Source: Propionicimonas paludicola (GTDB lineage Bacteria > Actinomycetota > Actinomycetes > Propionibacteriales > Propionibacteriaceae). Taken from it: 64,000 nucleotides of DNA. The stretch's first letter is position 1; every line of letters begins with the position of its first letter. A program made the translations under genes and the position numbers. Location of the stretch: contig NZ_PDJC01000001.1 in assembly GCF_002563675.1 (NCBI RefSeq), positions 496,001 through 560,000 on the forward strand, given 5' to 3'. The notes under the pieces are model-generated. The model was not told the origin of the DNA, made no database searches, and was given only the letters and a program-made list of their open reading frames with translations. Of the stretch, positions 1 to 64,000 are shown in pieces.

Positions 1-509
1 CTGTTGCGGACCGCGTAGTACGCGACGGCGGCAATCACCAGGTTCACGACCGAGGCGACCAGCAGCGACGGGGTGGCTGCGGCGTACATGCCCCAGCCGC
101 CGATCGGCAGGACCACCAGGCCCAGGACGAAGCTGTTCAGGATCGAGGTGACCACGACGGCCACCACCAGCCAGATCTGGCCCTTGCGACCCAGCCAGCG
201 GAAGGCCAGCGCGCAACCGCCCATGGCCAGCGCGACCACGATGTGGATCGGCAGGGTCAGCGGGAAGCCGACGATGGCCGAGGAGAGCAGGTGGCCGACC
301 GCGATCACGATGAAGCCGACCCAGCCGCCGAAGCCGATGGCTGCGAAGAAGCCGGGAGCCGAGTCCAGGCCGATGGAGCCCAGCGGGCTGGGGATCTTGA
401 TGAACGAGCCGACGGCGCTCAGGGCGATGAAGATCGCCATGATGGCCAGCTTGCGGGCAGACACCGGCGACTTTGTGGCCTGGTCCGGTGAACGATCCGA
501 GAGGGACAT
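1..509 (-). CDS. ECF transporter S component, membrane protein (C-terminus cut by window edge)
   Basis: The minus-strand frame starts at ATG 509, preceded by a good ribosome site (AAAGGAG), and runs off the left edge after about 169 residues. After a short polar N-terminus (MSLSDRSPDQATKSPVSARK) it is almost wholly hydrophobic with about five membrane spans, including IKIPSPLGSIGLDSAPGFF between spans 1 and 2, typical of substrate-binding S components of energy-coupling-factor importers. It lies 4 nt after the PfkB kinase stop, so both are probably in one operon under the upstream GntR regulator. A vitamin, nucleoside or similar small substrate that is phosphorylated after uptake would fit, but the substrate cannot be read from sequence. 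No EcfA/EcfT genes are in view. Confidence 0.75.
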   Translation of the reverse strand, partial: MSLSDRSPDQATKSPVSARKLAIMAIFIALSAVGSFIKIPSPLGSIGLDSAPGFFAAIGFGGWVGFIVIAVGHLLSSAIVGFPLTLPIHIVVALAMGGCALAFRWLGRKGQIWLVVAVVVTSILNSFVLGLVVLPIGGWGMYAAATPSLLVASVVNLVIAAVAYYAVRN

Positions 510-513
510 CTTT

Positions 514-1452
514 CTACTCCTTTGTAGCTGTTGCGAGGAACGAGGTCAGCCCGATGAGGTCGGGTCCGGAGCGTGCGCCCAGCTGGGTGCAGGAGGCTGC
601 CGCGACCGCATTGGCCAACCGAATGGAATCGGCCGAATCGCGACCGTCGATGAAATGGAAGTACAGGAAGGCACCGGCGAAGGCGTCGCCGGCCCCGGTG
701 GTGTCGACCGGCGTGACCGGGTAGCCGGAGACCGTGATCCGCTCGCCCGAGCCGGATACGGCGATGGCGCCGTCGCCGCCGAGAGTGACGATGGACAGCC
801 CGGGGCAGTGCGCGGCCAGGAAGGCCAGGCCGGTCTCGACGTCGTCGCTGCCGCACAGGTCGGTCAGCCCCTCGCGGCAGGGCAGGAAGACGGTGGCCTT
901 GGCTGCGGCCGCCAGGACGTCCTCGCGGCTCACCCCCAGACCGGCCATGGTGCCCATGCCGACTTCCAGCCCGAAGACCACCGGCACTCCGGAGGTGGTG
1001 GCTGCGGCCAGACCGGCCAGGGCGGCGTCCCGGGGGACCAGGTCGGTGTAGAAGACCTTGGCCGTGCTGATGGTGTGCAGATCGACCTCACCCGGGGTGA
1101 GCGAGCCGAAGGCATCGCCCAGGTCGAGCAGGATGAACCGGTCGCCGGCCGCGTCCACCACCACGGTGGTGCTCAGCGAGGTGCCGCCGGGAAGCACCCG
1201 CATACCGGCGGTGTCGACTCCTTCGGCCTGCAGGCTGTCGATGATCTGGCCGCCGAGCTGGTCGTCGCCGACCTTGCCGATGTAGGCCGCGGCGGCGCCC
1301 AGCCGGGCGGCCTGGGCGATCACATTGGTGCCCGAACCGCCGGGCAGATAGCTGCGTCCGGTGACCACGGCGAAGCCGTCCGGGCCGGGCAGCCGATCCA
1401 CCTGGATCAGCACGTCCATGGCCAGGGTGCCCAGGCCGACGATGTCGCTCAC
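514..1452 (-). CDS. PfkB/ribokinase-family carbohydrate or nucleoside kinase
   Basis: A 312-residue cytoplasmic kinase of the PfkB family. It shows the N-terminal glycine motif (GGSGTNVIAQAARLG, about residues 38-52) and the C-terminal catalytic signature DTTGAGDAFAGAF (about 250-262), where the Asp of GAGD is the catalytic base. Length is usual for ribokinase, fructokinase and nucleoside kinases of this family, and the exact substrate is not evident. It starts with GTG and overlaps the GntR stop by 4 nt (GTGA), so it is translationally coupled. The ECF S component follows 4 nt later, suggesting that the imported compound is phosphorylated by this enzyme. Confidence 0.85.
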   Translation of the reverse strand: MSDIVGLGTLAMDVLIQVDRLPGPDGFAVVTGRSYLPGGSGTNVIAQAARLGAAAAYIGKVGDDQLGGQIIDSLQAEGVDTAGMRVLPGGTSLSTTVVVDAAGDRFILLDLGDAFGSLTPGEVDLHTISTAKVFYTDLVPRDAALAGLAAATTSGVPVVFGLEVGMGTMAGLGVSREDVLAAAAKATVFLPCREGLTDLCGSDDVETGLAFLAAHCPGLSIVTLGGDGAIAVSGSGERITVSGYPVTPVDTTGAGDAFAGAFLYFHFIDGRDSADSIRLANAVAAASCTQLGARSGPDLIGLTSFLATATKE

Positions 1453-2168
1453 GACTTCCTCCTCAACGTGATGGTGTGGTGGTAGCGGTCGGAGCGGATG
1501 ATCGTCCGGCTGTACTCGATCGGTTGTTCTGCCTTGTCAAAGCCGTGACGGGCGATCGCGAGCAGCGGCTCGCCGAGCTTCACCTCGAGCATGGCGGCCA
1601 CCTCCGCGTCCGCCTTGGCCAGGCCGAAGGTGTCCTCGGTGGTCTGGACGACCAGGTTGAAGGCGTCCTCGAGCTGGGCGTACAGCGACTCCCCGCCCAG
1701 CAGGTTGTCGATGTCGTAGCCGCGGAACAGGGCCACCGGCAGGTAGGAGACGTTGTGAGAGACCGGTGCGCCGTCGGCGGTGCGGATCCGGGGGAAGCGG
1801 ACGACCTCGACTCCGGTGGCGATCCCGAGATTGCGGGCCACCTCGGCTCCGGCCGGCACCGTGGCGAGCTCCTCGGCGCGACGCCCGGGGGTGATTCCCT
1901 GGGCCAGCATCATCTGGGTGAAGCTCATCAGGGTGGCCGGCTTCAGGCTCAGCCGCGGGGCGACCACCCGGGTGCCCATCCCGTGAATGATGGTCAGCAG
2001 CCCTTCGCCGACGAGCTCCTCGACGGCCTTGCGAATGGTGGTCCGGGAGACCCGGTAGCGCTCCTGGAGGTCAGGCTCGCTCGGAATGTAGGTGCCCGCT
2101 GGCCAGGCACCCTGCGCAATGCGATCGGCGATGTCCCGTTTCACCCGCAGGTATAAGGGCTCTGCCAT
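1449..2168 (-). CDS. GntR-family transcriptional regulator (HutC/UTRA type)
   Basis: About 239 residues. The N-terminal winged helix (LYLRVKRDIADRIAQGAWP through SRTTIRKAVEELVGEGLL) is a GntR DNA-binding domain, followed by a UTRA effector-binding domain (about residues 95-235). It heads the operon with the PfkB kinase and ECF S component and probably controls it in response to the transported or phosphorylated compound. Two ATG codons occur in tandem at 2171 and 2168. The AGGAGG site lies only 2 nt from the first and 5 nt from the second, so 2168 is preferred. A perfect 14-bp palindrome lies just upstream and is the likely autoregulatory operator. Confidence 0.88.
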   Translation of the reverse strand: MAEPLYLRVKRDIADRIAQGAWPAGTYIPSEPDLQERYRVSRTTIRKAVEELVGEGLLTIIHGMGTRVVAPRLSLKPATLMSFTQMMLAQGITPGRRAEELATVPAGAEVARNLGIATGVEVVRFPRIRTADGAPVSHNVSYLPVALFRGYDIDNLLGGESLYAQLEDAFNLVVQTTEDTFGLAKADAEVAAMLEVKLGEPLLAIARHGFDKAEQPIEYSRTIIRSDRYHHTITLRRKS

Positions 2169-2183
2169 CATGACCTCCTGCCG

Positions 2184-2197
2184 TCACGACGTCGTGA
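2184..2197. promoter_or_regulatory. Palindromic operator candidate for the GntR regulator
   Basis: TCACGACGTCGTGA is a perfect 14-bp inverted repeat located 5 nt upstream of the AGGAGG ribosome site of the GntR gene. GntR/HutC proteins bind short palindromes near their own promoters. Assignment to this regulator rests on position and symmetry only. Confidence 0.55.
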
Positions 2198-2319
2198 TGT
2201 CTGATTCTGCTCACACGTCACTCCTGGAGTCAATGGCTTGCCGGATATCGGGGTGGGAGTTCGCCGTCCGCCGCCGTCGTGTCCCCGCGGGCAGTCCGGT
2301 TCGGTTGGTACCGCCCTTG

Positions 2320-2799
2320 CTACTCGGCGGTCGGCGCCCTGCGTTGACGCTTGAGTTGGCCGCGCTTGGTCTTGCTGTTCAACCGCCGGTCGACTGAGCC
2401 GCGGCTGGGCCGGGTGGGTCGGCGAGGCGGGGGTGGCGGCGCCAACGCCGCCCGCAGTAGTTCGGCCAGGCGCTCTCGGGCTGCGATCCGGTTGCGGTGT
2501 TGGGAGCGGAACTCGGCGGCCTCAATGGTCACGACGGTGCCGTCCAGCCGGCTCGCCAGGCGATGCAGGGCTCGACTGCGCTGGAGGTCGGTGAAGGCCC
2601 TGGTGGTTGCCAGATCGAAGGAGAGCTGGACGCGTGAGTCGGCGGTGTTGACCGCCTGGCCGCCCGGACCGGAGGCGTGCGAGAACCGTTCTACAAGTTC
2701 GGCGTCGGGGATCACCAGGCCGTCCGGAAGGCCGGGTCCGGGGAGCAGCCGAAGATCATCCACCCGACAACGGTAGGCGCAGAGGACGGGCAGGGGCAT
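2320..2799 (-). CDS. arfB: Peptidyl-tRNA hydrolase / alternative ribosome-rescue factor ArfB
   Basis: A 159-residue release-factor-like protein. It has the peptidyl-hydrolysing GGQ motif inside SHASGPGGQAVNTADSRVQL (about residues 40-59) but no codon-recognition domains. It ends in a basic tail (RRLNSKTKRGQLKRQRR), which in ArfB/YaeJ proteins enters the empty mRNA channel of stalled ribosomes. An upstream in-frame ATG at 2904 would overlap the DUF1349 gene by about 80 nt, so the internal ATG at 2799 is chosen. That start lies 26 nt after the DUF1349 stop and puts the length near the family norm. It is last in the pncB-pncA operon. Confidence 0.85.
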   Translation of the reverse strand: MPLPVLCAYRCRVDDLRLLPGPGLPDGLVIPDAELVERFSHASGPGGQAVNTADSRVQLSFDLATTRAFTDLQRSRALHRLASRLDGTVVTIEAAEFRSQHRNRIAARERLAELLRAALAPPPPPRRPTRPSRGSVDRRLNSKTKRGQLKRQRRAPTAE

Positions 2800-2825
2800 C
2801 TCCGCCCTGCCCAGCCGACGAGCGG

Positions 2826-3389
2826 CTAGTGCAGCGCGGCGTCGGCCGGACCGATCCGGCAGGCCAGGAAGCGGGCCTGGAAGCCCGATCTGGTCGGCGC
2901 GCACAGGTAGGGACCGGCTTCGGCAGCACCGGCCACGAACGGCGCCACCCGGACCAAGCGGAACGGGCCACCGTCCACGGCTGCCCGGACGGTGATCGAG
3001 TCGGCGGCTCGACTGGCCCGCACGGTGATCCGGCGGCCATTCCAGTCGTCGACGGCACCGGTCGACCAGTCGGACTTGCCCAGCGTCACCACGGCACCCA
3101 GGTTCAGCACGCCGTCGGCGAACTCGCAGCCGGCCTTCACCCAGTGCTCGGCATCGGCGCGGATCATCAGCCCGGCCTGATCGAACTGTCCGGTGAAGTC
3201 GGCCCGGAAGTCCACCTCCAGGGCCTGGCCGACGGCCAGCGGGCTCAGCAGTGCGTGCGCACTGTCATGGACGAAGCCGTAGCTGGTGTGCCGCCAGGAG
3301 TCCGAACCGGCCAGGGCGGTGACCAGCAGCTCATCCCCGTCCTCGACGGCCTCGGCCGGCGGGTTCAGCCAGCGTCCGGGCCAGCTCAT
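2826..3389 (-). CDS. DUF1349 domain protein (concanavalin-like fold)
   Basis: 187 residues beginning MSWPGRWLNPPAEAV. The body (SWRHTSYGFVHDSAHALLSP, then GLMIRADAEHWVKAGCEF and GAVVTLGKSDWST) is the pattern of DUF1349 proteins, predicted concanavalin-A-like beta sandwiches of unknown biochemical role. The ATG overlaps the pncA stop (TGATG), so it is coupled to the NAD-salvage genes. A longer open frame upstream lies inside pncA and has low-complexity Arg/Gly content, so it was not used as the start. No signal peptide is seen; a cytoplasmic location is inferred. Confidence 0.8.
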   Translation of the reverse strand: MSWPGRWLNPPAEAVEDGDELLVTALAGSDSWRHTSYGFVHDSAHALLSPLAVGQALEVDFRADFTGQFDQAGLMIRADAEHWVKAGCEFADGVLNLGAVVTLGKSDWSTGAVDDWNGRRITVRASRAADSITVRAAVDGGPFRLVRVAPFVAGAAEAGPYLCAPTRSGFQARFLACRIGPADAALH

Positions 3390-3955
3390 CAGGCCAGTCC
3401 CGAGCCGGCCAGGGCCACCCCGGCGTCGGCCAGCTCGTCCAGCACCAGATCCAGGCGCTGCGGAGTCACGGCGGCAGTCAGGTCGAGCAGCACTCGCACG
3501 TCCAGACCGGCCTTGACTGCGTCCAGCGCGGTGGCTCGGACGCAGTAGTCGGTGGCGATCCCGGCCACGTCGACCTGGTCGACACCGCGCTCGGCCAGCC
3601 ATTGGCCCAGCCCGACTCCGGCGCACGTCCCTTCGAAGCCGGAGTAGGCAGCGGCGTACTCACCCTTGTCGAAGACCGCCTCGAAGTCCGCTTCTGACAA
3701 GGGCGCATGGAGCTCGGCGCCGGGGGTTCCGGCCACGCAGTGCACCGGCCAGGAGTCGACGAAGTCGGGGGTGTCGGAGAAGTGGCTGCCCGGATCGATG
3801 TGGTGGTCACGGGTGGCCACCACATGGTCGTAGCGGTGCGGCACGGCCAGCAGCTTGCCGAGTCGGCTCGCGACACCGGCACCGCCGACCACGGCCAGTG
3901 AGCCGCCCTCGCAGAAGTCGTTCTGCACGTCGACAACGATCAACGCCTTGATCAT
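3389..3955 (-). CDS. pncA: Nicotinamidase (pyrazinamidase)
   Basis: 188 residues of the isochorismatase-like fold; hydrolyses nicotinamide to nicotinate and ammonia for NAD salvage. All key residues are visible: catalytic triad D9 (in VVDVQNDF), K97 (in DKGEY) and C138 (in GIATDYCVRAT), and metal ligands D50, H52, H58 and H72. Its ATG overlaps the pncB stop by 4 nt (ATGA). The product, nicotinate, is the substrate of the enzyme encoded just upstream, so the operon logic is direct. By homology such enzymes also activate pyrazinamide. Confidence 0.95.
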   Translation of the reverse strand: MIKALIVVDVQNDFCEGGSLAVVGGAGVASRLGKLLAVPHRYDHVVATRDHHIDPGSHFSDTPDFVDSWPVHCVAGTPGAELHAPLSEADFEAVFDKGEYAAAYSGFEGTCAGVGLGQWLAERGVDQVDVAGIATDYCVRATALDAVKAGLDVRVLLDLTAAVTPQRLDLVLDELADAGVALAGSGLA

Positions 3956-5325
3956 GACGGCCTCCTCAGGTAGGGGCTCTCCAGGGTGCGTCCGGCCTCG
4001 TCCAGCAGCAGGGTGGGCAGCGACGGCTCGCCCTTGCTCATCTTCGATGCCGACAGTGGCAGCTCGGCGCGGACCTGCTGATGGCGCTCCCGGGCGGCCT
4101 CCAGCGGCTCCCGGTAGACCACCTTGCCCTTGCTCATCAGCGGCACCAGCAGCGGACGATCGTTGCCGTCGTCGACCGGGGGAGTACCGATCCCGATCAC
4201 CTCGGCCTGGGCCCGACCGTCCGGGCCGAGCCGGCGCAGCGCGTACTTGCGGCCACCCACTGTGGCCTTCTCCGGGCTGCGCTTGGCGACCGGGATCAGC
4301 GGGGCGTCCTTGGCATCGCTCTCGGCCCGGGCCACCAGCTTGTAGATGAAGCCACAGGTCGGTGCGCCGGAGCCGGTGACCAAGGAGGTGCCCACCCCGT
4401 AGCCGTCCACCGGAGCGCTGCGCAGCGCGGCGATCTGGTACTCGTCCAGATCGGAGGTGACGATGATCTTGGTCTTGGTGGCGCCCAGCGAGTCGAGCAG
4501 TGCGCGCACCTGGGTGGCCAGCTCGGCCAGGTCGCCGGAGTCCAGCCGGATGGCGCCCAGCTTGCCCTTGCTCAGCCGGACGCCGGTGCGCACCGCCTCT
4601 TCGATGTCGTAGGTGTCGACCAGCAGCGTGGTGGACTTCCCCAAGGTCTTCAGCTGGGCCTTGAACGCCTCTTCCTCGGTGTCGTGCAGCAGGGTGAACG
4701 AGTGAGCCGCCGTGCCGGTGGTGGGGATCCCGTAGCTGCGTCCGGCCTCGAGGTTGGACGTGGCCTGGAAGCCGGCCAGATAGGCGGCCCGGGCCGCCGA
4801 TACTGCCGCGTACTCATTGGTCCGGCGCGAGCCCATCTCGATGCAGGGCCGATCGCCGGCCATGGCCGTCATCCGGGACGCCGCCGAGGCCACTGCGCAG
4901 TCGTAGTTGTAGATGCTCAGCAGCAGCGTCTCCAGCAGGACGGCCTCGGCGAAGCTGCCCTCGACCACCAGCAGCGGCGAGCCCGGGAAGTAGACCTCGC
5001 CTTCGGGGTAGCCCCACACGTCGCCGCGGAACTTGTAGCGGCTCAGCCAGTCGGCCAGGTCGGTGTCGATCACGTTCTCTTCGAGCAGGAAGTTCAGCGC
5101 GGACTCGTCGAACCGGAAGGCCTGGATGGCCTCCAGGGCCCGGGCCACCCCGGCCACCACCCCGTAGCGGCGTCCCTCGGGCAACCGGCGAGCGAACAGT
5201 TCGAAGACGCTGGCGCGGCCGGCGGTTTTCGAGCGCATCGCTGCTCGGACCATGGTGAGCTCGTAATGGTCGGTCAGCAGTGCCGTGCTCGGCAGGGCAC
5301 CCGACGGCGACGTCAACAGGGTCAT
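3952..5325 (-). CDS. pncB: Nicotinate phosphoribosyltransferase
   Basis: 457 residues. Starts MTLLTSPSGALPSTALLTDHYELTM, the classic NAPRTase opening. Other family motifs are FELFARRLPEGRRYGVVAG, GSRRTNEYAAVSAARAAYLAGF and the phosphoribosyl-binding IRLDSGDLAEL region. It joins nicotinate to PRPP to give nicotinate mononucleotide (Preiss-Handler pathway). The longer open frame to 5601 would run through the divergent clpS gene, so ATG 5325 is chosen. TAGGCT ends 7 nt upstream, implying a leaderless transcript. It heads the pncB-pncA-DUF1349-arfB operon. Confidence 0.95.
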   Translation of the reverse strand: MTLLTSPSGALPSTALLTDHYELTMVRAAMRSKTAGRASVFELFARRLPEGRRYGVVAGVARALEAIQAFRFDESALNFLLEENVIDTDLADWLSRYKFRGDVWGYPEGEVYFPGSPLLVVEGSFAEAVLLETLLLSIYNYDCAVASAASRMTAMAGDRPCIEMGSRRTNEYAAVSAARAAYLAGFQATSNLEAGRSYGIPTTGTAAHSFTLLHDTEEEAFKAQLKTLGKSTTLLVDTYDIEEAVRTGVRLSKGKLGAIRLDSGDLAELATQVRALLDSLGATKTKIIVTSDLDEYQIAALRSAPVDGYGVGTSLVTGSGAPTCGFIYKLVARAESDAKDAPLIPVAKRSPEKATVGGRKYALRRLGPDGRAQAEVIGIGTPPVDDGNDRPLLVPLMSKGKVVYREPLEAARERHQQVRAELPLSASKMSKGEPSLPTLLLDEAGRTLESPYLRRPS

Positions 5326-5376
5326 GCTTGGCAGCCTAGTGCGGGATGGGCTGGGGGTGTCTGACACAATGGCCGG
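5326..5376. promoter_or_regulatory. Divergent promoter region, pncB / clpS
   Basis: Only 51 nt separate the two start codons. On the minus strand TAGGCT lies 7 nt before the pncB ATG. On the plus strand CACAAT (5364-5369) lies 7 nt before the clpS GTG. Neither gene has a ribosome site in front, so both probably give leaderless mRNAs. Confidence 0.5.
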
Positions 5377-5679
5377 GTGTCCACACCATCTGCTCCGCAG
5401 CAGCCGGGGGGCGCCACCGCGATCGAGGAGCGTCCGGCCGATCAGGAAGTCGGTGGCTGGGTCACCATCGTCTGGGACGACCCGGTGAACCTGATGAGCT
5501 ACGTCACCCACGTCTTCGTCACCTACTTCGGCTACCCCGAGGAGAAGGCCACCGAGCTGATGCTGCGCGTGCACAACCACGGCAAGGCCGCGGTCTCGCA
5601 CGGCACCAGGGAACGGATGGAGACCGATGTCGAAGCCATGCAGGGCTACGGCCTGTGGGCGACTCTCGAGCAGGCCTGA
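5377..5679 (+). CDS. clpS: ATP-dependent Clp protease adaptor ClpS
   Basis: 100 residues with GTG start. The core [20 protein letters not shown] through [17 protein letters not shown] is the ClpS N-degron-binding fold (DDPVNLM corresponds to the DDxN substrate pocket). ClpS binds ClpC/ClpA and delivers N-degron proteins to ClpP. It is followed with a TGATG overlap by a DUF2017 gene, a pairing common in actinobacteria. The ATG at 5369 is out of frame and was rejected. Confidence 0.93.
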
Positions 5680-6230
5680 TGCGTGACTTCAAGCGGTCCG
5701 GGCCGCTGATCAAGATGAAGCTGACCGACTACGAGGCCACCTTGCTGGAGTCGCTGGTCGACCAGTTCAGCGGGCTGCTCGAGGACGGCTCGGCGCCCCT
5801 GGAATCGTCCGACCCGTTCGAGCGGTTGGCCGCCGAGTCGGTGGCACCCGAGCTGGACACCTCCGATCCGGTGATCGCCCGGCTGTTCCCGGACGCCTAT
5901 CCCGAGGACCCGGGGGCCTCGGCCGACTTCCGACGGTTCACCCAGGCCCGGCAGCGGGACACCCGACTGACCGAGGCCGAGATCGTGCTCACTGCGCTGC
6001 GGGACTGCGACGGCGGCCGGCATCCGGTGCAGGTGCGGGTGATCGAGCTGGACGCCTGGCTGAAGACCCTCACTGCGGTTCGGCTGAGCCTGGCCGTGCG
6101 GCTGGGGATCGAGACCACCTCCGACGCCGAGGAGCTGGATCAGCTTCCCGACGAGGATCCGCGGCTGTACATCTACCGCGTCTACGAGTGGATCGCCTAC
6201 CTCACCGAGAACCTCATCGGCCTGGCCTGA
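5679..6230 (+). CDS. DUF2017 family protein
   Basis: 183 residues, [34 protein letters not shown]. The conserved N-terminus, the SDPVIARLFPDAYPEDP segment and the C-terminal tail (YRVYEWIAYLTENLIGLA) match the actinobacterial DUF2017 family, usually encoded directly after clpS. Helical, soluble, no known catalytic motif. Its ATG overlaps the clpS TGA, implying coupled translation and a shared, still unknown, role near Clp proteolysis. Confidence 0.85.
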   Translation: MRDFKRSGPLIKMKLTDYEATLLESLVDQFSGLLEDGSAPLESSDPFERLAAESVAPELDTSDPVIARLFPDAYPEDPGASADFRRFTQARQRDTRLTEAEIVLTALRDCDGGRHPVQVRVIELDAWLKTLTAVRLSLAVRLGIETTSDAEELDQLPDEDPRLYIYRVYEWIAYLTENLIGLA

Positions 6231-6288
6231 GATTTAAGAAACGCACTCGTCGTCAATATGCGGACGAGATTTGGTGGCCGATGGCGAG

Positions 6289-6307
6289 TTAGGTTAGCCT
6301 TACCAAC
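6289..6307 (+). promoter_or_regulatory. DtxR/IdeR iron box overlapping the feoA promoter
   Basis: TTAGGTTAGCCTTACCAAC matches the known DtxR/IdeR 19-bp operator consensus (TTAGGTTAGSCTAACCTAA) at 16 of 19 positions. The candidate -10 TAGCCT (6295-6300) is inside it and the last base abuts the feoA ATG. Fe(II)-loaded IdeR bound here should block transcription of feoABC. Confidence 0.85.
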
Positions 6308-6562
6308 ATGCCGGACGGTACGAACATTTGCCTAGCGACTGAGCTCACCAAAGCTCCGCTGAACCAGCAGCTCACCCTGGTGGACTCCCGCGTCGATCAG
6401 GGAAGCCGGATCCGGCTGGCCTCGCTCGGGCTGCGACTGGGCAGTACCTTCTCGCTGATCGCCCGCACCGCCGGTGGCGGACGGGTGGCCGTGGTCTCCG
6501 GCACCCGGGTCGCCCTGGGCAAGAGCCTGCTCACCCAGCTGTCGGCCGAGGTGGTCCGCTGA
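6308..6562 (+). CDS. feoA: Ferrous iron transport protein A
   Basis: 84 residues, one SH3-like FeoA domain (LTLVDSRVDQGSRIRLASLGL, then GSTFSLIARTAGGGRVAVVSG, ending ALGKSLLTQLSAEVVR). Small cytoplasmic partner needed for FeoB-mediated Fe(II) uptake. The ATG directly follows the iron box with no room for a ribosome site, and no later in-frame start keeps the domain whole, so translation is probably leaderless. The stop overlaps the feoB ATG (TGATG). Confidence 0.92.
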   Translation: MPDGTNICLATELTKAPLNQQLTLVDSRVDQGSRIRLASLGLRLGSTFSLIARTAGGGRVAVVSGTRVALGKSLLTQLSAEVVR

Positions 6563-8589
6563 TGACCACTCGTGCCACTGAGCTGCCCCTGCTCGAGGCG
6601 CCGCTGATCGGCGCCAAGGCCTGCTGCGCCCCCGCGGACAACGGCTCGGCCGGACCGTCCGCGCCGATGGTCGCCCTGGCCGGCGTCCCGAACACCGGAA
6701 AGTCGACCCTGTTCAACGCGCTGACTGGTGCCCGGGTGACCATGGGGAACTGGCCGGGCACCACCGTCGAGGTGGCCCGCGGCGTCTGGAAGACCAACCG
6801 CCAGGAGGCGGCTTGCGACTGCGACGATTGTGAGTGCGGGCCGGAGGACGGACGGCTGGATCTGACCCTGATCGACCTGCCCGGTGCCTACTCCCTGGAT
6901 CCGCAGTCTCCGGACGAGGCGCTGACCCGCGATCTGCTGCTGGCCGGCCCGGTGGAGGATCGTCCCGATCTCACTGTGGTGGCCTGCGACGCCTCGCGGC
7001 TGGCCGCCTGCCTGTACCTGGTGGCGCAGCTGCGCGAGAACGCTGTGCCGGTGGTCGTGGCCTTGACCATGCTGGACGTGGCCGGCAAGCGGGACACCGA
7101 ACTCGACCTTCCGGCGCTGAGCCGGCGGCTCGGCTGCCCGGTGGTCGCCATCGACCCGCGCCGCCGGTCCGGCCTGGACGCCCTGGCCACCACTGTTCGG
7201 GAGAACCTCGGCCGACCGGCCGCGCCGGCTCGTCCGGTACCCGCCGATGCGGACTGGTTGGTCCTCGACGACGACCGGTTCACCTGGATCGCGCAGGCCA
7301 TCGAGGACGGCGTCTCCGGCTCCGGAGGCAGCCTGCGAACCGTCTCCGACAAGGTGGATCGCTGGGTCACTGCACCGGTGGTCGGCCCGCTGATCTTCCT
7401 GGGTGTGATGTGGCTGCTGTTCCAGCTGACCACCACTCTCGCCGCTCCGCTGCAGGACTTCCTGGGCGGCCTGGTCTCCGGCCCGATCACTGACGGGGCG
7501 ACCTGGGCACTGACCGCCATGGGGCTGTCCGGCACCTGGGTCGAGGGGCTGATTGTGGACGGCCTGATCGCCGGCGTCGGCATGCTGCTCACCTTCGTCC
7601 CGCTGATGGCGTTGATGTTCGTGGCGCTGGCCGTGCTGGAGGACTCCGGCTACTTGGCGCGGGCCGCGGTGGTCACCGACCGGCTGATGCGCACCATCGG
7701 GCTGCCTGGGCGTGCCTTCCTGCCCCTGATCGTCGGCTACGGCTGCAATGTGCCCGCGATCAGCGGCACCCGGATCCTGCCCAACGCCAAGCACCGGCTG
7801 CTGACGGCGCTGCTGGTGCCGTTCACCTCGTGCACGGCGCGGCTCACTGTCTTCGTGATGATGGGGGCGGTCTTCTTCGGCCCCTACGCCGGCACTGCAG
7901 TCTTCGGGATGTACCTGGCGTCCATCCTGATCATCATCGGGGTCGGCCTGGCGCTGCGCGGCACGCTGTGGCGCGGCGAGCCGATCGAGCCGCTGGTCAT
8001 CGATCTTCCCGCCTACCAGGTCCCCACTCTGCGGCTGACCGCGTCGGTCACCTGGACCCGGCTGAAGGGCTTCCTGCAAACGGCCTCGGGGATCATCGTG
8101 GTCACCGTGGCTGCGGTCTGGCTGCTCCAGTCAATCCCGGTGCACGCCGGGGAGAACTTCGGCGAGGTTCCGGTCGAGGACTCGGTGTACGGCGCGGTGT
8201 CGTCCGCCGTGGCTCCAGTGTTCGCCCCGGCCGGCTTCGGCAGTTGGCAGAGCTCGTCCACCCTGATCGTCGGCTTCGTGGCCAAGGAAGCGGTGATCTC
8301 GTCCTGGGCGCAGACCTACGCGGTGGCCGAGCCGGACGATTCGGCTACCCCCGGTGACCTCGGTTCGGCGGTGCTGGCCACCTTCACCGAGTCCTCTGGT
8401 GGGCATCCGATCCCGGCCGCGCTGGCCTTCATGATCTTCCTGATGGCGTACACGCCCTGCGTGGCCACGCTGGCCGCACAATGGCGTGAAATCGGTCCAC
8501 GCTGGACCTTGTTCGGAGTGGCCATGCAGTTGGTGGTCGCCTGGACTCTGGCGGTGGCCACCTTCCAGATCGGCAGGTTGTTCTGGTGA
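6562..8589 (+). CDS. feoB: Ferrous iron transporter FeoB
   Basis: 675-residue membrane GTPase importing Fe(II). G1 is GVPNTGKST (41-49), G2 lies around GNWPGTTVE (62-70), G3 is DLPG (about 105-108), and G4 is TMLD (about 169-172) rather than the common NxxD. A cytosolic helical region follows, then two Gate-type membrane halves with GYGCNVPAISGTR and FTSCTARL motifs, about 8 membrane spans. Odd: a Cys-rich insertion with Cys 85, 87, 90 and 92 lies between G2 and G3, and a CC pair sits at 21-22. It overlaps the FeoC-like gene by 4 nt (GTGA). Confidence 0.95.
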   Translation: MTTRATELPLLEAPLIGAKACCAPADNGSAGPSAPMVALAGVPNTGKSTLFNALTGARVTMGNWPGTTVEVARGVWKTNRQEAACDCDDCECGPEDGRLDLTLIDLPGAYSLDPQSPDEALTRDLLLAGPVEDRPDLTVVACDASRLAACLYLVAQLRENAVPVVVALTMLDVAGKRDTELDLPALSRRLGCPVVAIDPRRRSGLDALATTVRENLGRPAAPARPVPADADWLVLDDDRFTWIAQAIEDGVSGSGGSLRTVSDKVDRWVTAPVVGPLIFLGVMWLLFQLTTTLAAPLQDFLGGLVSGPITDGATWALTAMGLSGTWVEGLIVDGLIAGVGMLLTFVPLMALMFVALAVLEDSGYLARAAVVTDRLMRTIGLPGRAFLPLIVGYGCNVPAISGTRILPNAKHRLLTALLVPFTSCTARLTVFVMMGAVFFGPYAGTAVFGMYLASILIIIGVGLALRGTLWRGEPIEPLVIDLPAYQVPTLRLTASVTWTRLKGFLQTASGIIVVTVAAVWLLQSIPVHAGENFGEVPVEDSVYGAVSSAVAPVFAPAGFGSWQSSSTLIVGFVAKEAVISSWAQTYAVAEPDDSATPGDLGSAVLATFTESSGGHPIPAALAFMIFLMAYTPCVATLAAQWREIGPRWTLFGVAMQLVVAWTLAVATFQIGRLFW

Positions 8590-8837
8590 GCGGGCCACTG
8601 AGCGCAGTCATGGCCGAGGTCGCGGCCGGTACCTCTTCGGTGCCCGAAATGGCTCGCCACCAGGGGTTGGACGAGGCCGTGGTGCGCGCCGCGCTGGATC
8701 ACCTGGTCCGGGCCGGTCGGATCACCCGTGCCGCGCTCGGCTCCGAGTGTGGACCCGAAGGCTGCTCGAGCTGTCCGTTGGTCGACGGCTGTGGCGCAGC
8801 CGGGCCACGGCTGATTTCACTCACCCTGGCGCGCTGA
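8586..8837 (+). CDS. feoC: FeoC-like winged-helix protein with Cys cluster
   Basis: 83 residues. Residues 1-50 form a winged helix (MSGPLSAVMAEVAAG through HLVRAGRITRAALG), then Cys 55, 60, 63 and 69 (ECGPEGCSSCPLVDGC), a pattern able to hold a Fe-S cluster or zinc as in FeoC proteins. GTG start overlaps the feoB stop (GTGA). Expected role: small regulator or stabiliser of FeoB. The assignment rests on operon position, size and the wHTH plus four-Cys layout. Confidence 0.75.
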   Translation: MSGPLSAVMAEVAAGTSSVPEMARHQGLDEAVVRAALDHLVRAGRITRAALGSECGPEGCSSCPLVDGCGAAGPRLISLTLAR

Positions 8838-8845
8838 GCGCCGGC

Positions 8846-9007
8846 TCACCAGATTCCGGGCGGCCGCCGCCGATCCAGTGGCGGCTCGGACGGGGTGGCC
8901 GTCCCGGTCAGCCGCTGCCAGCCCTTCTCCAGGCCGCGCCGGGCGTCGTCCATGGCGCGCAGGCCGCGTAGAACCAGCTTGGTGACATCGATCGGCGGCT
9001 GGCTCAT
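8846..9007 (-). CDS. Small hypothetical protein (53 aa)
   Basis: A short minus-strand frame, MSQPPIDVTKLVLRGLRAMD and on to RRRPPGIW, convergent with feoC. An AGGAAG ribosome-site-like sequence lies about 9 nt before the ATG. The predicted helix (DVTKLVLRGLRAMDDARRGL) and the Pro/Arg tail look like a genuine short protein and not shadow coding, but no family is recognised. Its start is divergent from the murI promoter. Confidence 0.45.
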   Translation of the reverse strand: MSQPPIDVTKLVLRGLRAMDDARRGLEKGWQRLTGTATPSEPPLDRRRPPGIW

Positions 9008-9084
9008 CGGTTCGGGCTTCCTGTCTGGGCACTGCGGTTGCGGTGATTGGTAACCAGTCTGCCCCCGTCCTAGAGTCGGTGCAC

Positions 9085-9888
9085 GTGACGACAACCGATG
9101 CGCCGATCGGGGTCTTCGACTCCGGCTTCGGCGGCTTGACCGTGGCGCGGGCGCTGCGCGACCAGCTGCCCGGCGAGGACATGGTCTATCTGGGTGACAC
9201 GGCCCGGGCCCCGTACGGCACCAAGAGCCTGGGCGAGGTCCGTGAGTACGCACTGGAGTGCCTGGACTATCTGGCCGGGACCGGGGTGAAGGCGCTGGTG
9301 ATCGCCTGCAACTCGGCGTCGTCCGCCGTGCTGCGCGATGCCAGGGAGCGTTACGACATCCCGGTGATCGATGTGATCCTGCCGGCCGCGCGCCGGGCCG
9401 TCCGGGCCTCTCGGAGCGGGCGGATCGGGCTGATCTGCACCGAGGCCACCGCGCATTCGGGCAGCTATGACGACGCCCTGGCCGCCGTCCCCGATGTGGA
9501 GCTGGTGACGGCACCCTGTCCGCTGTTCGTGGAGTTCGTCGAGGCCGGGGTGACCGGTGGCGCCGAGTTGATGGACGCGGCCCGCGGCTACCTGTTGCCG
9601 CTGCGCGAGGCTGGCATCGACACTCTGATCCTGGGCTGCACGCATTACCCGCTGCTGTCCGGTGTCATCTCATATGTGATGGGGGACGAGGTCAGTCTGG
9701 TCTCCTCGGCCGACGAGTGCGCCAAGGAGGTTTACGCCACCTTGCTGGACACCGGACGGCTGCGTACCGAGCCGCGGGAGGCTCACCTGCGGTTCCTGAC
9801 CACCGGCAGCCCGGAGCTGTTCGCCGGGATCGGCCGCCGGCTGATGGGTGGCTTCGTCGAGCAGGTGGAGCAGGTCTACACGGTCTGA
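9085..9888 (+). CDS. murI: Glutamate racemase
   Basis: 267 residues; converts L- to D-glutamate for peptidoglycan. Motifs: IGVFDSGFGGLTVARAL near the N-terminus, catalytic Cys 75 in ACNSAS and Cys 185 in GCTHYPL, the two acid/base thiols. The frame is open upstream to 9043, but TTGGTA (9047-9052), an 18-nt spacer and TAGAGT (9071-9076) form a promoter whose start point would fall at the GTG at 9085, so that leaderless start is chosen over GTG 9079. Confidence 0.93.
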   Translation: MTTTDAPIGVFDSGFGGLTVARALRDQLPGEDMVYLGDTARAPYGTKSLGEVREYALECLDYLAGTGVKALVIACNSASSAVLRDARERYDIPVIDVILPAARRAVRASRSGRIGLICTEATAHSGSYDDALAAVPDVELVTAPCPLFVEFVEAGVTGGAELMDAARGYLLPLREAGIDTLILGCTHYPLLSGVISYVMGDEVSLVSSADECAKEVYATLLDTGRLRTEPREAHLRFLTTGSPELFAGIGRRLMGGFVEQVEQVYTV

Positions 9889-9931
9889 CCTCCCGGACGC
9901 CGAGCCGCACCGTCCGCCCTGCGCAGCGGGC

Positions 9932-10108
9932 CTATCGTCCGAAGATGCCGAACTTGCCCTTGGGCTTTGCCGCGGAGAGCTCGGCGTCGCTGTGCTGGCC
10001 GCCGCACCACTGGCTGGCTGGGACCATGGCCTTGACCTGGGCTACGTGCTGGCCACAGCCGGACCAGGTGGTCTTGCCGCAAACCCTGCAGGTGACCGGA
10101 CTACACAT
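9932..10108 (-). CDS. Small Cys-rich conserved protein (58 aa)
   Basis: MCSPVTCRVCGKTTWSGCGQ followed by HVAQVKAMVPASQWCGGQ and a KPKGKFGIFGR tail. The pattern C-x4-C-x2-C-x7-C plus His is a small zinc-ribbon-like fold; similar short proteins of this form are widespread and of unknown function (recalled, not searched). The ATG at 10108 follows a GAGGAG site at about 10 nt. A longer frame to 10147 lacks such a site. Confidence 0.75.
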   Translation of the reverse strand: MCSPVTCRVCGKTTWSGCGQHVAQVKAMVPASQWCGGQHSDAELSAAKPKGKFGIFGR

Positions 10109-10243
10109 TTCGCACTCACTCCTCGTTTGATTGGATGTGACGAGCATACCCCAGGGGGTATGCGACCTGGCAACCCCGCGTTGTCGAGAGAATACCTAGA
10201 GCCGGTATCCGGTGGTGTCCGGAGCCCTCGCTAGGCTGATGCC

Positions 10244-10969
10244 ATGCCTGCAACCAGAGCCGATGGACGTTCAGCCGACCAACTTCGAGAGGTCCGGATC
10301 ACCCGGAACTGGCTCGATCACGCGGAGGGCTCGGTGCTGGTCGAGTTCGGGGCCACGCGGGTCCTGGTGGCCGCCTCGGTGACCGAGGGCGTCCCGCGTT
10401 GGCGCAAGGGCAGCGGCCTGGGCTGGGTCACCGCCGAGTACGCCATGCTGCCCCGAGCCACTCACTCCCGTAGCGACCGCGAGTCGGTCAAGGGCCGGAT
10501 CGGTGGCCGCACCCACGAGATCAGCCGGTTGGTGGGACGCAGCCTGCGCGCCGTCATCGACTACAAGGCCCTTGGCGAGAACACCATCGTCTTGGACTGT
10601 GACGTCCTGCAAGCCGACGGCGGCACCCGGACCGCCTCGATCACCGGCGCCTACGTGGCGCTGGCCGATGCGGTCTCCTGGCTGCGAGCCCGTGGCTCGC
10701 TGGCCGGCGAGCCGTTGATCGGCTCGGTGGCGGCCATCTCGGTGGGAGTGATCGACGGCGAAGTGCGCCTGGATCTGCCCTACGAGGAGGACTCCCGGGC
10801 CGAAGTCGATCTGAACGTGGTGGCCACCGGCACCGGCGAGCTGATCGAGGTGCAGGGCACCGCCGAAGGCAAGCCGTTCAGCCGCGACGTGCTCAACCAG
10901 CTGCTCGACCTCGGCTTGGCCGGGTGCGCCGACCTGACCCGGCTCCAGCAGGAGGCACTGGCTCGATGA
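10244..10969 (+). CDS. rph: Ribonuclease PH
   Basis: 241 residues. Phosphorolytic 3'-to-5' exoribonuclease that trims tRNA 3' ends. Motifs: [23 protein letters not shown] (residues 27 on), [20 protein letters not shown] (phosphate-binding loop) and [26 protein letters not shown] lies 6 nt before the ATG with no ribosome site, so the mRNA is probably leaderless. The stop overlaps rdgB (ATGA), the standard actinobacterial rph-rdgB pair. Confidence 0.95.
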
Positions 10970-11577
10970 GCATCGTCGTCGTCGCCACCCACAACGCCAA
11001 GAAGGCCGCCGAGCTGCATCGGGTGCTGGCCGCGGCCGGCATCGACGCCGAGGTCAAGGGTCTGGACGAGCTGCCGGCCTACCCGGAGCCGGCCGAGACC
11101 GAGCGCACCTTCGAGGGCAATGCGCTGATCAAGGCTCGGGCTGCGGTGGCGGCCACCGGGCAGATCGCGGTGGCCGATGACTCGGGGATCGCGGTCGATC
11201 TGCTCAACGGGATGCCGGGCGTCCGTTCGGCCCGCTGGTCCGGGCCGAACGCTACCGACAAGGCCAATCTCGACCTGCTGATCGCCCAGTTGACCGACAC
11301 CGAGGAGGCCGATCGCACCGCGCAGTTCGTCTGCGCCATGGCCCTGGTCACCCCGGACGGCACCGAACACCTGGTCCGCGGCGTGATGCCCGGCCACCTG
11401 GTGCTCGTCCCGCGGGGCAGCAACGGCTTCGGCTACGACCCGATCTTCGTTGCCGACGGCAACACCGTCACCAATGCCGAGCTCAGCCCGGCCGAGAAGG
11501 ACGCCATCAGCCACCGCGGCCAGGCCGTCCGCGCGATCGTCCCGCTGTTGCGAGAAGTGTTGGAGGCCGGATCATGA
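10966..11577 (+). CDS. rdgB: RdgB/HAM1 dITP/XTP pyrophosphatase
   Basis: 203 residues. Removes non-canonical purine triphosphates from the nucleotide pool. Shows the family start [50 protein letters not shown] and the C-terminal GFGYDPIF and SHRGQAVRA motifs. ATG overlaps the rph stop and its own stop overlaps thyA, so rph-rdgB-thyA are translated as a coupled unit. Confidence 0.95.
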
Positions 11578-12368
11578 AGCAGTACCTCGACCTGATGCAG
11601 CGCGTCCTCGACGAGGGGGTGGCCAAGACCGACCGCACCGGCACCGGCACGATCAGCGTCTTCGGCCACCAGATGCGCTTCGACCTGGCCGAGGGCTTCC
11701 CGCTGCTGACCACCAAGAAGCTGCACACTCGCAGCATCTTCGGTGAGCTGTTGTGGTTCCTGCGCGGTTCGACCAACGTCGCCTGGCTGCACGAGAACAA
11801 CATCTCGATCTGGGACGAGTGGGCCGACCCGGACGGTGAACTGGGCCCGATCTACGGCTACCAGTGGCGCTCCTGGCCGACTCCGGACGGCGGCCACGTC
11901 GACCAGATCAAGGCGGTCATCGAGTCGATCCGGACCAACCCGGACAGCCGCCGGCACATCGTCAGCGCCTGGAATGTCGGCCAACTGTCGGAGATGGCGC
12001 TGCCGCCCTGCCACGCCTTCTTCCAGTTCTATGTGGCCGACGGGAAGCTCTCCTGCCAGCTCTACCAGCGCTCTGCGGACGTCTTCCTGGGGGTGCCGTT
12101 CAACATCGCCTCCTACGCGCTGCTGACCCATCTGATCGCCCAGCTCACCGGGCTGGAGGTCGGCGAGTTCGTCCACACGCTCGGCGACACCCACCTCTAC
12201 CTGAACCACCTCGACCAGGCCCGGTTGCAGCTGAGCCGCGAGCCCCGGCCGCTGCCCACCCTGGTGCTCAACCCGGCCATCCGCGACATCGATTCGATCG
12301 AGCTGAGCGACATCGAGGTGGTCGGCTACGACCCGCACCCGGGGATCAAGGCTCCGATTTCGGTCTGA
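11574..12368 (+). CDS. thyA: Thymidylate synthase
   Basis: 264 residues, same length as the E. coli enzyme. Methylates dUMP to dTMP using methylene-tetrahydrofolate. Catalytic Cys 146 lies in [46 protein letters not shown] and the C-terminal [10 protein letters not shown] are family hallmarks. ATGA overlap with rdgB; folA follows, which regenerates the dihydrofolate made here. Confidence 0.97.
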
Positions 12369-12387
12369 CGTGGCCTACCATCGCAGC

Positions 12388-12879
12388 GTGCAGCTCATTG
12401 GGATCGCGATCGTCGGCGCCAACGGCGTGATCGGAGACGGCGCACACCAGCCGTTCGAGATCCCCGAGGACTGGGCCCGGTTCAAGCGGGTCACCAGTGG
12501 GCACCCGCTGATCATGGGCCGACGCACCCATGAGGCGATCGCTCGTTGGCTGCCGCATCGCACCACGATCGTGGTGACCACTCGTCCGGAGTCGGTCGAG
12601 CTTCCCGACGGCGAACGGGCCCGGGGGATGGCGGTCTCCGGGGTGGACGAGGCCATCGACGCGGCCCTGCGCCTGGACCGCGTGGTCTATGTGGCCGGTG
12701 GCGGAACGATCTATCGCCAGGCCTGGGATCGGCTGACCAATCTCGACCTGACCGAGGTGCACGCCACGGCGCCGGGGACGGTCTTCTTCCCCCAGATCGA
12801 TCCTGCACAGTGGCTCGAGGTGTCGCGGGAGCCGCACGACGGCTTCGACTTCGTCGGCTATCGACGCATCAGCAGCTGA
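12388..12879 (+). CDS. folA: Dihydrofolate reductase
   Basis: 163 residues, MQLIGIAIVGANGVIGDGAH (first codon GTG). PLIMGRRTHEAIARWLPHRTTIVVTTRP and VYVAGGGTIYRQAW are the NADPH-binding motifs. Reduces dihydrofolate for thyA next door. An in-frame GTG at 12370 exists, but TACCAT (12376-12381) sits 6 nt before GTG 12388 and would give a leaderless start there, which also matches the family N-terminus. Confidence 0.93.
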   Translation: MQLIGIAIVGANGVIGDGAHQPFEIPEDWARFKRVTSGHPLIMGRRTHEAIARWLPHRTTIVVTTRPESVELPDGERARGMAVSGVDEAIDAALRLDRVVYVAGGGTIYRQAWDRLTNLDLTEVHATAPGTVFFPQIDPAQWLEVSREPHDGFDFVGYRRISS

Positions 12880-12889
12880 TCGGCCTCAG

Positions 12890-14221
12890 ATGCGCGCCAC
12901 TGCGAGCATCCTGCATCTCGACCTGGATGCCTTCTTCGCCGCTGTCGAGCAGCGAGACAAGCCGTCGCTGCGCGGCAAGCCGGTGATCGTCGGCGGGCTC
13001 GGCCTGCGCGGCGTGGTCTCCACCGCCTCCTACGAGGCCCGCACCTTCGGGGTGGGCTCGGCCATGGCCATGTCCGAAGCCCGGCGGCGCTGCCCGCATG
13101 CGGCCTTCCTGTCCGGACGCTTCGACGCCTACCGGAAGACCTCGGCCATCGTGATGCGGCTGCTGGGTGAGCTGTCGCCGCTGGTCGAGCCGCTCAGCCT
13201 GGACGAGGCCTTCGTCGATCTGGCCGCGGTGGAGCGTCCGCTGGACGGCCCGGCGCTGCTCGACCTGGCCGCCGACCTGCGCGCCCGGCTCACCGAACAG
13301 ACCGGCGGCCTGACCGCCTCGGTCGGCCTGGGCAGTTCGAAGTTCATGGCGAAGGTGGCCAGCGAACTGGCCAAGCCGAACGGCATCCGGCTGGTCAGCC
13401 CGGGCACCGAGGTCGAGACCATCGCCGCGTTGCCGGCTCGGGCCATCCCCGGAGTCGGGCCGGCCACCATGGAGCGGCTCTCCCGGCTGGGCGTGGTCAC
13501 GGTGGCCGATCTGCAGCAACTCAGTCCGGCCGAGCTGGTCCGCGAGCTCGGCAAGTCGTCGGGCGAGCACCTGCACCGGCTGTCCTGGGCCGACGACGAT
13601 CGTCCGGTCGAGCCGGAGCGAGAGACCAAGTCGATCTCGGTGGAGGACACCTTCGAACACGACATCGCCGACCCGGCGCTGCTCGCCGGGATCGCCGAGC
13701 GGCACGCGGAGCAGGTAGTGAATCGCCTGGTCAAAGCCGAGTTGTTCGCCCGGACCGTGACCGTGAAGGTGCGCTGGCCAGACTTCTCGTCGGTCAGCCG
13801 CTCCCGGACCCTGAACGGCGCCACCGACCGGGTGGCCGTGGTGGCCCAGATCGCCAAGGAGTTGCTGGACGGACTGGAGGTCAGCCAGGGCGTCCGGCTG
13901 CTCGGGGTGGGGGTGTCCGGCTTGGTCCAGGTGGCGCAGGAGCCGCTCTTCGAACTGGAGGCCACCCAGGTCGGACGCGTCCTGGAGGAGACCGAGCTGC
14001 CGGTGCCCAGCCGCGGCGCGGGCTGGCCGGCCGGGGCGGATGTCTATCACGAGCAGTACGGGCCGGGCTGGATCTGGGGATCGGGCCTGGGTCGGGTGAC
14101 CGTCCGCTTCGAGACGGCGGCCACCGGGCCGGGGCCGGTGCGGACCTTCGCGGCTGACGATCCGGCCCTGTCCAGGGCGCTGCCGGCCGCAGAGCCGGAG
14201 CCTGCTTCCGAGCCGGCCTAG
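12890..14221 (+). CDS. dinB: DNA polymerase IV (Y-family)
   Basis: 443 residues. Translesion polymerase: catalytic carboxylates in ILHLDLDAFFAAVEQ and SLDEAFVDL; YEARTFGVGSAMAMSEARRR finger region; helix-hairpin-helix around ALPARAIPGVGPATMERLSRLGV. A likely sliding-clamp motif QEPLF occurs near residue 350, inside and not at the end. A Glu/Pro-rich tail follows. It lies 10 nt after folA and its stop overlaps by 4 nt the convergent gene downstream. Confidence 0.94.
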   Translation: MRATASILHLDLDAFFAAVEQRDKPSLRGKPVIVGGLGLRGVVSTASYEARTFGVGSAMAMSEARRRCPHAAFLSGRFDAYRKTSAIVMRLLGELSPLVEPLSLDEAFVDLAAVERPLDGPALLDLAADLRARLTEQTGGLTASVGLGSSKFMAKVASELAKPNGIRLVSPGTEVETIAALPARAIPGVGPATMERLSRLGVVTVADLQQLSPAELVRELGKSSGEHLHRLSWADDDRPVEPERETKSISVEDTFEHDIADPALLAGIAERHAEQVVNRLVKAELFARTVTVKVRWPDFSSVSRSRTLNGATDRVAVVAQIAKELLDGLEVSQGVRLLGVGVSGLVQVAQEPLFELEATQVGRVLEETELPVPSRGAGWPAGADVYHEQYGPGWIWGSGLGRVTVRFETAATGPGPVRTFAADDPALSRALPAAEPEPASEPA

Positions 14222-15390
14222 CTGGCGATCAGGCCGTGTGGGTAGGCCGGACGGCGTCCCTGGAACGAGAGGATGTTCGGGTTCTGGACCACGCCGTCGC
14301 GGATCTCGATGGCCCGGGTGATGGTGTTGTCGGCCGCCCAGGCGTCCGGCCCACCCAGCACGACGTCCAGGAAGGGCAGCAGTGCGCTGCTGTTCTCCAG
14401 GGTGGCCGAGGCCCACAGGTGGGACGGGCTGTGGTCGACCGCGTAGTAGGCGATCCCGTTGCCGACCCGGATGATCGGCTCCTCGAAAGTGGTCGGCTCG
14501 GCCCAACTGAAGCCCATCCCGGTGTCGCAGGACACGTCGATGATCAGCGTGTGCGGGGCCAAGGCCGGCAGATCGTCCTCGGTGAGGAAGATCATCGGCG
14601 AGCTCGGATCCTGCAGCGAGCAGTTCACGATGATGTCGTGGCCGGCCAGGAAGGCCGCCATCGGCTCCGGATCGCCGTTGTCGAGAGCGTCGTCGGGTCC
14701 GGTGAGCCCGAAGTCGTTGTCGAAGTGGACGATCCGCGCCGAATGGATCGGTGCGGCCACGGCCTCGACGCCGCGGCGGGTCAGCACGTCGACGTCGTTG
14801 ATGCCGAGCCCGTTGAGGGCGGTCACGGCGCCGCGGGCGGTGGCCCCGAAGCCGATCACCACAGCGTTCAGCCGGCGTCCGTAGTGGCCGTCGGTGCCGG
14901 TCAACTGCAGGGCGTGCAGCACCGAGCTGTAGCCGGCCAGTTCGTTGTTCTTGTGGAACACGTGCAGCGAGAACGAGCCGTCGGCGTTCCAGTGGTTCAT
15001 TGCCTCGAAAGCGATCAGGGTGAGTCGCTTGTCGATGGCCAGCTGGGTCAGCTCGGCGTCCTGGACGCAGTGCGGCCATCCCCAGAAGACCTGGCCCGGG
15101 CGCAGCTCGGCGATGTCGTCGAGCACCGGCTTGGGCTGCAGGATCACGTCGCATCCGGCCACGATTTCGGCATGAGTGCCGAAGCCACCGACCCATTCGG
15201 CGAGCTCCGGATCGGTGAAACCGAAGTCGGCTCCGTAGTCGTGCTCCACGAAGACCCGCGGGCGCAGCTGCTCAGGGATCCTAGACAAATGCCGCGGATC
15301 GATGGCGAGCCGGCGCTCGTTCTCTTTGCGTGAGTGGCCCATCACTCCCAGCGTTAGGCCACCGGGATGCTTCCCTGCTCCAGTGTCCAT
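14218..15390 (-). CDS. Alanine dehydrogenase/PNT-family enzyme, N5-(carboxyethyl)ornithine synthase-like
   Basis: 390 residues. LGVMGHSRKENERRLAIDPR is the AlaDH/PNT N-terminal signature, and VVIGFGATARGAVTALNGLG is the NAD(P)-binding glycine loop. The gap FWGWPHCVQDAELTQLAIDK and VSCDTGMGFSWAEPT segments are more like N5-(carboxyethyl)ornithine synthase and saccharopine-dehydrogenase-like members than classic alanine dehydrogenase. A reductive amination of a keto acid is expected; substrate unknown. The open frame extends to 15579, over the tRNA-Leu region, so ATG 15390 is chosen; TAGCCT lies 8 nt upstream. Confidence 0.75.
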   Translation of the reverse strand: MDTGAGKHPGGLTLGVMGHSRKENERRLAIDPRHLSRIPEQLRPRVFVEHDYGADFGFTDPELAEWVGGFGTHAEIVAGCDVILQPKPVLDDIAELRPGQVFWGWPHCVQDAELTQLAIDKRLTLIAFEAMNHWNADGSFSLHVFHKNNELAGYSSVLHALQLTGTDGHYGRRLNAVVIGFGATARGAVTALNGLGINDVDVLTRRGVEAVAAPIHSARIVHFDNDFGLTGPDDALDNGDPEPMAAFLAGHDIIVNCSLQDPSSPMIFLTEDDLPALAPHTLIIDVSCDTGMGFSWAEPTTFEEPIIRVGNGIAYYAVDHSPSHLWASATLENSSALLPFLDVVLGGPDAWAADNTITRAIEIRDGVVQNPNILSFQGRRPAYPHGLIAS

Positions 15391-15512
15391 TACTCGCCAG
15401 GCTAGCCCGGGGCACCAAGCCGGGTCGCTGGCGGCCCCGCGGCCCAGCGGCCCAGCGGCCGGTGGCAGGTCGAGGTGGCGATATCTGATCAGTAGACTGC
15501 ACGGGGTCGCCG

Positions 15513-15594
15513 GCCGGAGTGGTGGAATTGGCAGACACGCAGGATTTAGGTTCCTGTGCCTTCGGGCGTGAGGGTTCAAGTCCCTTCTCCGGCA
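15513..15594 (+). tRNA. tRNA-Leu (anticodon UAG)
   Basis: Acceptor stem GCCGGAG pairs with CTCCGGC (15587-15593), discriminator A, CCA not encoded. The anticodon arm CAGGA-TTTAGGT-TCCTG gives anticodon TAG. A long variable arm (TGCCTTCGGGCG) and T-loop GGGTTCAAGTCCC mark a class II leucine tRNA. 82 nt. Confidence 0.95.
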
Positions 15595-15619
15595 CGTCGG
15601 GCCAGGCGCATAAGGGAAA

Positions 15620-15680
15620 CGTCAAGATCGGTTAGGAAGCCGTCAGGTTGTCCCAGTGGGCCTCCGGGGCCCGGCAGGCT
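15620..15680 (+). promoter_or_regulatory. kdp operon control region
   Basis: Two similar half-sites, CGTCAAGATC (15620) and CGTCAGGTTG (15641), lie exactly 21 nt apart, two helical turns, as direct repeats expected for an OmpR-type regulator such as KdpE. CAGGCT (15675-15680) is a possible -10, 7 nt before the kdpF GTG. A reverse copy of CGTCAAG occurs after kdpE near 23258-23266. Confidence 0.4.
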
Positions 15681-15687
15681 CGGTCTC

Positions 15688-15774
15688 GTGATTGAAGATC
15701 TTGTCGCTGTGGTCCTTGCCGTGGCGCTGCTCGGCTACCTGGGGTTGGCTCTGGCCCACCCGGACTGGTTCTAG
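15688..15774 (+). CDS. kdpF: K(+)-transporting ATPase subunit KdpF
   Basis: 28 residues starting at GTG 15688: MIEDLVAVVLAVALLGYLGL then ALAHPDWF. A single membrane span with the characteristic short C-terminus, directly before kdpA with no gap. KdpF stabilises the KdpABC complex. The start is set by family length and by the -10-like CAGGCT 7 nt upstream. The open frame extends further upstream, but through the tRNA-Leu gene. Confidence 0.85.
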   Translation: MIEDLVAVVLAVALLGYLGLALAHPDWF

Positions 15775-17415
15775 GTGGACGCCGTGCCTACGACGCTCAG
15801 TGCGGTCGCATCGATCGCGACCATCGTCGCCGTCCTGGCGACCATCCATGTGCCACTCGGGAGCTGGATCCATCGGGTGTTCACCTCACCGGCGCACACT
15901 CGCGTCGAGCGGGCCGTCTATCGGGTGAGCGGGGTCGATCCCGACTCCGAGCAGAGGTGGTCGGTCTACCTGCTGTCGGTGCTGGCCTTCTCAGCGGTGT
16001 CGATCGGTGCCCTGTGGCTGCTGATCTTGCTGCAGGGCTTCCTGCCCTGGTCGCTGGGTCGTTCGATGAACCTCGACACGGCCTTCAATACCGCGGTCTC
16101 GTTCGTGACCAACACCAACTGGCAGTCCTATGCCGGTGAAGCCGGCACCGGCTACCTGGTCCAGACGGTCGGCCTGACCGTCCAGAACTTCCTGTCGGCG
16201 GCGGTCGGACTGGCCGTGGCCATCGCGGTGATCCGCGGCCTGGCCAGGGAACACACCGATCGACTGGGCAACTTCTGGGTCGACCTGACCCGGGGGACGC
16301 TGCGGATCCTGCTGCCGCTGTCAGTGCTGGCCGCGGTCGCCCTGATCGCCACCGGGGTGATTCAGAACCTCACCGAGCCGACCACGATCACCACGATCGC
16401 CGGCGGTCAGCAGGTGGTTCAGGGTGGCCTGGTCGGCTCGCAGGAGGCGATCAAGGAGCTCGGCACCAACGGTGGCGGCTTCTTCAACGCGAACTCCGCA
16501 CACCCCTTCGAGAACCCGAACCCGGTGAGCAACCTGCTGGAGATCCTGCTCTTGCTGGCCATCCCGTCGGCATTGCCCTACACCTACGGACTCATGGTCA
16601 AGGATCGCCGGCAGGGCTTGGCCATGGTCGGAGCCATGAGCTTCCTCGGGATCGGCGCTATGGCCTTGATGGCCTGGTCGGAACTGAGTTCGGTCAGCCT
16701 GGAGGGCAAGGAGCAGCGCTTCGGCCCGATCTGGTCGGCCATCTTCGCCTCGGCCACCACCAGCACGTCCACCGGTGCGGTGAACAGCCTGCACGAGTCG
16801 CTGCAGCCACTGTCCGGCGGGGTGGCCCTGCTGAACATGATGCTCGGCGAGCTCTCGCCGGGCGGGGTCGGCACCGGCCTGTACTCGATGCTGGTGATGG
16901 TGGTGTTGGCGGTGTTCATCGCCGGGCTGATGGTCGGACGCACCCCCGAACTGCTCGGCAAGCAGATCGGACGCCGTGAGATCACCCTGGCCGCGTTGGC
17001 CATGCTGATCACCCCGGCCCTGGTGCTGCTGGGCACCGGCATCGCCCTGGTCCTGCCGACCTCGGCCGGCGCCTTGTCGACCACCGGCCCGCACGGGCTG
17101 TCCGAGATGCTCTATGCGTTCGCCTCGGCGGCCAACAACAACGGCTCGGCCTTCGCCGGTCTGTCCGCCGACCAGCCCTTCCTCAACGTGGCGCTGGCGG
17201 TGTGCATGCTGGCCGGCCGGTTCGTCCCGATCGCAGCCATGCTGGCCCTGGCCGGTGGCCTGGGACGTCAGCAGCGGCGTCCGGCGACTGCGGGGACCAT
17301 GCCGACCCACTCGTTGAGCTTCGTGGTCTTCCTGGTCCTGGTGATTGTGATCATCACCGGGCTGACCTACTTCCCATCCCTGGCCCTTGGCTCGATTGCG
17401 GAGGCATTGCAGTGA
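15775..17415 (+). CDS. kdpA: Potassium-transporting ATPase subunit KdpA
   Basis: 546 residues, GTG start immediately after the kdpF stop. Ten-span K+ channel-like subunit of the high-affinity Kdp pump. Selectivity-filter loops are visible: [36 protein letters not shown], and [14 protein letters not shown]. It belongs to the SKT family and passes K+ to KdpB. It overlaps kdpB by GTGA. Confidence 0.97.
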
Positions 17416-19466
17416 ACAAGAGTGCATCGGCTCAGCCGAAATCCCTGCTGGCTACGGCTTGGGCGGCGCTGCCGGAGGCCGTCCGCAAGCTCGACCCCCG
17501 CTATGTGGTGAAGAGCCCGGTCATCTTCGTGGTCTGGGTCGGCTCGGTGCTGACCACCGTATTGTCGGTGCTGCACCCCAGCCTGTTCTCGATCTCGGTG
17601 ACCATCTGGCTGTGGCTGACCATCGTGTTCGCCAATCTGGCCGAGGCGATCGCTGAAGGCCGCGGCAAGGCGCAGGCCGATAGCCTGCGCCGGACCAGGA
17701 CCCAGACCACGGCTCGGCGGCTGTCCGCCGACGGCACCGAGGAGGCTGTTCCCGGCACCGACCTGCGACCCGGCGATCGGGTGGTGGTCGAGGCCGGTCA
17801 GCTGATCCCCGGCGACGGGGACGTTGTCGAAGGCATCGCCACCGTGGACGAGTCGGCCATCACCGGCGAGTCTGCCCCGGTGATCCGGGAAGCCGGCGGT
17901 GACCGGTGTGCAGTGACCGGTGGCACCACGGTGCTGAGCGATCGGATCGTGGTCCAGATCACCACCAAGCCGGGGGAGACCTTCATCGACAAGATGATCG
18001 CCCTGGTCGAGGGCGCCTCCCGGCAGAAGACGCCCAACGAGGTGGCTCTGGGCATCCTGCTGGTGACCCTGACCGTCATCTTCCTGCTGGCCGTGATCGC
18101 CTTGCAGCCGCAGGCCATCTACTCCGGCGACCACCTCTCGCTGGTGGTGCTGGTGGCCCTGCTGGTCTGCCTGATCCCGACCACCATCGGCGCCCTGCTC
18201 TCGGCGATCGGGATCGCCGGCATGGATCGCCTGGTGCAGCACAACGTTCTGGCCATGTCCGGACGGGCCGTCGAGGCGGCCGGGGACGTGAACACGCTGC
18301 TGCTGGACAAGACCGGGACGATCACCTACGGCAACCGGCGCGCCTCGCAGGTGTTCCCGCTGGCCGGGGTGGACCGGGCCGAGTTGCTGGCCGCGGCCCG
18401 CGACTCCTCCCTGGCCGACCTCACTCCGGAGGGCCGCTCGATCCTCGACTTCGTGGCTGGCGAGCGGGGCGAGGACCCCGGCGACCACACCGAGGTCACG
18501 CCGATCGGGGCCAGTTTCGTCCCGTTCACGGCGCAGACCCGGATGTCCGGGATCGACCTGGCTGACGGCACCCAGATCCGGAAGGGGGCCGGGTCTGCGG
18601 TGGCGCAGTGGGTGAGCGACGGCGGTGGTGCCACGGCGTCCGACCTGGCCGGGATCGTCGACCAGGTCTCCTCCGCCGGGGCCACCCCGCTGGTGGTGGC
18701 CGCCCGCACCGCGGACGGCACCCCGCGTGCCCTCGGTGTGATCGAGCTGAAAGACGTGGTCAAGCCGGGAATGGCCGACCGCTTCGCTCAGCTGCGGGCG
18801 ATGGGGATCCGGACCGTGATGGTCACCGGCGACAACCCGCTGACCGCCAAGTCGATCGCCGCCGAAGCCGGCGTGGACGACTTCCTGGCCGAGGCCACCC
18901 CGGAAGACAAGATGGCGCTGATCAAGGCCGAGCAGTCCGGGGGGCGCCTGGTGGCCATGACCGGGGACGGCACCAACGACGCTCCCGCCTTGGCGCAGGC
19001 CGATGTCGGAGTGGCCATGAACAGCGGGACGTCCGCGGCCAAGGAAGCCGGGAACATGGTCGATCTGGACTCCGACCCGACCAAGTTGATCGACATCGTG
19101 GCGATCGGCAAGCAGTTGCTGATCACCCGTGGTGCGCTGACCACCTTCTCGATCGCCAATGATGTGGCCAAGTACTTCGCCATCATCCCGGCCATGTTCG
19201 TCGGCGTCTTCCCGGGACTCCAGGCGCTCAACCTGATGGGGCTGCACAGCCCGTCCTCGGCGATCCTGTCGGCGGTCATCTTCAATGCGCTGGTGATCCT
19301 GGCGCTGGTGCCGCTGGCGCTGCGCGGGGTCCGCTATCGGCCGATGAGCGCCTCGGCCATGCTCAACCGAAACCTCCTTATCTACGGGCTGGGCGGGGTG
19401 ATCGCGCCGTTCATCGGCATCAAGCTGATCGACCTCGTGGTGGCCCTGATCCCAGGATTGGGGTGA
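17412..19466 (+). CDS. kdpB: Potassium-transporting ATPase ATP-binding subunit KdpB
   Basis: 684-residue P-type ATPase. Phosphorylation Asp 299 in [10 protein letters not shown]; actuator TGES loop in [11 protein letters not shown]; hinge [23 protein letters not shown]-terminus [20 protein letters not shown]. The open frame begins far upstream inside kdpA, so the start is set at GTG 17412, which overlaps the kdpA stop (GTGA) and gives family length. Hydrolyses ATP to drive K+ import through KdpA. Confidence 0.97.
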
Positions 19467-20033
19467 ATGATGTCCTTCCTTCGTCAATCGCTGGCCGCGG
19501 TCAGGATCTTGTTGGTGATGACCGTGCTGCTCGGCATCGGCTATCCGCTGGTGGTCACCCTGGCCGCCCAGGCCATGCCGGCCCAGGCCAACGGCTCGCT
19601 GATCGTGGCCGACGGCAAGGTGGTGGGCTCGAGTCTGATCGGCCAGTCCTTCACCGGCCCGCAGTGGTTCTGGTCGCGCCCGTCCGCCTCCGACTACGCC
19701 GGGACGACCTCGGGGGGCAGCAACCTCTCGCCGGTCTCATCGGCCCAGCAGGACGCCCGGGCAGCCCGGGAGAAGGCGCTGATCGCGGCCAACCCGGACG
19801 CAGTGGGCCCGGTGCCCGAGGATGCGCTGACCGCGTCCGCGTCGGGGCTGGATCCGCACATCTCGCTTGCCTATGCGCGCTGGCAGGTACCTCGAGTGGC
19901 CGCGGCCCGCGGCATCGGCGCGGACGAGCTGGAACGGCTGATCGCCGCCGCCACCGAGCCGGCCCCGCTGGGCTACCTCGGCCAGGACGGTGTGAACGTG
20001 GTTCGGCTCAACCTGGCCCTGGAACAGCGGTGA
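19467..20033 (+). CDS. kdpC: Potassium-transporting ATPase subunit KdpC
   Basis: 188 residues. One N-terminal membrane span (AAVRILLVMTVLLGIGYPLV) then a periplasm-facing domain with GSSLIGQSFTGPQWFWSRPS, TSGGSNLSP and PEDALTASASGLDPHISLAYA, all KdpC signatures. Starts at the base after the kdpB stop. Stabilises and assists K+ handling of the KdpAB pump. Confidence 0.96.
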   Translation: MMSFLRQSLAAVRILLVMTVLLGIGYPLVVTLAAQAMPAQANGSLIVADGKVVGSSLIGQSFTGPQWFWSRPSASDYAGTTSGGSNLSPVSSAQQDARAAREKALIAANPDAVGPVPEDALTASASGLDPHISLAYARWQVPRVAAARGIGADELERLIAAATEPAPLGYLGQDGVNVVRLNLALEQR

Positions 20034-20046
20034 GAGAGTAGGCGTC

Positions 20047-22560
20047 ATGGGTCGCGGACGGCTGCGGATCTACCTCGGTGCGGCACCGGGGGTGGGCAAG
20101 ACTGTCGCGATGCTCGACGAGGGCCACCGCCGCCTCGATCGGGGCGCGGACGTGGTGGTCGGGCTGTGCGAGACGCACGCCCGGCCGCACACCGCCCAGT
20201 TCCTGGCCGGCCTGGAGGTGGTGCCGCGCCGGCGAGTCGAGTACAAGGGCGCGGTCCTCGAAGAGATGGACACCGCAGCCATTCTGACCCGCGCTCCGCA
20301 GATCGTGCTGGTGGACGAGCTCGCCCACACCAATGTGCCTGGCTCGTCCCACGAGAAGCGATGGCAGGACGTGGAGGAGTTGCTGGCGGCCGGGATCGAC
20401 GTGATCTCCACGGTGAACATCCAGCACCTGGAGTCGCTCAACGACGTGGTGACCGCCATTACCGGCGTGGTCCAGCGCGAGACCGTGCCGGACGAGGTGG
20501 TCCGGGCCGCCGACCAGATCGAGCTGGTGGACATGGCGCCGGAGGCGCTGCGCCGCCGGATGGCTCACGGCAACATCTACCGTCCCGAGAAGGTGGACGC
20601 GGCCCTGGCCAACTACTTCCGGCTGGGCAACCTCTCGGCACTGCGCGAACTGGCTCTGCTCTGGCTGGCCGACAAGGTCGATGCCGGTCTGGAGAGTTAC
20701 CGCAACAGTCACGGGATCACCCAGGCCTGGCCGGCCCGGGAGCGGGTCGTGGTCACCTTGAGCGGCGGACCTGAGGGCGAGGTGCTGCTGCGCCGCGGGG
20801 CGCGGATCGCGTCCCGGCTGGCCGGGGGGCAGCTCCTCGCTGTGCTGGTCTCGCGCACCGACGGGCTGGCCGGAGCGCCGCTGAGCCAGGTGGCCGAGTT
20901 GCGCACTCTGACCGAGGAACTCGGGGGCGAGTTCCACGCGGTGACCGGGGACGACCCGGCCGACGCCGTGCTCGAGTTCGCCCGCGGGGTCAACGCCACC
21001 CAGATCCTGGTCGGCACCTCAGGACGGGCGCCGTGGCGACGACTGCTCAGCCACAGCCTGGCCGAGCGGATCATCGCCGATGCCGGCGATATCGACGTCC
21101 ACGTGGTCACCCACAAGCTGGCCGGACGCGGCTTCGCGGCCAAGCGTCGGCGCGGACTGGGACGCTCCCGGCTGATCGCCGGACTGATCACCGCGGTACT
21201 GCTGCCGCCGGTTCTGACCGCGATCCTGGCTGCCGACCCGTTCACCTCCGATCTTCCCCTGGACATCCCGATCTTCCTGCTGGCCACGGTGCTGGTGGCG
21301 CTGATCGGCGGCATGGTGCCGGCTGTGGTGGCCGCGGTGGTCTCCTCGCTGCTGCTCAACTGGTTCTTCGTCCAGCCGGTGGGGACGCTGACCGTCGCCA
21401 ACCCGGAGAACACACTGGCCCTGCTGGTGTTCGTCCTGGTCGGGGTACTGGTGGCCCTGATCGTCCATCGCAATGCCTGGCGCACCGAGCAGGCTCAGGC
21501 CGCGCAGCGGGAGTCGGCGGCACTGACCGAGCTGTCCCACACCCTGCTCGGCTCCACCGACCAGTTGCCACTGCTGCTGCAGCGCAGCGTCGACATGTTC
21601 GGCGTCCAGGCGGCCGCGATCGTCAGTCGGCCGCCGATCGGCCCGCCGGTGGTGGTCGCCGCGGTCGGGCCGTTCGATCCGCTGGCCGTGTCCGACCATG
21701 AGGACGCCGACGCCAACCACGAGCTCGTCCTCCAGCCGCCCGGCCTCGCCGCCGGTCAGCGTCGCCTGTTCGACGCCTTCGCCGCCCATGCCGGGGCGAT
21801 CCTGCAGCGCCAGGCGCTGACCCGCTCGGCCTCTTCGGCCGAGGCGTTGGCCAAGGAGAACCAGGCCCGGACGGCGCTGCTCTCGGCGGTCTCCCACGAT
21901 CTGCGCACCCCACTGGCCGGGATCAAGGCGGCGATCGGCAGCCTGCGCTCGACCGAAGTGGCTTGGTCGGCCGAGGACGAAGCCGAACTGAAGGACGTGA
22001 TCGAGCAGTCGGCCGACCGCCTGGAAGCTCTGATCGGCAACCTGCTGGACTTGTCCCGGCTGCAGGCCGGCGCCCTGGTGGCTCACCCGACGCCGATCGA
22101 CCTGGGCGAGGTGATCCCGGCCATGGTGGACGGGCTGTCGGCACCGCAGCGGTTCGCCTGGCAGGTGGATCCGGACGCCCGGGTGGCCGTCGCCGACGCC
22201 GGGCTGCTGGAGCGAGTGCTGGCGAACATCACCGAGAACGCGCTGCGCTACCAACCGCCCGGCCCGCCGATCTCGATTCGGGCCAGCCGGGTGGCCGACC
22301 GGGTTGAGATCCGGGTGGCGGATCAGGGGGCCGGGGTGCCGCAGGCCGATCAGGAGCGGATCTTCGAGCCCTTCCAGCGCCATGGCGACGCACCGGCCGG
22401 GGATGGCCTGGGCCTGGGCCTGGCGGTGGCCCGCGGGCTGAGTGAGGCGATGGGTGGCTCGGTGGAGGCCGAACCGACTCCCGGTGGTGGGCTGACCCTG
22501 GTGGTATCGCTGCCGGCCGACATAAGGTCCGGATCGGAAGCAGAGGAGGCCGCACGATGA
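20047..22560 (+). CDS. kdpD: Osmosensitive K+ channel histidine kinase KdpD
   Basis: 837 residues. Order: KdpD N-terminal domain with P-loop (YLGAAPGVGKTVAMLDEGHR, start to about 210), universal-stress-like domain (about 230-350), four membrane spans (DUF4118, about 375-480), a GAF-like region, HisKA with His 617 in AVSHDLRTPLAG, then HATPase (NALRYQPPG, GAGVPQADQERIFEPF, GDGLGLGLAVARGL). Sensor of low K+ or turgor; phosphorylates KdpE. It lies 13 nt after kdpC and overlaps kdpE by ATGA. Confidence 0.96.
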   Translation: MGRGRLRIYLGAAPGVGKTVAMLDEGHRRLDRGADVVVGLCETHARPHTAQFLAGLEVVPRRRVEYKGAVLEEMDTAAILTRAPQIVLVDELAHTNVPGSSHEKRWQDVEELLAAGIDVISTVNIQHLESLNDVVTAITGVVQRETVPDEVVRAADQIELVDMAPEALRRRMAHGNIYRPEKVDAALANYFRLGNLSALRELALLWLADKVDAGLESYRNSHGITQAWPARERVVVTLSGGPEGEVLLRRGARIASRLAGGQLLAVLVSRTDGLAGAPLSQVAELRTLTEELGGEFHAVTGDDPADAVLEFARGVNATQILVGTSGRAPWRRLLSHSLAERIIADAGDIDVHVVTHKLAGRGFAAKRRRGLGRSRLIAGLITAVLLPPVLTAILAADPFTSDLPLDIPIFLLATVLVALIGGMVPAVVAAVVSSLLLNWFFVQPVGTLTVANPENTLALLVFVLVGVLVALIVHRNAWRTEQAQAAQRESAALTELSHTLLGSTDQLPLLLQRSVDMFGVQAAAIVSRPPIGPPVVVAAVGPFDPLAVSDHEDADANHELVLQPPGLAAGQRRLFDAFAAHAGAILQRQALTRSASSAEALAKENQARTALLSAVSHDLRTPLAGIKAAIGSLRSTEVAWSAEDEAELKDVIEQSADRLEALIGNLLDLSRLQAGALVAHPTPIDLGEVIPAMVDGLSAPQRFAWQVDPDARVAVADAGLLERVLANITENALRYQPPGPPISIRASRVADRVEIRVADQGAGVPQADQERIFEPFQRHGDAPAGDGLGLGLAVARGLSEAMGGSVEAEPTPGGGLTLVVSLPADIRSGSEAEEAAR

Positions 22561-23237
22561 CCCGAATCCTGGTGGTCGACGACGACTCGGTGCTGCAGCG
22601 GACGTTGCGGATCAACCTGCGCGCCCGCGGACACGAGGTGTTGCTGGCCGGGACCGGCGGCCAGGCCCTGGAGCTGTTCGACGCCGAGCAGCCCGAGCTG
22701 ATCATTCTCGACCTCGGCCTGCCCGACCTGGACGGAGTCGAGGTGCTGCGCCGGCTGCGTCGGCGCTCGGCGGTGCCGGTCATCGTCCTCTCGGCTCGGC
22801 AGGAGGCTGACGACAAGGTCGAAGCCCTCGACGAAGGTGCCGACGACTACGTCAGCAAGCCGTTCAACATCGACGAACTGCTGGCCCGAGTACGGGCTTC
22901 GGTGCGCCGGGCCGGACCCGAGGTGGAGGTCCCGGCCACCATCGAGACCGACACCGTCCTGCTCGACTTCGGCAACAACCGGGCGCTGCGCGAGGGGACG
23001 GAGGTGCACCTGACCCCCACCGAGTGGCGCCTGGTGGCCGAACTGGCCCGGCATGAGGGACGGGTTGTCTCGCACCAGGACCTGCTGCGGGCCGTGTGGG
23101 GGCCCAACTACAAGACCGAATGGCAGTACCTGCGGGTCTTCGCCAACCAGCTGCGCCGCAAGCTCGAGCCGGATCCGGCCCATCCGCGGCTCTTGATCAA
23201 CGAACCGGGGCTGGGCTACCGGCTGGTCGGCTCCTGA
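22557..23237 (+). CDS. kdpE: Response regulator KdpE
   Basis: 226 residues, OmpR family. Receiver domain with acidic pocket D8-D9-D10, phosphoacceptor D52 (IILDLGLPD) and K102-type lysine in YVSKPFN. C-terminal winged helix (HLTPTEWRLVAELARHEGRV, then YKTEWQYLRVFANQLRRKLE, LINEPGLGYRL). Expected to activate kdpFABC when phosphorylated by KdpD. ATGA overlap with kdpD. Confidence 0.96.
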   Translation: MTRILVVDDDSVLQRTLRINLRARGHEVLLAGTGGQALELFDAEQPELIILDLGLPDLDGVEVLRRLRRRSAVPVIVLSARQEADDKVEALDEGADDYVSKPFNIDELLARVRASVRRAGPEVEVPATIETDTVLLDFGNNRALREGTEVHLTPTEWRLVAELARHEGRVVSHQDLLRAVWGPNYKTEWQYLRVFANQLRRKLEPDPAHPRLLINEPGLGYRLVGS

Positions 23238-23309
23238 GGCCCGAGTCCTTTACGCAAGCTTGACGGCCACGCTCTACCCTCGCCGACCGCAGACTGCTTG
23301 GCTGGAGGC

Positions 23310-24095
23310 ATGGAACATTCCTGGTTCCGCAGCCACCTCGGCTGGGTCCGCCTGCTGGCGGCCCTGGTTCCGCTGGCCGTGGCCGGTGGGCTGCAGCTCA
23401 CCCTCAGCGTGATCACCAACACCTCCGCTGCGCTGATCCTGGTCTTGGCGGTGGTCGGCGCTGCCGCCACCGGGGATCGGCTGGCCGGCGTGCTGGCCGC
23501 GGCCTCGGCCGCCCTGGGCTTCGACTTCTTCCTCACCCAGCCCTACTTCCAGTTGCGGATCGACGACCCCGGCGATATCGAGTTGGCCGTGCTGCTGCTG
23601 GCCGTGGGCCTGGCGGTCAGCGAGTTGGCGTCCTGGGGGATCCGGCGCAGCATGGTGGCCAACCAGCAGTCCGGCTTCGTCCAGGACGCGCTGGAGGCGT
23701 CCGCCCTGGCCGGTGGCAGCGTGTCCACGCAGGACGGGCTGGAGCGCACGGCGGACGGCATCCGGCGGATTCTCAGCGCCGATGCGGTCAGCTTCGTGGG
23801 CGGCGAGCACGACGCCAGCGCGGTGATCATTCAGCCGGACGGCACCTTCCGCCGCCATGGCGGGGTGGTGGACGTGGCTCGGCGCGGGCTGCCGACCGGG
23901 CCCGACGGCTACTGTGCGATCCCGATCGCTCAGCAGGGCGCTCAGTTGGGCTACTTCCGGGTGGAGCTGCCGGCTGCGGCCCGGCCCAGTCGCGAAGAGC
24001 TGCGGGTGGCGGTACTGCTGGCCTCCCAGTGGGCGCTACGGCCACTGCCGCACACGGTGGCTCGCAACCACCGGGCCGGCGGGCAGCAGAGCTAG
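23310..24095 (+). CDS. Orphan KdpD-like membrane sensor module (DUF4118 plus GAF-like), no kinase domain
   Basis: 261 residues from ATG 23310 (GGAGG just upstream; a TTG at 23298 is the longer option). Four membrane spans at about residues 10-110 with GVLAAASAALGFDFFLTQPY, the KdpD DUF4118 signature, followed by a soluble GAF-like part (FVQDALEASALAGGSVSTQD through VAVLLASQWALRP). No HisKA or HATPase follows: the frame stops and a convergent gene begins. It may modulate KdpD or be a duplicated sensor fragment. It overlaps the convergent response regulator by 4 nt at 24092-24095. Confidence 0.75.
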   Translation: MEHSWFRSHLGWVRLLAALVPLAVAGGLQLTLSVITNTSAALILVLAVVGAAATGDRLAGVLAAASAALGFDFFLTQPYFQLRIDDPGDIELAVLLLAVGLAVSELASWGIRRSMVANQQSGFVQDALEASALAGGSVSTQDGLERTADGIRRILSADAVSFVGGEHDASAVIIQPDGTFRRHGGVVDVARRGLPTGPDGYCAIPIAQQGAQLGYFRVELPAAARPSREELRVAVLLASQWALRPLPHTVARNHRAGGQQS

Positions 24096-24751
24096 CGGTT
24101 CAGGTAGGCCAACACCGCGCGAACGCGACGATTGTCCTCGTCAGGGCCCAGTCCCATCTTGGTGAAGATGTTGGCCACATGCTTGGCTACCGCCGCAGTG
24201 CTGATCACCAGCTTGTCGGCGATCTGTTGGTTGGCCGCCCCGTTGGCCATCAGGGACAGCACCTCGAGCTCTCGCGGGGTGAGCCGACCCAGCACCGGGT
24301 CGCCGCGCCGGGAGTTCAGCAGCTGGCTGATCACCTCGGGGTCGACCACCACTCCGCCGGAGGCGACCAGCTCCACCGAGGCCAGGAAGTCCGCGACCCG
24401 ACCGACCCGCTCCTTGAGCAGGTAGCCCAGCCCCGAGGATGCCCCGCCTTCCAGCAGGGTGGACGCATAGGCCGGTGCCACGTACTGGCTGAGCATCAGC
24501 ACCGGCAGGCTCGGGTACTCGGCGCGCAGCTGGACGGCCGCGTGCAGCCCGTCATCGGTCATGGTCGGTGGCATCCGGACGTCCGCGATCACCAGGTCGG
24601 GCAGCCCGTCGCCGGTGGCCAGTCGGCGGCACTGGGCGAGCAGTTCGGGGGCGTCGGCGGCCTCGGCGACCACGTGGTGCCCGGCTCGCTCCAGCAGCCC
24701 GACCAGGCCGGCCCGGATCAGCGCGGCGTCATCGGCGACCAGCAGTCTCAT
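24092..24751 (-). CDS. NarL/LuxR-family response regulator
   Basis: 219 residues. Receiver with D7-D8 and phosphoacceptor D57 (DLVIADVRMPP), and C-terminal LuxR HTH (LTPRELEVLSLMANGAANQQ then VSTAAVAKHVANIF-like helix). It lies 18 nt after the histidine kinase gene with its own GGGAGAA ribosome site. Partner of that kinase and the likely ligand of the GCACTACC repeat between the kinase and the divergent ABC exporter. Confidence 0.92.
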   Translation of the reverse strand: MRLLVADDAALIRAGLVGLLERAGHHVVAEAADAPELLAQCRRLATGDGLPDLVIADVRMPPTMTDDGLHAAVQLRAEYPSLPVLMLSQYVAPAYASTLLEGGASSGLGYLLKERVGRVADFLASVELVASGGVVVDPEVISQLLNSRRGDPVLGRLTPRELEVLSLMANGAANQQIADKLVISTAAVAKHVANIFTKMGLGPDEDNRRVRAVLAYLNR

Positions 24752-24769
24752 CGGCGTTCTCCCACCCGC

Positions 24770-25981
24770 TCAGCGTAGGTCAGTGGGCAGCTCGGGTGCC
24801 GGGTTCGGGAAGACCGCGCGCAGATGAGTCGGTCCGCCGATCGGGCTGGTCAGCCAGCATTGGCCGCCGACCGCCTGGGCTCGCTCCATCAGCCCGCTCA
24901 GCCCATGGCCGGCCACCACCTGGGCACCGCCCACACCGTCGTCGAAGACCTCGAGCTCCAGCGGATCGGTGAGCCGTAGCTCGACCCGGAGCCGGGTGGC
25001 CCGGGAGTGCTTGGCCGCATTCGTGAATGCCTCGCTGACCAGGTAGTACGCGGCCAGGGCCACGGCCTCGCCGGGCTCGTCCTGGCCGCTGACCACCACG
25101 TCCACCGCCACCGGCTGCCGGGAGGCCAGCTCATGGACGGCGGCAGCCAGGCCGCGGTCGGACAGAATCTGCGGGTGAATGCCGCGGACGGTCTCGCGCA
25201 GCGCCACCATGGCCGCCTCCACCGAGCTCTGGGCAGCGGCCAACGCCTGCTTGGCCTCGGCGGTCTTGCCCTGATCCAGCGCATACTCGGCCTCGCCCAA
25301 GTGCAGGCTGAGCAGCACCAGATGCTGCTGGGCGCCGTCGTGCAGGTCTCGCTCGATCCGGCGCCGCTCCTGGGCGAACACGTCCACCAGCTCCCGGCGG
25401 GACTCGCGCAGCTCGTCCACCTTGCGGTTGAGCTCGGAGTAGGGGCGCAGCTGCTGGTCGACCAGCGTGGCCTGGGCGGCGGCCAGCGCCCAGCCGATGT
25501 AGAGGCCGATCACCAGGATCACCAGGAAGGAGGTGATCGCCCAGACGGTGTCCATGGTCAGGCTGAACGTGTTGACCCGGTGCCAGGCCCATTGGCCGGT
25601 GCCCAGCACCAACGCGCTGAGGATCAGGCCGGGGATCAGGTCCAGCAGTCCGAACAAGACGGTGAGCCCCCACACGGCCAGGTTGCCTTCACCGAAACCT
25701 TGGGTGTCCCACGGATGCCGCACGCCGGAGCGGGGCAGTGGGGTCAGCCGGGGCAGCCCGAGCACCATCACCCGCGCCCGTTCGACGTTCGCAGTCGCCC
25801 AGGCCACCAACGGCAGCATGAAGAAGCCGACGACGGCGGCCAGGAGTGCCGACAACCCGACCGCGATCGCGGTCGCGCAGTACAAGACGGCCCGCCAGCC
25901 GAGCGGGCTGATCAGCATCCGCAGTGGGTTGCGCGGTGGCGTCAGGATGACCCGGACGTCCTGCTGGCTCGGATCGCTCAC
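24770..25981 (-). CDS. Two-component sensor histidine kinase (HisKA_3 type)
   Basis: About 403 residues from GTG 25981. Several N-terminal membrane spans (about residues 20-175), coiled stretch, HisKA_3 dimerisation box with phosphorylated His 214 (RRIERDLHDGAQQHLV), then HATPase_c (YYLVSEAFTNAAKHSRAT, DDGVGGAQVVAGHGLSGLMER). This layout is that of DesK/LiaS-like kinases that sense membrane or envelope stress. GTG 25981 is chosen over the in-frame ATG 26029 because TAGGGT ends 7 nt before it (leaderless). Confidence 0.9.
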   Translation of the reverse strand: MSDPSQQDVRVILTPPRNPLRMLISPLGWRAVLYCATAIAVGLSALLAAVVGFFMLPLVAWATANVERARVMVLGLPRLTPLPRSGVRHPWDTQGFGEGNLAVWGLTVLFGLLDLIPGLILSALVLGTGQWAWHRVNTFSLTMDTVWAITSFLVILVIGLYIGWALAAAQATLVDQQLRPYSELNRKVDELRESRRELVDVFAQERRRIERDLHDGAQQHLVLLSLHLGEAEYALDQGKTAEAKQALAAAQSSVEAAMVALRETVRGIHPQILSDRGLAAAVHELASRQPVAVDVVVSGQDEPGEAVALAAYYLVSEAFTNAAKHSRATRLRVELRLTDPLELEVFDDGVGGAQVVAGHGLSGLMERAQAVGGQCWLTSPIGGPTHLRAVFPNPAPELPTDLR

Positions 25982-26025
25982 GATGGCCACCCTAGCCGCG
26001 CCGACGACGCCGGACAGCAGCCCGG

Positions 26026-26055
26026 GCACTACCGGGAGGTAGTGCCAGCACTACC
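26026..26055. promoter_or_regulatory. Inverted repeat operator between kinase and ABC exporter
   Basis: GCACTACC, 4 nt, then GGTAGTGC form a perfect 8-bp inverted repeat (26026-26045), and a third copy of GCACTACC follows at 26048-26055. The third copy overlaps TACCGT (26052-26057), a possible -10 for the ABC ATPase gene. NarL-type regulators bind such short symmetric sites. Confidence 0.6.
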
Positions 26056-26112
26056 GTCAAGACGCCACTGGGCGCCAGTGCGTCCGCCCTTGTCAGGGAC
26101 GAGGCTGGAGGC

Positions 26113-26808
26113 ATGACCAACAGCAACTCCATGCTCTCTGCGCGCTCGATCTCGAAGAGCTTCGGCGATGTCCACGCCTTGGTGGACGTCAGCCTCGACA
26201 TCCCGGCCGGCCAGTCGGTCTCCATCATGGGCCCGTCCGGGTCCGGCAAGTCCACCCTGCTGCACTGCCTGGCCGGCATCCTCAAGCCCGATCGGGGCGA
26301 CATCAGCCTCGGCGGTGATCCGGTGTCTCTGTCCAGCGACGCTGCCCGCAGCCGGCTGCGCCTGGATCGGATGGGCTTCGTGTTCCAGGATGGCCAGCTG
26401 CTGCCCGAGTTGCCGGCGGTCGAGAACGTGGCGTTGCCGCTGCTGCTGCAGGGTCGCTCGCGCACTGAGGCATTCGGCCGGGCCACCGAGTGGCTGGGTC
26501 GGCTGGGCCTGGCCGGGCTGGAGCGGCGGCGTCCCGGGCAGCTCTCCGGTGGCCAGGCGCACCGGGTCGCGATCGCTCGGGCACTGGTCGGATCTCCGGC
26601 CGTAGTGCTGGCCGATGAGCCGACCGGTGCCCTCGATCAGGCCACTGGCGCCGAGGTGATGCGGGTGCTCACCGCGGCCGCCAAGGGCGTGGGGGCCAGC
26701 CTGGTCGTGGTCACTCACGACGCCAAGGTCGCCGCCTGGTGCGAGCGGCACATCGAGATCGTCGACGGCCAGGTGCTGACCGACTTCGCGCGGATCGCGG
26801 CCGCCTGA
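26113..26808 (+). CDS. ABC transporter ATP-binding protein (MacB/LolD type)
   Basis: 231 residues. Walker A GPSGSGKST (about 43-51), Q-loop FVFQDGQLLPEL, signature LSGGQAHRVAIARAL (the usual R after GGQ is A), Walker B VVLADEPTGALD, switch His in VVTHD. Start ATG follows GGAGG. TGATG overlap with the permease. With the adjacent FtsX-like permease and NarL-type system it resembles exporters that remove antimicrobial peptides or move lipophilic substrates. Confidence 0.9.
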   Translation: MTNSNSMLSARSISKSFGDVHALVDVSLDIPAGQSVSIMGPSGSGKSTLLHCLAGILKPDRGDISLGGDPVSLSSDAARSRLRLDRMGFVFQDGQLLPELPAVENVALPLLLQGRSRTEAFGRATEWLGRLGLAGLERRRPGQLSGGQAHRVAIARALVGSPAVVLADEPTGALDQATGAEVMRVLTAAAKGVGASLVVVTHDAKVAAWCERHIEIVDGQVLTDFARIAAA

Positions 26809-28181
26809 TGACCAAGCTCACCAAGGTCGCCCCCCTGCTGCTGCGCGGACGGGTGTCGGCCGGCCACGGCCTGGTCGATCTGCTCGCCATCGCGGCCTTC
26901 ACCCTGAGCAGCTGGTTGCTGCTCATCGTGCTGGCCGGAGTGAACACCTTCTACCAGCGCCAGCTGGTGCCGCCCACCGCTTTCGTCCAGGCGCTCGGCC
27001 CGGACGCCGCGCTCGGGATCAGCCAGCTGGTCTTCTGGACCTGGCTGGCGGTCTGTGCCGGCGTCCTGCTGATCGTCCCGGTGATGAGCCTGGGCTCCGG
27101 GGCGGCCCGGATGGGCGCGCTCGGCCGCGATCAGCGGCTCTCCACGCTGCGGCTGCTCGGGGTGACCGGCGGCCAGGCGGTGGCGCTGAGCACGCTGGAG
27201 ACCATGCTGTCGGCGTTGCTGGGGGCCGCGATCGGCACCATCGGCTACCTGATCACCCTGCCGGGGTGGGCGCTGCTGAAGTTCGAGGCCACCCCGCTAT
27301 CGGCGACCGAGATGCTCTTGCCGCCGGCGGCGATCGCCTCAGTGATCGTCCTGCAGGTCGCGCTGGCTGGGCTGAGCTCGGTGACCGGTCTGCTCCGGCT
27401 ACGGATTTCGCCGCTGGGGGTGGCTCGCCGCGAGCCGCGTCCCGGCTTGAAGGTGTGGCGGTTCCTGGCTGTGCCGGCTGCGCTGGTGGCCTGGTTGGTG
27501 GTCTCGGGACTGCTCAGCTTCTCCCGCGACCTGACCATGGCGGCCTCGATCGCCATGATCGCGCTGGCCATCTTCATGGGAGTGATCAACCTGGTCGGTC
27601 CGTGGCTGCTGCAGCTGCTCGGGCTGCTGCTCAGCCGGTTCGGTCAGCCGAGCCTGCTGATCGCCGGACGGCGCCTGCTGGCCGATCCGAAGGGGTCGTG
27701 GCGCTCGGTCTCCGGACTGGCGTTCGTCGGGTTCACCGGGGCCGCGCTGATGAGCGTGCCGGGGATGAACGACCCGGATCCGCTGACCGCGATCCTGACC
27801 GCCGACATCCAGACCGGCACCTACCTGACCGTGGCCATCGCCTTCTTGGTGGCGGCGGCGTCCACGCTGCTGAATCAGGCCTCGGCGGTGCTGGACCGCA
27901 AGCAGGAGCTGCGCCAGCTGAGCAACCTCGGGGTGCCGCTGCAGTTGCACTCGCGGGTGCGGTTGGTCTCAGTGGTGGCCCCGGCCGCGCTGGCCGCCTT
28001 CGGGGCCGGCGGAATGGCCGCCTTCTTCTTCGCCCTGATGCCCAAGCTCGGCACCAATGACCTGGGCTACTGGAGCTTCACCGCGGCTATGGCCGTCGGG
28101 ATCGCCCTGGTCTGGGCGGCGGGGGAGGCCTGCCGTCCACTGGTGCGGGCGGCGGCGAACTCGGCTCAGCCGTCAGCCTGA
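26808..28181 (+). CDS. FtsX-like ABC transporter permease
   Basis: 457 residues with about eight hydrophobic segments, including SSWLLLIVLAGVNTFY near the N-terminus, LSTLETMLSALLGAAIGTIG, and a closing ALVWAAGEACRPLVRAA. LGRDQRLSTLRLLGVTGGQ is a MacB/FtsX-type coupling segment. The frame is open upstream inside the ATPase gene, but ATG 26808 overlapping its TGA gives a proper N-terminus. Substrate not evident. Confidence 0.82.
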   Translation: MTKLTKVAPLLLRGRVSAGHGLVDLLAIAAFTLSSWLLLIVLAGVNTFYQRQLVPPTAFVQALGPDAALGISQLVFWTWLAVCAGVLLIVPVMSLGSGAARMGALGRDQRLSTLRLLGVTGGQAVALSTLETMLSALLGAAIGTIGYLITLPGWALLKFEATPLSATEMLLPPAAIASVIVLQVALAGLSSVTGLLRLRISPLGVARREPRPGLKVWRFLAVPAALVAWLVVSGLLSFSRDLTMAASIAMIALAIFMGVINLVGPWLLQLLGLLLSRFGQPSLLIAGRRLLADPKGSWRSVSGLAFVGFTGAALMSVPGMNDPDPLTAILTADIQTGTYLTVAIAFLVAAASTLLNQASAVLDRKQELRQLSNLGVPLQLHSRVRLVSVVAPAALAAFGAGGMAAFFFALMPKLGTNDLGYWSFTAAMAVGIALVWAAGEACRPLVRAAANSAQPSA

Positions 28182-28217
28182 GCCGGTAAGAGACGTGGGC
28201 CCGTCCGGGCTCACTGG

Positions 28218-28251
28218 GGTGGTGGTCGGCAAGGCACAACCGGCCACCACC
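28218..28251. terminator. Bidirectional hairpin terminator between convergent genes
   Basis: GGTGGTGGTCGG (28218-28229) pairs with CCGGCCACCACC (28240-28251) through 12 bp including one G-U. It sits between the convergent permease and bcp ends. There is no T run on either side. Confidence 0.6.
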
Positions 28252-28258
28252 TTCCCGG

Positions 28259-28735
28259 TTATACGCCCAGTTCGCGGCGCAGCCGGGCCACGTGCCCGGT
28301 AGCGCGGACGTTGTACTGGGCCAGTTCGATGGTGCCCGCCCCGTTGGCATCCACATCGATCACGAAGGTGGACCGGATCACTCCGGACACCTGCTTGCCG
28401 TAGAGCATCTTCGTCCCGTAGGCGCCGTAGGCGTCCAGGACGGTCCGCTCCGGATCGGAGAGCAGCGGGAAGCCCAGGCTCTCCTTTGATCGGAAGGTGT
28501 CGAGCTTGGCCGGCTGGTCGGGGGAGATGCCCACCACCTGGTAGCCGGCGGCCGCCAGGTCGGTCATGGCAGCGTTGAAGTCGACCGCCTCCAGCGAGCA
28601 GCCGGGGGTCATCGCGGCCGGATAGAAGTACAAGATCACCCGGCTTCCGGCGAAGTCCGACAGCGACACCGGTCGCTGATCGGCATCGACGAGAGTGAAG
28701 TCCGGAGCGAGATCTCCCGAGGTCAGTTCAGCCAT
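28259..28735 (-). CDS. bcp: Thioredoxin-dependent peroxiredoxin Bcp/PrxQ, 1-Cys form
   Basis: 158 residues. Peroxidatic Cys 46 in YPAAMTPGCSLEAVDFN; the Bcp family is otherwise matched (LAPDFTLVDADQRPVSLSDF, QVVGISPDQPAKLDTF, VIRSTFVIDVD). The resolving Cys that in E. coli Bcp lies five residues later is Val 51 here, and no other Cys exists in the protein, so it must work as a 1-Cys enzyme with an external thiol. Start: a GTG at 28744 lies inside the TACAGT -10 element, so ATG 28735, 7 nt after it, is chosen (leaderless). Confidence 0.9.
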   Translation of the reverse strand: MAELTSGDLAPDFTLVDADQRPVSLSDFAGSRVILYFYPAAMTPGCSLEAVDFNAAMTDLAAAGYQVVGISPDQPAKLDTFRSKESLGFPLLSDPERTVLDAYGAYGTKMLYGKQVSGVIRSTFVIDVDANGAGTIELAQYNVRATGHVARLRRELGV

Positions 28736-28861
28736 GACCCTCACTGTAGAGGCTGTCGCGCGGCTCGGTTCGCAGCCCCAGCCGGTGGTCCGGTTGGAGC
28801 GCTTCCACAGGTGGTGAATGGGCTTGTCAGAGGCCGGAACTCTGCCGTCAGCAAGGTGCCT

Positions 28862-28948
28862 TTGACTAGGGATTACTCTCTGCTAAAAGGTTACAGCAAA
28901 ATAACGATTTGCCCGGTCCGGTCCACCCGGACAGTTCAGGGGCTACAG
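28862..28948 (+). promoter_or_regulatory. Promoter region of sugar ABC importer operon
   Basis: The 253-nt gap before the solute-binding-protein gene holds TTGACT (28862-28867) with TAAAAG 16 nt later, and a second -10-like TACAGT at about 28943-28948. The sequence is clearly AT-richer than its surroundings. No convincing operator palindrome was found. GAGGA lies 5 nt before the start codon. Confidence 0.4.
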
Positions 28949-28997
28949 TCCGAACATCCCCCAACCGGGGGGTCTGATCACAGAGAAGTGAGGACAC

Positions 28998-30395
28998 ATG
29001 TCACATGCACGCGTGACACGCGCTCTGGTCGCCGCCGCTTCCGCAACCGCCCTGCTCACCCTTGCTGCTTGCAGCACCGCCGCGACGCCGTCCGCGTCGG
29101 GGCCGGCCTCGGGTACGACCAGCGCTGCTGTTGACGACAAGTGCGCGGCCTACAAGGACTACGGCGATCTGAAGGGCAAGACCATCTCGGTCTTCACCTC
29201 GATTGCGAGCGACTCCGAGGCCAAGCCGCACACCGACTCCTACAAGCCGTTCGAGGAGTGCACCGGTGCCACCATCAAGTACGAGGGCTCCCGTGACTTC
29301 GAGGCGCAGCTGCCGGTTCGTCTGAAGGCCGGCAATGCCCCGGACATCGCCTACATCCCGCAGCCCGGTCTGCTGGCCACCCTGGTCAAGGACTACCCGG
29401 GCAAGGTGTTCCCGGCCGGCGATCTGGCCACCAAGAACGTCGAGACTTACTACGACCCGGCCTGGAAGACCTACGGCTCGGTGGACGGCAAGTTCTACGC
29501 GGTGCCGGTGGGCGCCAACGTGAAGTCGTTCGTGTGGTACTCCCCGAAGGCCTTCGCCGACAAGGGCTACCAGGTGCCGACCACCTGGGACGAGCTGATC
29601 GCTCTGTCCGACAAGATCGTTGCCGACAACCCTGACAGCGACGTCAAGCCGTGGTGCGCGGGCATCGAGTCCGGTGGCGCGACCGGTTGGCCGGCCACTG
29701 ACTGGGTGGAGGACGTCATGCTGCGCGTGAACGGCACCGATGTCTACGATCAGTGGGTCAACCACTCGATCGCCTTCAACGATCCCAAGGTCGTTGCGGC
29801 AATCGACAAGGTCGGCACCATCTTGAAGAACGACAAGTACGTCAACGGTGGCTACGGCAACGTCAAGACCATCGCGACCACGTCGTTCACCGAGGCCGGT
29901 AACCCGATCCTTGATGGCCAGTGCTTCATGCACCGCCAGGCGTCCTTCTACCAGGCCAACTGGCCCAAGGGCACCAAGGTCGGCGAGGACGGCGACGTGT
30001 GGGCGTTCTACTTCCCGAGCATGAGCGCCGATTCCAAGCCGGTTCTGGGTGGCGGCGAGTTCGCGGCAGCGTTCTCCGATCGTCCCGAGGTCCAGGCCTT
30101 CCAGGCCTACCTGGCCAGCCCCGAGTGGAGCAACGCCAAGGCTGACGCCACCCCCAACGGTGGCTGGCTCTCGGCCAACAAGAAGCTCGACGCCAACAAG
30201 CTGGTTCAGCCGGTCGACAAGCTGTCCTACCAGATCCTGACCGACCCGAAGGCCACCTTCCGGTTCGACGGTTCCGACCTGATGCCGGGTGCGGTTGGTG
30301 CGGGTTCGTTCTGGACCGGCATGACCGACTGGATCAATGGCAAGAGCACCCAGGAGGTTGCTGACGCCATCGAGAAGTCCTGGCCGAAGAAGTAA
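28998..30395 (+). CDS. Sugar ABC transporter substrate-binding lipoprotein
   Basis: 465 residues. Lipoprotein signal: positive start, hydrophobic core and lipobox LAAC with Cys 25, then a Ser/Thr/Ala-rich linker. The body is a family-1 type solute-binding protein (KPFEECTGATIKYEGSRDFE, QLPVRLKAGNAPDIAYIPQ, TTWDELIALSDKIVADNP), most like alpha-glucoside or oligosaccharide binders of the AglE type. It is anchored outside the membrane and feeds the two permeases downstream. Codon use suggests high expression. Confidence 0.9.
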   Translation: MSHARVTRALVAAASATALLTLAACSTAATPSASGPASGTTSAAVDDKCAAYKDYGDLKGKTISVFTSIASDSEAKPHTDSYKPFEECTGATIKYEGSRDFEAQLPVRLKAGNAPDIAYIPQPGLLATLVKDYPGKVFPAGDLATKNVETYYDPAWKTYGSVDGKFYAVPVGANVKSFVWYSPKAFADKGYQVPTTWDELIALSDKIVADNPDSDVKPWCAGIESGGATGWPATDWVEDVMLRVNGTDVYDQWVNHSIAFNDPKVVAAIDKVGTILKNDKYVNGGYGNVKTIATTSFTEAGNPILDGQCFMHRQASFYQANWPKGTKVGEDGDVWAFYFPSMSADSKPVLGGGEFAAAFSDRPEVQAFQAYLASPEWSNAKADATPNGGWLSANKKLDANKLVQPVDKLSYQILTDPKATFRFDGSDLMPGAVGAGSFWTGMTDWINGKSTQEVADAIEKSWPKK

Positions 30396-30416
30396 CGGCT
30401 TAGGTCCCGAACAGAT

Positions 30417-30459
30417 GCGTTGGGTCCGGCTCCGCTGATAGCGGGTCCGGGCCCAACGC
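30417..30459 (+). terminator. Intercistronic hairpin between binding protein and permeases
   Basis: GCGTTGGGTCCGGCTCCGC (30417-30435) and GCGGGTCCGGGCCCAACGC (30441-30459) pair over 19 positions with two mismatches, loop TGATA. No T run. Like the malE-malF spacer, it may attenuate transcription or protect the upstream mRNA so that the binding protein is made in excess over the permeases. Confidence 0.6.
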
Positions 30460-30486
30460 TCACTGCTGGCTATAGGAGAGACTCCA

Positions 30487-31479
30487 ATGATGTGGCTGCT
30501 CAAGCCCGAGTCGATTCCCGAGAAGCTGCTGGTCATGGTCTTGGCGATCGCGCTTTTCGCGCTCGTCATGGGCTTCGTCCTGGCGGTAGTGGATCGTCCG
30601 CGCTTGCCCAAGTGGATCCCGGTCACCGGGTACTTGGGCCCCTCCCTGCTCTTGATCACCTTCGGCTTGCTGTGGCCGGGCGTCATCACCATTCGCAACT
30701 CCTTCTATGACCGGCGCGGACAGGACTTCGTCGGTCTGGAGAACTACGCGATCATCTTCACCGACTCCGGCTTCCTGACCGTCCTGCTGAACACGTTCTG
30801 GTGGGTGCTGCTGGTGCCCAGCATCGCCACTGCCCTCGGCTTGGTCTACGCAGTGTTGGTGGATCGCTCCCGGTTCGAGAAGTTCGCGAAGACGCTGATC
30901 TTCCTGCCGATGGCGATCTCCATGGTGGGTGCCTCGATCATCTGGAAGTTCGTCTACGAGTTCCGCGATCCCGGCGTGAAGGGCACTCGGCCGCAGGTCG
31001 GTCTGCTCAACCAGATTGTGGTCTGGCTGGGCGGAACCCCCCAGCAGTGGATGACCAACCCGCCACTGAACACTTTCATGCTGATCATCGTGATGATCTG
31101 GATCCAGGCCGGCTTCGCCATGACAGTGCTGTCAGCGGCAATCAAGGCCATCCCGGACGAGACCATCGAGGCTGCCAACGTCGACGGCGCCACCGGCCTG
31201 CGACTGTTCTTCTGGGTGACCGTACCCAGCGTCCGTCCGGCCATCATCGTGGTGCTCACCACGATCGCCATGGGAACCCTGAAGGCATTCGATGTGGTGA
31301 AGACGATGACCGGTGGCAACTTCGGTACGTCGGTCATCGCCAACGAGTTCTACACCCAGAGCTTCGGCCGCAACGGTGAGAACATCGGCAATGCGCTGGC
31401 GGTGCTCCTGTTCTTGATCATCACGCCGATCATCATCTACAACCTTCGGCAAATGCGGATTTCGGAGGGGGAGCGATGA
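30487..31479 (+). CDS. Sugar ABC transporter permease (MalF/AglF type)
   Basis: 330 residues, about 7 membrane spans starting LLVMVLAIALFALVMGFVL. The cytoplasmic EAA loop that docks the ATPase is EAANVDGATGLRLFFWVTVP (about residues 225-244). ATAGGAGAG precedes two ATG codons at 30487 and 30490. Partner of the next permease (ATGA overlap). No ATPase gene is in the operon, so a shared MsiK-like ATPase encoded elsewhere is likely. Confidence 0.9.
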   Translation: MMWLLKPESIPEKLLVMVLAIALFALVMGFVLAVVDRPRLPKWIPVTGYLGPSLLLITFGLLWPGVITIRNSFYDRRGQDFVGLENYAIIFTDSGFLTVLLNTFWWVLLVPSIATALGLVYAVLVDRSRFEKFAKTLIFLPMAISMVGASIIWKFVYEFRDPGVKGTRPQVGLLNQIVVWLGGTPQQWMTNPPLNTFMLIIVMIWIQAGFAMTVLSAAIKAIPDETIEAANVDGATGLRLFFWVTVPSVRPAIIVVLTTIAMGTLKAFDVVKTMTGGNFGTSVIANEFYTQSFGRNGENIGNALAVLLFLIITPIIIYNLRQMRISEGER

Positions 31480-32462
31480 GCGACGACACTCGCGTCGAGG
31501 CGCAGCGAAAGCTGACCCGCAAGGAGCAGCGTCAGATCGACGCCAAGAACCGGCTCAGTTCACCGGCCGCATCGGTGATTGCGATCCTGGTCGCGATCCT
31601 GTGGACCACGCCCACTGCCGGGCTTCTGGTGACCTCATTCCGCCAGCCGCTGGACATCAGCCGCTCGGGCTGGTGGACGGCGGTTTCCAACCCGGACTTC
31701 AGCATGAAGGCCTTCGGTGAGGCAATCGCACAGAATCCGCTGAACTTCAGCAGTTCGGGCTGGTTGATGCCGTTCACCGACCCGCACTTCTCGCTGGACA
31801 ACTACGCCGAAGCGTTGGATACCCACAACCTGGGGATGTCCTTCGTGAACTCCTTCATCATCACGATTCCGGCGGTGATCATCCCGATCATCCTGGCTCT
31901 ATTGGCTGCCTACGCCTTCGCCTGGATCGACTTCAAGGGGCGCAACATCCTGTTCGCCTTCGTGTTCTCACTCCAGGTGGTGCCGATCCAGGTGACCTTG
32001 GTGCCGCTGCTCGGCCAGTACACGGCCTGGCACCTGCAGAACACCTTGTGGACGTTGTGGCTCTCGCACACGATCTTCGGCCTGCCGCTGGCGATCTACC
32101 TGCTACACAACTTCATGAAGGAGATCCCGCGCTCGCTGATCGAGGCGGCCCGGGTGGACGGGGCTGGACACGTCCGGGTCTTCTTCCAGGTGCTGTTGCC
32201 GCTGCTGGTACCGGCTATTGCCTCGTTCGGCATCTTCCAGTTCCTCTGGGTCTGGAACGATCTGCTGGTCTCGCTGACCTTCGCTGCCGCCGAAGATGCT
32301 CCGATCACTCGGATCATCAACGAGATGGTGGGCAGCTTCGGCAGCAAGTGGTACCTGTTGTCGGCTGGCGCATTCATCTCGATGGCGGTCCCGGTGGTCG
32401 TCTTCCTGGCATTGCAGCGCTACTTCGTCCGCGGCCTGCTGGCCGGTGGCGTGAAGGGCTGA
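31476..32462 (+). CDS. Sugar ABC transporter permease (MalG/AglG type)
   Basis: 328 residues, about 6 membrane spans, with the EAA loop EAARVDGAGHVRVFFQVLLP (about residues 224-243). An unusual charged N-terminus (VEAQRKLTRKEQRQIDAKNR) precedes the first span. Its start overlaps the first permease stop (ATGA). Completes the importer core with the lipoprotein and the MalF-type permease. Confidence 0.9.
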   Translation: MSDDTRVEAQRKLTRKEQRQIDAKNRLSSPAASVIAILVAILWTTPTAGLLVTSFRQPLDISRSGWWTAVSNPDFSMKAFGEAIAQNPLNFSSSGWLMPFTDPHFSLDNYAEALDTHNLGMSFVNSFIITIPAVIIPIILALLAAYAFAWIDFKGRNILFAFVFSLQVVPIQVTLVPLLGQYTAWHLQNTLWTLWLSHTIFGLPLAIYLLHNFMKEIPRSLIEAARVDGAGHVRVFFQVLLPLLVPAIASFGIFQFLWVWNDLLVSLTFAAAEDAPITRIINEMVGSFGSKWYLLSAGAFISMAVPVVVFLALQRYFVRGLLAGGVKG

Positions 32463-32471
32463 TCGACGCAG

Positions 32472-32507
32472 CCGTTGAGCCCCGGGTGTCGACCCGGGGC
32501 TCAACGG
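32472..32507 (+). terminator. Strong hairpin terminator after ABC importer operon
   Basis: Perfect 15-bp stem, CCGTTGAGCCCCGGG (32472-32486) with CCCGGGGCTCAACGG (32493-32507), loop TGTCGA, starting 10 nt after the permease stop. No T run, as is common in high-GC actinobacteria. Confidence 0.75.
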
Positions 32508-32558
32508 TATGCGGAGGCCTGGCATAGGCTGGGGGCATCGGATTCGCAGGAGGACCAG

Positions 32559-32846
32559 ATGACTGAGATCAGGAGCAAGGAGGCCATCGAGGCCGACATT
32601 GCCGCGGCCCGCGATCACCTCGCCGAAACCGTGCAGGATCTGTTCGTCCAGCTGCATCCGAAGGCGATCGTGTCCAATGCCGTCGCCGACGTGAAGGCCC
32701 TCGGCTCGGCCCAGGTGGCCGCCGCCAAGCAGGAGCTGACCAATGAGGACGGCTCGCTGCGAGTGGAGCGGGTAGCCCTGATCGGTGCGGCCGTAGCCGG
32801 CTCGATCGCCTTCTTCGCGGTCGTCCGCTCGCTGTTGCGTCGCTGA
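32559..32846 (+). CDS. DUF3618 family protein
   Basis: 95 residues. IEADIAAARDHLAETVQDLF near the N-terminus is the DUF3618 signature, followed by a helical region and one C-terminal membrane span (VALIGAAVAGSIAFFAVVRSLL). ATG follows AGGAGGA; TAGGCT at about 32525 is a possible -10. DUF3618 proteins usually sit beside phage-holin-family membrane proteins in actinobacteria; here it stands alone. Function unknown, probably envelope related. Confidence 0.85.
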   Translation: MTEIRSKEAIEADIAAARDHLAETVQDLFVQLHPKAIVSNAVADVKALGSAQVAAAKQELTNEDGSLRVERVALIGAAVAGSIAFFAVVRSLLRR

Positions 32847-32930
32847 GCCGGTAGGGGCGGTCCTGCTGCCGTCCGATGCTGCGGGCGGTTGCCGCCTTCC
32901 GCGTTCGTCCTGGGTGACGACTACCCCCGG

Positions 32931-32965
32931 AAAAACGAAAATCCCCGGTGGTGGATCACCGGGGA
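32931..32965 (-). terminator. Original tRNA-Lys terminator, now displaced by the integrated element
   Basis: On the minus strand TCCCCGGTG pairs with CACCGGGGA (9 bp, loop ATCCAC) and is followed by TTTTCGTTTTT, a textbook intrinsic terminator. It lies 7 nt beyond the left 36-bp att repeat, exactly where the end of the tRNA-Lys gene would have been before integration. Confidence 0.75.
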
Positions 32966-32971
32966 CTCTCT

Positions 32972-33007
32972 GTGCGCCGCCAGGGACTCGAACCCCGAAC
33001 CCGCTAG
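32972..33007. repeat. attL: 36-bp copy of the tRNA-Lys 3' end
   Basis: Identical over 36 nt to 39010-39045. It contains only the T-arm and 3' acceptor half of the tRNA (reverse orientation), so it is an attachment site and not a tRNA gene. Identity stops sharply at 33008. Confidence 0.92.
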
Positions 33008-33126
33008 GTCTAGTCGCAGCGTCCACATCGCTCCATGCGTGTCCATACTCGCTCACCCGCTACGAGTTAAACATGCTAGTGGAGAGGGAATACCTCCACT
33101 CATGTTCACGCGCCTACACGGGAGAG

Positions 33127-33160
33127 GTGGGTACCAATGTGGGTACTGATCGGTACCCAC
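33127..33160. promoter_or_regulatory. Left integrase arm-type sites
   Basis: GTGGGTAC occurs at 33127-33134 and 33139-33146 (12-nt period) and reversed (GTACCCAC) at 33153-33160. The same octamer pair with the same 12-nt period lies near the right end. Such repeated sites flanking an att core are typical of tyrosine-integrase arm-binding sites. Confidence 0.6.
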
Positions 33161-33288
33161 ATCGACTCTATGAGCGGGTGCGATGCTCGGCGTGTCGACA
33201 TTGCTTCCAGAGATGGCTGATGCCTAGCGTGGGTGCTCCGTTGAGGACGCCTCGGGCACGGACGCCAAGAGGCCGTCAGGAGGGTTGG

Positions 33289-33513
33289 ATGTGCATGGCT
33301 GAGTACTGGACTACCGCGGAGGCGGCGGAGTTCGCACACCACGCGCCCGGGACGCTGGAGTACTGGCGGGGGCAGGGCAAGGGGCCGCAGTTTGTGAAGC
33401 TCCCGAGTGGTCGCGTGCTCTATCGGGCGGCCGACGTGGTGGCGTGGATGGAGGGGGAGGTCCAGCATTTCGCGGCCCATGAGTTGGCCGCGTGGACCGG
33501 GGCGGCGGCGTGA
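33289..33513 (+). CDS. AlpA/excisionase-like helix-turn-helix protein
   Basis: 74 residues. EYWTTAEAAEFAHHAPGTLE is a MerR-like helix-turn-helix of the AlpA/Xis family, with RVLYRAADVVAWMEGEVQ as the wing part. Start ATG 33289 follows AGGAGGG at 5-6 nt. Likely directs excision or regulates element genes. An inverted repeat AGTGGAG/CTCCACT lies upstream at 33078-33100. The GTGA overlap at its stop couples it to the replication-type ATPase. Confidence 0.8.
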   Translation: MCMAEYWTTAEAAEFAHHAPGTLEYWRGQGKGPQFVKLPSGRVLYRAADVVAWMEGEVQHFAAHELAAWTGAAA

Positions 33514-34988
33514 CCGCTTTGGGAATGACCCCCGTGTGTGCCGCGCCTGTCGGGTACCGGGCAGCCCACGAGCGGGTGGCCGACGAGCGTCTGCCTGCCT
33601 ACCTACACAAGTGCGTGGACTGCGATGGGCTGGCCCAGGAGTGGAGTTACGACCACGCGGACCCTGACGAGCGCTACGCGGCCGATAGGGCGAACTACGG
33701 CGCGGCCTACTCGCTGGACACCGGGCACTACCAGCCACGCTGCAAGTCCTGCCATGTGAGGTGGGACAAGATGTACGCCCGGCAGCGGCGGGGCGAGTCG
33801 CAGCCGGTGCCGACCGGGTTCGCTCCACGACGTTTTGCCCCGGAGGCGACTTGGGAGATCAGGGCGTTCGCACGGCGGGCGCTGGGGTTGCCGGATGATC
33901 CGCTCTCGGATGTTCGCGAGATGCTCGGGCACTTCGTGTCTGCCCAGACTGATGAGGATTTGGACACGGTGGCCCTGTGGATTGCGGCCACGCACTTGGG
34001 TGCCCATGGGGTGGGGCATGCGATTCCGAGGCTGGCCATCGTGGCCCCGTCCTACGGTGCTGGTAAGTCGACTCTGCTCAGGTTCGTGGCCCGGCTGTCG
34101 CATCGCGGCGAGGTGATCGGCAGCACAGTCACCAACTCCACGATTACCCGCATCGCGCAGGATGAGGGCTACTCCACGCTGTGTTTCGACGAGGCAGACA
34201 AGACTCTGCGACCGGAGAACGAGGGAGCTACCGCAATCCTCAACGCGGGCTGGGAGCGTGGGGCCACTGCGAGGTTGACGGTGCCGGTCGGGCAGGACTG
34301 GCGAGCAACCAAGGTTGATGTGTTCATGCCGGTGGCGTTCGCGGGCAATGGCGTGCGCCTCGCTCCGGATACCGAGGAACGCACCCTCACCGTGCGACTG
34401 GTCCGGTCAGAAGACACCCCGGAGGTTGACTGGGTTGAGCACCTGAGCGGCGTGGATGACCGGCTTCGCGCCCGGCTGGCGGCATGGGCGATGGACGCGG
34501 CTAGTCAGAGGCTCGTCAGGAAGCCACCAGCGCCGGGCCTGGCCGCTCGTGACCGTGATCGCTGGTCGATCATGCTCTCCGCAGCCCACGCCGCAGGCGG
34601 CCGGTGGCTTGCCACGGCTGGACGCCTCGCCCTGGTTGACCGTGACCGCCGCAAGGCTGAGACCGATGCCTCCGACCTGCCGCCCAATGAGCAACTCATG
34701 TGGGACGTGTGGGCCATCTGGCCTTCCGGGCATAACCGGATGTCGAGCAAGGCACTGGTCGATGCGCTGGCTGCGCATAACCCGAGCCTGTGGGGCGTGC
34801 CGTCCGGTAGACCCCTCACGGCAAAGGCCTTGTCCGGGAAGCTGAAGCGCTTCTACGGGATCACACCAACCCGCTGGGGCTCCGATGGTGAGCGATCGCG
34901 TGGCTACTGCCTGGCCGACATGGCCCGAGCATGGAAGCTTGTCGGAGTGCCCGACAACAGTGAAATGCCGGGCGATAGCGGCCCGTAG
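33510..34988 (+). CDS. Zinc-finger/HNH-like domain fused to DUF3631 ATPase (replication protein)
   Basis: 492 residues from GTG 33510. Residues 34-86 show KCVDCDG (Cys 35, 38), EWSYDHADPDER and PRCKSCHVRWDK (Cys 78, 81, His 82), an HNH-like zinc module. The rest is a P-loop ATPase of the DUF3631 kind found with phage and plasmid primases: Walker A SYGAGKST (181-188), Walker B LCFDEAD (224-230), and the C-terminal HNPSLWGVPSGRPLTAKALS helix region common to DUF3631. Probably the helicase/replication initiator of the element. No primase (Prim-Pol) domain is seen. Nuclease activity of the N-terminus is inference. Confidence 0.78.
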   Translation: MTALGMTPVCAAPVGYRAAHERVADERLPAYLHKCVDCDGLAQEWSYDHADPDERYAADRANYGAAYSLDTGHYQPRCKSCHVRWDKMYARQRRGESQPVPTGFAPRRFAPEATWEIRAFARRALGLPDDPLSDVREMLGHFVSAQTDEDLDTVALWIAATHLGAHGVGHAIPRLAIVAPSYGAGKSTLLRFVARLSHRGEVIGSTVTNSTITRIAQDEGYSTLCFDEADKTLRPENEGATAILNAGWERGATARLTVPVGQDWRATKVDVFMPVAFAGNGVRLAPDTEERTLTVRLVRSEDTPEVDWVEHLSGVDDRLRARLAAWAMDAASQRLVRKPPAPGLAARDRDRWSIMLSAAHAAGGRWLATAGRLALVDRDRRKAETDASDLPPNEQLMWDVWAIWPSGHNRMSSKALVDALAAHNPSLWGVPSGRPLTAKALSGKLKRFYGITPTRWGSDGERSRGYCLADMARAWKLVGVPDNSEMPGDSGP

Positions 34989-35245
34989 GGACCGACCCAA
35001 GGCTCAGTCAACGCAGGTCATACCCAACACTTCCCCAACCCTCCGAAACCGACCACGCGGGCACCGCCATACCCCCGGCCGGCCTCGTACTCCGATTACC
35101 TGGCCAATCCGGGCGATCTGGGCAAGTGCCTTGTCGGAGGCACTTTCATATGGGCAGGTACCCGGGCGACAACCGGGTCAGCAAGAGGCGGCGGCCTCCG
35201 GTGTGACGGGAGTTTCGACTTTGGCACTGCCGATGCCTCGCGCCA
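34989..35245. other. Non-coding stretch inside the element
   Basis: 257 nt between the convergent replication ATPase and TIR gene. It holds a hairpin AAGTGCC (35124-35130) / GGCACTT (35139-35145) with loop TTGTCGGA, a possible terminator, and a GC-rich run of short CCGG-type repeats around 35060-35080. Open frames here look like shadows. It could include the element's replication origin, but no iterons were recognised. Confidence 0.4.
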
Positions 35246-36580
35246 TCAGCGCGCCCGGGTCTTGCGGCGTCCTTCGAACCAACCCTCGATGAACCTCGCA
35301 TCAATGAACCGCTGCGTCAGCTCGCTGCCAGTTTCCGGAAGGTTGAGCAGCTGTGAAGTGAATCCGAATCGGTGCTCCATGTCGCTCCGGATCGCCTGCG
35401 TGATCCGGACTGTCTCGGCTGACCGAGCTTGGTAAAGCCTCTCGAACAGGGCACCCGTTGCGGGTATCCCGCGGAAGCCGAAGTCGTTCGCAAATCGGAG
35501 GTTATTGGCGTCCCACGGCCACATGTGCCACTCGATCATCCCTTGTGTCAGGAACGCACGAGTGGAGCTAGGCAACCACGTGCTGGTATCCGACAGTAGC
35601 CACAGAGCTACATCGATGGGCTCATAGAACGATGTGCTCGGTCCCATGAGTGAGCCCTGAACGTAGTGACACGCGACGTAGGCGGGGTCCATCCCGAAGA
35701 AGTCTGGTGCGTGAAGCGCGAGCTGTTCGGACACCGATCGCCGGCCCCTTTCCACGGCGACCTGGTAGCTACGCTCAATCTCTTGTTCGAGTGGCCCGCC
35801 GAAGCCGGTGATGGCTAGTTGCGGCGCGTACTCGACTACGAAACTCACATGCTTGAGGCAGGTATCGAGTAGCCCGGGGTGGGAGCGGATGAATTCGTGC
35901 ACTCGCTCTGGTGGGGTTAGCTGGCTGATCCGCTGATCGTTGGCCGCTGACCGCCATGCGTTCTGAAGAGCTGCCTGAGCGATGCGGTGCCCACGGGCAC
36001 GTGCGTCGTTGTCCCAAGGCGGCAGCGGGAACTCCCACCGCTCCCAAACCCCGGACCTGTCGTAACTCGCCTCGGACGCCATGTCGAGCCACCAATCGTC
36101 GGAGATGACCGGTGGGCTTTCCCATCCCCTTTCAATTAGGTAATCGCGCGCTTCGATCAACGATGATCCTTGGGGCCGAATCACCTTGGCGAGCTTCTTC
36201 ACGACAGCGTCCAGCCCCTCCGATGAGAGCGTTGCGACCTTGTCGGCCAGAGGAGGTGAGAATGCGCGCACGTCGCTCCTGGTTACGTTGTGCCAAATCG
36301 GGAGCAGCACGTTGCGGTCGCCATCATTCTGCCTTGCCACAAGCCCATCCAGTTCCCACTGTGGCCACTGCTTCGCGAAGAAGTGTGGGCTGAGCACGAC
36401 GACGCCGAACCGTGCTTGGGTCAGGCCCCTGTCGATCGAACGGCGCAGTCCATCCCCGATATTCAGGCTGAACTCGTCGTACCAGACTTCAATGTGGGAG
36501 TCACGAAGCCGTTCTGCCAGATCCCGGACAAAGCCATCCTTGTCCTCGCTCGCATGCGAGATGAACACGTCGTACAGCAC
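35246..36580 (-). CDS. TIR-domain protein with unknown C-terminal domain (candidate anti-phage effector)
   Basis: 444 residues from GTG 36580; TAAGCT lies 6 nt upstream. Residues 1-140 are a TIR domain: YDVFISHASEDKDGFVRDLA, the BB-loop-like VWYDEFSLNIGDGLRRSIDR, FGVVVLSPHFFAKQWPQWEL with Glu 76 at the NADase catalytic position, and VLLPIWHNVTRSDV. Residues 150-444 match no family I know; they are Trp-rich and helical (WERWEFPLPPWDNDARARGH, GMIEWHMWPWDANNLRFAND). TIR proteins on mobile elements commonly deplete NAD+ during phage infection. Third codon positions are richer in A/T than core genes, consistent with transfer. Confidence 0.82.
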   Translation of the reverse strand: MLYDVFISHASEDKDGFVRDLAERLRDSHIEVWYDEFSLNIGDGLRRSIDRGLTQARFGVVVLSPHFFAKQWPQWELDGLVARQNDGDRNVLLPIWHNVTRSDVRAFSPPLADKVATLSSEGLDAVVKKLAKVIRPQGSSLIEARDYLIERGWESPPVISDDWWLDMASEASYDRSGVWERWEFPLPPWDNDARARGHRIAQAALQNAWRSAANDQRISQLTPPERVHEFIRSHPGLLDTCLKHVSFVVEYAPQLAITGFGGPLEQEIERSYQVAVERGRRSVSEQLALHAPDFFGMDPAYVACHYVQGSLMGPSTSFYEPIDVALWLLSDTSTWLPSSTRAFLTQGMIEWHMWPWDANNLRFANDFGFRGIPATGALFERLYQARSAETVRITQAIRSDMEHRFGFTSQLLNLPETGSELTQRFIDARFIEGWFEGRRKTRAR

Positions 36581-36738
36581 TGCCTCAGCTTACGGGCGTG
36601 AAGGCGGCCCACGCGTTGCATCGGAGCATTGGCGACCCCAGTGGTGAGCCGCTCAATGCGTCCCGCGGCGACTTCGAAACCGTGGCAGGTTCACTCCTGG
36701 TTGTGGACGGCGGGTCAGAAAGAGGGCTTGTGTCGGGG

Positions 36739-37566
36739 TTATGGGGGTGGGGTTCGCGTCCAAATTAGCCATAGGCAGAGGATGTAGAGGACGACACCAC
36801 AAGTGGCGAACAAGCACAGGGCCATTATCCGGACGAGCTTCCACCAGTCTGCGCGATTGGCTGGCCGCCTGACCGCGGCGCCCAGCAATATGCCGACAAC
36901 GAGCATGAAAACCGTCCCGCCCAGCAAGCCTGCAGTTGCGAGGAGTCTTGCTGACGTGGTGGCATCCAGGTCGGCCCGCCACCCGATGACGGCAAGGATG
37001 GCCGGGGCCGACAGGCTCCCGATCAAGCTCCCGACCAGGGCGTTGTTGGTCCATTCCGGGAGATGGAAGCGGTGTGCGGGCTCCGAAGCCGGGGTAGGTG
37101 TGCTGGGGTTAGGCGTTGCGGGTGTGCTCGACGGCCTCAGTCGTTCCAGTTCCTTAGCGACAAGCCCGAACTCGGCCTCCAGGCTGGCCCGATTCTGCGT
37201 GGCTAGAAGCTGATCGGGGCTTTCGGCGGCGACCTTGAGCGTTCGAGTCAAAGGGCTGGTCAAGTCATCGGAGAACCCGTCCGTCAAGATGATGGTGAGT
37301 CGAGGAATAGACCACCGGCAACGGAAGGCTAATGGGACGGTTCTCTTCTGGTCCGCGTCGAGTGCCTCGAAGGTACTCGCCAGGCTCGGCCGCTCGTACC
37401 TGGCGTTCGCGAAGCTGACACTCACCTGAGGGTCGGGAGTCGGGGTAACGCCTAGCACCCCTGCATGGCGATCGACGATCTCCTGGGCCGCACCTACGAA
37501 CGACCAGAACTCCTCTCCGCTGGCCACCTGGATGCTGAACTGGTCCCTATAGGTGTCTTCGTCCAC
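36739..37566 (-). CDS. Three-TM membrane protein of unknown function (element cargo)
   Basis: 275 residues from GTG 37566 with GGAGG close upstream. Residues 1-140 are soluble and beta-rich (FSIQVASGEEFWSFVGAAQE, RWSIPRLTIILTDGFSDDL), then a Pro/Thr-rich linker (STPATPNPSTPTPASEP, about 147-163), then three membrane spans at about 171-192, 205-228 and 243-268. I do not recognise the family. It lies on the same strand as the TIR gene, 158 nt upstream of it, so the two may form one module. A membrane effector or anchor is one possibility; an element maintenance role is another. Confidence 0.7.
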   Translation of the reverse strand: MDEDTYRDQFSIQVASGEEFWSFVGAAQEIVDRHAGVLGVTPTPDPQVSVSFANARYERPSLASTFEALDADQKRTVPLAFRCRWSIPRLTIILTDGFSDDLTSPLTRTLKVAAESPDQLLATQNRASLEAEFGLVAKELERLRPSSTPATPNPSTPTPASEPAHRFHLPEWTNNALVGSLIGSLSAPAILAVIGWRADLDATTSARLLATAGLLGGTVFMLVVGILLGAAVRRPANRADWWKLVRIMALCLFATCGVVLYILCLWLIWTRTPPP

Positions 37567-37670
37567 GTTCCTCCCTAGGCGATGGGCAGCATGTTCTCAC
37601 GGGGTTCGGCCTCCCGGGGCCGATTCGGAACCGCGTTGAGTCGAACCGCGAAGAGAGTACCCTCGTAGTC

Positions 37671-38903
37671 ATGGCATATGCGAGGCTCGCTCCCGGCGAA
37701 CACTCAGAAATCGAAGCGGTGCCTTACCGCCGTGATGAGAACAACAAGCGAGTGAAGGCGGCGAACGTTCGGCAGGCCACTATGTGGCGGGCGCGGTGCA
37801 AGTACCGGTCGCTGGACGGGGTGAGGGAGGACGTCACTAGGTATGCCAGGACGAAACAAGCTGCGGTTCAGGCTGTCCGGGAGGCGGTTGCCGATAAGCG
37901 CCATGCGTCGGCTGGTTCCGGGGACGACTCGCTGAAGCCTTCTACGCCGTTCATCCAGGCGGGTCGCGTCTGGCTGAAGCAGATCGAACGGCCCGAGGCT
38001 GGGAAGTCGGCGAAGACGCTGGAGGCCTACCGTGGCGCGTTCGCCCGCTACATCGACACCGACGGCTGTCACCTCCGCGGACTCACCCTGGCTCAAGCCA
38101 ACGATGTTCAGCGCCTGCTCGCGCTGCTCCAGCGCGTAGCGGATGAACATGGGTCCGGGGCTGCGAAGACGCTGCGCACGGTGCTGTCCGGGGTGCTGGG
38201 CATGGCTCTTCGGCGCGGAGTGTTGCCTGTCAACGCCGCTCTGCAGACGGGCGCTGTCAAGGCGATCAATCCCCGGGCCAGTGCCCGTGACATTCGCCGA
38301 AGCCTTACGTCCGATGAGCGGATTCAGGCCATGGAGGCGGCCGACGCTCTTGCGGCGCAGGAGTGGGCGGACCCGCGGAGCGCCCGCAAGTGGGAGACGG
38401 TGGCCGATCTGATCGCCTTCCTTGCTGGCACGGGCGTTCGGATCTCCGAGGCTCGCCTGCTCCGGTGGGAGCACGTCAGCCTTTCGGATGGTGCCATCGA
38501 GATCCACGGGACAAAGACCCTCAGCTCAGTGCGCGGACTCACTGCCCCGGGCTGGCTTCTCGAACGGCTACGGCGGCGCGCGAGCGTCGGCGGAACCGAA
38601 GGCATGGTCTTCCCGGCCCCGTCGCTGCAAGGGCCGGATTCGACCGTCGAGCTTGCGTCGCATGTACCCATGGATAGTTCGAACCTCCAGAAGTGGGTTC
38701 GCAAGGTCCTCAACAATGCTGGACTGCCGTGGGCGACTTCGCACACCTTCCGGCGCACCGTGGCTACGATCCTTCACGAGAGCAACGCGCCGCTGGTTCG
38801 CATCGCAGATCAGCTCGGCCACGCTAACCCAGCGATGACGGCCAGGGTCTACCTCGGCCGCGACCTGCGGGGGAACAAGGCAGAGCTAGCCGCTCTCCTT
38901 TGA
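37671..38903 (+). CDS. int: Tyrosine recombinase / integrase
   Basis: 410 residues. N-terminal arm-binding part (about 1-90), core-binding SAM-like domain (about 92-200), catalytic domain with Arg 257 (TGVRISEARLL), Lys 282, His 358 and Arg 361 (SHTFRRTVAT), His 384 (QLGHANPAMT) and nucleophile Tyr 394 (ARVYLGRD): the full set. It lies about 100 nt from the right att repeat and reads toward it. TACCCT 7 nt before the ATG, with TTGAGT upstream, indicates a leaderless start. Catalyses integration at tRNA-Lys. Confidence 0.95.
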   Translation: MAYARLAPGEHSEIEAVPYRRDENNKRVKAANVRQATMWRARCKYRSLDGVREDVTRYARTKQAAVQAVREAVADKRHASAGSGDDSLKPSTPFIQAGRVWLKQIERPEAGKSAKTLEAYRGAFARYIDTDGCHLRGLTLAQANDVQRLLALLQRVADEHGSGAAKTLRTVLSGVLGMALRRGVLPVNAALQTGAVKAINPRASARDIRRSLTSDERIQAMEAADALAAQEWADPRSARKWETVADLIAFLAGTGVRISEARLLRWEHVSLSDGAIEIHGTKTLSSVRGLTAPGWLLERLRRRASVGGTEGMVFPAPSLQGPDSTVELASHVPMDSSNLQKWVRKVLNNAGLPWATSHTFRRTVATILHESNAPLVRIADQLGHANPAMTARVYLGRDLRGNKAELAALL

Positions 38904-38933
38904 CGGTGGGACTGATGTAGCGAAATCCCTCAA

Positions 38934-38953
38934 GTGGGTACCTAAGTGGGTAC
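38934..38953. promoter_or_regulatory. Right integrase arm-type sites
   Basis: GTGGGTAC at 38934-38941 and 38946-38953, 12 nt apart, repeating the layout at the left end. They lie 57 nt inside the right att repeat. Confidence 0.6.
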
Positions 38954-38971
38954 TTCCGTCACTGAATAGAC

Positions 38972-39006
38972 AAGGTCCCTGGCTATATGACGTAGCCAGG
39001 GACCTT
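38972..39006. terminator. Element-supplied hairpin terminator between int and tRNA-Lys
   Basis: AAGGTCCCTGGCTA (38972-38985) pairs perfectly with TAGCCAGGGACCTT (38993-39006), loop TATGACG, followed on the plus strand by TT. It ends the integrase transcript and, read on the other strand, also follows the tRNA-Lys 3' end by 4 nt, replacing the native terminator lost to the left flank. Confidence 0.7.
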
Positions 39007-39009
39007 TTC

Positions 39010-39045
39010 GTGCGCCGCCAGGGACTCGAACCCCGAACCCGCTAG
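39010..39045. repeat. attR: 36-bp att repeat inside the intact tRNA-Lys
   Basis: Identical to 32972-33007. It comprises the T-arm, variable region and 3' acceptor strand of tRNA-Lys, which is complete on this side. Confidence 0.92.
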
Positions 39046-39083
39046 TTAAGAGCCAGCTGCTCTGCCAGTTGAGCTAGCGGCGC
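39011..39083 (-). tRNA. tRNA-Lys (anticodon CUU), integration target
   Basis: Acceptor GCGCCGC pairs with GCGGCGC, discriminator A, CCA not encoded. Anticodon arm GCTGG-CTCTTAA-CTAGC gives CTT. D-arm AGCTCAACTGGCAGAGC and T-arm GGGGTTCGAGTCCC are normal. 73 nt. Its 3' half is restored by the element after integration. Confidence 0.95.
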
Positions 39084-39294
39084 GCGGAAAGAGACTTTAC
39101 AACAACCCGGGCCCTGGTGCGAAATCGGGCCGCCTGCTGCGCAGATGCGTGGCTTCGTGGCCGGTCAGGGCGGCCGGCCAGATGACCGATGGGCTGGCCT
39201 CCGCGGCGCTGCGGGCTCGGTGGCGGACGGCCGAACAGCGGCCAGCCGAGCCATTCGACCCGGCTGTGACCAGCGGTGACGATAGCCTGGACCG

Positions 39295-40080
39295 GTGAGT
39301 GAACCGCAACCCGTAGACACTGGACGACGACTCAAGCGAGCACAGCGACTCAACGTCGCCCTCGCCGTGGTGGTGCTGTTCTTGTTGATGGTGGTGATCG
39401 CTCAGCAGAGCAACAGCATGACTCGGCTGGCCGTGCCGGCCCCCACAGCGGCCGCCACCAGTCAGGCCGCGGCGCCCACCACGTCCAGCGCTGCTGCCGA
39501 GCCGTCTGCGCCGGCCACCCCGCTGGCCCAGAAGGTGGCGCGCAACCTCAAGGACGACCCGATGGCCTGGGGCGATCCGGACGCGCCGCTTCTGGTCGTC
39601 GAGTGGACCGACTTCCGCTGCCCGTTCTGCGCAGCCTTCGCCAATGGCACCTTGCCGGTGCTCTACGAGGACTACGTGAAGTCAGGCAAGATGCGCTTCG
39701 AGATCCACGATGTGGCCTTCTTCGGCGACCATTCGGTGGACGCCGCCGTGGCCGCGCGGGCCGCCGGCGCCCAGGGGAAGTATCGGGAGTTCATGACCAC
39801 CCTCTACGCCGCGGCACCGCCCTCGGGGCACCCGGACATGCCCAAGGACAAGCTGGTCGGCTTCGCCAAGACGGCCGGGGTTCCGGATCTGGCGAAGTTC
39901 ACCACCGCTTTGGAGGACAAGGCCCTGCGCACCCAGGTGACCGAGTCCACGACGCTGGCCCAGTCGATGGGCGTCAGCGGCGTCCCGTTCTTCGTGATCG
40001 GCAACCAGACCATGGACGGTGCTCAGCCGCTGGCCTCCTTCCAGCAGGTGATCGAGAAAGAGCTGGCTGCGGCCAAATGA
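39295..40080 (+). CDS. Membrane-anchored DsbA-like thioredoxin-fold oxidoreductase
   Basis: 261 residues from GTG 39295 (TAGCCT 6 nt upstream, leaderless). Single N-terminal span (LNVALAVVVLFLLMVVIA, about 19-36), Ala/Thr/Pro-rich linker, then a DsbA-type domain with active site CPFC (Cys 109, 112) in VVEWTDFRCPFCAAF and cis-Pro loop SGVPFFVIG. Faces the outside and forms or isomerises disulfides in secreted proteins. ATGA overlap with a CcdA-like gene whose product can pass electrons. Confidence 0.88.
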   Translation: MSEPQPVDTGRRLKRAQRLNVALAVVVLFLLMVVIAQQSNSMTRLAVPAPTAAATSQAAAPTTSSAAAEPSAPATPLAQKVARNLKDDPMAWGDPDAPLLVVEWTDFRCPFCAAFANGTLPVLYEDYVKSGKMRFEIHDVAFFGDHSVDAAVAARAAGAQGKYREFMTTLYAAAPPSGHPDMPKDKLVGFAKTAGVPDLAKFTTALEDKALRTQVTESTTLAQSMGVSGVPFFVIGNQTMDGAQPLASFQQVIEKELAAAK

Positions 40081-40898
40081 CCGACGTCGGCCTGGTCGGC
40101 GCCTTCCTGGGTGGGGTGCTCACCCTGCTCAGCCCGTGCTCGGTGCTGCTCCTGCCGGCGTTCTTCAGCTACGCGTTCACCAGCCTGGGGGCGATGGCTT
40201 CGCGAACAACGCTGTTCTACCTGGGTCTGATCACCACTCTGGTGCCGTTGGGCCTGCTGGCCGGCGGCTTCGGGGCGCTGATCGCCGGGCACCGCGATCT
40301 GCTGATCCTGGTGGCTTCGGTGCTGGTGATCGTGCTCGGGCTGGTCCAGCTGTTGGGGGTCCCGATCCCGGGCCTGGCCCGGGCCGGTCAGCTGGCCGGG
40401 ACGTCCGGGCTGGCGGTCTATCTGCTCGGCACCGTCTACGGGGTGGCCGGCATCTGCGCCGGTCCCATCCTCGGCTCGGTACTCGCCCTGGCCGCGATCG
40501 GAGGCAGCGCTCTCTATGGCGGGATCGTGCTGCTGGTGTTCGCAGCCGGGATGGTGTTGCCGCTGTTCCTGCTGGCTCTGCTGTGGGAGCGAATCCCTGG
40601 CTTACAAGGGCTGTTGCGTCCGCGCGAGCTGAAGATCGGCCGATGGCGGAACAGCTGGACCGCGGTGATCGGCGGTGCAGTGACCGTGCTGCTCGGCATC
40701 CTGCTGCTGGTCACCGACGGCACCCTGGCCGCTCCCGGCCTGCTGGACGCCAACAGCCAGGTGAACCTGGAAGCCCAGGTGCTGGCCGGTGCCTCCCGCG
40801 TGCCGGACCTGGTCGCGGTGGCGGTGGCCGCCGTGGTGCTGATCGGAGTATGGCTGATCCAGCGCCGCCGCAGTCAGCGAGCCGGCGCCGAGAAGTAG
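40077..40898 (+). CDS. CcdA/DsbD-like thiol-disulfide electron-transfer membrane protein
   Basis: 273 residues with six to seven membrane spans. Family Cys residues are Cys 21 in TLLSPCSVLLLPAFFSYAF and Cys 127 in GTVYGVAGICAGPILGSVL. Moves reducing equivalents from cytoplasmic thioredoxin across the membrane. Start set by the ATGA overlap with the DsbA-like gene; longer open frames upstream lie inside that gene. Confidence 0.9.
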   Translation: MTDVGLVGAFLGGVLTLLSPCSVLLLPAFFSYAFTSLGAMASRTTLFYLGLITTLVPLGLLAGGFGALIAGHRDLLILVASVLVIVLGLVQLLGVPIPGLARAGQLAGTSGLAVYLLGTVYGVAGICAGPILGSVLALAAIGGSALYGGIVLLVFAAGMVLPLFLLALLWERIPGLQGLLRPRELKIGRWRNSWTAVIGGAVTVLLGILLLVTDGTLAAPGLLDANSQVNLEAQVLAGASRVPDLVAVAVAAVVLIGVWLIQRRRSQRAGAEK

Positions 40899-40905
40899 GC
40901 CCTGG

Positions 40906-41631
40906 CTAGCCGCGTCCGTGTTTGCGGATGTGAGTGATCCGCTGGCGGCGCAGTTCGTCGAGCTCGGGGTCGGGCAGCGGCTCCAACTCGCGTCCCAGCG
41001 CCAGCTCCAGCAGATAGTCGGCCAGTTCCGGGTTGCGGGCCAGCACCGGGCCGTGCGGGTAGGTGCCGATAACGGTGCCCTGGACGGCACCGTCCACCCC
41101 GTCGTTGGCGTTGCCGATCCCGATTTCCACCCGGGCCAGCGGGCGGGCCAGCGGGCCGAGCGTGGTGAAGCCGCCGTGGTTCTCGAAGCCGGTGATCAGC
41201 GACTCGGTGCCGTCCGGCTTGGTCCAGTGGGTGAGGATCTCACCGACCGCCCGGACGTCGCCGCGCCGGGTGTCGACGTCAATCAATCCCAGGCCCTCGA
41301 TCACCTCGTCATGGTCGCCCACGGTGAAGGTGTTGCCGACGATCTGCAGCCCGGCGCACACGGCGAACAGCACCGCGCCGCGCTCGACCGCACCGAAGAT
41401 GTTGCCATCGGCCTTGAGCCCGTTGACGGCCGACACCTGTGCGGCGTCCTCGCCGCCTCCGAGCAGGTAGATCGCTCCGTCGGCGGGCACGGCATCGCCG
41501 GGTTCGATGATCTCCACGGTCGCGTCGATGTCGCGGCGCAGCAGCCGCTGACGCAACACCATGGCATTGCCGCGGTCACCGTAGATGCCCAGCAGCGACT
41601 GGTAGACCAGAACGATCTTCACCGGCGTCAT
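40906..41631 (-). CDS. gatD: Lipid II isoglutaminyl synthase, glutaminase subunit GatD
   Basis: 241 residues. CobB/CobQ-type amidotransferase: IVLVYQSLLGIYGDRGNAMV, nucleophile Cys 92 in LFAVCAGLQIVGN, catalytic His 193 in GTYPHGPVLARNPELAD. Supplies ammonia to MurT to amidate D-iso-glutamate of lipid II. ATG overlaps the murT stop by 4 nt. Confidence 0.94.
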   Translation of the reverse strand: MTPVKIVLVYQSLLGIYGDRGNAMVLRQRLLRRDIDATVEIIEPGDAVPADGAIYLLGGGEDAAQVSAVNGLKADGNIFGAVERGAVLFAVCAGLQIVGNTFTVGDHDEVIEGLGLIDVDTRRGDVRAVGEILTHWTKPDGTESLITGFENHGGFTTLGPLARPLARVEIGIGNANDGVDGAVQGTVIGTYPHGPVLARNPELADYLLELALGRELEPLPDPELDELRRQRITHIRKHGRG

Positions 41632-42926
41632 CGCAACCCCGCCATCTTCAGCAGTGCCTGGAACGGGGTGTAGGTGGCGATCACGTCCACGGCGGCGTTG
41701 CGCTCGCCGAGGGCGGCTCGCAGGTCGGGCTCGATCTCGTGCTCGACTCCGGCGTAGCTGAGGCGGACGGCCAGGTCCTGAGCCCGGGGCCCGGTGCAGA
41801 CCACGTGCCGGCCGGCCAGTTGCTCGTAGTCGACGTCCCACAGCCAGGAGACGTCCTTGCCGTCGGCCGCCACCGCGTCGATGGCCAGGATCACCGGGTC
41901 GGACGTCGCCAGAGGCAGCGCCTCTGCCCAACCGGCCGGGTTCTTGGCCAGCAGCAGCCGGGCAGTGGTGCTGCCGAAGGTGGTGGTGGCGAAACGTCCG
42001 GCCGGGGAGGTGACGGTGTGCATTCCCGCCAGGGCCGCCTCCAGCGGGACGCCGAACTCCAGGGCGGCGGCCAGCGCACAGGCGGCGTTGGAGATGTTGA
42101 AGGATCCGGGGACCTGGAGATCCGGCTGAACCACCTCGCCACTAGGCAGGATGATGGTCTTGCCGGCAACGCGATAGTCGGCGACGGGCTGGCTCAGCTC
42201 GCAGCCGGGGCAGTCCCAGCGGTCGCGTCCGGTGGCCGGCACCCGGACCAGCAGCGAGCCACAGGCCGGGCACAGGGCGCCGTCGGCATGCCAGACGGTG
42301 TCGGTCTCCACCCAGATCACCTTCGCAGCCGTCCCGGCAGACCAGGTGACCAACGGGTCGCAGGCGTTGGCGATGATGGTCGGTCCGGCCTCGCCGGCCC
42401 TCTCGAGGGCGATTCGCCAGGCCCGGCCGAGTGCCTTGATCTCGTGGTGGCGGTCGAGCTGGTCGCGGCTGAAGTTCAGCAACACCAGCAGTTCCGGACG
42501 AGCATGCTCGATCATGGCCGAGACCACCCGCTCATCGGTCTCGATCACGGCGATATCGGCCTTGCGGGCCTGGCTGAGCGCCGAGGCGATCCCGTAGCCG
42601 AGGTTGGCGCCGTCAGCGTTGGTGACCAGCCGAGCGGCGTCGGCGCCGAGGCCAGCGCGGACGGCAGCCGCCAGCAGGTGTGTGGTGGTGGTCTTGCCGT
42701 TGGTGCCCGACACCGCCAGCACCCGGCGGCCGCGGAGCAGATCGGCGAAGGCGGACGGAGCCAGCCGGGTCAGGATCTGACCACGGACCGAGGCGCCGGA
42801 GCCCTTTCCGGCCAGGCGCGAGCCGAAGGCGGCCAGGTTGCCGGCCAGGATGGCCGCGCTCAGCCGCAGCCGGTTCGGCAGGCTCGGCGGTGCGAGCACG
42901 CCACGAGTGCTGAGCGTGCGGGTCAT
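41628..42926 (-). CDS. murT: Lipid II isoglutaminyl synthase, ligase subunit MurT
   Basis: 432 residues. Mur-ligase P-loop VSGTNGKTTTTHLLAAA (about residues 65-81), LLNFSRDQLDRHHEI, and the four-Cys zinc ribbon CPACGS/CPGCE special to MurT. C-terminal DUF1727 part (VSWLWDVDYEQLAGRHVVCTG). Start ATG 42926: CACAAT lies 7 nt upstream and the longer frame to 42965 would overlap the SGNH gene end. Essential for cross-linking-competent peptidoglycan in many Gram-positives. Confidence 0.94.
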   Translation of the reverse strand: MTRTLSTRGVLAPPSLPNRLRLSAAILAGNLAAFGSRLAGKGSGASVRGQILTRLAPSAFADLLRGRRVLAVSGTNGKTTTTHLLAAAVRAGLGADAARLVTNADGANLGYGIASALSQARKADIAVIETDERVVSAMIEHARPELLVLLNFSRDQLDRHHEIKALGRAWRIALERAGEAGPTIIANACDPLVTWSAGTAAKVIWVETDTVWHADGALCPACGSLLVRVPATGRDRWDCPGCELSQPVADYRVAGKTIILPSGEVVQPDLQVPGSFNISNAACALAAALEFGVPLEAALAGMHTVTSPAGRFATTTFGSTTARLLLAKNPAGWAEALPLATSDPVILAIDAVAADGKDVSWLWDVDYEQLAGRHVVCTGPRAQDLAVRLSYAGVEHEIEPDLRAALGERNAAVDVIATYTPFQALLKMAGLR

Positions 42927-42948
42927 GTCGCCCATTGTGCCCGACGGT

Positions 42949-43743
42949 TCAGCGAGCGTGCTCAACCGGCGCGACCTGGATGTAGTCGGGGTACTTCGCG
43001 GTGCGACCCGCGCCCGAGCTCGTGTGCTGCAGCCGACGGCCCAGCCAGGGCGCCAGATGATCGCGGCCCCAGACCAGGTTCCAGTCCACGGACTCGCGGA
43101 AGTTCAGTGGTGGTACCGGCGGCAGCGGGGCGTCCCAATCCGGGCGGCTGGGCTCCAGCCCGAGACTGACCAGGGCGGCCTGGGCGATCAGTTCATGGCC
43201 GGCCGGAGTCAGGTGCAGCCGATCCTCGTGCCACATCCGCCAGTCGCGGACCGCCTGCAGGTTCCAGCCGTCCACCAGGTAGGCGCCGTGGGCGCGCGCG
43301 ATGCCGACCAAGTTCAGGTTGTAGACCGCGACCCGGGGACGGGTGAGCTTGATCACCGGCGACTCCCGCGGATCGGAGCCGAGCCCCAGCAGGACGTCCG
43401 TGCCCGCCTCGCGGAACCGGATCACGGCCTGCTCCACCTCGGCGGCCATCTGGTCGGGATCGGCGCTGGGCCGCAGCATGTCATTGCCGCCGCCCCACAG
43501 GGACACCAGGTCCGGCTTCAGAGCCAGCGCCGGCTCGATCTGCTCGGCCAGGATTTGGCCCAGCAGCCGTCCGCGGATGGCGAGATTCGCGTAGCGGATC
43601 GGCTCGCCGGCCCGATCGGCCAAGTGCTGGGCCAGCCGGTCGGCCCAGCCGATGGGAGCGCCGTTCGGATCGAGATCCTGGAGGCCTTCGGTCATCGAGT
43701 CGCCGAGCGCCACGAAGGAGCGCCACCGGGGAGTCGCCGTCAC
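42949..43743 (-). CDS. SGNH/GDSL-type hydrolase
   Basis: 264 residues. SGNH block I FVALGDSMTEGL (catalytic Ser), block III WGGGNDML, and block V HEDRLHLTPAGHELIA (catalytic Asp and His). No signal peptide, so probably a cytoplasmic esterase or lipase-like enzyme of unknown substrate. The frame is open to a TTG at 43776 overlapping the TAGGTT promoter element; GTG 43743 with GGACGG upstream is preferred. Confidence 0.88.
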   Translation of the reverse strand: MTATPRWRSFVALGDSMTEGLQDLDPNGAPIGWADRLAQHLADRAGEPIRYANLAIRGRLLGQILAEQIEPALALKPDLVSLWGGGNDMLRPSADPDQMAAEVEQAVIRFREAGTDVLLGLGSDPRESPVIKLTRPRVAVYNLNLVGIARAHGAYLVDGWNLQAVRDWRMWHEDRLHLTPAGHELIAQAALVSLGLEPSRPDWDAPLPPVPPLNFRESVDWNLVWGRDHLAPWLGRRLQHTSSGAGRTAKYPDYIQVAPVEHAR

Positions 43744-43847
43744 CTGCCACCGTCCTTGTCTATGAGTCGATGCCAACCTAGCGCGGCCCTCGGAGCCTTC
43801 GGCCGGTGGTCGGCATTTCGGTCAGTACCGCTTCCTACGATGGGGGC

Positions 43848-44375
43848 ATGGCCACACACTTCTACACCGCAGCCTCGGTGGACGGGTTCATCGCCACCGA
43901 TGATCACTCCTTGGAGTGGCTGTTCGCGCAGGACTTCGACCAGCAGGGGCCGATGGCCTACCCGGGGTTCATCGAGGGGATCGGCGCGCTGGTGATGGGA
44001 GCGTCCACCTACGAGTGGCTGCGGGGAAACCAGGAGACGTGGGAGTACGCCCAGCCGACCTGGGTGTTCACTCATCGGGCCTTGCCGGCCCCCGAAGATG
44101 CCGATGTGCGCTTCGTGAAGGGCGATCCCACCGAGGTCTTTGACGACATCGTCGCCTCGGCTGGCGGCAAGGACGTGTGGGTGGTCGGCGGAGGCGATCT
44201 CGCCGGCCAGTTCGCTGAGGCGGGCCTGCTGGACCAGCTCTGGGTACAGTTCGCGCCGGTCACTCTCGGTTCGGGCAAGCCACTGTTCACTCGCGCCCTC
44301 CAACTCGACCTGATCGACGTCGCCCGCAACCGGGACTTCGTCTGCACTCGCTATCGGGTGCGCACCGGCAGCTGA
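43848..44375 (+). CDS. RibD C-terminal/dihydrofolate-reductase-family protein
   Basis: 175 residues. MATHFYTAASVDGFIATDDH, ALVMGASTYEWLRGN and VWVVGGGDLAGQFAEAGLLD are the NADPH-binding motifs of the RibD-C/DHFR-like superfamily that includes many uncharacterised reductases. True folA is at 12.4 kb, so this is a paralogous reductase of unknown substrate. An in-frame ATG-like start at 43806 precedes the -10 TACGAT; ATG 43848, 6 nt after it, is chosen (leaderless). Confidence 0.85.
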   Translation: MATHFYTAASVDGFIATDDHSLEWLFAQDFDQQGPMAYPGFIEGIGALVMGASTYEWLRGNQETWEYAQPTWVFTHRALPAPEDADVRFVKGDPTEVFDDIVASAGGKDVWVVGGGDLAGQFAEAGLLDQLWVQFAPVTLGSGKPLFTRALQLDLIDVARNRDFVCTRYRVRTGS

Positions 44376-44481
44376 CCCCCACGGGGGCGGTCTCCGCCCG
44401 GCTCGGGTTTCGGGCACGGGTTGTCCACAGTTGGGCGGCGACCCCTTTCCTGCCGGTCCGGGCCGGTGCCACAGTGTGGCG

Positions 44482-45105
44482 ATGGGCATACCTGTCGATG
44501 CGGTGGACTTCTTCGCCGAACTGGAACTGAACAACGATCGCGGTTGGTGGACGGCCAACCAGGAGCGCTGGCGCCGAGTCGTCCGCGACCCGATGCAGCG
44601 GCTCTGCGACGAGCTCGCCGACGAGTTCGGGGACGCCAAGCTGTTCCGCCCGCACCGGGACGTCCGGTTCTCCGCGGACAAGTCGCCGTACAAGACCCAC
44701 CAGGGTGCGGTCGTGCTGACCTCACCGGGGGTCGGCTACTACGTCCAGGTCAGTTCCCAGGGGCTGCTCACCGGCGGCGGCTGGTACCAGCCCGTCCCGG
44801 AGCAGATCGCGGCCTACCGGGACGCCGTCCTCGACGACGACAGCGGCTCGCAGCTGGCAAGCATCGCCGCCCAGTTGGAAGGCGAGGGCGTCGAGCTGGT
44901 GGGGGAGCGGCTCAAGACCGCCCCGCGCGGTGTCGACCCTGGCCATCCGCGGATCGAGCTGCTTCGGCACAAGACCTTGCTGGCCAGCGTCGAGCACGCC
45001 ATTCCGGACTGGCTGGAGACCGACGAACTGGCCGCGCAGGTCGCGGATCAGTGGCGGACCTACCGTCCACTGCTGGAGTGGCTGGATGCTCGCCTGAGTC
45101 GGTAG
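44482..45105 (+). CDS. DUF2461 family protein
   Basis: 207 residues. DAVDFFAELELNNDRGWWTA, FRPHRDVRFSADKSPYKTHQ and GVGYYVQVSSQGLLTGGGWY are DUF2461 hallmarks. Cytoplasmic, function unknown. CACAGT lies 6 nt before ATG 44482, indicating a leaderless start; an upstream in-frame start at 44431 was rejected on that basis. Confidence 0.88.
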   Translation: MGIPVDAVDFFAELELNNDRGWWTANQERWRRVVRDPMQRLCDELADEFGDAKLFRPHRDVRFSADKSPYKTHQGAVVLTSPGVGYYVQVSSQGLLTGGGWYQPVPEQIAAYRDAVLDDDSGSQLASIAAQLEGEGVELVGERLKTAPRGVDPGHPRIELLRHKTLLASVEHAIPDWLETDELAAQVADQWRTYRPLLEWLDARLSR

Positions 45106-45114
45106 GCGCCCTGC

Positions 45115-47316
45115 TTATGCCCGCTTGACGGTTCCGAGCGCTCCCGAGCTACCGTCCACCCTGGTGGCGGTACCAGAGCCGTCGGCGGCCGCCACCTCCA
45201 GCCAGAAGGTGTAGCTGCCCTTGGCGACCTTCTTCTTGGAGTTGTTCTTGCCGTCCCACTTGACCCCGCGGATGGATCCGTCCGCGCTCGCCTTCACCGT
45301 CAGGGTGCGGACGGTGACGCCCTTGGCGTCCTTGATCACCAGCGTTCCGGCCTTGGTCGGCTTAGTCAGGTCGATCTTCGGTGACCAGGATCCCGACGTG
45401 AAGCTGCTCGCGGCCACCACTCCCAGGACCCGCGGCGCGCTCGCGCCGGCGCCGGAGACTCGGGTGATGGTGACCTCTCCTCCGGCGAGTCCTTCCTGCT
45501 GGGTGTCGTAGCCCCCGGAGCTGTACGCGAGCCGGCCACCGTCGAACGTGACCACGGGGTTCCCGACGGCCAGCTCCAGCTTGGTGCCGGCCTCGACTCG
45601 CCAGGCGTTGACCGAGTCGCCGTCCTGCGTGGCAACGACGCCATCCCCGAGGGCCAAGAGACTGCCGTCAAAGGTCTTGGACTCCTTCGTCCGATAGTTG
45701 TACAGCAAGGTGGCGTACACCTCGTCGTCGCCAGAGCCAATCCGGATCGCCGTGGCGATCCAGTCGCCCCAGATCTGGCTTTGCCAGCCGTCGACATCGG
45801 TGCGGCTGAAGGTGACGTCCTTCAGGCGTCCGGCAAGGTCGCGGACGGTGAAGGTCGTCTTGCCGTGGTCGTCTTCAGAGACGATCAACGCCAAGCTTCC
45901 GAACAGATCGCGGGTGTCTGAGTCGTAGACCTTCCATTTCCCGTTCGTGCCGAAGACGCGGCCGTCGGAGGCAAGCAGGTAGGGACCGCTCAGGCGCGCC
46001 GCGCTGGCGCTGTTCGGGATGGTCACCGTCGTGGCCTTCCCACCGTCATAGAGGACGGCCTTCCCGGCGACCGCCACCGCCCAACGCCCTGCCGACGCCA
46101 GCACAGTGGCTCGGCCGTTGAGGGTTGCCAGTGCGGACTCCGTGCCGACGCTGCTTCCGACCGAGCGCTTCCAGTTGGTGCTCGCCTGGGACCCGGTGAT
46201 GGTGGCCGCGGTGACGCGCGTGTCACTGCCCAGAACGGTGGTCGGCGACAGCGCCAGGCTGACCAGCTCAACCGGCTGGACGGTGCCCGATACCGGGTTC
46301 AGCCGGGTGACGCTGCCATTGGCGTTGAGTCGCGCCAGGAAGCTGGACTTGCTGTCGACCGCCGACAGGATCGGCAAGGTCTTCTCCTGGCTGCCGCCGT
46401 TGGGGACTGAGACGTCCCAGGCTCCGGTCTTCACATCGACGGCCTTCTTCAGGGAACTCCCGCTGAAGGCGAACCACTTGAGTTGACGCTTGGCTCCTGC
46501 GGTCTCGTCCCAGGTCACGTCGATCAGGGCTCCGCCGGTGGACGGCAGCAGGGTGACGTACCCAGGCCGCTTGCTGGTGCCGAGGCTTCCGGTCGCGCAG
46601 GACGATGCCGCCGCGGAGATGTCTCGGCGGCAGACGGTCGCTACCGAGCCGCTCCTGGTCATCCACCAGACGGTGTTGCCGAGGGTGGCGTCGGCCTCGA
46701 CTCGAGTCTTTCCGAGAAGCGTCTTCACCGTGCCATCGGGCTTGGAGACCAGATAGGACCGATACTCGTCCCCGTCGGACAGCTGCACCACCACGGAACC
46801 ATCGGTGGCCAGCGACATGCCGCTCCCTTCGGTCCATGACGGCATGGTGAAGTTGACGTTTCGGACGGCGCTGCCGGTACTCATCGAGCGAACCACGGTG
46901 GTCTCGCCGGAGCCGTCCAGGTAGAGCGTGGAGGTGGCGTCACGAACGCCGCCATCGGTGACGGAGGTCGTTGTGACGGTGTTCGACGCGAGGTCGTAGA
47001 CGTAGAGCGTGCTGAAGTTGGCATAGACGAGCTTCGCGTCCCGCACGGCATACGGCTCCAGGTCTACGGCCTCGGCGGTGATCGCCGAGGCGCTCCAGGT
47101 CTTGCCGGCGTCGTGCGAGATCTTCAAGGCGTAATCCATCCTGGCGAGGATGTTGTTGCCCGACGCCGCGATGATCCCGATCAGGTTCGGCTGCGTGGGG
47201 AGGCTGAAGCGGGGGTCGCTCGCTGCGTTGGTACTGGGGCTCAGCGTGACCAGCATGGCGAAGGTGGTCAGCCCACCCACGAGTGCACGTAGGGTCTGCT
47301 TGCCGATGTTGTGCAT
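45115..47316 (-). CDS. Large secreted protein with C-terminal FlgD-like Ig domain
   Basis: 733 residues. Signal peptide at 1-32 (LRALVGGLTTFAMLVTLSPSTNA). The middle 40-600 is beta-rich with repeated short strands (for example DAKLVYANFSTLYVYDLASN), like a beta-propeller or sialidase-like repeat protein (inference). Residues about 640-725 resemble the FlgD Ig-like fold (KIDLTKPTKAGTLVIKDAKG, RGVKWDGKNNSKKKVAKGSY). CGGAGGAC precedes the ATG. No catalytic motif recognised. Divergent from the O-antigen-ligase-like gene. Confidence 0.7.
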   Translation of the reverse strand: MHNIGKQTLRALVGGLTTFAMLVTLSPSTNAASDPRFSLPTQPNLIGIIAASGNNILARMDYALKISHDAGKTWSASAITAEAVDLEPYAVRDAKLVYANFSTLYVYDLASNTVTTTSVTDGGVRDATSTLYLDGSGETTVVRSMSTGSAVRNVNFTMPSWTEGSGMSLATDGSVVVQLSDGDEYRSYLVSKPDGTVKTLLGKTRVEADATLGNTVWWMTRSGSVATVCRRDISAAASSCATGSLGTSKRPGYVTLLPSTGGALIDVTWDETAGAKRQLKWFAFSGSSLKKAVDVKTGAWDVSVPNGGSQEKTLPILSAVDSKSSFLARLNANGSVTRLNPVSGTVQPVELVSLALSPTTVLGSDTRVTAATITGSQASTNWKRSVGSSVGTESALATLNGRATVLASAGRWAVAVAGKAVLYDGGKATTVTIPNSASAARLSGPYLLASDGRVFGTNGKWKVYDSDTRDLFGSLALIVSEDDHGKTTFTVRDLAGRLKDVTFSRTDVDGWQSQIWGDWIATAIRIGSGDDEVYATLLYNYRTKESKTFDGSLLALGDGVVATQDGDSVNAWRVEAGTKLELAVGNPVVTFDGGRLAYSSGGYDTQQEGLAGGEVTITRVSGAGASAPRVLGVVAASSFTSGSWSPKIDLTKPTKAGTLVIKDAKGVTVRTLTVKASADGSIRGVKWDGKNNSKKKVAKGSYTFWLEVAAADGSGTATRVDGSSGALGTVKRA

Positions 47317-47453
47317 TTCCGTCCTCCGAACTCAACGCCCATGGGATTCCGTACGAATGCTCCACCTGGCGTTCTGGAGCAGCAACGGGGCCTCCCATTT
47401 CGTCATGGAAGTGTCCGCTCGGTCGGCTGGCTTCGCCCACTAGGCTCCACGTC

Positions 47454-49241
47454 GTGGCAGGTAGACCAAAGCGGCAGCCACTGACTCCCCGCCTCGCGGT
47501 CGCCGCTGCGGTGGTGATCGGTGGCGTCCTGCCGTTGGCGACCAGCTTCTCGCCCACCGACTCGACAATGGCGGCATGGTTGCTGGTGGCGACCATCGGC
47601 TTGGTCCTGGGATCGCTCGCTGCGGCCCGTGGCGCCCTGCCTCGTCAGGTCAGTTACGCCCTGCTGGCCGCGCTCGCGGCCTTCGCCGTGGCCTGTGCGC
47701 TGAGCGCGACGCCGCTCTTGTCCTTCCTCGGCCGGTATCCGCGCTTCGACGGGCTCGTGGCCGTCGCCGGCTATGGGTTGGCATTGAGTGTCGGAGCTCG
47801 GATCTTCGGCCCGACGCTGTCGGCGCCCAGCCGGATCTTCGCCGACTCGATGGCCGTCGCCGCGATAGTCACTGCAGTAGTCAGCGCCGTTCAGGCCATC
47901 GTGCGCCCGGACGAACGGGTCATCGGCCTGTTGGGCAACTCCTCGATCCTGGGGGCCTGGTGCGTCGCTGCCCTGAGCATCCTCGGCTGGCGCCTGGTCG
48001 CCGAACGCCGAGTGCTGTGGCTGGTCGGCTTCGCGGGTGCGGTGATCTCGCTGGCGCTGTCGGCGTCCCGGGCGGCCTGGGCGGGCGCGGCTGTCGCGCT
48101 GCTGGCGGTACTGATCCTTCGGCGCTTCACCGAGCAGGCGCCACGCTGGTGGATCGTCGCCACCGCCCTCGCCGGACTCGCTGCGGTGATCTTCCTGCTG
48201 CCGTCCGGTCAGGCGCGCCTGGTGGGATCCACTCCGTTCGCATCAGCCACGATCGGCGGACGCCTGCTGTTGTGGGGCGACTCGCTGTCGTTGGTGGCGG
48301 CGCATCCGATTCTCGGGGTGGGCCCGTCCCGCTTCGTCGATGCCCTCGGGCTGTTCCACACCACGCAGTGGGCGGCTGCCGTGGGCCCCTACGCGCCGCC
48401 GGACTCGCCGCACAACCTGGAGCTTCAGTTGCTGGCCTCGACGGGCTGGCTCGGCCTCGTTGCGGTCGCGGCGCTGGTCGGCGTGATCGGCTGGACGATG
48501 TGGCGCCGGCGTCCGTGGTCGGTTGCTCAGGCAGCGGCAGTGACCGCGGCGCTCGGGGTCGCGGTGACCTACCAGTTCTCCTACACCGATCCGGTCACGT
48601 TGATCGTGGTTCTGCTGGCCGTGGGTGGTGCGGTTGCCGACCCGCCTGGAGACAGGCCTCGGCTCGGCCGGGTGTGGCCCGTCCTCGTGTTGGCGTGGCT
48701 GGCTGCCGCCGGCTACCTGTACGGCTCGGCGTTGCTGGCAGAGGCCCGGTTGAGCGCAGCGGTGACGGCTGCACAGCCCGATCCGGCCGCCATCGCGGAC
48801 GTGGCCGCGACCCGGTCCTGGGATCCTGATCTGGCCGTTCGTGCCGGCCGGGCGATCAATCAGCTCGCCGAGCAGGGCGGATCGGACGCGGCACCCGCGG
48901 TGGCGTTGCTGAGCCGCACCTGCGACCAGGTGCCGGACTCCACCGAGTGTCTCCAAGCCCTCGGGGACGCGTTGACGCTGGGTGGCGATCCGCGGTCGGC
49001 GGTCGGGGCGCTGCAGCGAGCCCTGACGCTGGATCCGATGAACGTCGACACTCTCCTGAAGCTGGGGATCGCGCAGGCCGAAAGTGATGACGCGTCCGCC
49101 GCCGAGCAGTCCTTCCGGCGAGCCGCCCAGCTGCGTCCCTCCGCGGCCGAGCCATGGGACGATCTCACGGCGCTGTTCCGAAGGCAGGGCCGCGAGCAGG
49201 ATGCCGCCGATGCCCAGCGGCAGGCCGACTCCCGGCGTTGA
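47454..49241 (+). CDS. O-antigen ligase/polymerase-family membrane protein with C-terminal TPR repeats
   Basis: 595 residues from GTG 47454 (TAGGCT 7 nt upstream). About 11-12 membrane spans up to residue 430, with the Wzy_C loop (LLWGDSLSLVAAHPILGVGP, GPYAPPDSPHNLELQLLAST), then a soluble C-terminus with tetratricopeptide-like repeats (AVGALQRALTLDPMNVDTLL, SAAEQSFRRAAQLRPSAAEP). It probably polymerises or ligates a surface glycan. The longer frame to 47283 was rejected. Confidence 0.85.
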   Translation: MAGRPKRQPLTPRLAVAAAVVIGGVLPLATSFSPTDSTMAAWLLVATIGLVLGSLAAARGALPRQVSYALLAALAAFAVACALSATPLLSFLGRYPRFDGLVAVAGYGLALSVGARIFGPTLSAPSRIFADSMAVAAIVTAVVSAVQAIVRPDERVIGLLGNSSILGAWCVAALSILGWRLVAERRVLWLVGFAGAVISLALSASRAAWAGAAVALLAVLILRRFTEQAPRWWIVATALAGLAAVIFLLPSGQARLVGSTPFASATIGGRLLLWGDSLSLVAAHPILGVGPSRFVDALGLFHTTQWAAAVGPYAPPDSPHNLELQLLASTGWLGLVAVAALVGVIGWTMWRRRPWSVAQAAAVTAALGVAVTYQFSYTDPVTLIVVLLAVGGAVADPPGDRPRLGRVWPVLVLAWLAAAGYLYGSALLAEARLSAAVTAAQPDPAAIADVAATRSWDPDLAVRAGRAINQLAEQGGSDAAPAVALLSRTCDQVPDSTECLQALGDALTLGGDPRSAVGALQRALTLDPMNVDTLLKLGIAQAESDDASAAEQSFRRAAQLRPSAAEPWDDLTALFRRQGREQDAADAQRQADSRR

Positions 49242-49304
49242 TCGGGAATGGCTCACGCCGGCGAGGGGACTATCAGGTGGGTCGGCGACTCACGCCGCCA
49301 ATGG

Positions 49305-49377
49305 GGTGAGTAACGGGACTCGAACCCGCGACCACCTGGACCACAACCAGGTGCTCTACCAACTGAGCTATACCCAC
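49305..49377 (-). tRNA. tRNA-His (anticodon GUG)
   Basis: Acceptor GTGGGTA pairs with TACTCAC (one G-T), discriminator C as expected for histidine, and an encoded G at position -1 (49378). Anticodon arm CCTGG-TTGTGGT-CCAGG gives GTG. T-arm CGGGTTCGAGTCCCG. Confidence 0.95.
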
Positions 49378-49484
49378 CATGTACTGCCTGCCCGTTAGGG
49401 CTGGATTAGCTTAGCGGTATGCCCCGGCTGAGCAGAAATCCGCCGTCCCACAGCGTGTGTGGCCCAGCGGGTACGGGCAGGTGG

Positions 49485-50114
49485 TCAGTCGGCGGACGGA
49501 GCCGAGCGCTCGCCGGCCAGTGAACCCTGATGCCGAGCCGCGATCTCGCGCAGCACGTCGGTGGCGTGGCCGGGGGTCGGGACGAACAGTGCTTCGCGGT
49601 AGTAGCGCAGCTCCTCGATCGACTCGGTGATGTCGGCCAGTGCCCGATGGTTGCCGTTCTTGGCCGGAGCGTTGTGATACGTCCGCGGGTACCAGCGCCG
49701 GGCCAGTTCCTTCAAGCTCGACACGTCGACGTTGCGGTAGTGAACGTGTGCCTCCAGCGTGGGCATGTCGCGAGCCAGGAAGGCCCGATCGGTGCCGATG
49801 GTGTTGCCGGCCAGTGGCGCCCGGCGCACCTCGGGGACGTGCGCGCGAATGTAGTCGAGCACCTTCTCCTCGGCCTCGGCCATCTCCAGGCCGCTCTCCA
49901 GGAGCGGCAGCAGCCCGGAGTTGGCGTGCATGCCACGGACGAAGTCGGACATCTGCTCCAGGGCCTGCTCCGGAGGCTTGATGACCACCTGGATGCCGTC
50001 GCCCAGCACATTCAGCTCGGCGTCGGTGACCAGCGCGGCCACCTCGATCAGCGCGTCAGTGTGCAGATCGAGACCGGTCATTTCGCAGTCGATCCAGACC
50101 AGTTTGTCGTTCAC
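49485..50114 (-). CDS. orn: Oligoribonuclease
   Basis: 209 residues, DEDD exonuclease that degrades 2-5 nt RNA fragments and linear di-GMP. LVWIDCEMTGLDLHTDALIE, LAGNTIGTDRAFLARDMPTL, and HRALADITESIEELRYYRE carry the DEDDh residues. GTG start; TAAGGT lies 6 nt upstream (leaderless). A short acidic/Ser tail follows the catalytic core. Confidence 0.95.
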   Translation of the reverse strand: MNDKLVWIDCEMTGLDLHTDALIEVAALVTDAELNVLGDGIQVVIKPPEQALEQMSDFVRGMHANSGLLPLLESGLEMAEAEEKVLDYIRAHVPEVRRAPLAGNTIGTDRAFLARDMPTLEAHVHYRNVDVSSLKELARRWYPRTYHNAPAKNGNHRALADITESIEELRYYREALFVPTPGHATDVLREIAARHQGSLAGERSAPSAD

Positions 50115-50221
50115 TCGTCCACCTTATTGCCATCTGTGTGGTCGTCGCGGCCACGACCGATCAGAATAGAACCCCTCGTCGCTAGGCTGAGCGCTGACCA
50201 ACTGAGAGGACGCGAGCCGTC

Positions 50222-51151
50222 ATGGCCAAGAAACCGGCATTGGATGCGACGCCGCTCGACCTCGAGGTCAACCTGCGCGAGTTCATCGACGAACTGGTCG
50301 CCAAGGGTTACTCGGTGACCGGCGGCGAAGGCGCCGACCCGCAGTTGATCGACCCGGGTGGCCGGGCCGTCCTCACCTGGCAGGAGGACTACCCCTACCA
50401 CGAGCTGATGGATCGCGAGACCTACGAGCAGGAGAAGTATCTGCTTCAGATCGAGCTGCTCAAGCTGCAGTACTGGGGCCAGGACACCGGGCTACGCAAC
50501 ATCATCGTCTTCGAGGGACGCGATGCGGCCGGCAAGGGTGGCACCATCAAGCGCTTCACCGAGCACTTGAACCCGCGTGCTGCTCGGGTGGTGGCCCTGG
50601 CCGCGCCGAACGACCGTGAGCGCGGCCAGTGGTACTTTCAGCGCTACATCCAGCACTTCCCGACCGAGGGCGAGATCGTCCTGTTCGACCGGTCCTGGTA
50701 CAACCGGGCTGGCGTCGAGCGAGTGATGGGCTTCTGCTCCGACGAGGAGTACGAGGTGTTCATGAGGCAGGCACCCGAGTTCGAGCGGATGATCGTGGAC
50801 GCCGGCATTCACCTGACCAAGTTCTGGTTCTCGGTCACCCAGCGGGAGCAGCGGACGCGCTTCGCGATCCGGCAGATCGACCCGGTACGGCGCTGGAAGC
50901 TCTCCCCGATGGACCTGGAGTCGCTGGGCCGCTGGGACGCCTACACCGCGGCCAAGGACGCGATGATCGCGGCCACCGACACCGACCATGCGCCGTGGAT
51001 GTCGGTGCGCAGCAACGACAAGAAGCGGGCCCGGCTGAACGCCATGAAGTTCTTCCTCAGCCAGTTCGAGTACGAGGACAAGAACTACGACGTGGTCGGG
51101 ACGCCCGATCCTCGGATCGTCCATCGTGCCCGGGACATCAAGGCCGACTAG
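50222..51151 (+). CDS. ppk2: Polyphosphate kinase 2
   Basis: 309 residues. Walker A EGRDAAGKGG (98-107) and Walker B-like LFDRSWYNRAGVERVMGF mark the PPK2 family, one-domain form, which makes NTP from NDP and polyphosphate or the reverse. The DRSWYNR lid, TKFWFSVTQREQRTRF and the SPMDLESLGRWDAYTAAKDA segments are intact. GAGAGGACG lies upstream of the ATG. Polyphosphate metabolism is a prominent trait of several actinobacteria. Confidence 0.95.
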   Translation: MAKKPALDATPLDLEVNLREFIDELVAKGYSVTGGEGADPQLIDPGGRAVLTWQEDYPYHELMDRETYEQEKYLLQIELLKLQYWGQDTGLRNIIVFEGRDAAGKGGTIKRFTEHLNPRAARVVALAAPNDRERGQWYFQRYIQHFPTEGEIVLFDRSWYNRAGVERVMGFCSDEEYEVFMRQAPEFERMIVDAGIHLTKFWFSVTQREQRTRFAIRQIDPVRRWKLSPMDLESLGRWDAYTAAKDAMIAATDTDHAPWMSVRSNDKKRARLNAMKFFLSQFEYEDKNYDVVGTPDPRIVHRARDIKAD

Positions 51152-51221
51152 CTCATTCGTTCGGGCTGGGCGAACCTGGTCGCTGCGGATCGAAGGCCGC
51201 CGGCTGCGTCATGATGAGCCC

Positions 51222-51746
51222 ATGAGCAGAGCCGCTTCATCGCAGAGGATCCCCGCACGTTCGGTCGCGATCGCCAACTCCACGCTTCGCTGGGCCGCCT
51301 GGATCGTCGGGGTGGTCCTGCTGCTGTTCATCGTGGCCAGCTTCGTGGGGAGCCCACTTTCTGCTCTGCTGGCGCGCGACAACCCGCAGCAGTTCGCTCA
51401 AGCGTGGGTCGCGATCCTCAGCACCCTGAACGTGATCTTGATCGTGGCCTCGATCGTGGTGGTGATCACTGTGGTGATCTGCTGGGTGGCCGGGCCGCGC
51501 GAGCTTCGTCCGGCGCTGGCCATGATCGGTGCGGGCCTCGTCCTGACCTGGGTGGTCGGTACGGCTCGCGGTCCGCTGATCGGGATGATCGTGGGCGGCT
51601 ACACCGCCGCGCAGGTGGCCACTCCGGAGTTCGCCCGGCTCGCGACCACCATCTCGGTGATCAGCCTCGTGGTCGAACTGGCGGTGGCCCTACTGATGAT
51701 CTTCGGTGCCGTCCGGCTGGGCCGGCGCACCAAGCAGCTGGGCTGA
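51222..51746 (+). CDS. Four-span membrane protein, unknown function
   Basis: 174 residues. Spans at about 25-45 (WAAWIVGVVLLLFIVASFVG), 65-90 (ILSTLNVILIVASIVVVITV), 97-122 and 138-165 (ISVISLVVELAVALLMIFGA). Family not recognised. ATG 51222 has the -10-like CATGAT ending 6 nt before it. It follows ppk2 by 70 nt. Confidence 0.65.
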   Translation: MSRAASSQRIPARSVAIANSTLRWAAWIVGVVLLLFIVASFVGSPLSALLARDNPQQFAQAWVAILSTLNVILIVASIVVVITVVICWVAGPRELRPALAMIGAGLVLTWVVGTARGPLIGMIVGGYTAAQVATPEFARLATTISVISLVVELAVALLMIFGAVRLGRRTKQLG

Positions 51747-51813
51747 CGCCCGCGTCTCGTGCACTGATCTCGACACCCGTTCGGCGGAACTGCGAGCCGG
51801 GTAGCGTTGCCAC

Positions 51814-52425
51814 ATGAAGACGCTGCGACGAGTTCTGGTGGTGCTCGGTCTGGCTGCGGCTTTCCGCAGCTGGCATACCGGCTGGGGTGCGACTCCGGAC
51901 GAGCGGAGCGAGCCCCTGCCCGGCGACGAGCTGCCGGTCTCGGCCTTCGGTATGCGCGCCACTCGGGCCATCGACATCGACGCTGCGCCGAAGCAGGTGT
52001 GGGGTTGGATCGTCCAGATCGGCACCGGCAAGGCCGGCTGGTACTCCTACGACCTGCTGGACAACCTCGGACGTCCCAGCGCCACCGCACTCCTGGACGA
52101 GTGGCAGCAGGTCGCGGTCGGCGACCCGGCGGCCTCGATGAACCCCTTCGGCCCGATCGAGGACTCGCCGTGGACGGTGGGGCTGGTTGAGCCGAACCAG
52201 ACGCTGCTGTGGCGCAACGCCGCGGCCGGTACCTGGGTCTGGGTGCTGCGCCCTCGCGCGGGTGGGGGCACCCGGCTGATCAGCCGGATCCGGATCGGCT
52301 ACAACTCTCCTAGTGGATTGGCTTTCGCCCCGATCCTGGAGCTCGGCGACTTCCCCATGTTCCGCAAGATGCTGTTGGGCATCAAGGCTCGCGCCGAGGA
52401 CAGCCTCTCCCAAAACCACCGCTAG
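51814..52425 (+). CDS. SRPBCC (START-like) superfamily protein
   Basis: 203 residues. After an N-terminal hydrophobic stretch (RRVLVVLGLAAAFRSWHTGW), residues 45-190 show the SRPBCC layout: ATRAIDIDAAPKQVWGWIVQ, GWYSYDLLDNLGRPSA, then RLISRIRIGY. Such folds bind hydrophobic ligands; ligand unknown. TAGCGT lies 6 nt before the ATG (leaderless). Confidence 0.75.
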   Translation: MKTLRRVLVVLGLAAAFRSWHTGWGATPDERSEPLPGDELPVSAFGMRATRAIDIDAAPKQVWGWIVQIGTGKAGWYSYDLLDNLGRPSATALLDEWQQVAVGDPAASMNPFGPIEDSPWTVGLVEPNQTLLWRNAAAGTWVWVLRPRAGGGTRLISRIRIGYNSPSGLAFAPILELGDFPMFRKMLLGIKARAEDSLSQNHR

Positions 52426-52486
52426 TAGGCGAAGTCCTTGAGCCGGTCGGCGTGCTCCGGATCCTTGCCGCCGATACCGTCAAGGT

Positions 52487-53017
52487 GTGCGCTACGACTT
52501 ATCGCCCGAGGTGCAGCTCCGCAGCCTGGTAGCTGCCGATGCGGTCGTCTTTGCGGCCTGGGGCAAGGATCGAGTCTTCTGCGAACACGCGGACTGGTCG
52601 CTGGGCACGTCCGCCGCCGGACGCCGCAACTGGTGGCGAGCGATGATCGCCGAGCCCCCACCGGACCTGATCCGCCGTGCCGCATGTGTGTCCGGCGAAG
52701 TCGTCGGCTATATCGACCTGCATGGGTCAGAGCCGGATCGACGCGAGCTGGGCTACCTGATCGGCGGACGGGATCGCTGGGGCCGCGGTCTGGGGACCCT
52801 GGTCGCGCGAGCTGGCCTCGCCTATGGATTCGAGGTCCTAGGGCTGCAGACGATCTGGGCTGAGGCAGTCGATGCCAATGCTGCATCGGTGGCGATCCTG
52901 CGCCGACTCGGAATGCGGGAGACCGGCCTCGGTGCGGAAGCCGAGTTCTTGGGCATCCGAAGCTGCTATCGCCAGTTTGAGCTCAGTGAGGCCGAGTTCG
53001 CTGCGGGGTCGGCCTGA
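52487..53017 (+). CDS. GNAT family N-acetyltransferase
   Basis: 176 residues. Acetyl-CoA loop RDRWGRGLGTLVARAGLAY and the C-terminal VDANAASVAILRRLGMRETG are typical of RimJ/RimL-type GNATs. Substrate unknown. GTG start with TACCGT 6 nt upstream (leaderless). Confidence 0.88.
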   Translation: MRYDLSPEVQLRSLVAADAVVFAAWGKDRVFCEHADWSLGTSAAGRRNWWRAMIAEPPPDLIRRAACVSGEVVGYIDLHGSEPDRRELGYLIGGRDRWGRGLGTLVARAGLAYGFEVLGLQTIWAEAVDANAASVAILRRLGMRETGLGAEAEFLGIRSCYRQFELSEAEFAAGSA

Positions 53018-53049
53018 CGCGGTGCGGGTGGGCTCGCTCGCGCGGTTCG

Positions 53050-53901
53050 TCAGGCGCGGCCCATGGCCGCTTCGACGTTGGCGATCACCTGTTCGCCCAG
53101 TCGTTGGCGAGATTCGTCGCTCAGTCCGGAGATCGCCCGGGGGAAGACCACTCGCGGCAGTTCGGCGTAGTCGGCGAAGACGTCCTCGCCGGCGGCCAGA
53201 TCGAAGATCGCGACGTTGTGCCCGCGGGTGATCCAGTCGCGGAAGGCGGCATCGTCGATGACTCGACCACCCGATGCCTGCAGCAGGATCGCGTCATGCA
53301 GCCGGGCCAGATCGTCCGCGCTGATCAGGGGAGCGCCGGTTGGGCCGGTCACGACGACGACGTCGGCCTCGCCGAACGCGGACGGACGGACCGCCCGCCG
53401 CACACCTTTGGCCTCCCATTCCGGCTTGGCCGAGCGGGAGAGGTGGGCCACCTGCATTCCGTAGGCCAGGCCGAGGTGTGCCACGGCCGAGCCCAGAGCG
53501 CCCAGGCCGACGATCAGCAGCCGCTTGCCGAAGAGCTCGTGCGACTCGGCCCGCCACTGGACGGGTGCGTACCCGCGGGCCACGGCGACCAGCTGCATGA
53601 AGATCACCTCGGCCGTGGTCTCGTCGCTGTAGTCGGCGACGTTCGACGTGGAGATGCCGCGGCGCTGGATGGCGTCGATGTCGATGCGTCCGTAGGACGT
53701 CCCGCACAGGGCCAGATGTCGCAGCGCTGGCAGTCGGGCCAGGGCATCCTCGGTGAGCGGAGTGGCCGTCGAGATCAGGGCGACCTCTGTGTCCGGGCCG
53801 GCCTCGGCCAGCGTGCCGCCGGCCAACTCAGCGAGTCGTCCCAGCTCGGCCGGACGCAGCGGAAGCTCGCCGATCTGAGCAAGACGTGTCGGTGAGATCA
53901 T
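53050..53901 (-). CDS. D-2-hydroxyacid dehydrogenase-like protein lacking canonical catalytic Arg and His
   Basis: 283 residues. NAD-binding loop LLIVGLGALGSAVAHLGLAY and overall layout follow the 2-hydroxyacid dehydrogenase family. At the place of the family motif with catalytic Arg (N-x-A-R-G) it reads LQASGGRVID, and at the C-terminal Pro-His it reads FPRAISG, so both usual catalytic residues seem absent. It may be a non-catalytic or altered-function member. ATG 53901 is chosen because TAGGGT ends 7 nt before it; a longer frame to 53994 lacks support. Confidence 0.8.
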   Translation of the reverse strand: MISPTRLAQIGELPLRPAELGRLAELAGGTLAEAGPDTEVALISTATPLTEDALARLPALRHLALCGTSYGRIDIDAIQRRGISTSNVADYSDETTAEVIFMQLVAVARGYAPVQWRAESHELFGKRLLIVGLGALGSAVAHLGLAYGMQVAHLSRSAKPEWEAKGVRRAVRPSAFGEADVVVVTGPTGAPLISADDLARLHDAILLQASGGRVIDDAAFRDWITRGHNVAIFDLAAGEDVFADYAELPRVVFPRAISGLSDESRQRLGEQVIANVEAAMGRA

Positions 53902-54051
53902 GCGCCGAACCCTACTCATCGCGGGTGACGCTTCGGCCTGCCGGGTGGCGGGCCGACCCTTCTCGGCCGCGAAACTGGTCGGTAACCCGTCCATAACACG
54001 GCGGCGGTACTCCTTGATGGTGTCGAGTCAGGCTCGACCAGGAGGAGGGTC

Positions 54052-55464
54052 ATGTTCGCTCGGCAGAGCGTGAACGGACACAGCTACCAGTTCGATTCGC
54101 TGGTGGAGCTGATGGCCAAGGCCACCCCGAAGCGATCCGGGGACGAGCTGGCCGGCGCTGCGGCATCGTCCGAGGCGGAACGAGCCGCTGCCCAGCGAGC
54201 GCTGGCCGAGGTCGAGCTGCGCACCTTCCTGAACGAGGACGTGGTGCCCTACGAGACCGACGAGGTCACTCGGCTGATCATCGACTCGCACTCCGCGGAC
54301 GCCTTCGCGCCGGTGTCGCACCTGACCGTCGGCGGGTTGCGCGACTGGCTGCTCGACGTGATCAGCCGGCCGGAGCCGTCCGCCACTCTGACCGCGCTGG
54401 CCCCCGGCCTGACTCCGGAGATGGTGGCCGCGGTCAGCAAGATCATGCGCAACTCCGACCTGATCGCGGTGGCCCGGGCTTGCCGGGTGACCTCGGCCTT
54501 CCGCACCACTCTCGGGCTGCCCGGACGGCTGGCTACCCGGCTTCAGCCGAATCACCCCACCGATGACCTGCGTGGCGTGGCCGCGTCCATCCTGGACGGG
54601 CTGCTGCTCGGCCAGGGCGACGCCGTGGTCGGCATCAATCCGGCCGGTGACTCACCACAGGTGGCCGCCGACCTGCTCGGCATGCTGGACGAGATCCGCA
54701 CCGGCTACCAGATCCCCATGCAGTCGTGCGTGCTGGCCCACATCACCACCACCATCGGCCTGATCGAGGCCGGTGCTCCGGTCGATCTGGTCTTCCAGTC
54801 GATCGGGGGCACCGAAGGCACCAACACCTCCTTCGGAGTGAACATCGATCTGCTGCGCGAAGGCATGGCCGCCGGGCAATCGCTGGGCCGCGGGAGCGTC
54901 GGCAACAACCTGATGTACTTCGAGACCGGCCAGGGTTCCTCGCTGAGCGCCGGCGCGCACCTGGGCACCGGAGGGCATCCGGTCGACCAGCAGACCCTCG
55001 AGGCCCGCGCCTACGGTCTGGCTAGGGAGTTCTCGCCGCTGCTGCTGAACACTGTGGTCGGCTTCATCGGCCCGGAGTACCTCTACGACGGCAAGCAGAT
55101 CATCCGGGCCGGGCTGGAAGACCACTTCTGCGGCAAGCTGCTCGGCGTCCCGATGGGGGTGGACGTCTGCTACACCAACCATGCCGAGGCCGACTTCGAC
55201 GACATGGACACCCTGCTCACCTTGCTGGCGGCGGCCGGAGTGAACTTCGTGATCACCGTCCCCGGGGCCGACGATGTGATGCTCGGCTACCAGTCGCTGG
55301 CCTACCACGATGCGCTGGTGATCCGGCACGCGCTGGGGTTGAAACCGGCCCCGGAGTTCGAGACCTGGCTGGCCGCCCAGGGGATCGCCGAACCGGACGG
55401 CACGGTCCGCGGTCTGGAGCTGGCCGGCTCGTCCCTGCTGTCCTTGGCGGGAGTCGTCCGATGA
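54052..55464 (+). CDS. eutB: Ethanolamine ammonia-lyase large subunit
   Basis: 470 residues. Adenosylcobalamin-dependent cleavage of ethanolamine to acetaldehyde and ammonia. Matches EutB throughout: DLRGVAASILDGLLLGQGDA, FQSIGGTEGTNTSFGVNIDL, YFETGQGSSLSAGAHLG. AGGAGGAGGG lies before the ATG, and a short inverted repeat GTCGAG/CTCGAC (54022-54038) lies just upstream. Overlaps eutC by ATGA. Confidence 0.96.
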   Translation: MFARQSVNGHSYQFDSLVELMAKATPKRSGDELAGAAASSEAERAAAQRALAEVELRTFLNEDVVPYETDEVTRLIIDSHSADAFAPVSHLTVGGLRDWLLDVISRPEPSATLTALAPGLTPEMVAAVSKIMRNSDLIAVARACRVTSAFRTTLGLPGRLATRLQPNHPTDDLRGVAASILDGLLLGQGDAVVGINPAGDSPQVAADLLGMLDEIRTGYQIPMQSCVLAHITTTIGLIEAGAPVDLVFQSIGGTEGTNTSFGVNIDLLREGMAAGQSLGRGSVGNNLMYFETGQGSSLSAGAHLGTGGHPVDQQTLEARAYGLAREFSPLLLNTVVGFIGPEYLYDGKQIIRAGLEDHFCGKLLGVPMGVDVCYTNHAEADFDDMDTLLTLLAAAGVNFVITVPGADDVMLGYQSLAYHDALVIRHALGLKPAPEFETWLAAQGIAEPDGTVRGLELAGSSLLSLAGVVR

Positions 55465-56207
55465 GCACCGAACTCACGCCCGACCCCTGGGCTCCGCTGC
55501 GGGCCACCACGCAGGCTCGGATCGGCCTGGGTCGGGCCGGAATGAGCCTGCCGACCTCGGCCGTCCTGGAGCTGCAGGAGGCGCTGGCCGCCGCACGTGA
55601 CGCCGTGCATGTGCCCCTGGACGTCCCGGCGCTGCTCCCGGGTCTCGCCGGCCTCGGGCTCGGCGAGCCGATCGTCCTGGCTTCTCAGGCCCCGGATCGC
55701 AGTGTCTATCTGCGCCGCCCCGACCTGGGCCGGGCCCCGGCCGGGCTGGACGGGCTGCCGGCCGGCGACTGGGATCTCGCCCTGGTGATTGCCGATGGCT
55801 TGTCGTCCAAGGCGGTCAGCACACACGCCGTCCCGACCCTGGAAGCGCTGATCGCCGGCTTCGACCCGAGCTGGACGGTCGCGCCGCCGGTGCTGGTGAC
55901 CCAGGCCCGGGTGGCGATCGGTGACTGGGTGGGTGAGGCGCTGGGGGCCAAGACCGTCCTGGTGTTGGTGGGGGAGCGACCTGGGCTGTCGGTGGCCGAC
56001 AGCCTGGGCATCTACCTCACCCACGCACCTCGGCCGGGCCGCACCGATGCCGAACGTAACTGCATCTCGAACATTCACCCGCCCGAAGGGCTCGGCTATG
56101 CAGCGGCCGCGGCGACGGCGATCGCACTGGTCCGCGGTGCCCGCGCTCTCGGGGCCTCCGGAGTGGCGTTGAAGGACACCGGCCCGTCCGCCGAACTCGG
56201 CGGCTGA
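55461..56207 (+). CDS. eutC: Ethanolamine ammonia-lyase small subunit
   Basis: 248 residues. ARIGLGRAGMSLPTSAVLEL, LVIADGLSSKAVSTHAVPTL, VLVGERPGLSVADSLGIYLT and the C-terminal CISNIHPPEGLGY are the EutC hallmarks. Pairs with EutB to form the B12 enzyme. No other eut genes (shell proteins, EutA reactivase, transporter) are in the window. Confidence 0.96.
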   Translation: MSTELTPDPWAPLRATTQARIGLGRAGMSLPTSAVLELQEALAAARDAVHVPLDVPALLPGLAGLGLGEPIVLASQAPDRSVYLRRPDLGRAPAGLDGLPAGDWDLALVIADGLSSKAVSTHAVPTLEALIAGFDPSWTVAPPVLVTQARVAIGDWVGEALGAKTVLVLVGERPGLSVADSLGIYLTHAPRPGRTDAERNCISNIHPPEGLGYAAAAATAIALVRGARALGASGVALKDTGPSAELGG

Positions 56208-56344
56208 TCATGTCGGGGCAGCTTTCGCGCTAACCACAACAAAACTGGCTCTGACTGGCCGTTTTGGATTCCGTGGGCAGTGGCGGGGGTGGGATCCGGA
56301 CTCGCCCTCCTGGAGCTGGCTCATCTCTCGCTTAGGCGGTTTGA

Positions 56345-56508
56345 CTGGGTCTTTCATGCCGTTTTTCATTAGCCGTCCATCCCGGATCCAGTCGCTGCAT
56401 GATGGCTGCCTGATGGCTGCAGAAATATGGTGTGAACCACCACAAAACCAGTTTCTCGTGGACTGGAACGTGGGCTGGTCAGGGTGTTCAAGGGGGAACG
56501 TCGCGCCA
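56345..56508 (+). promoter_or_regulatory. Duplicated leader, copy A (upstream of surface-protein locus)
   Basis: This stretch aligns with 62865-63020. TTTCAT-nn-CGTTTTTCAT occurs at 56352-56369 and 62872-62889. AATATGGTgTGaACCACCACAAA-type sequence starts at 56424 and 62944, exactly 72 nt downstream in both. GTTCAAGG-GGAACGTCG at 56486 and 62998 lies 23 nt before an ATG in both. The stretch from 56208 to 56344 after eutC holds nothing I can name. Confidence 0.65.
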
Positions 56509-56720
56509 ATGGCCAGGCTCCAGCCATAGGCGGCTGGAGTCGAACCTGTGGTCTGGTCACTTCGCGGTGGCCGACGTCGATGGTGGTTGTGCCAGTTGGC
56601 CCAACCACTGAGTCGGGCTCTTTGCGAGCTCGCCTTCCTGGCATCCCCAGCGGAGCTGCCTTCAGCGTCTCCGGCATTGGGCGACCGATGTCCCTGCAGC
56701 TTTGTGCAGGTGTCGCGGCC
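56509..56720 (+). pseudogene. Probable relic of a surface-protein gene start
   Basis: The ATG that corresponds to the start of the 63021 gene opens only a six-codon frame (MARLQP, stop). Further on, 56649-56674 matches coding bases 63174-63199 of that gene at 21 of 26 positions and encodes a similar SGAAFSVSG stretch out of frame, 13 nt closer to the ATG. This suggests a decayed paralogue. A hairpin CTCCAGCC/GGCTGGAG (56518-56539) covers the stop. A leader peptide is the alternative. The rest up to 56792 has no recognisable gene. Confidence 0.45.
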
Positions 56721-56792
56721 GCCTTGCCGCGCGTTGCGACGGCCCTACGAAACGGAAATCAGTTGACCGTAACGGAATGAGGGACACCTTCG

Positions 56793-59700
56793 ATGGTAGA
56801 AACTAGACCTGCACCCAGTAGTGGGGCAGGCGGACGACATCTCGCCAGGCGCAAGAGCCTGGCGCTTGCTGCTTCCATGGCTGTGATCGCCAGCGGCTTT
56901 GCAGCCTTTGGCGCTCCAACTGTGGCGATCGCGGACGACACACTGCCGTATCAGAACACCGCGCTCCCGTTCAGTGTGCGCGCGGCCGATCTGGTCTCGC
57001 GAATGACGCTGGAAGAGAAGTACGACCAGCTGCGGGCCATGCAGCCGCACTCCACCTGGGCCGCCAAGCCGAAGGTGATCTCGCGTCTGGGCGTGAAGTC
57101 CTACGGCTACTGGGGTGAGGCCAACCACGGCATCTACTTCCCGGTGATCTCGGGCAACAGCAACTACACCCAGTACCCGCAGAGCTCCTCGATCTCGTCG
57201 ACCTGGAATACCGACCTGACCGAGCAGATCGCCTCAGGCATCGCCGACGAGGCGCGGGTCACCTACAACACGTCCTGCCCGCCCGGCACGGCGAACCCGA
57301 CCCCGACCGGTGGTGCCTGCTACGGCTTGACCTACTGGTCGCCGAACCAGAACCTGAACCGCGATCCCCGCTGGGGTCGTGCAGACGAGTCCTACTCCGA
57401 GGACCCGGAACTGACCTCGGGCATCGCCAGCGCCTTCGTGACGGGCATGCAGGGCGACACGGCTTCGCGCGTAGACACCGTTCCGGCCGGCCCGAACGAC
57501 TACATCAAGGCCGTGGCCACCCCGAAGCACTACCTGGCCAACAACTCCGAGGCCAACCGCAACTACGGCACCTCGAACCTGACCGAGCGGACGATGCTGG
57601 AGTACTTCGTCCAGCCGTTCGCCGCATCGGCCGGTGCCGCGGGAGCTCGTTCGCTGATGACCGCCTACAACGCGTTCAACATGGTCGAGAGCTACTCCAC
57701 CGACTACCCGTCGGCAGCCAGCTTCCCGACTCTGTGGAGCCCGCGCGACAATGCCACCACCGGTGGCACCCCCGGTACGCCGGCCGCCGGTAGCCGCTAT
57801 GCCATCGAGACCCTGATGCGTCGCTCCTTCGGGTTCGACGGCTTCGTCGTCTCCGACTGCGATGCCATCACCCGCGTGTACGGCAACGGCACCCGCGGCC
57901 ACTCCTGGCAGCCGATCCAGCTCGGCGGGACCACTCAGCTGACCAAGGCGCAGGGCAATGCCTGGGCGCTCAAGGCCGGTACTGACCTGGACTGCTCCGG
58001 TAGTGACTACCCGTCGGCCACCGGCCTGACCGTGTCTCAGGATCAGGGCCTGGTCAGCCAGGCTGACATCGACATCGCCTTGGTCCGGGCCTTCACTGCT
58101 CGGTTCCAGATGGGCGAGTTCGACCCGGTCGCCAACGTGCCGTGGAACAGCGAGTCCTACTCGTTGTCCGAGGGCGGCGACGCCAAGGTCAAGCTGGCTT
58201 CGGCGGCACACCGTGCAGTTGCGCACGAGTCCGCCCTGGAAGCTCCGGTGCTGCTGAAGAATGTCGGCGACACCCTTCCGTTCACTGGCGCGACCACCGG
58301 CAAGACGGTCGCTCTGGGGCACGTTGACACGCTCAACAAGTTCCAGTCCGGCTCTTACTCCGGGCCGACCGCGGTGAGCACCACCTTCGCTCAGGCTCTG
58401 GCCGCGGAGACCGGTGGCGCGACCAGCGACATCGCCTCTGGTGCGGCTACGCCCTTCCTGTCCGATCACCTGGCAGTGTTCCCGGACGCCATCAACTCCG
58501 GTGGCACCGCGATCACCACCTCGAAGTGCGCCACTGATCCCTGTGATCCGACTGCCGACGCCAACACCGCCGAGTACCGGATCTCCCAGGCCGACAACAT
58601 CGTTGTCGTCGTGGGTCACCGCAACAACGACGGTGGCGAGGGTACCGACCGCAGCACGGTCACCATGCCCCGCATGCAGGCCGAGCTGATCCGTGACTCG
58701 GTCGCTCCGCTGGCCAAGAAGTACAACAAGAAGGTCGTGGTCTGGATCCAGGCCAAGACCATGGTTGATCTCAGCCTGTTCAAGGACCTGCCCGAGGTGG
58801 GTGCGATCGTCTGGTCGTCCTTCAACGGCATGTACCAGGGTGCGGCGATGGCTCAGCTGCTGTTCAACGACACCGTGACCCTTGAGGACGGCCGCACCGC
58901 GATCGCCAACTTCTCCGGCAAGCTGCCGCTGACCTGGTACTCCAATGTGGACGCCCAGCTCGGCCCGGCCGCTGCTCCGGATCGGGGCATCGAGGACTAC
59001 CGGATGACCAAGGCCGAAGGCGCCAAGTGTGGTCGCACCTACCTGTACTACCAGGTGGGCGACAACTGCGCGGCTCCGGACTACGTCTTCGGTCACGGCC
59101 TGTCCTACTCGCCGTTCGCCTACAGCGCTCCGACCCTGTCCTCCTCGACGATCAGCCCTGATCAGTCGGTGAAGGTCTCGGTGTCGGTGAGCAACCTGGT
59201 AGCCAACTACCTGGGCAAGGCGGTCGTCGAGGTCTACGCCAAGGCTCCTGAAGGCGCAGATGGAAACCAGCGTCCGCTCAAGCAGCTGAAGGGCTTCGTC
59301 AAGACCGGTGTGATCACCGGAACGCCCGAGGTTGCTGAGGTCACCATCAAGGCCGGCGATCTGTGGTTCTGGGATGACGTGAACCACAAGAAGGTCTTCC
59401 CGAACGGTGACTGGACCATCATGGCCGGCCCCAGCTCGGCTGACGCCGATCTGAAGTCGGTGACCCTGACGGTCACCGGGTCGCGTACCGCTGGCGTCGA
59501 GGTCGTCTCGGCTCAGCCCGATGGCACCGAACTGAGCCTGGATACCCCGGACAACCGGATCAATGCCCAGCTCTCGGTGACCAAGCACGACCTCACCTTC
59601 TGGAAGCTGGCCGACCCGGCGCTCACCGTCGAGTACTCGTCCTCGAACACCGCGGTTGCCACCGTGGATGCCACCGGCGCTGTCGCACCTGTGGGCAAGG

Positions 59701-62540
59701 GCGTTGCTCTGATCAAGGCCACGGCCACGGCCAATGGCGAAACCAAGTCGACGACCTTCCCGGTCGTGGTCACCTCCGGCGCCCCGGACGCCACCGACAC
59801 CCAGTTCCCGAACACTCACACCGCCAGGGTGGACTTCGCCGACAAGACCATCCCGGTCGACTCGGCCGTCACCGGTGTGAAGCTCGCCTCGAACCTGGTT
59901 CCGGCTGCGAACGGGGTCACCTACCGCTACCAGATCGCCCCGATGGACACCAACAGTGCCAAGGCCAAGGTGACCACCGACGGTGTGCTGACCGCCAAGC
60001 AGTCCGGTCAGGTCCGGGTGACGGTCACGGCTACGGATGCTGCAAGCGTGAAGGTGTCTGAGTCGGCATTGATCAGGGTCTCTGCGGTGCTCAACACCAC
60101 CGACCTGCAGCGGGCAGTGAGTGCGGCAACCGCACTCAACTCCTCCGTCTTCACCACGAGCTCGTGGGCGGCGGCGGATTTGGCCACGGTGGCTGCAGCT
60201 GCCAAGCAGGTCGCTGAGAACCCGGCGGCGACTCAGGGAGAGGTCGAGGCAGCAGCGGCATCGCTGATCGATGCCATGGCCAAGCTCGTGTACAAGGGCG
60301 ATCCGACGGTTCTGGCCACGCTGATCAGTGCCACTACGGCGCTGAACGGCAAGCTCGGCAACTTCACTTCGGCTTCCACCGATGCGTTGGCGACCGCGCT
60401 GACCACTGCCCAGACCGTCTACGCGGCTCGCGATGACAAGTCCCAGGCGGACCTGGATGCGGCTGCGTCCGCTCTCCAGACCGCGCTGTCCGGCCTTGTG
60501 GTCGCTAGCCCGGTGGTGGAGAAGTCGGTGCTGCAGAGTGCCTACGACTCCGTCTTCGCTCTGTCGAACAGCACTGGCAAGTACACCAGCACGTCCTGGA
60601 GTGCGCTCCAGACCAAGCTGACGGCTGCCAAGACGGTGCTCGACAATGCGTCGGCAACCCAGGCTGCGGTGGATACTGCTGCCAAGGAGCTGACGGCGGC
60701 GCTGGCTGGCTTGGTGGTCGCCGATCCGGCGGTCGACAAGTCGGTGCTGCAGAGTGCGTACGACGCAGCAGTGGCGATGTCGAGCAGCAAGTACACCACC
60801 GCATCGTGGTCTGCGCTGCAGACCAAGGTGACGTCGGCCAAGACCGTGCTGGACGATGGGACGGCTTCGCAGACCGCGGTGAACACCGCTGTCAAGGAGC
60901 TCACCACCGCGCTGGCCGGCCTGGTCGTTGCGGACGCCGACATCAACAAGGCGGTCTTGCAGAAGGCGTATGACGCTGGCAAGGCGCTGTCGAACAGCAC
61001 GGGGAAGTACACCAGCACGTCGTGGTCGAAGCTCCAGGACGAGCTGACCGATGCGAAGACGGTTCTGGACAATGCTTCGGCGACTCAGGCTGCGGTTGAT
61101 ACCGCGACCGGTGAGTTGACCGATGCGCTGGCCGGTCTGGTGGTTGCTGATCCTGCGGTTGTGAAGACGGTCTTGCAGAAGGCGTATGACGCTGGCAAGG
61201 CGCTGTCGAACAGCACGGGGAAGTACACCAGCACGTCGTGGTCGAAGCTCCAGAGCGAGCTGACCGATGCGAAGACGGTTCTGGACAATGCTTCGGCGAC
61301 TCAGGCTGCGGTTGATACCGCCACTGGTGAGTTGACCGATGCGCTGGCCGGTCTGGTGGTTGCTGATCCTGCGGTTGTGAAGACGGTCTTGCAGAAGGCG
61401 TATGACGCTGGCAAGGCGCTGTCGAACAGCACGGGGAAGTACACCAGCACGTCGTGGTCGAAGCTCCAGAGCGAGCTGACCGATGCGAAGACGGTTCTGG
61501 ACAACGCTTCGGCGACTCAGGCTGCGGTGAACACTGCAGCGCAGGAGTTGACTGACGCGCTGGCCGGTCTGGTGGTTGCTGATCCTGCGGTTGTGAAGAC
61601 GGTCTTGCAGAAGGCGTATGACGCTGGCAAGGCGCTGTCGAACAGCACGGGGAAGTACACCAGCACGTCGTGGTCGAAGCTCCAGAGCGAGCTGACCGAT
61701 GCGAAGACGGTTCTGGACAACGCTTCGGCGACTCAGGCTGCGGTGAACACCGCGACCGGTGAGTTGACCGATGCGCTGGCCGGTCTGGTGGTTGCCGATC
61801 CGGTGATCGACAAGGCTGTTCTGCAGCACACCTATGACGCGGCAATGGCTCTGTCTGCGGACAAGTACACCAGTGCAACCTGGGGTGCCCTGCAGGGCAA
61901 GATGACCGCTGCCAAGTCCGTCCTCGACAATGCGTCGGCGACTCAGGCTCAGGTGGACTCCGCACTGACGGATCTCGCCTCAGCGCTGGCCGGCCTGGCC
62001 GGTGTCGTCACCGACACTCGGATTGCGCTCGATGATCCGGAAGCCAAGTTCGTCGTGGACGACAAGGTGTACACCGGCTCGGCGATCAAGTCCGGGTTCA
62101 CCGTGACCCTGGGTGACCGGCGACTGTACGAAGGTGTCGACTTTGCGACCAGCACTAGCGGCGCCAACACCACGGTCGGCAAGGGTTCGATCACCATCAT
62201 CGGTAAGGGCGACTACTCCGGCACTGCGGTGCTTGAGTTCAAGATCCTGCCGACGAAGCTCAGCGTCTCCAGCGCCAAGGCGGCGAAGGGCAAGGTGACG
62301 GTTTCCTTCAAGCGAGCGTCCTCCGGTCAGCAAGTCTCGGCCTACCGGGTCGAGTACCGGGTGAAGGGGACGTCTTCCTGGAAGGGCGTGACCGTCTCGG
62401 CTTCGAAGTCCAGTGTGACGATCAAGAAGCTGAAGAAGGGCAAGGTGTACCAGGTTCGGGTTCGGTCCTCCAAGACCGTCTCCGGAGTGGACTACTACTC
62501 GGAGTGGAGCTCCAGCAAGTACTCCGCGAAGGTCAAGTAG
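56793..62540 (+). CDS. Large secreted GH3 glycosidase with Ig-like, FIVAR repeat and FN3 domains
   Basis: 1915 residues. Signal peptide ending near residue 48 (LALAASMAVIASGFAAFGAP). GH3 catalytic N-domain to about 430, with nucleophile Asp 355 in FVVSDCDAITRVYG (xylosidase/arabinosidase-like SDCDA), and GH3 C-domain to about 745. Then an FN3-like domain, a bacterial Ig-like region (about 900-1000), nine FIVAR repeats (about 1105-1735), an MBG-like beta domain (about 1740-1830) and a C-terminal fibronectin type III. FIVAR modules bind glycans or proteins at cell surfaces. No LPXTG anchor. GAGGGAC precedes the ATG by about 8 nt. Likely attacks plant or host glycans. Confidence 0.9.
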   Translation: MVETRPAPSSGAGGRHLARRKSLALAASMAVIASGFAAFGAPTVAIADDTLPYQNTALPFSVRAADLVSRMTLEEKYDQLRAMQPHSTWAAKPKVISRLGVKSYGYWGEANHGIYFPVISGNSNYTQYPQSSSISSTWNTDLTEQIASGIADEARVTYNTSCPPGTANPTPTGGACYGLTYWSPNQNLNRDPRWGRADESYSEDPELTSGIASAFVTGMQGDTASRVDTVPAGPNDYIKAVATPKHYLANNSEANRNYGTSNLTERTMLEYFVQPFAASAGAAGARSLMTAYNAFNMVESYSTDYPSAASFPTLWSPRDNATTGGTPGTPAAGSRYAIETLMRRSFGFDGFVVSDCDAITRVYGNGTRGHSWQPIQLGGTTQLTKAQGNAWALKAGTDLDCSGSDYPSATGLTVSQDQGLVSQADIDIALVRAFTARFQMGEFDPVANVPWNSESYSLSEGGDAKVKLASAAHRAVAHESALEAPVLLKNVGDTLPFTGATTGKTVALGHVDTLNKFQSGSYSGPTAVSTTFAQALAAETGGATSDIASGAATPFLSDHLAVFPDAINSGGTAITTSKCATDPCDPTADANTAEYRISQADNIVVVVGHRNNDGGEGTDRSTVTMPRMQAELIRDSVAPLAKKYNKKVVVWIQAKTMVDLSLFKDLPEVGAIVWSSFNGMYQGAAMAQLLFNDTVTLEDGRTAIANFSGKLPLTWYSNVDAQLGPAAAPDRGIEDYRMTKAEGAKCGRTYLYYQVGDNCAAPDYVFGHGLSYSPFAYSAPTLSSSTISPDQSVKVSVSVSNLVANYLGKAVVEVYAKAPEGADGNQRPLKQLKGFVKTGVITGTPEVAEVTIKAGDLWFWDDVNHKKVFPNGDWTIMAGPSSADADLKSVTLTVTGSRTAGVEVVSAQPDGTELSLDTPDNRINAQLSVTKHDLTFWKLADPALTVEYSSSNTAVATVDATGAVAPVGKGVALIKATATANGETKSTTFPVVVTSGAPDATDTQFPNTHTARVDFADKTIPVDSAVTGVKLASNLVPAANGVTYRYQIAPMDTNSAKAKVTTDGVLTAKQSGQVRVTVTATDAASVKVSESALIRVSAVLNTTDLQRAVSAATALNSSVFTTSSWAAADLATVAAAAKQVAENPAATQGEVEAAAASLIDAMAKLVYKGDPTVLATLISATTALNGKLGNFTSASTDALATALTTAQTVYAARDDKSQADLDAAASALQTALSGLVVASPVVEKSVLQSAYDSVFALSNSTGKYTSTSWSALQTKLTAAKTVLDNASATQAAVDTAAKELTAALAGLVVADPAVDKSVLQSAYDAAVAMSSSKYTTASWSALQTKVTSAKTVLDDGTASQTAVNTAVKELTTALAGLVVADADINKAVLQKAYDAGKALSNSTGKYTSTSWSKLQDELTDAKTVLDNASATQAAVDTATGELTDALAGLVVADPAVVKTVLQKAYDAGKALSNSTGKYTSTSWSKLQSELTDAKTVLDNASATQAAVDTATGELTDALAGLVVADPAVVKTVLQKAYDAGKALSNSTGKYTSTSWSKLQSELTDAKTVLDNASATQAAVNTAAQELTDALAGLVVADPAVVKTVLQKAYDAGKALSNSTGKYTSTSWSKLQSELTDAKTVLDNASATQAAVNTATGELTDALAGLVVADPVIDKAVLQHTYDAAMALSADKYTSATWGALQGKMTAAKSVLDNASATQAQVDSALTDLASALAGLAGVVTDTRIALDDPEAKFVVDDKVYTGSAIKSGFTVTLGDRRLYEGVDFATSTSGANTTVGKGSITIIGKGDYSGTAVLEFKILPTKLSVSSAKAAKGKVTVSFKRASSGQQVSAYRVEYRVKGTSSWKGVTVSASKSSVTIKKLKKGKVYQVRVRSSKTVSGVDYYSEWSSSKYSAKVK
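60954..61817 (+). repeat. Four tandem near-identical 216-nt FIVAR repeats
   Basis: Units start at 60954, 61170, 61386 and 61602, each encoding 72 residues beginning VLQKAYDAGKALSNSTGKYT. Differences are few (D/S near the middle, AVDTATGE versus AVNTAAQE). Flanking repeats in the same protein are far more diverged, so these four arose by recent duplication. Confidence 0.95.
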
Positions 62541-62553
62541 TCCAGTAGTGATC

Positions 62554-62582
62554 GTGGGGAGCGGCCCCTTGCCGCTCCCCAC
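62554..62582 (+). terminator. Hairpin terminator after the GH3 gene
   Basis: GTGGGGAGCGG (62554-62564) pairs perfectly with CCGCTCCCCAC (62572-62582), loop CCCCTTG, 13 nt after the stop. No T run. Confidence 0.7.
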
Positions 62583-62625
62583 TCCGCTCGAGGCTCCACG
62601 ACCTCGAGCAAGGGTGGTGGGGGTC

Positions 62626-62657
62626 AGGTACGGCGTGGGTTCCTCCGCGCCGTACCT
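62626..62657 (+). terminator. Second hairpin in the GH3 3' region
   Basis: AGGTACGGCG (62626-62635) pairs with CGCCGTACCT (62648-62657), 12-nt loop. It may back up the first terminator. The remaining gap to 62864 shows no gene. Confidence 0.45.
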
Positions 62658-62864
62658 GGCTGACCACCTGTCTCGCCGCCGTCCGGGCTGGGCGAGACTT
62701 CATCCGCACAAGCCGCTTTGCTGTGCTCGTCACCGCTCAGCCATTAGTCGGGCATGACAACAAACGCCCCTGATGGCGCCACTCCCAGCCTCTCCGCCGG
62801 GTCCGTGTGAGGGCGTCCAGGGCCCGAAAGGCAGGCCGCCGTGCCCGTCAATGAAGCTCTCTGG

Positions 62865-63020
62865 CTTGGAGTTTCATCGCGTTTTTCATCCCGTTTCACG
62901 CAGAGATCATGAAGCTGGGCGATTGGCGGTCGTACCCCCGATGAATATGGTTTGGATCACCACAAATACGGCCATTTGGAGCGCTCAGTGGCCTGGGGTT
63001 CAAGGAGGAACGTCGTAGTG
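62865..63020 (+). promoter_or_regulatory. Duplicated leader, copy B (promoter of the Gly-rich surface protein)
   Basis: Homologous to 56345-56508. A plausible promoter inside is TTGGCG (62923-62928), 17-nt spacer, TATGGT (62946-62951), the latter within the conserved AATATGGT block. The TTTCAT direct repeat (62872-62889) lies upstream of the -35 as a regulator site might. AAGGAGGA (63002-63009) is the ribosome site. Confidence 0.6.
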
Positions 63021-64000
63021 ATGGCTAGTCTTCGCAGAAGATCAACACGCTTGAGCCTGGTGGCGGGTATCACCGCGCTGGCTCTGGCCGGAGGAGTGGT
63101 CACTGCAGTGCCGGCCCAGGCCGCCGGCTCCATCGACCTTTCGACAGTCGACCTGACCTCACTCGCCTCGTCCAGCGGCGGGGCTTTCAGCGTGTCCGGA
63201 CCGACCGCCACCGATGATCTGACGATCAGCGGTGACGTGACCTTGACCGGTACCGCACCCATCGGCCGGACGATCACCATCTCCGGCGGCACTTCGAGCG
63301 CCCCCCGACAGATCACCCTGCAGGCGGTGACCGCTCACGCCGGCGCCGACAGCGCCGCGATCCAGCTTGCCGCAGGCGCATTCGCGAAGTTCACCCTGGT
63401 GGGCACCAGCGGCCTGGCTGGCTCCGACACTCGTCCCGGGCTGGGCATTCCGGTGGGTGCGGGGGCCGAGCTGGCCGCTGCCGGCCTGACCGGGCGTATC
63501 GACGTGACCGGCACCGGCAATGCGGCGGCCATCGGGGGCGACGGCAACGCCGTGCTCACCGAGCCAGCTGTGAAGCCGATCACCATCACCGGTCTTGCCG
63601 GTGCGAGCTGTGGCACCCTCACCATCAGTGGCGGCACCATCAATGCTCTGATCGGCAGCGACTCCGGCACGGGCGCAGCCATCGGCGGCGGACGCTTCGG
63701 CTCGGGCTGCACCGTGAACATCAGCGGCGGTGTGGTCAACGCCACCGGCAAGGCTGGCGCCGGCATCGGCGGCGGGATCGGCAAGGATGCCGCCAACGGC
63801 TATCTGAAGGACTCCCCGGGCGGCGCCGGCGGCAACGTGACGATCTCCGGCGGCACGGTCACCGCGACCTCCGCGGGAAGCACCGTCACCGGCGAGTCCG
63901 AACTGCGCTACTCGGCTGCCATCGGCGGTGGCCGTGGTGGTGGCGGCGGCGCCGAGGACCAGGGCTCGAATGGTGCTCCCGGAACGCTCATCATCACCGG
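63021..64000 (+). CDS. Secreted Gly-rich surface protein (C-terminus beyond window)
   Basis: 326 codons visible, open at the right edge. Signal peptide with LSLVAGITALALAGGVVTAV and cleavage near AQA-AGS (about residue 35). The mature part is a series of short beta repeats built on ITISGGT and AAIGGG (for example CGTLTISGGTINALIG, AAIGGGRFGSGCTVNISGG), like bacterial right-handed beta-helix or carbohydrate-binding surface proteins. A GTG directly before the ATG (63018) is an alternative start with better ribosome-site spacing. Shares its leader with the upstream locus. Confidence 0.8.
   Translation, partial: MASLRRRSTRLSLVAGITALALAGGVVTAVPAQAAGSIDLSTVDLTSLASSSGGAFSVSGPTATDDLTISGDVTLTGTAPIGRTITISGGTSSAPRQITLQAVTAHAGADSAAIQLAAGAFAKFTLVGTSGLAGSDTRPGLGIPVGAGAELAAAGLTGRIDVTGTGNAAAIGGDGNAVLTEPAVKPITITGLAGASCGTLTISGGTINALIGSDSGTGAAIGGGRFGSGCTVNISGGVVNATGKAGAGIGGGIGKDAANGYLKDSPGGAGGNVTISGGTVTATSAGSTVTGESELRYSAAIGGGRGGGGGAEDQGSNGAPGTLIIT

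Follow-up and report, generated by a model that had tools for sequence, protein, structure and literature searches.

A small tRNA-Lys integrative element of Propionicimonas paludicola with an HNH-RepAM replicase and a TIR-domain cargo gene, a candidate phage satellite

A mobile element of 6,038 bp (33008-39045) is present in a 64-kb window of Propionicimonas paludicola, the window being the whole stretch of DNA analyzed here. It contains five genes, all of them open, encoding a tyrosine integrase, an Xis-like protein, an HNH-DUF3631 replication protein, a TIR-domain protein, and a membrane protein (Table 1). The initial annotation had described an element of about 6 kb bounded by a perfect 36-bp att repeat in tRNA-Lys, with a full-length tyrosine integrase, an AlpA/Xis-like protein, and two opposite-strand cargo genes between the replication gene and the integrase, and all of these were recovered: 36 of 36 bases are identical between the att copies, both recombination proteins have Pfam and PHROG matches, and the cargo genes are placed as described. 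An extra ORF of 56 aa (36598-36768, plus strand) gave a weak signal in a composition-scored scan of ORFs of at least 50 aa and was not taken as a gene.

Table 1. Positions of the element's features within the window.
Feature	Position	Strand	Evidence or remark
att copy, tRNA-distal	32972..33007		perfect 36 bp
Three GTGGGTAC boxes, likely left arm-type integrase sites	33127..33160 (33127, 33139, inverted 33153)		
Xis/AlpA-like HTH_17 protein, 74 aa	33289..33513	+	Pfam HTH_17 1.5e-6; PHROG excisionase 2.7e-6
HNH-DUF3631 (RepAM-like) replication protein	33492..34988	+	Pfam DUF3631 6.7e-19
Non-coding stretch, replicase to cargo	34989..35245		an origin or a packaging site might lie here
Cargo 1, TIR-domain protein, 444 aa (TIR at aa 3-135 followed by ~310 aa)	35246..36580	-	Pfam TIR_2 5.5e-20
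Cargo 2, orphan membrane protein, 275 aa	36739..37566	-	no family
Tyrosine integrase, 410 aa	37671..38903	+	Pfam Phage_integrase 1.1e-19; PHROG integrase 2.8e-43
Two GTGGGTAC boxes, likely right arm-type integrase sites	38934..38953 (38934, 38946)		
att copy within tRNA-Lys 3' half	39010..39045		tRNA gene stays intact
tRNA-Lys, anticodon CTT, integration target	39010..39083	-	ARAGORN

A chance origin of the 36-bp repeat was rejected on the basis of shuffled sequence and a survey of repeats in the window. Across 20 Markov-1 shuffles of its sequence, the longest direct repeat without a mismatch measured 15-18 bp, and exact repeats longer than att (37-mers) all fall inside a coding tandem array (60952-61759 and beyond). 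With att and this array set aside, the longest exact repeat in the window is a single 20-bp pair. The sequence GTGGGTAC occurs five times in the window, every time close to an end of the element; the count is weak by itself (0-4 in the 20 shuffles), and the positions are the stronger signal. We take these boxes to be arm-type integrase sites. A sister element in another genus, L030, has CGTTGG boxes with 12-bp spacing at both of its ends, and its tRNA-Lys target has the same anticodon and 36-bp core. The att of the window's element forms the tRNA 3' end, the tRNA gene is left whole, a related genome has the empty site, and the element encodes its own recombinase; it is a tRNA-gene integrative element.

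The integrase shares 63-65% identity with that of L030 and 30-32% with actinophage integrases (best 12 of 74 matches), while the Xis/AlpA-like protein is 48% identical to its L030 counterpart across 44 aa. Phage DNA matches were found for neither of two non-coding stretches of the element, one of them queried as 34960-35260. The replicase gene is listed as starting at GTG 33492, with GTG 33510 the likelier start, from which it would probably overlap the xis stop by 4 nt. The replicase contains an HNH domain at approximately aa 20-97, a GAGKST motif at aa 189-194 that we take to be the Walker A motif, and FDEAD (Walker B). The DUF3631 match on which the gene had been called a replication ATPase stands, but the protein combines an HNH nuclease of phage type with DUF3631. 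This fusion was seen in two of the 84 replicases examined, that of the window and that of L030, and is conserved between them over the full length (53%). DUF3631 is RepAM, the replicase domain described in actinobacterial ICEs (AICEs) such as pMEA300 (PMC3218068).

Relatives of the HNH half lie near a genome end in three of five phage records inspected: Pinnie gp1 adjoins the terminase genes, Abrogate gp1 occupies the left end, and Jollymon gp88 is near the right end. Those of Looper and Loofah are in DNA-replication or metabolism modules far from the genome ends; the Looper relative adjoins a Cas4 exonuclease, with a DnaB-like helicase nearby, and 18 Gordonia phages with the Looper pattern, HNH ~8-9 kb from the end, were among the 30 matches listed of 71. 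With the Looper and Loofah placements, a packaging role for the HNH half, which the end-proximal relatives at first made likely, is a possible one. The stretches surrounding the host's two prophage terminases contain no HNH relative. Searches for PDB relatives of the replicase and queries of genome contigs with it gave nothing useful, and no primase model matched among the element's genes.

The cargo had been called defense-type, which holds for the TIR protein, a member of a defense-type family, and is at most possible for the membrane protein, for which no homolog was found. Cargo 1 matches PDC-S66 (2.4e-59) and ThsB (4.1e-36) in PADLOC and the AbTIR NAD+ hydrolase chain (6.8e-41), with which it has the ELDGL motif in common. 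Its agreement with AbTIR/PdTIR in sequence and motif extends over ~130 aa and includes the region of the catalytic Glu. Cargo 1 probably acts in defense as an NADase. A relative of the same architecture is encoded on the Caulobacter plasmid pCB4, and a search of viral contigs, which sees close relatives only, returned none that was useful. Assignment to Thoeris, in which the ThsA effector carries a SIR2 or Macro domain, was rejected, as there is no ThsA partner and the neighbor of cargo 1 is an orphan membrane protein lacking a Pfam or PADLOC match. That membrane protein consists of an N-terminal part, a Pro-rich linker, and three hydrophobic stretches by hydropathy. Four profile libraries gave it no family, save for one match at 0.039; it was found in one of 296 class genomes, its own (E 1e-5), and further searches found no homologs. 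Single-sequence structure models were too poor to use (mean pLDDT 39 for the TIR protein and 55 for the membrane protein).

An empty site is present in a genome of the same genus, G001, where 164 of 172 bases match across the joined flanks; in the empty-site search, five of 15 loci (L104-L107 and L109) extend at least 6.04 kb toward the expected second att. Since G001 has this empty site and the integrase was found in no other member of the host genus, the insertion is recent or strain-limited. L030, the sister element, lies in G281, a genome from the genus of Micropruina; it shares the integrase, Xis-like, and HNH-RepAM backbone and the tRNA-Lys site but carries different cargo. The initial annotation had named two observations that would speak against it, empty sites lacking a clean 36-bp junction and homologs always inside full prophages; the G001 junction is clean, and the sole sister is not embedded in a full prophage. 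Neither TraB nor Prim-Pol was found in L030. Its pair of a 366-aa protein and an HNH protein was seen again in G004 only; among 284 order genomes the pair gave one match, the sister, G004 perhaps falling outside that sample. That this backbone, likewise capsid-less, recurs with different cargo in a second genus argues for continued mobility, an argument that covers two elements because one sister only was found.

In the larger replicase tree, the clade of the window comprises 25 rows, 15 labeled CAP, one TRA (L160, a viral contig), and nine neither. Because the selection of IMG/VR contigs already favors viral genes, a second tree was built without viral contigs, and L049 was left out of it for its long branch. 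Here the clade has 11 rows (four CAP, no TRA, seven neither, the window and its sister among the seven), the other 31 rows divide into 16 TRA, four CAP, and 11 neither, and the replicase falls outside the TraB-bearing clades with support of 100/100. The labels come from profiles seeded from loci of the same set; PHROGs confirmed the capsid seeds of L031, L034, L035, and L041, both terminases, and the L034 portal, the L041 portal being outside this check, and a label of neither may mean not seen because some contigs are short (L123, L192, L203, and L210). Four clade relatives with att bounds, 8-10 kb long, carry capsid genes (L031, L034, and L035 by PHROGs, and L195 by its own profile). Together with L041 and L194, these DUF3631 relatives look like a candidate-PICI-type class. 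Capsid genes in relatives need not imply phage use by the capsid-less lineage.

These trees bear on whether the element is a reduced AICE, that is, a RepAM element that lost TraB and is now mobilized by another conjugative element. An AICE origin was an early idea drawn from Streptomyces plasmid records. Besides the RepAM domain itself, integrase, xis, and rep are the gene set of a stripped AICE, many of the relatives combine TraB, Prim-Pol, and DUF3631 in elements located near tRNA genes, and Frankia elements without tra or rep are termed remnants or mobilizable elements in the available text of PMC3218068. The replicase trees turned against this origin, although the larger tree places one TRA row within the clade of the window; the sister likewise lacks TraB and Prim-Pol, and window 31-41 kb gave no match to SpdB, TraA, or GntR of two Streptomyces plasmids. 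We therefore consider a reduced AICE unlikely.

Profiles found no capsid, TerL, portal, TraB, or Prim-Pol gene in ORFs of window 28-44 kb, and the Pfam matches of the element's five proteins did not include a relaxase, in agreement with the original reading that no packaging, capsid, or relaxase gene is visible. A full prophage was rejected, as head/tail and other structural genes were not found by profile. We regard it as quite unlikely that the element descends by decay from a satellite or prophage with a capsid, no longer moves after loss of the structural genes, and is kept by its cargo alone. Several clade members do have capsid or terminase genes, and at least L032 looks like a remnant element, but in the window's element all genes are open, arm-type boxes remain at each end, the insertion is recent or strain-limited, and the capsid-less backbone recurs with other cargo. 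Also quite unlikely, in our judgment, is a plasmid-like integrating replicon that has no dedicated helper and spreads through natural transformation or through transduction now and then. Integrase, xis, and rep would be self-sufficient for such a replicon, a packaging or mating gene was not found, and two Streptomyces RepAM plasmids are 13.5-14.3 kb in size, though these have TraB/FtsK genes, whereas the search of plasmids found no extrachromosomal copy of the replicase lineage (three records matched, all below 60% identity and 80% cover).

On balance, with somewhat better than an even chance, we interpret the locus as a minimal integrative element of the phage-satellite type that lacks a capsid gene and would carry out its own excision and replication but depend on a helper phage for packaging. 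This reading is favored because the replicase clade includes capsid-bearing elements and the integrase is akin to actinophage integrases. That the same replicase domain also serves conjugative AICEs counts against it, as does the lack of capsid or terminase in seven of the 11 genome-derived clade rows, some of them on short contigs. The helper, packaging, and mobility are what we infer for a satellite of this kind. Infection by a helper phage, or induction of a prophage, would lead the Xis-like protein to tip the integrase toward excision, and the HNH-RepAM ATPase would initiate replication of the circle, with the HNH domain nicking or resolving DNA and the ATPase unwinding it. As the element has no packaging or capsid gene, we propose that a helper phage terminase packs its copies into helper particles; the host genome holds two phage regions that are candidate suppliers. 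The DNA would then enter a new host as phage-borne DNA and integrate at tRNA-Lys. In the intervals, host and element may be shielded by the TIR protein, which would cleave NAD+ when a competing phage infects, with the membrane protein perhaps helping it or acting alone. A bolder and rather unlikely extension is that these are the first members seen of a capsid-less actinobacterial satellite lineage, in which the HNH-replicase both replicates and cuts concatemers (or helper DNA) for entry into helper capsids, replacing terminase-redirection genes, and the interval between replicase and integrase is a cargo hotspot, here occupied by a TIR/membrane defense pair.

If the element is a satellite, its five genes would set a lower limit for an actinobacterial phage parasite, as PICMIs do for Vibrio, and RepAM, described as an ICE replicase in the DUF3631 literature found, would become tied to a phage-satellite family. 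The tRNA-Lys site and the replicase-to-integrase interval offer an anchor for the discovery of defense genes in this bacterial family, and the fusion of an HNH nuclease with a replication ATPase is an enzyme open to testing.

Among known systems, classical SaPI-type PICIs are marked by TerS or another packaging-redirection gene and by a Stl-type repressor; family profiles found no such match among the five genes here, although genes of this type vary widely and the membrane protein has no assigned family. Its TIR domain is like those of AbTIR/PdTIR and ThsB over ~130 aa, and cargo 1 differs from them in its extra C-terminal part of ~310 aa and in having no adjacent ThsA. The claim that small actinobacterial satellites are little described needs qualification, since candidate PICIs with integrase and capsid, some at tRNA genes, are reported from Mycobacterium along with numerous integrated elements in which phage genes are lacking (PMC10654092); a capsid-less one of ~6 kb was not found in our literature search, in which subscription papers were mostly beyond reach. 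The Mycobacterium candidate PICIs/phiRv1-like elements and the cf-PICIs resemble the element in being small, with integrase and replication genes and several at tRNA genes, but are defined in the available texts by a capsid gene, of which profiles found none here (PMC10654092, PMC10690885). AICEs with RepAM of the pMEA300 type share DUF3631, an Xis-like protein, a tyrosine integrase, and a tRNA site, whereas the element has the RepAM replicase but no FtsK/SpoIIIE-type TraB translocase and no Prim-Pol, and its replicase, placed in another clade, carries an additional HNH domain (PMC3218068, as far as its available part describes AICEs). In the PICMIs (phage-inducible chromosomal minimalist islands) of Vibrionaceae, int, alpA, and prim are described as sufficient without recognized packaging genes (available text of PMC10803314). 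Like them, the element is ~6-7 kb in size, combines an integrase, an AlpA-like regulator, and a replication gene with defense cargo, and lacks capsid-remodeling or recognized packaging genes. PICMIs are located at fis and encode a primase, whereas the element is located at tRNA-Lys in Actinobacteria and encodes HNH-DUF3631 (PMC10803314). With its other site and other replicase, it is PICMI-like in its working but is not a PICMI; the element is known in kind, and its HNH-Rep fusion and small size are unusual.

Sequence comparison demonstrates insertion of the element at tRNA-Lys and an unoccupied copy of this site in a related genome. The genome carrying it is a single contig of 3.26 Mb, in which a perfect 36-bp direct repeat, identical to the 3' half of tRNA-Lys(CTT), flanks an element of 6,038 bp (one att copy counted). 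The host family appears to be Propionibacteriaceae: G344, of the same family, is Micropruina sp. SSC1 (CP059261), with coinciding coordinates and 100% identity between stretches L061 and L064 across 19,845 bases. This repeat is beyond chance, as exact repeats in 20 shuffled windows did not exceed 18 bp. The G+C content of the element is 64.0% relative to 67.9% in the remainder of the window, and such a value over 6 kb is uncommon, not unique, in the window (minimum 63.5%, 5th percentile 64.0%). Joined flanks were searched across 30 genomes of the host genus, the window's own included, and the tRNA-Lys locus was fetched from 15 of the 29 others. A single perfect copy of the 36-bp core was present within the fetched stretch in all 15, although only five of these extend at least 6.04 kb on the side where a second att copy would be expected. 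The clearest empty site was in the genus member G001, where 164 of 172 bases of the joined flanks match, unbroken over the junction. The perfect repeat and this clean junction confirm the discrete element proposed in the initial annotation. A related integrase (E 1e-30 or better) was found in only one of the 29 other genus members (G004; 39%, at tRNA-Met), and the insertion is therefore recent or limited to the strain.

Coordinates of the element and of other features discussed
Feature	Location	Strand	Remark
att copy	window 32972-33007
att copy	window 39010-39045
tRNA-Lys(CTT)	window 39010-39083	-
GTGGGTAC boxes	window 33127, 33139, 33153, 38934, 38946		33153 inverted
rep start	window 33510		likely GTG
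1,915-aa protein	window 56793-62540	+
Tandem repeats in 1,915-aa protein	window 60561-61801		DNA period 216 bp
Sister transposase gene	L030 10210-11274
tRNA-Met element of G004	L063 10736-16637
Possible second capsid-less locus	L193 (G428) 7485-12714
Host phage region 1	G000:C1 ~890-928 kb (L217, L218)		terminase and portal matches
Host phage region 2	G000:C1 ~1866-1886 kb (L219)		terminase and portal matches

The initial annotation proposed a search for the int-xis-DUF3631 backbone at tRNA-Lys with other cargo, and this was borne out once. This sister element of 7,523 bp occupies the same tRNA-Lys(CTT) in G281, a genome with the same genus code as Micropruina sp. SSC1 (CP059261), and its 44-bp flanking repeat (95%) includes the identical 36-bp core. 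The two elements share 48% identity in Xis, 51-53% in rep and 63-65% in int. The sister's cargo is unlike that of the window: it encodes proteins of 366 aa and 143 aa, the latter an HNH protein, and after them a transposase, in our reading IS630-like, whose gene overlaps the end of the small HNH gene. The sequences show that the two elements have a common backbone with exchanged cargo. The G281 element was the only sister with the same backbone in searches of 198 family genomes with int (E 1e-60; six matched, own included) and of 293 order genomes with rep (24 matched, own included). The 366-aa and HNH pair was found again in G004, in the tRNA-Met element, which has no DUF3631 match. Other integrase relatives in the family (L058-L062; 51-53%) mostly adjoin tRNA-Asn, tRNA-Thr or tRNA-Arg, and searches of these loci for DUF3631, capsid and TraB matches found none.

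Int is a phage-type tyrosine integrase of 410 aa; integrases of Arthrobacter phages are 30-32% identical to it in the 12 matches listed of 74 records. Five GTGGGTAC boxes lie by the two element ends and nowhere else in the 64-kb window; in our reading they resemble tyrosine-integrase arm-type sites. The sister's ends, read from sequence, carry different, CGTTGG-type boxes, likewise spaced 12 bp apart. The Xis-like protein belongs to HTH_17 and is 74 aa long; its stop likely shares four bases with the start of rep. The rep protein combines a phage-type HNH nuclease (residues ~5-97) with a DUF3631 match (residues 323-482); residues 138-482 are alignable with relatives' ATPases, with GAGKST and FDEAD motifs intact. 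DUF3631 is the domain of RepAM, the replicase described for actinobacterial ICEs (PMC3218068). Seventy-one phage records matched the protein, and of the 30 listed, 29 align to the HNH part and one to the ATPase part. Among 84 replicases compared, the HNH-DUF3631 fusion was present only in the window and G281, and a specialist would find this HNH-RepAM fusion unusual.

In the neighbourhoods of DUF3631 relatives (88 loci and the window), the presence of capsid, terminase, portal, TraB and Prim-Pol genes was recorded. In an 84-row replicase tree, the window and sister fell within a 25-row clade (SH-aLRT 98) comprising 15 rows with capsid or terminase matches, nine with neither these nor TraB, and one with TraB; 18 of the 19 TraB-bearing rows lay outside it. 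Because IMG/VR selects its contigs by viral gene content, the tree was repeated without these contigs (42 rows; L049 dropped for its long branch). The window's clade then had 11 rows (support 100/100): four with capsid or terminase, none with TraB and seven with neither, including the window and sister. The 31 rows outside were 16, 11 and four for TraB, neither and capsid or terminase, respectively. Six relatives with capsid and flanking direct repeats span 8.0-10.1 kb, four inside the window's clade (L031, L034, L035, L195) and two outside (L041, L194). Capsid calls were confirmed by PHROGs in L031, L034, L035 and L041, and made with our own profile in L194 and L195. L034 has terminase, portal and capsid, with no tail gene recognised in its gene list. 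These 8-10 kb elements combining DUF3631 and capsid genes occur across several actinobacterial families. They resemble candidate PICIs described in Mycobacterium (PMC10654092) and the cf-PICIs (PMC10690885), and probably represent satellites of cf-PICI type that use a RepAM replicon. The window element fits best as a branch of this group that lacks a capsid; a specialist would find a capsid-less backbone within this replicase clade unusual. L193 may be a second such int-DUF3631 locus, with a nearby ORF that we read as AlbA/Schlafen-like; a search there for an att repeat found none.

The cargo includes a TIR protein whose residues 1-135 align with bacterial TIR chains, AbTIR and PdTIR among them. 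An ELDGL motif lies within these residues and carries the Glu that serves as the catalytic residue in enzymes of this type. PADLOC matches were PDC-S66 and ThsB, and the C-terminal 310 residues had no match in Pfam. The same architecture occurs on Caulobacter plasmid pCB4 (42% identity, residues 1-354), where the two neighbouring proteins, judged by eye, have no membrane stretch, suggesting that the TIR protein probably functions independently of the window's membrane protein. The latter has three hydrophobic stretches, and no homologue of it was found in 295 other class genomes or in plasmids, nor in viral contigs at the level of close relatives. Elsewhere in the window, the 1,915-aa protein, which we read as a GH3-type glycosidase, contains about six 72-aa tandem repeats, nearly identical in DNA.

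A satellite is the favoured reading of the window element. The two host phage regions have open terminase frames and long ORFs that appear tape-measure-like to us, and each could be a helper or a competitor. Excision would be directed by the Xis-like protein, replication driven by the RepAM-type replicase, packaging supplied by a helper and defence provided by the TIR protein. Our working model is the PICMIs, for which the published description names int, alpA and prim as needed, reports no recognised packaging-redirection gene, and has a virulent helper pack the DNA as a concatemer (PMC10803314). For P4-like satellites, it is established that a short variable interval carries defence genes (PMC9122126).
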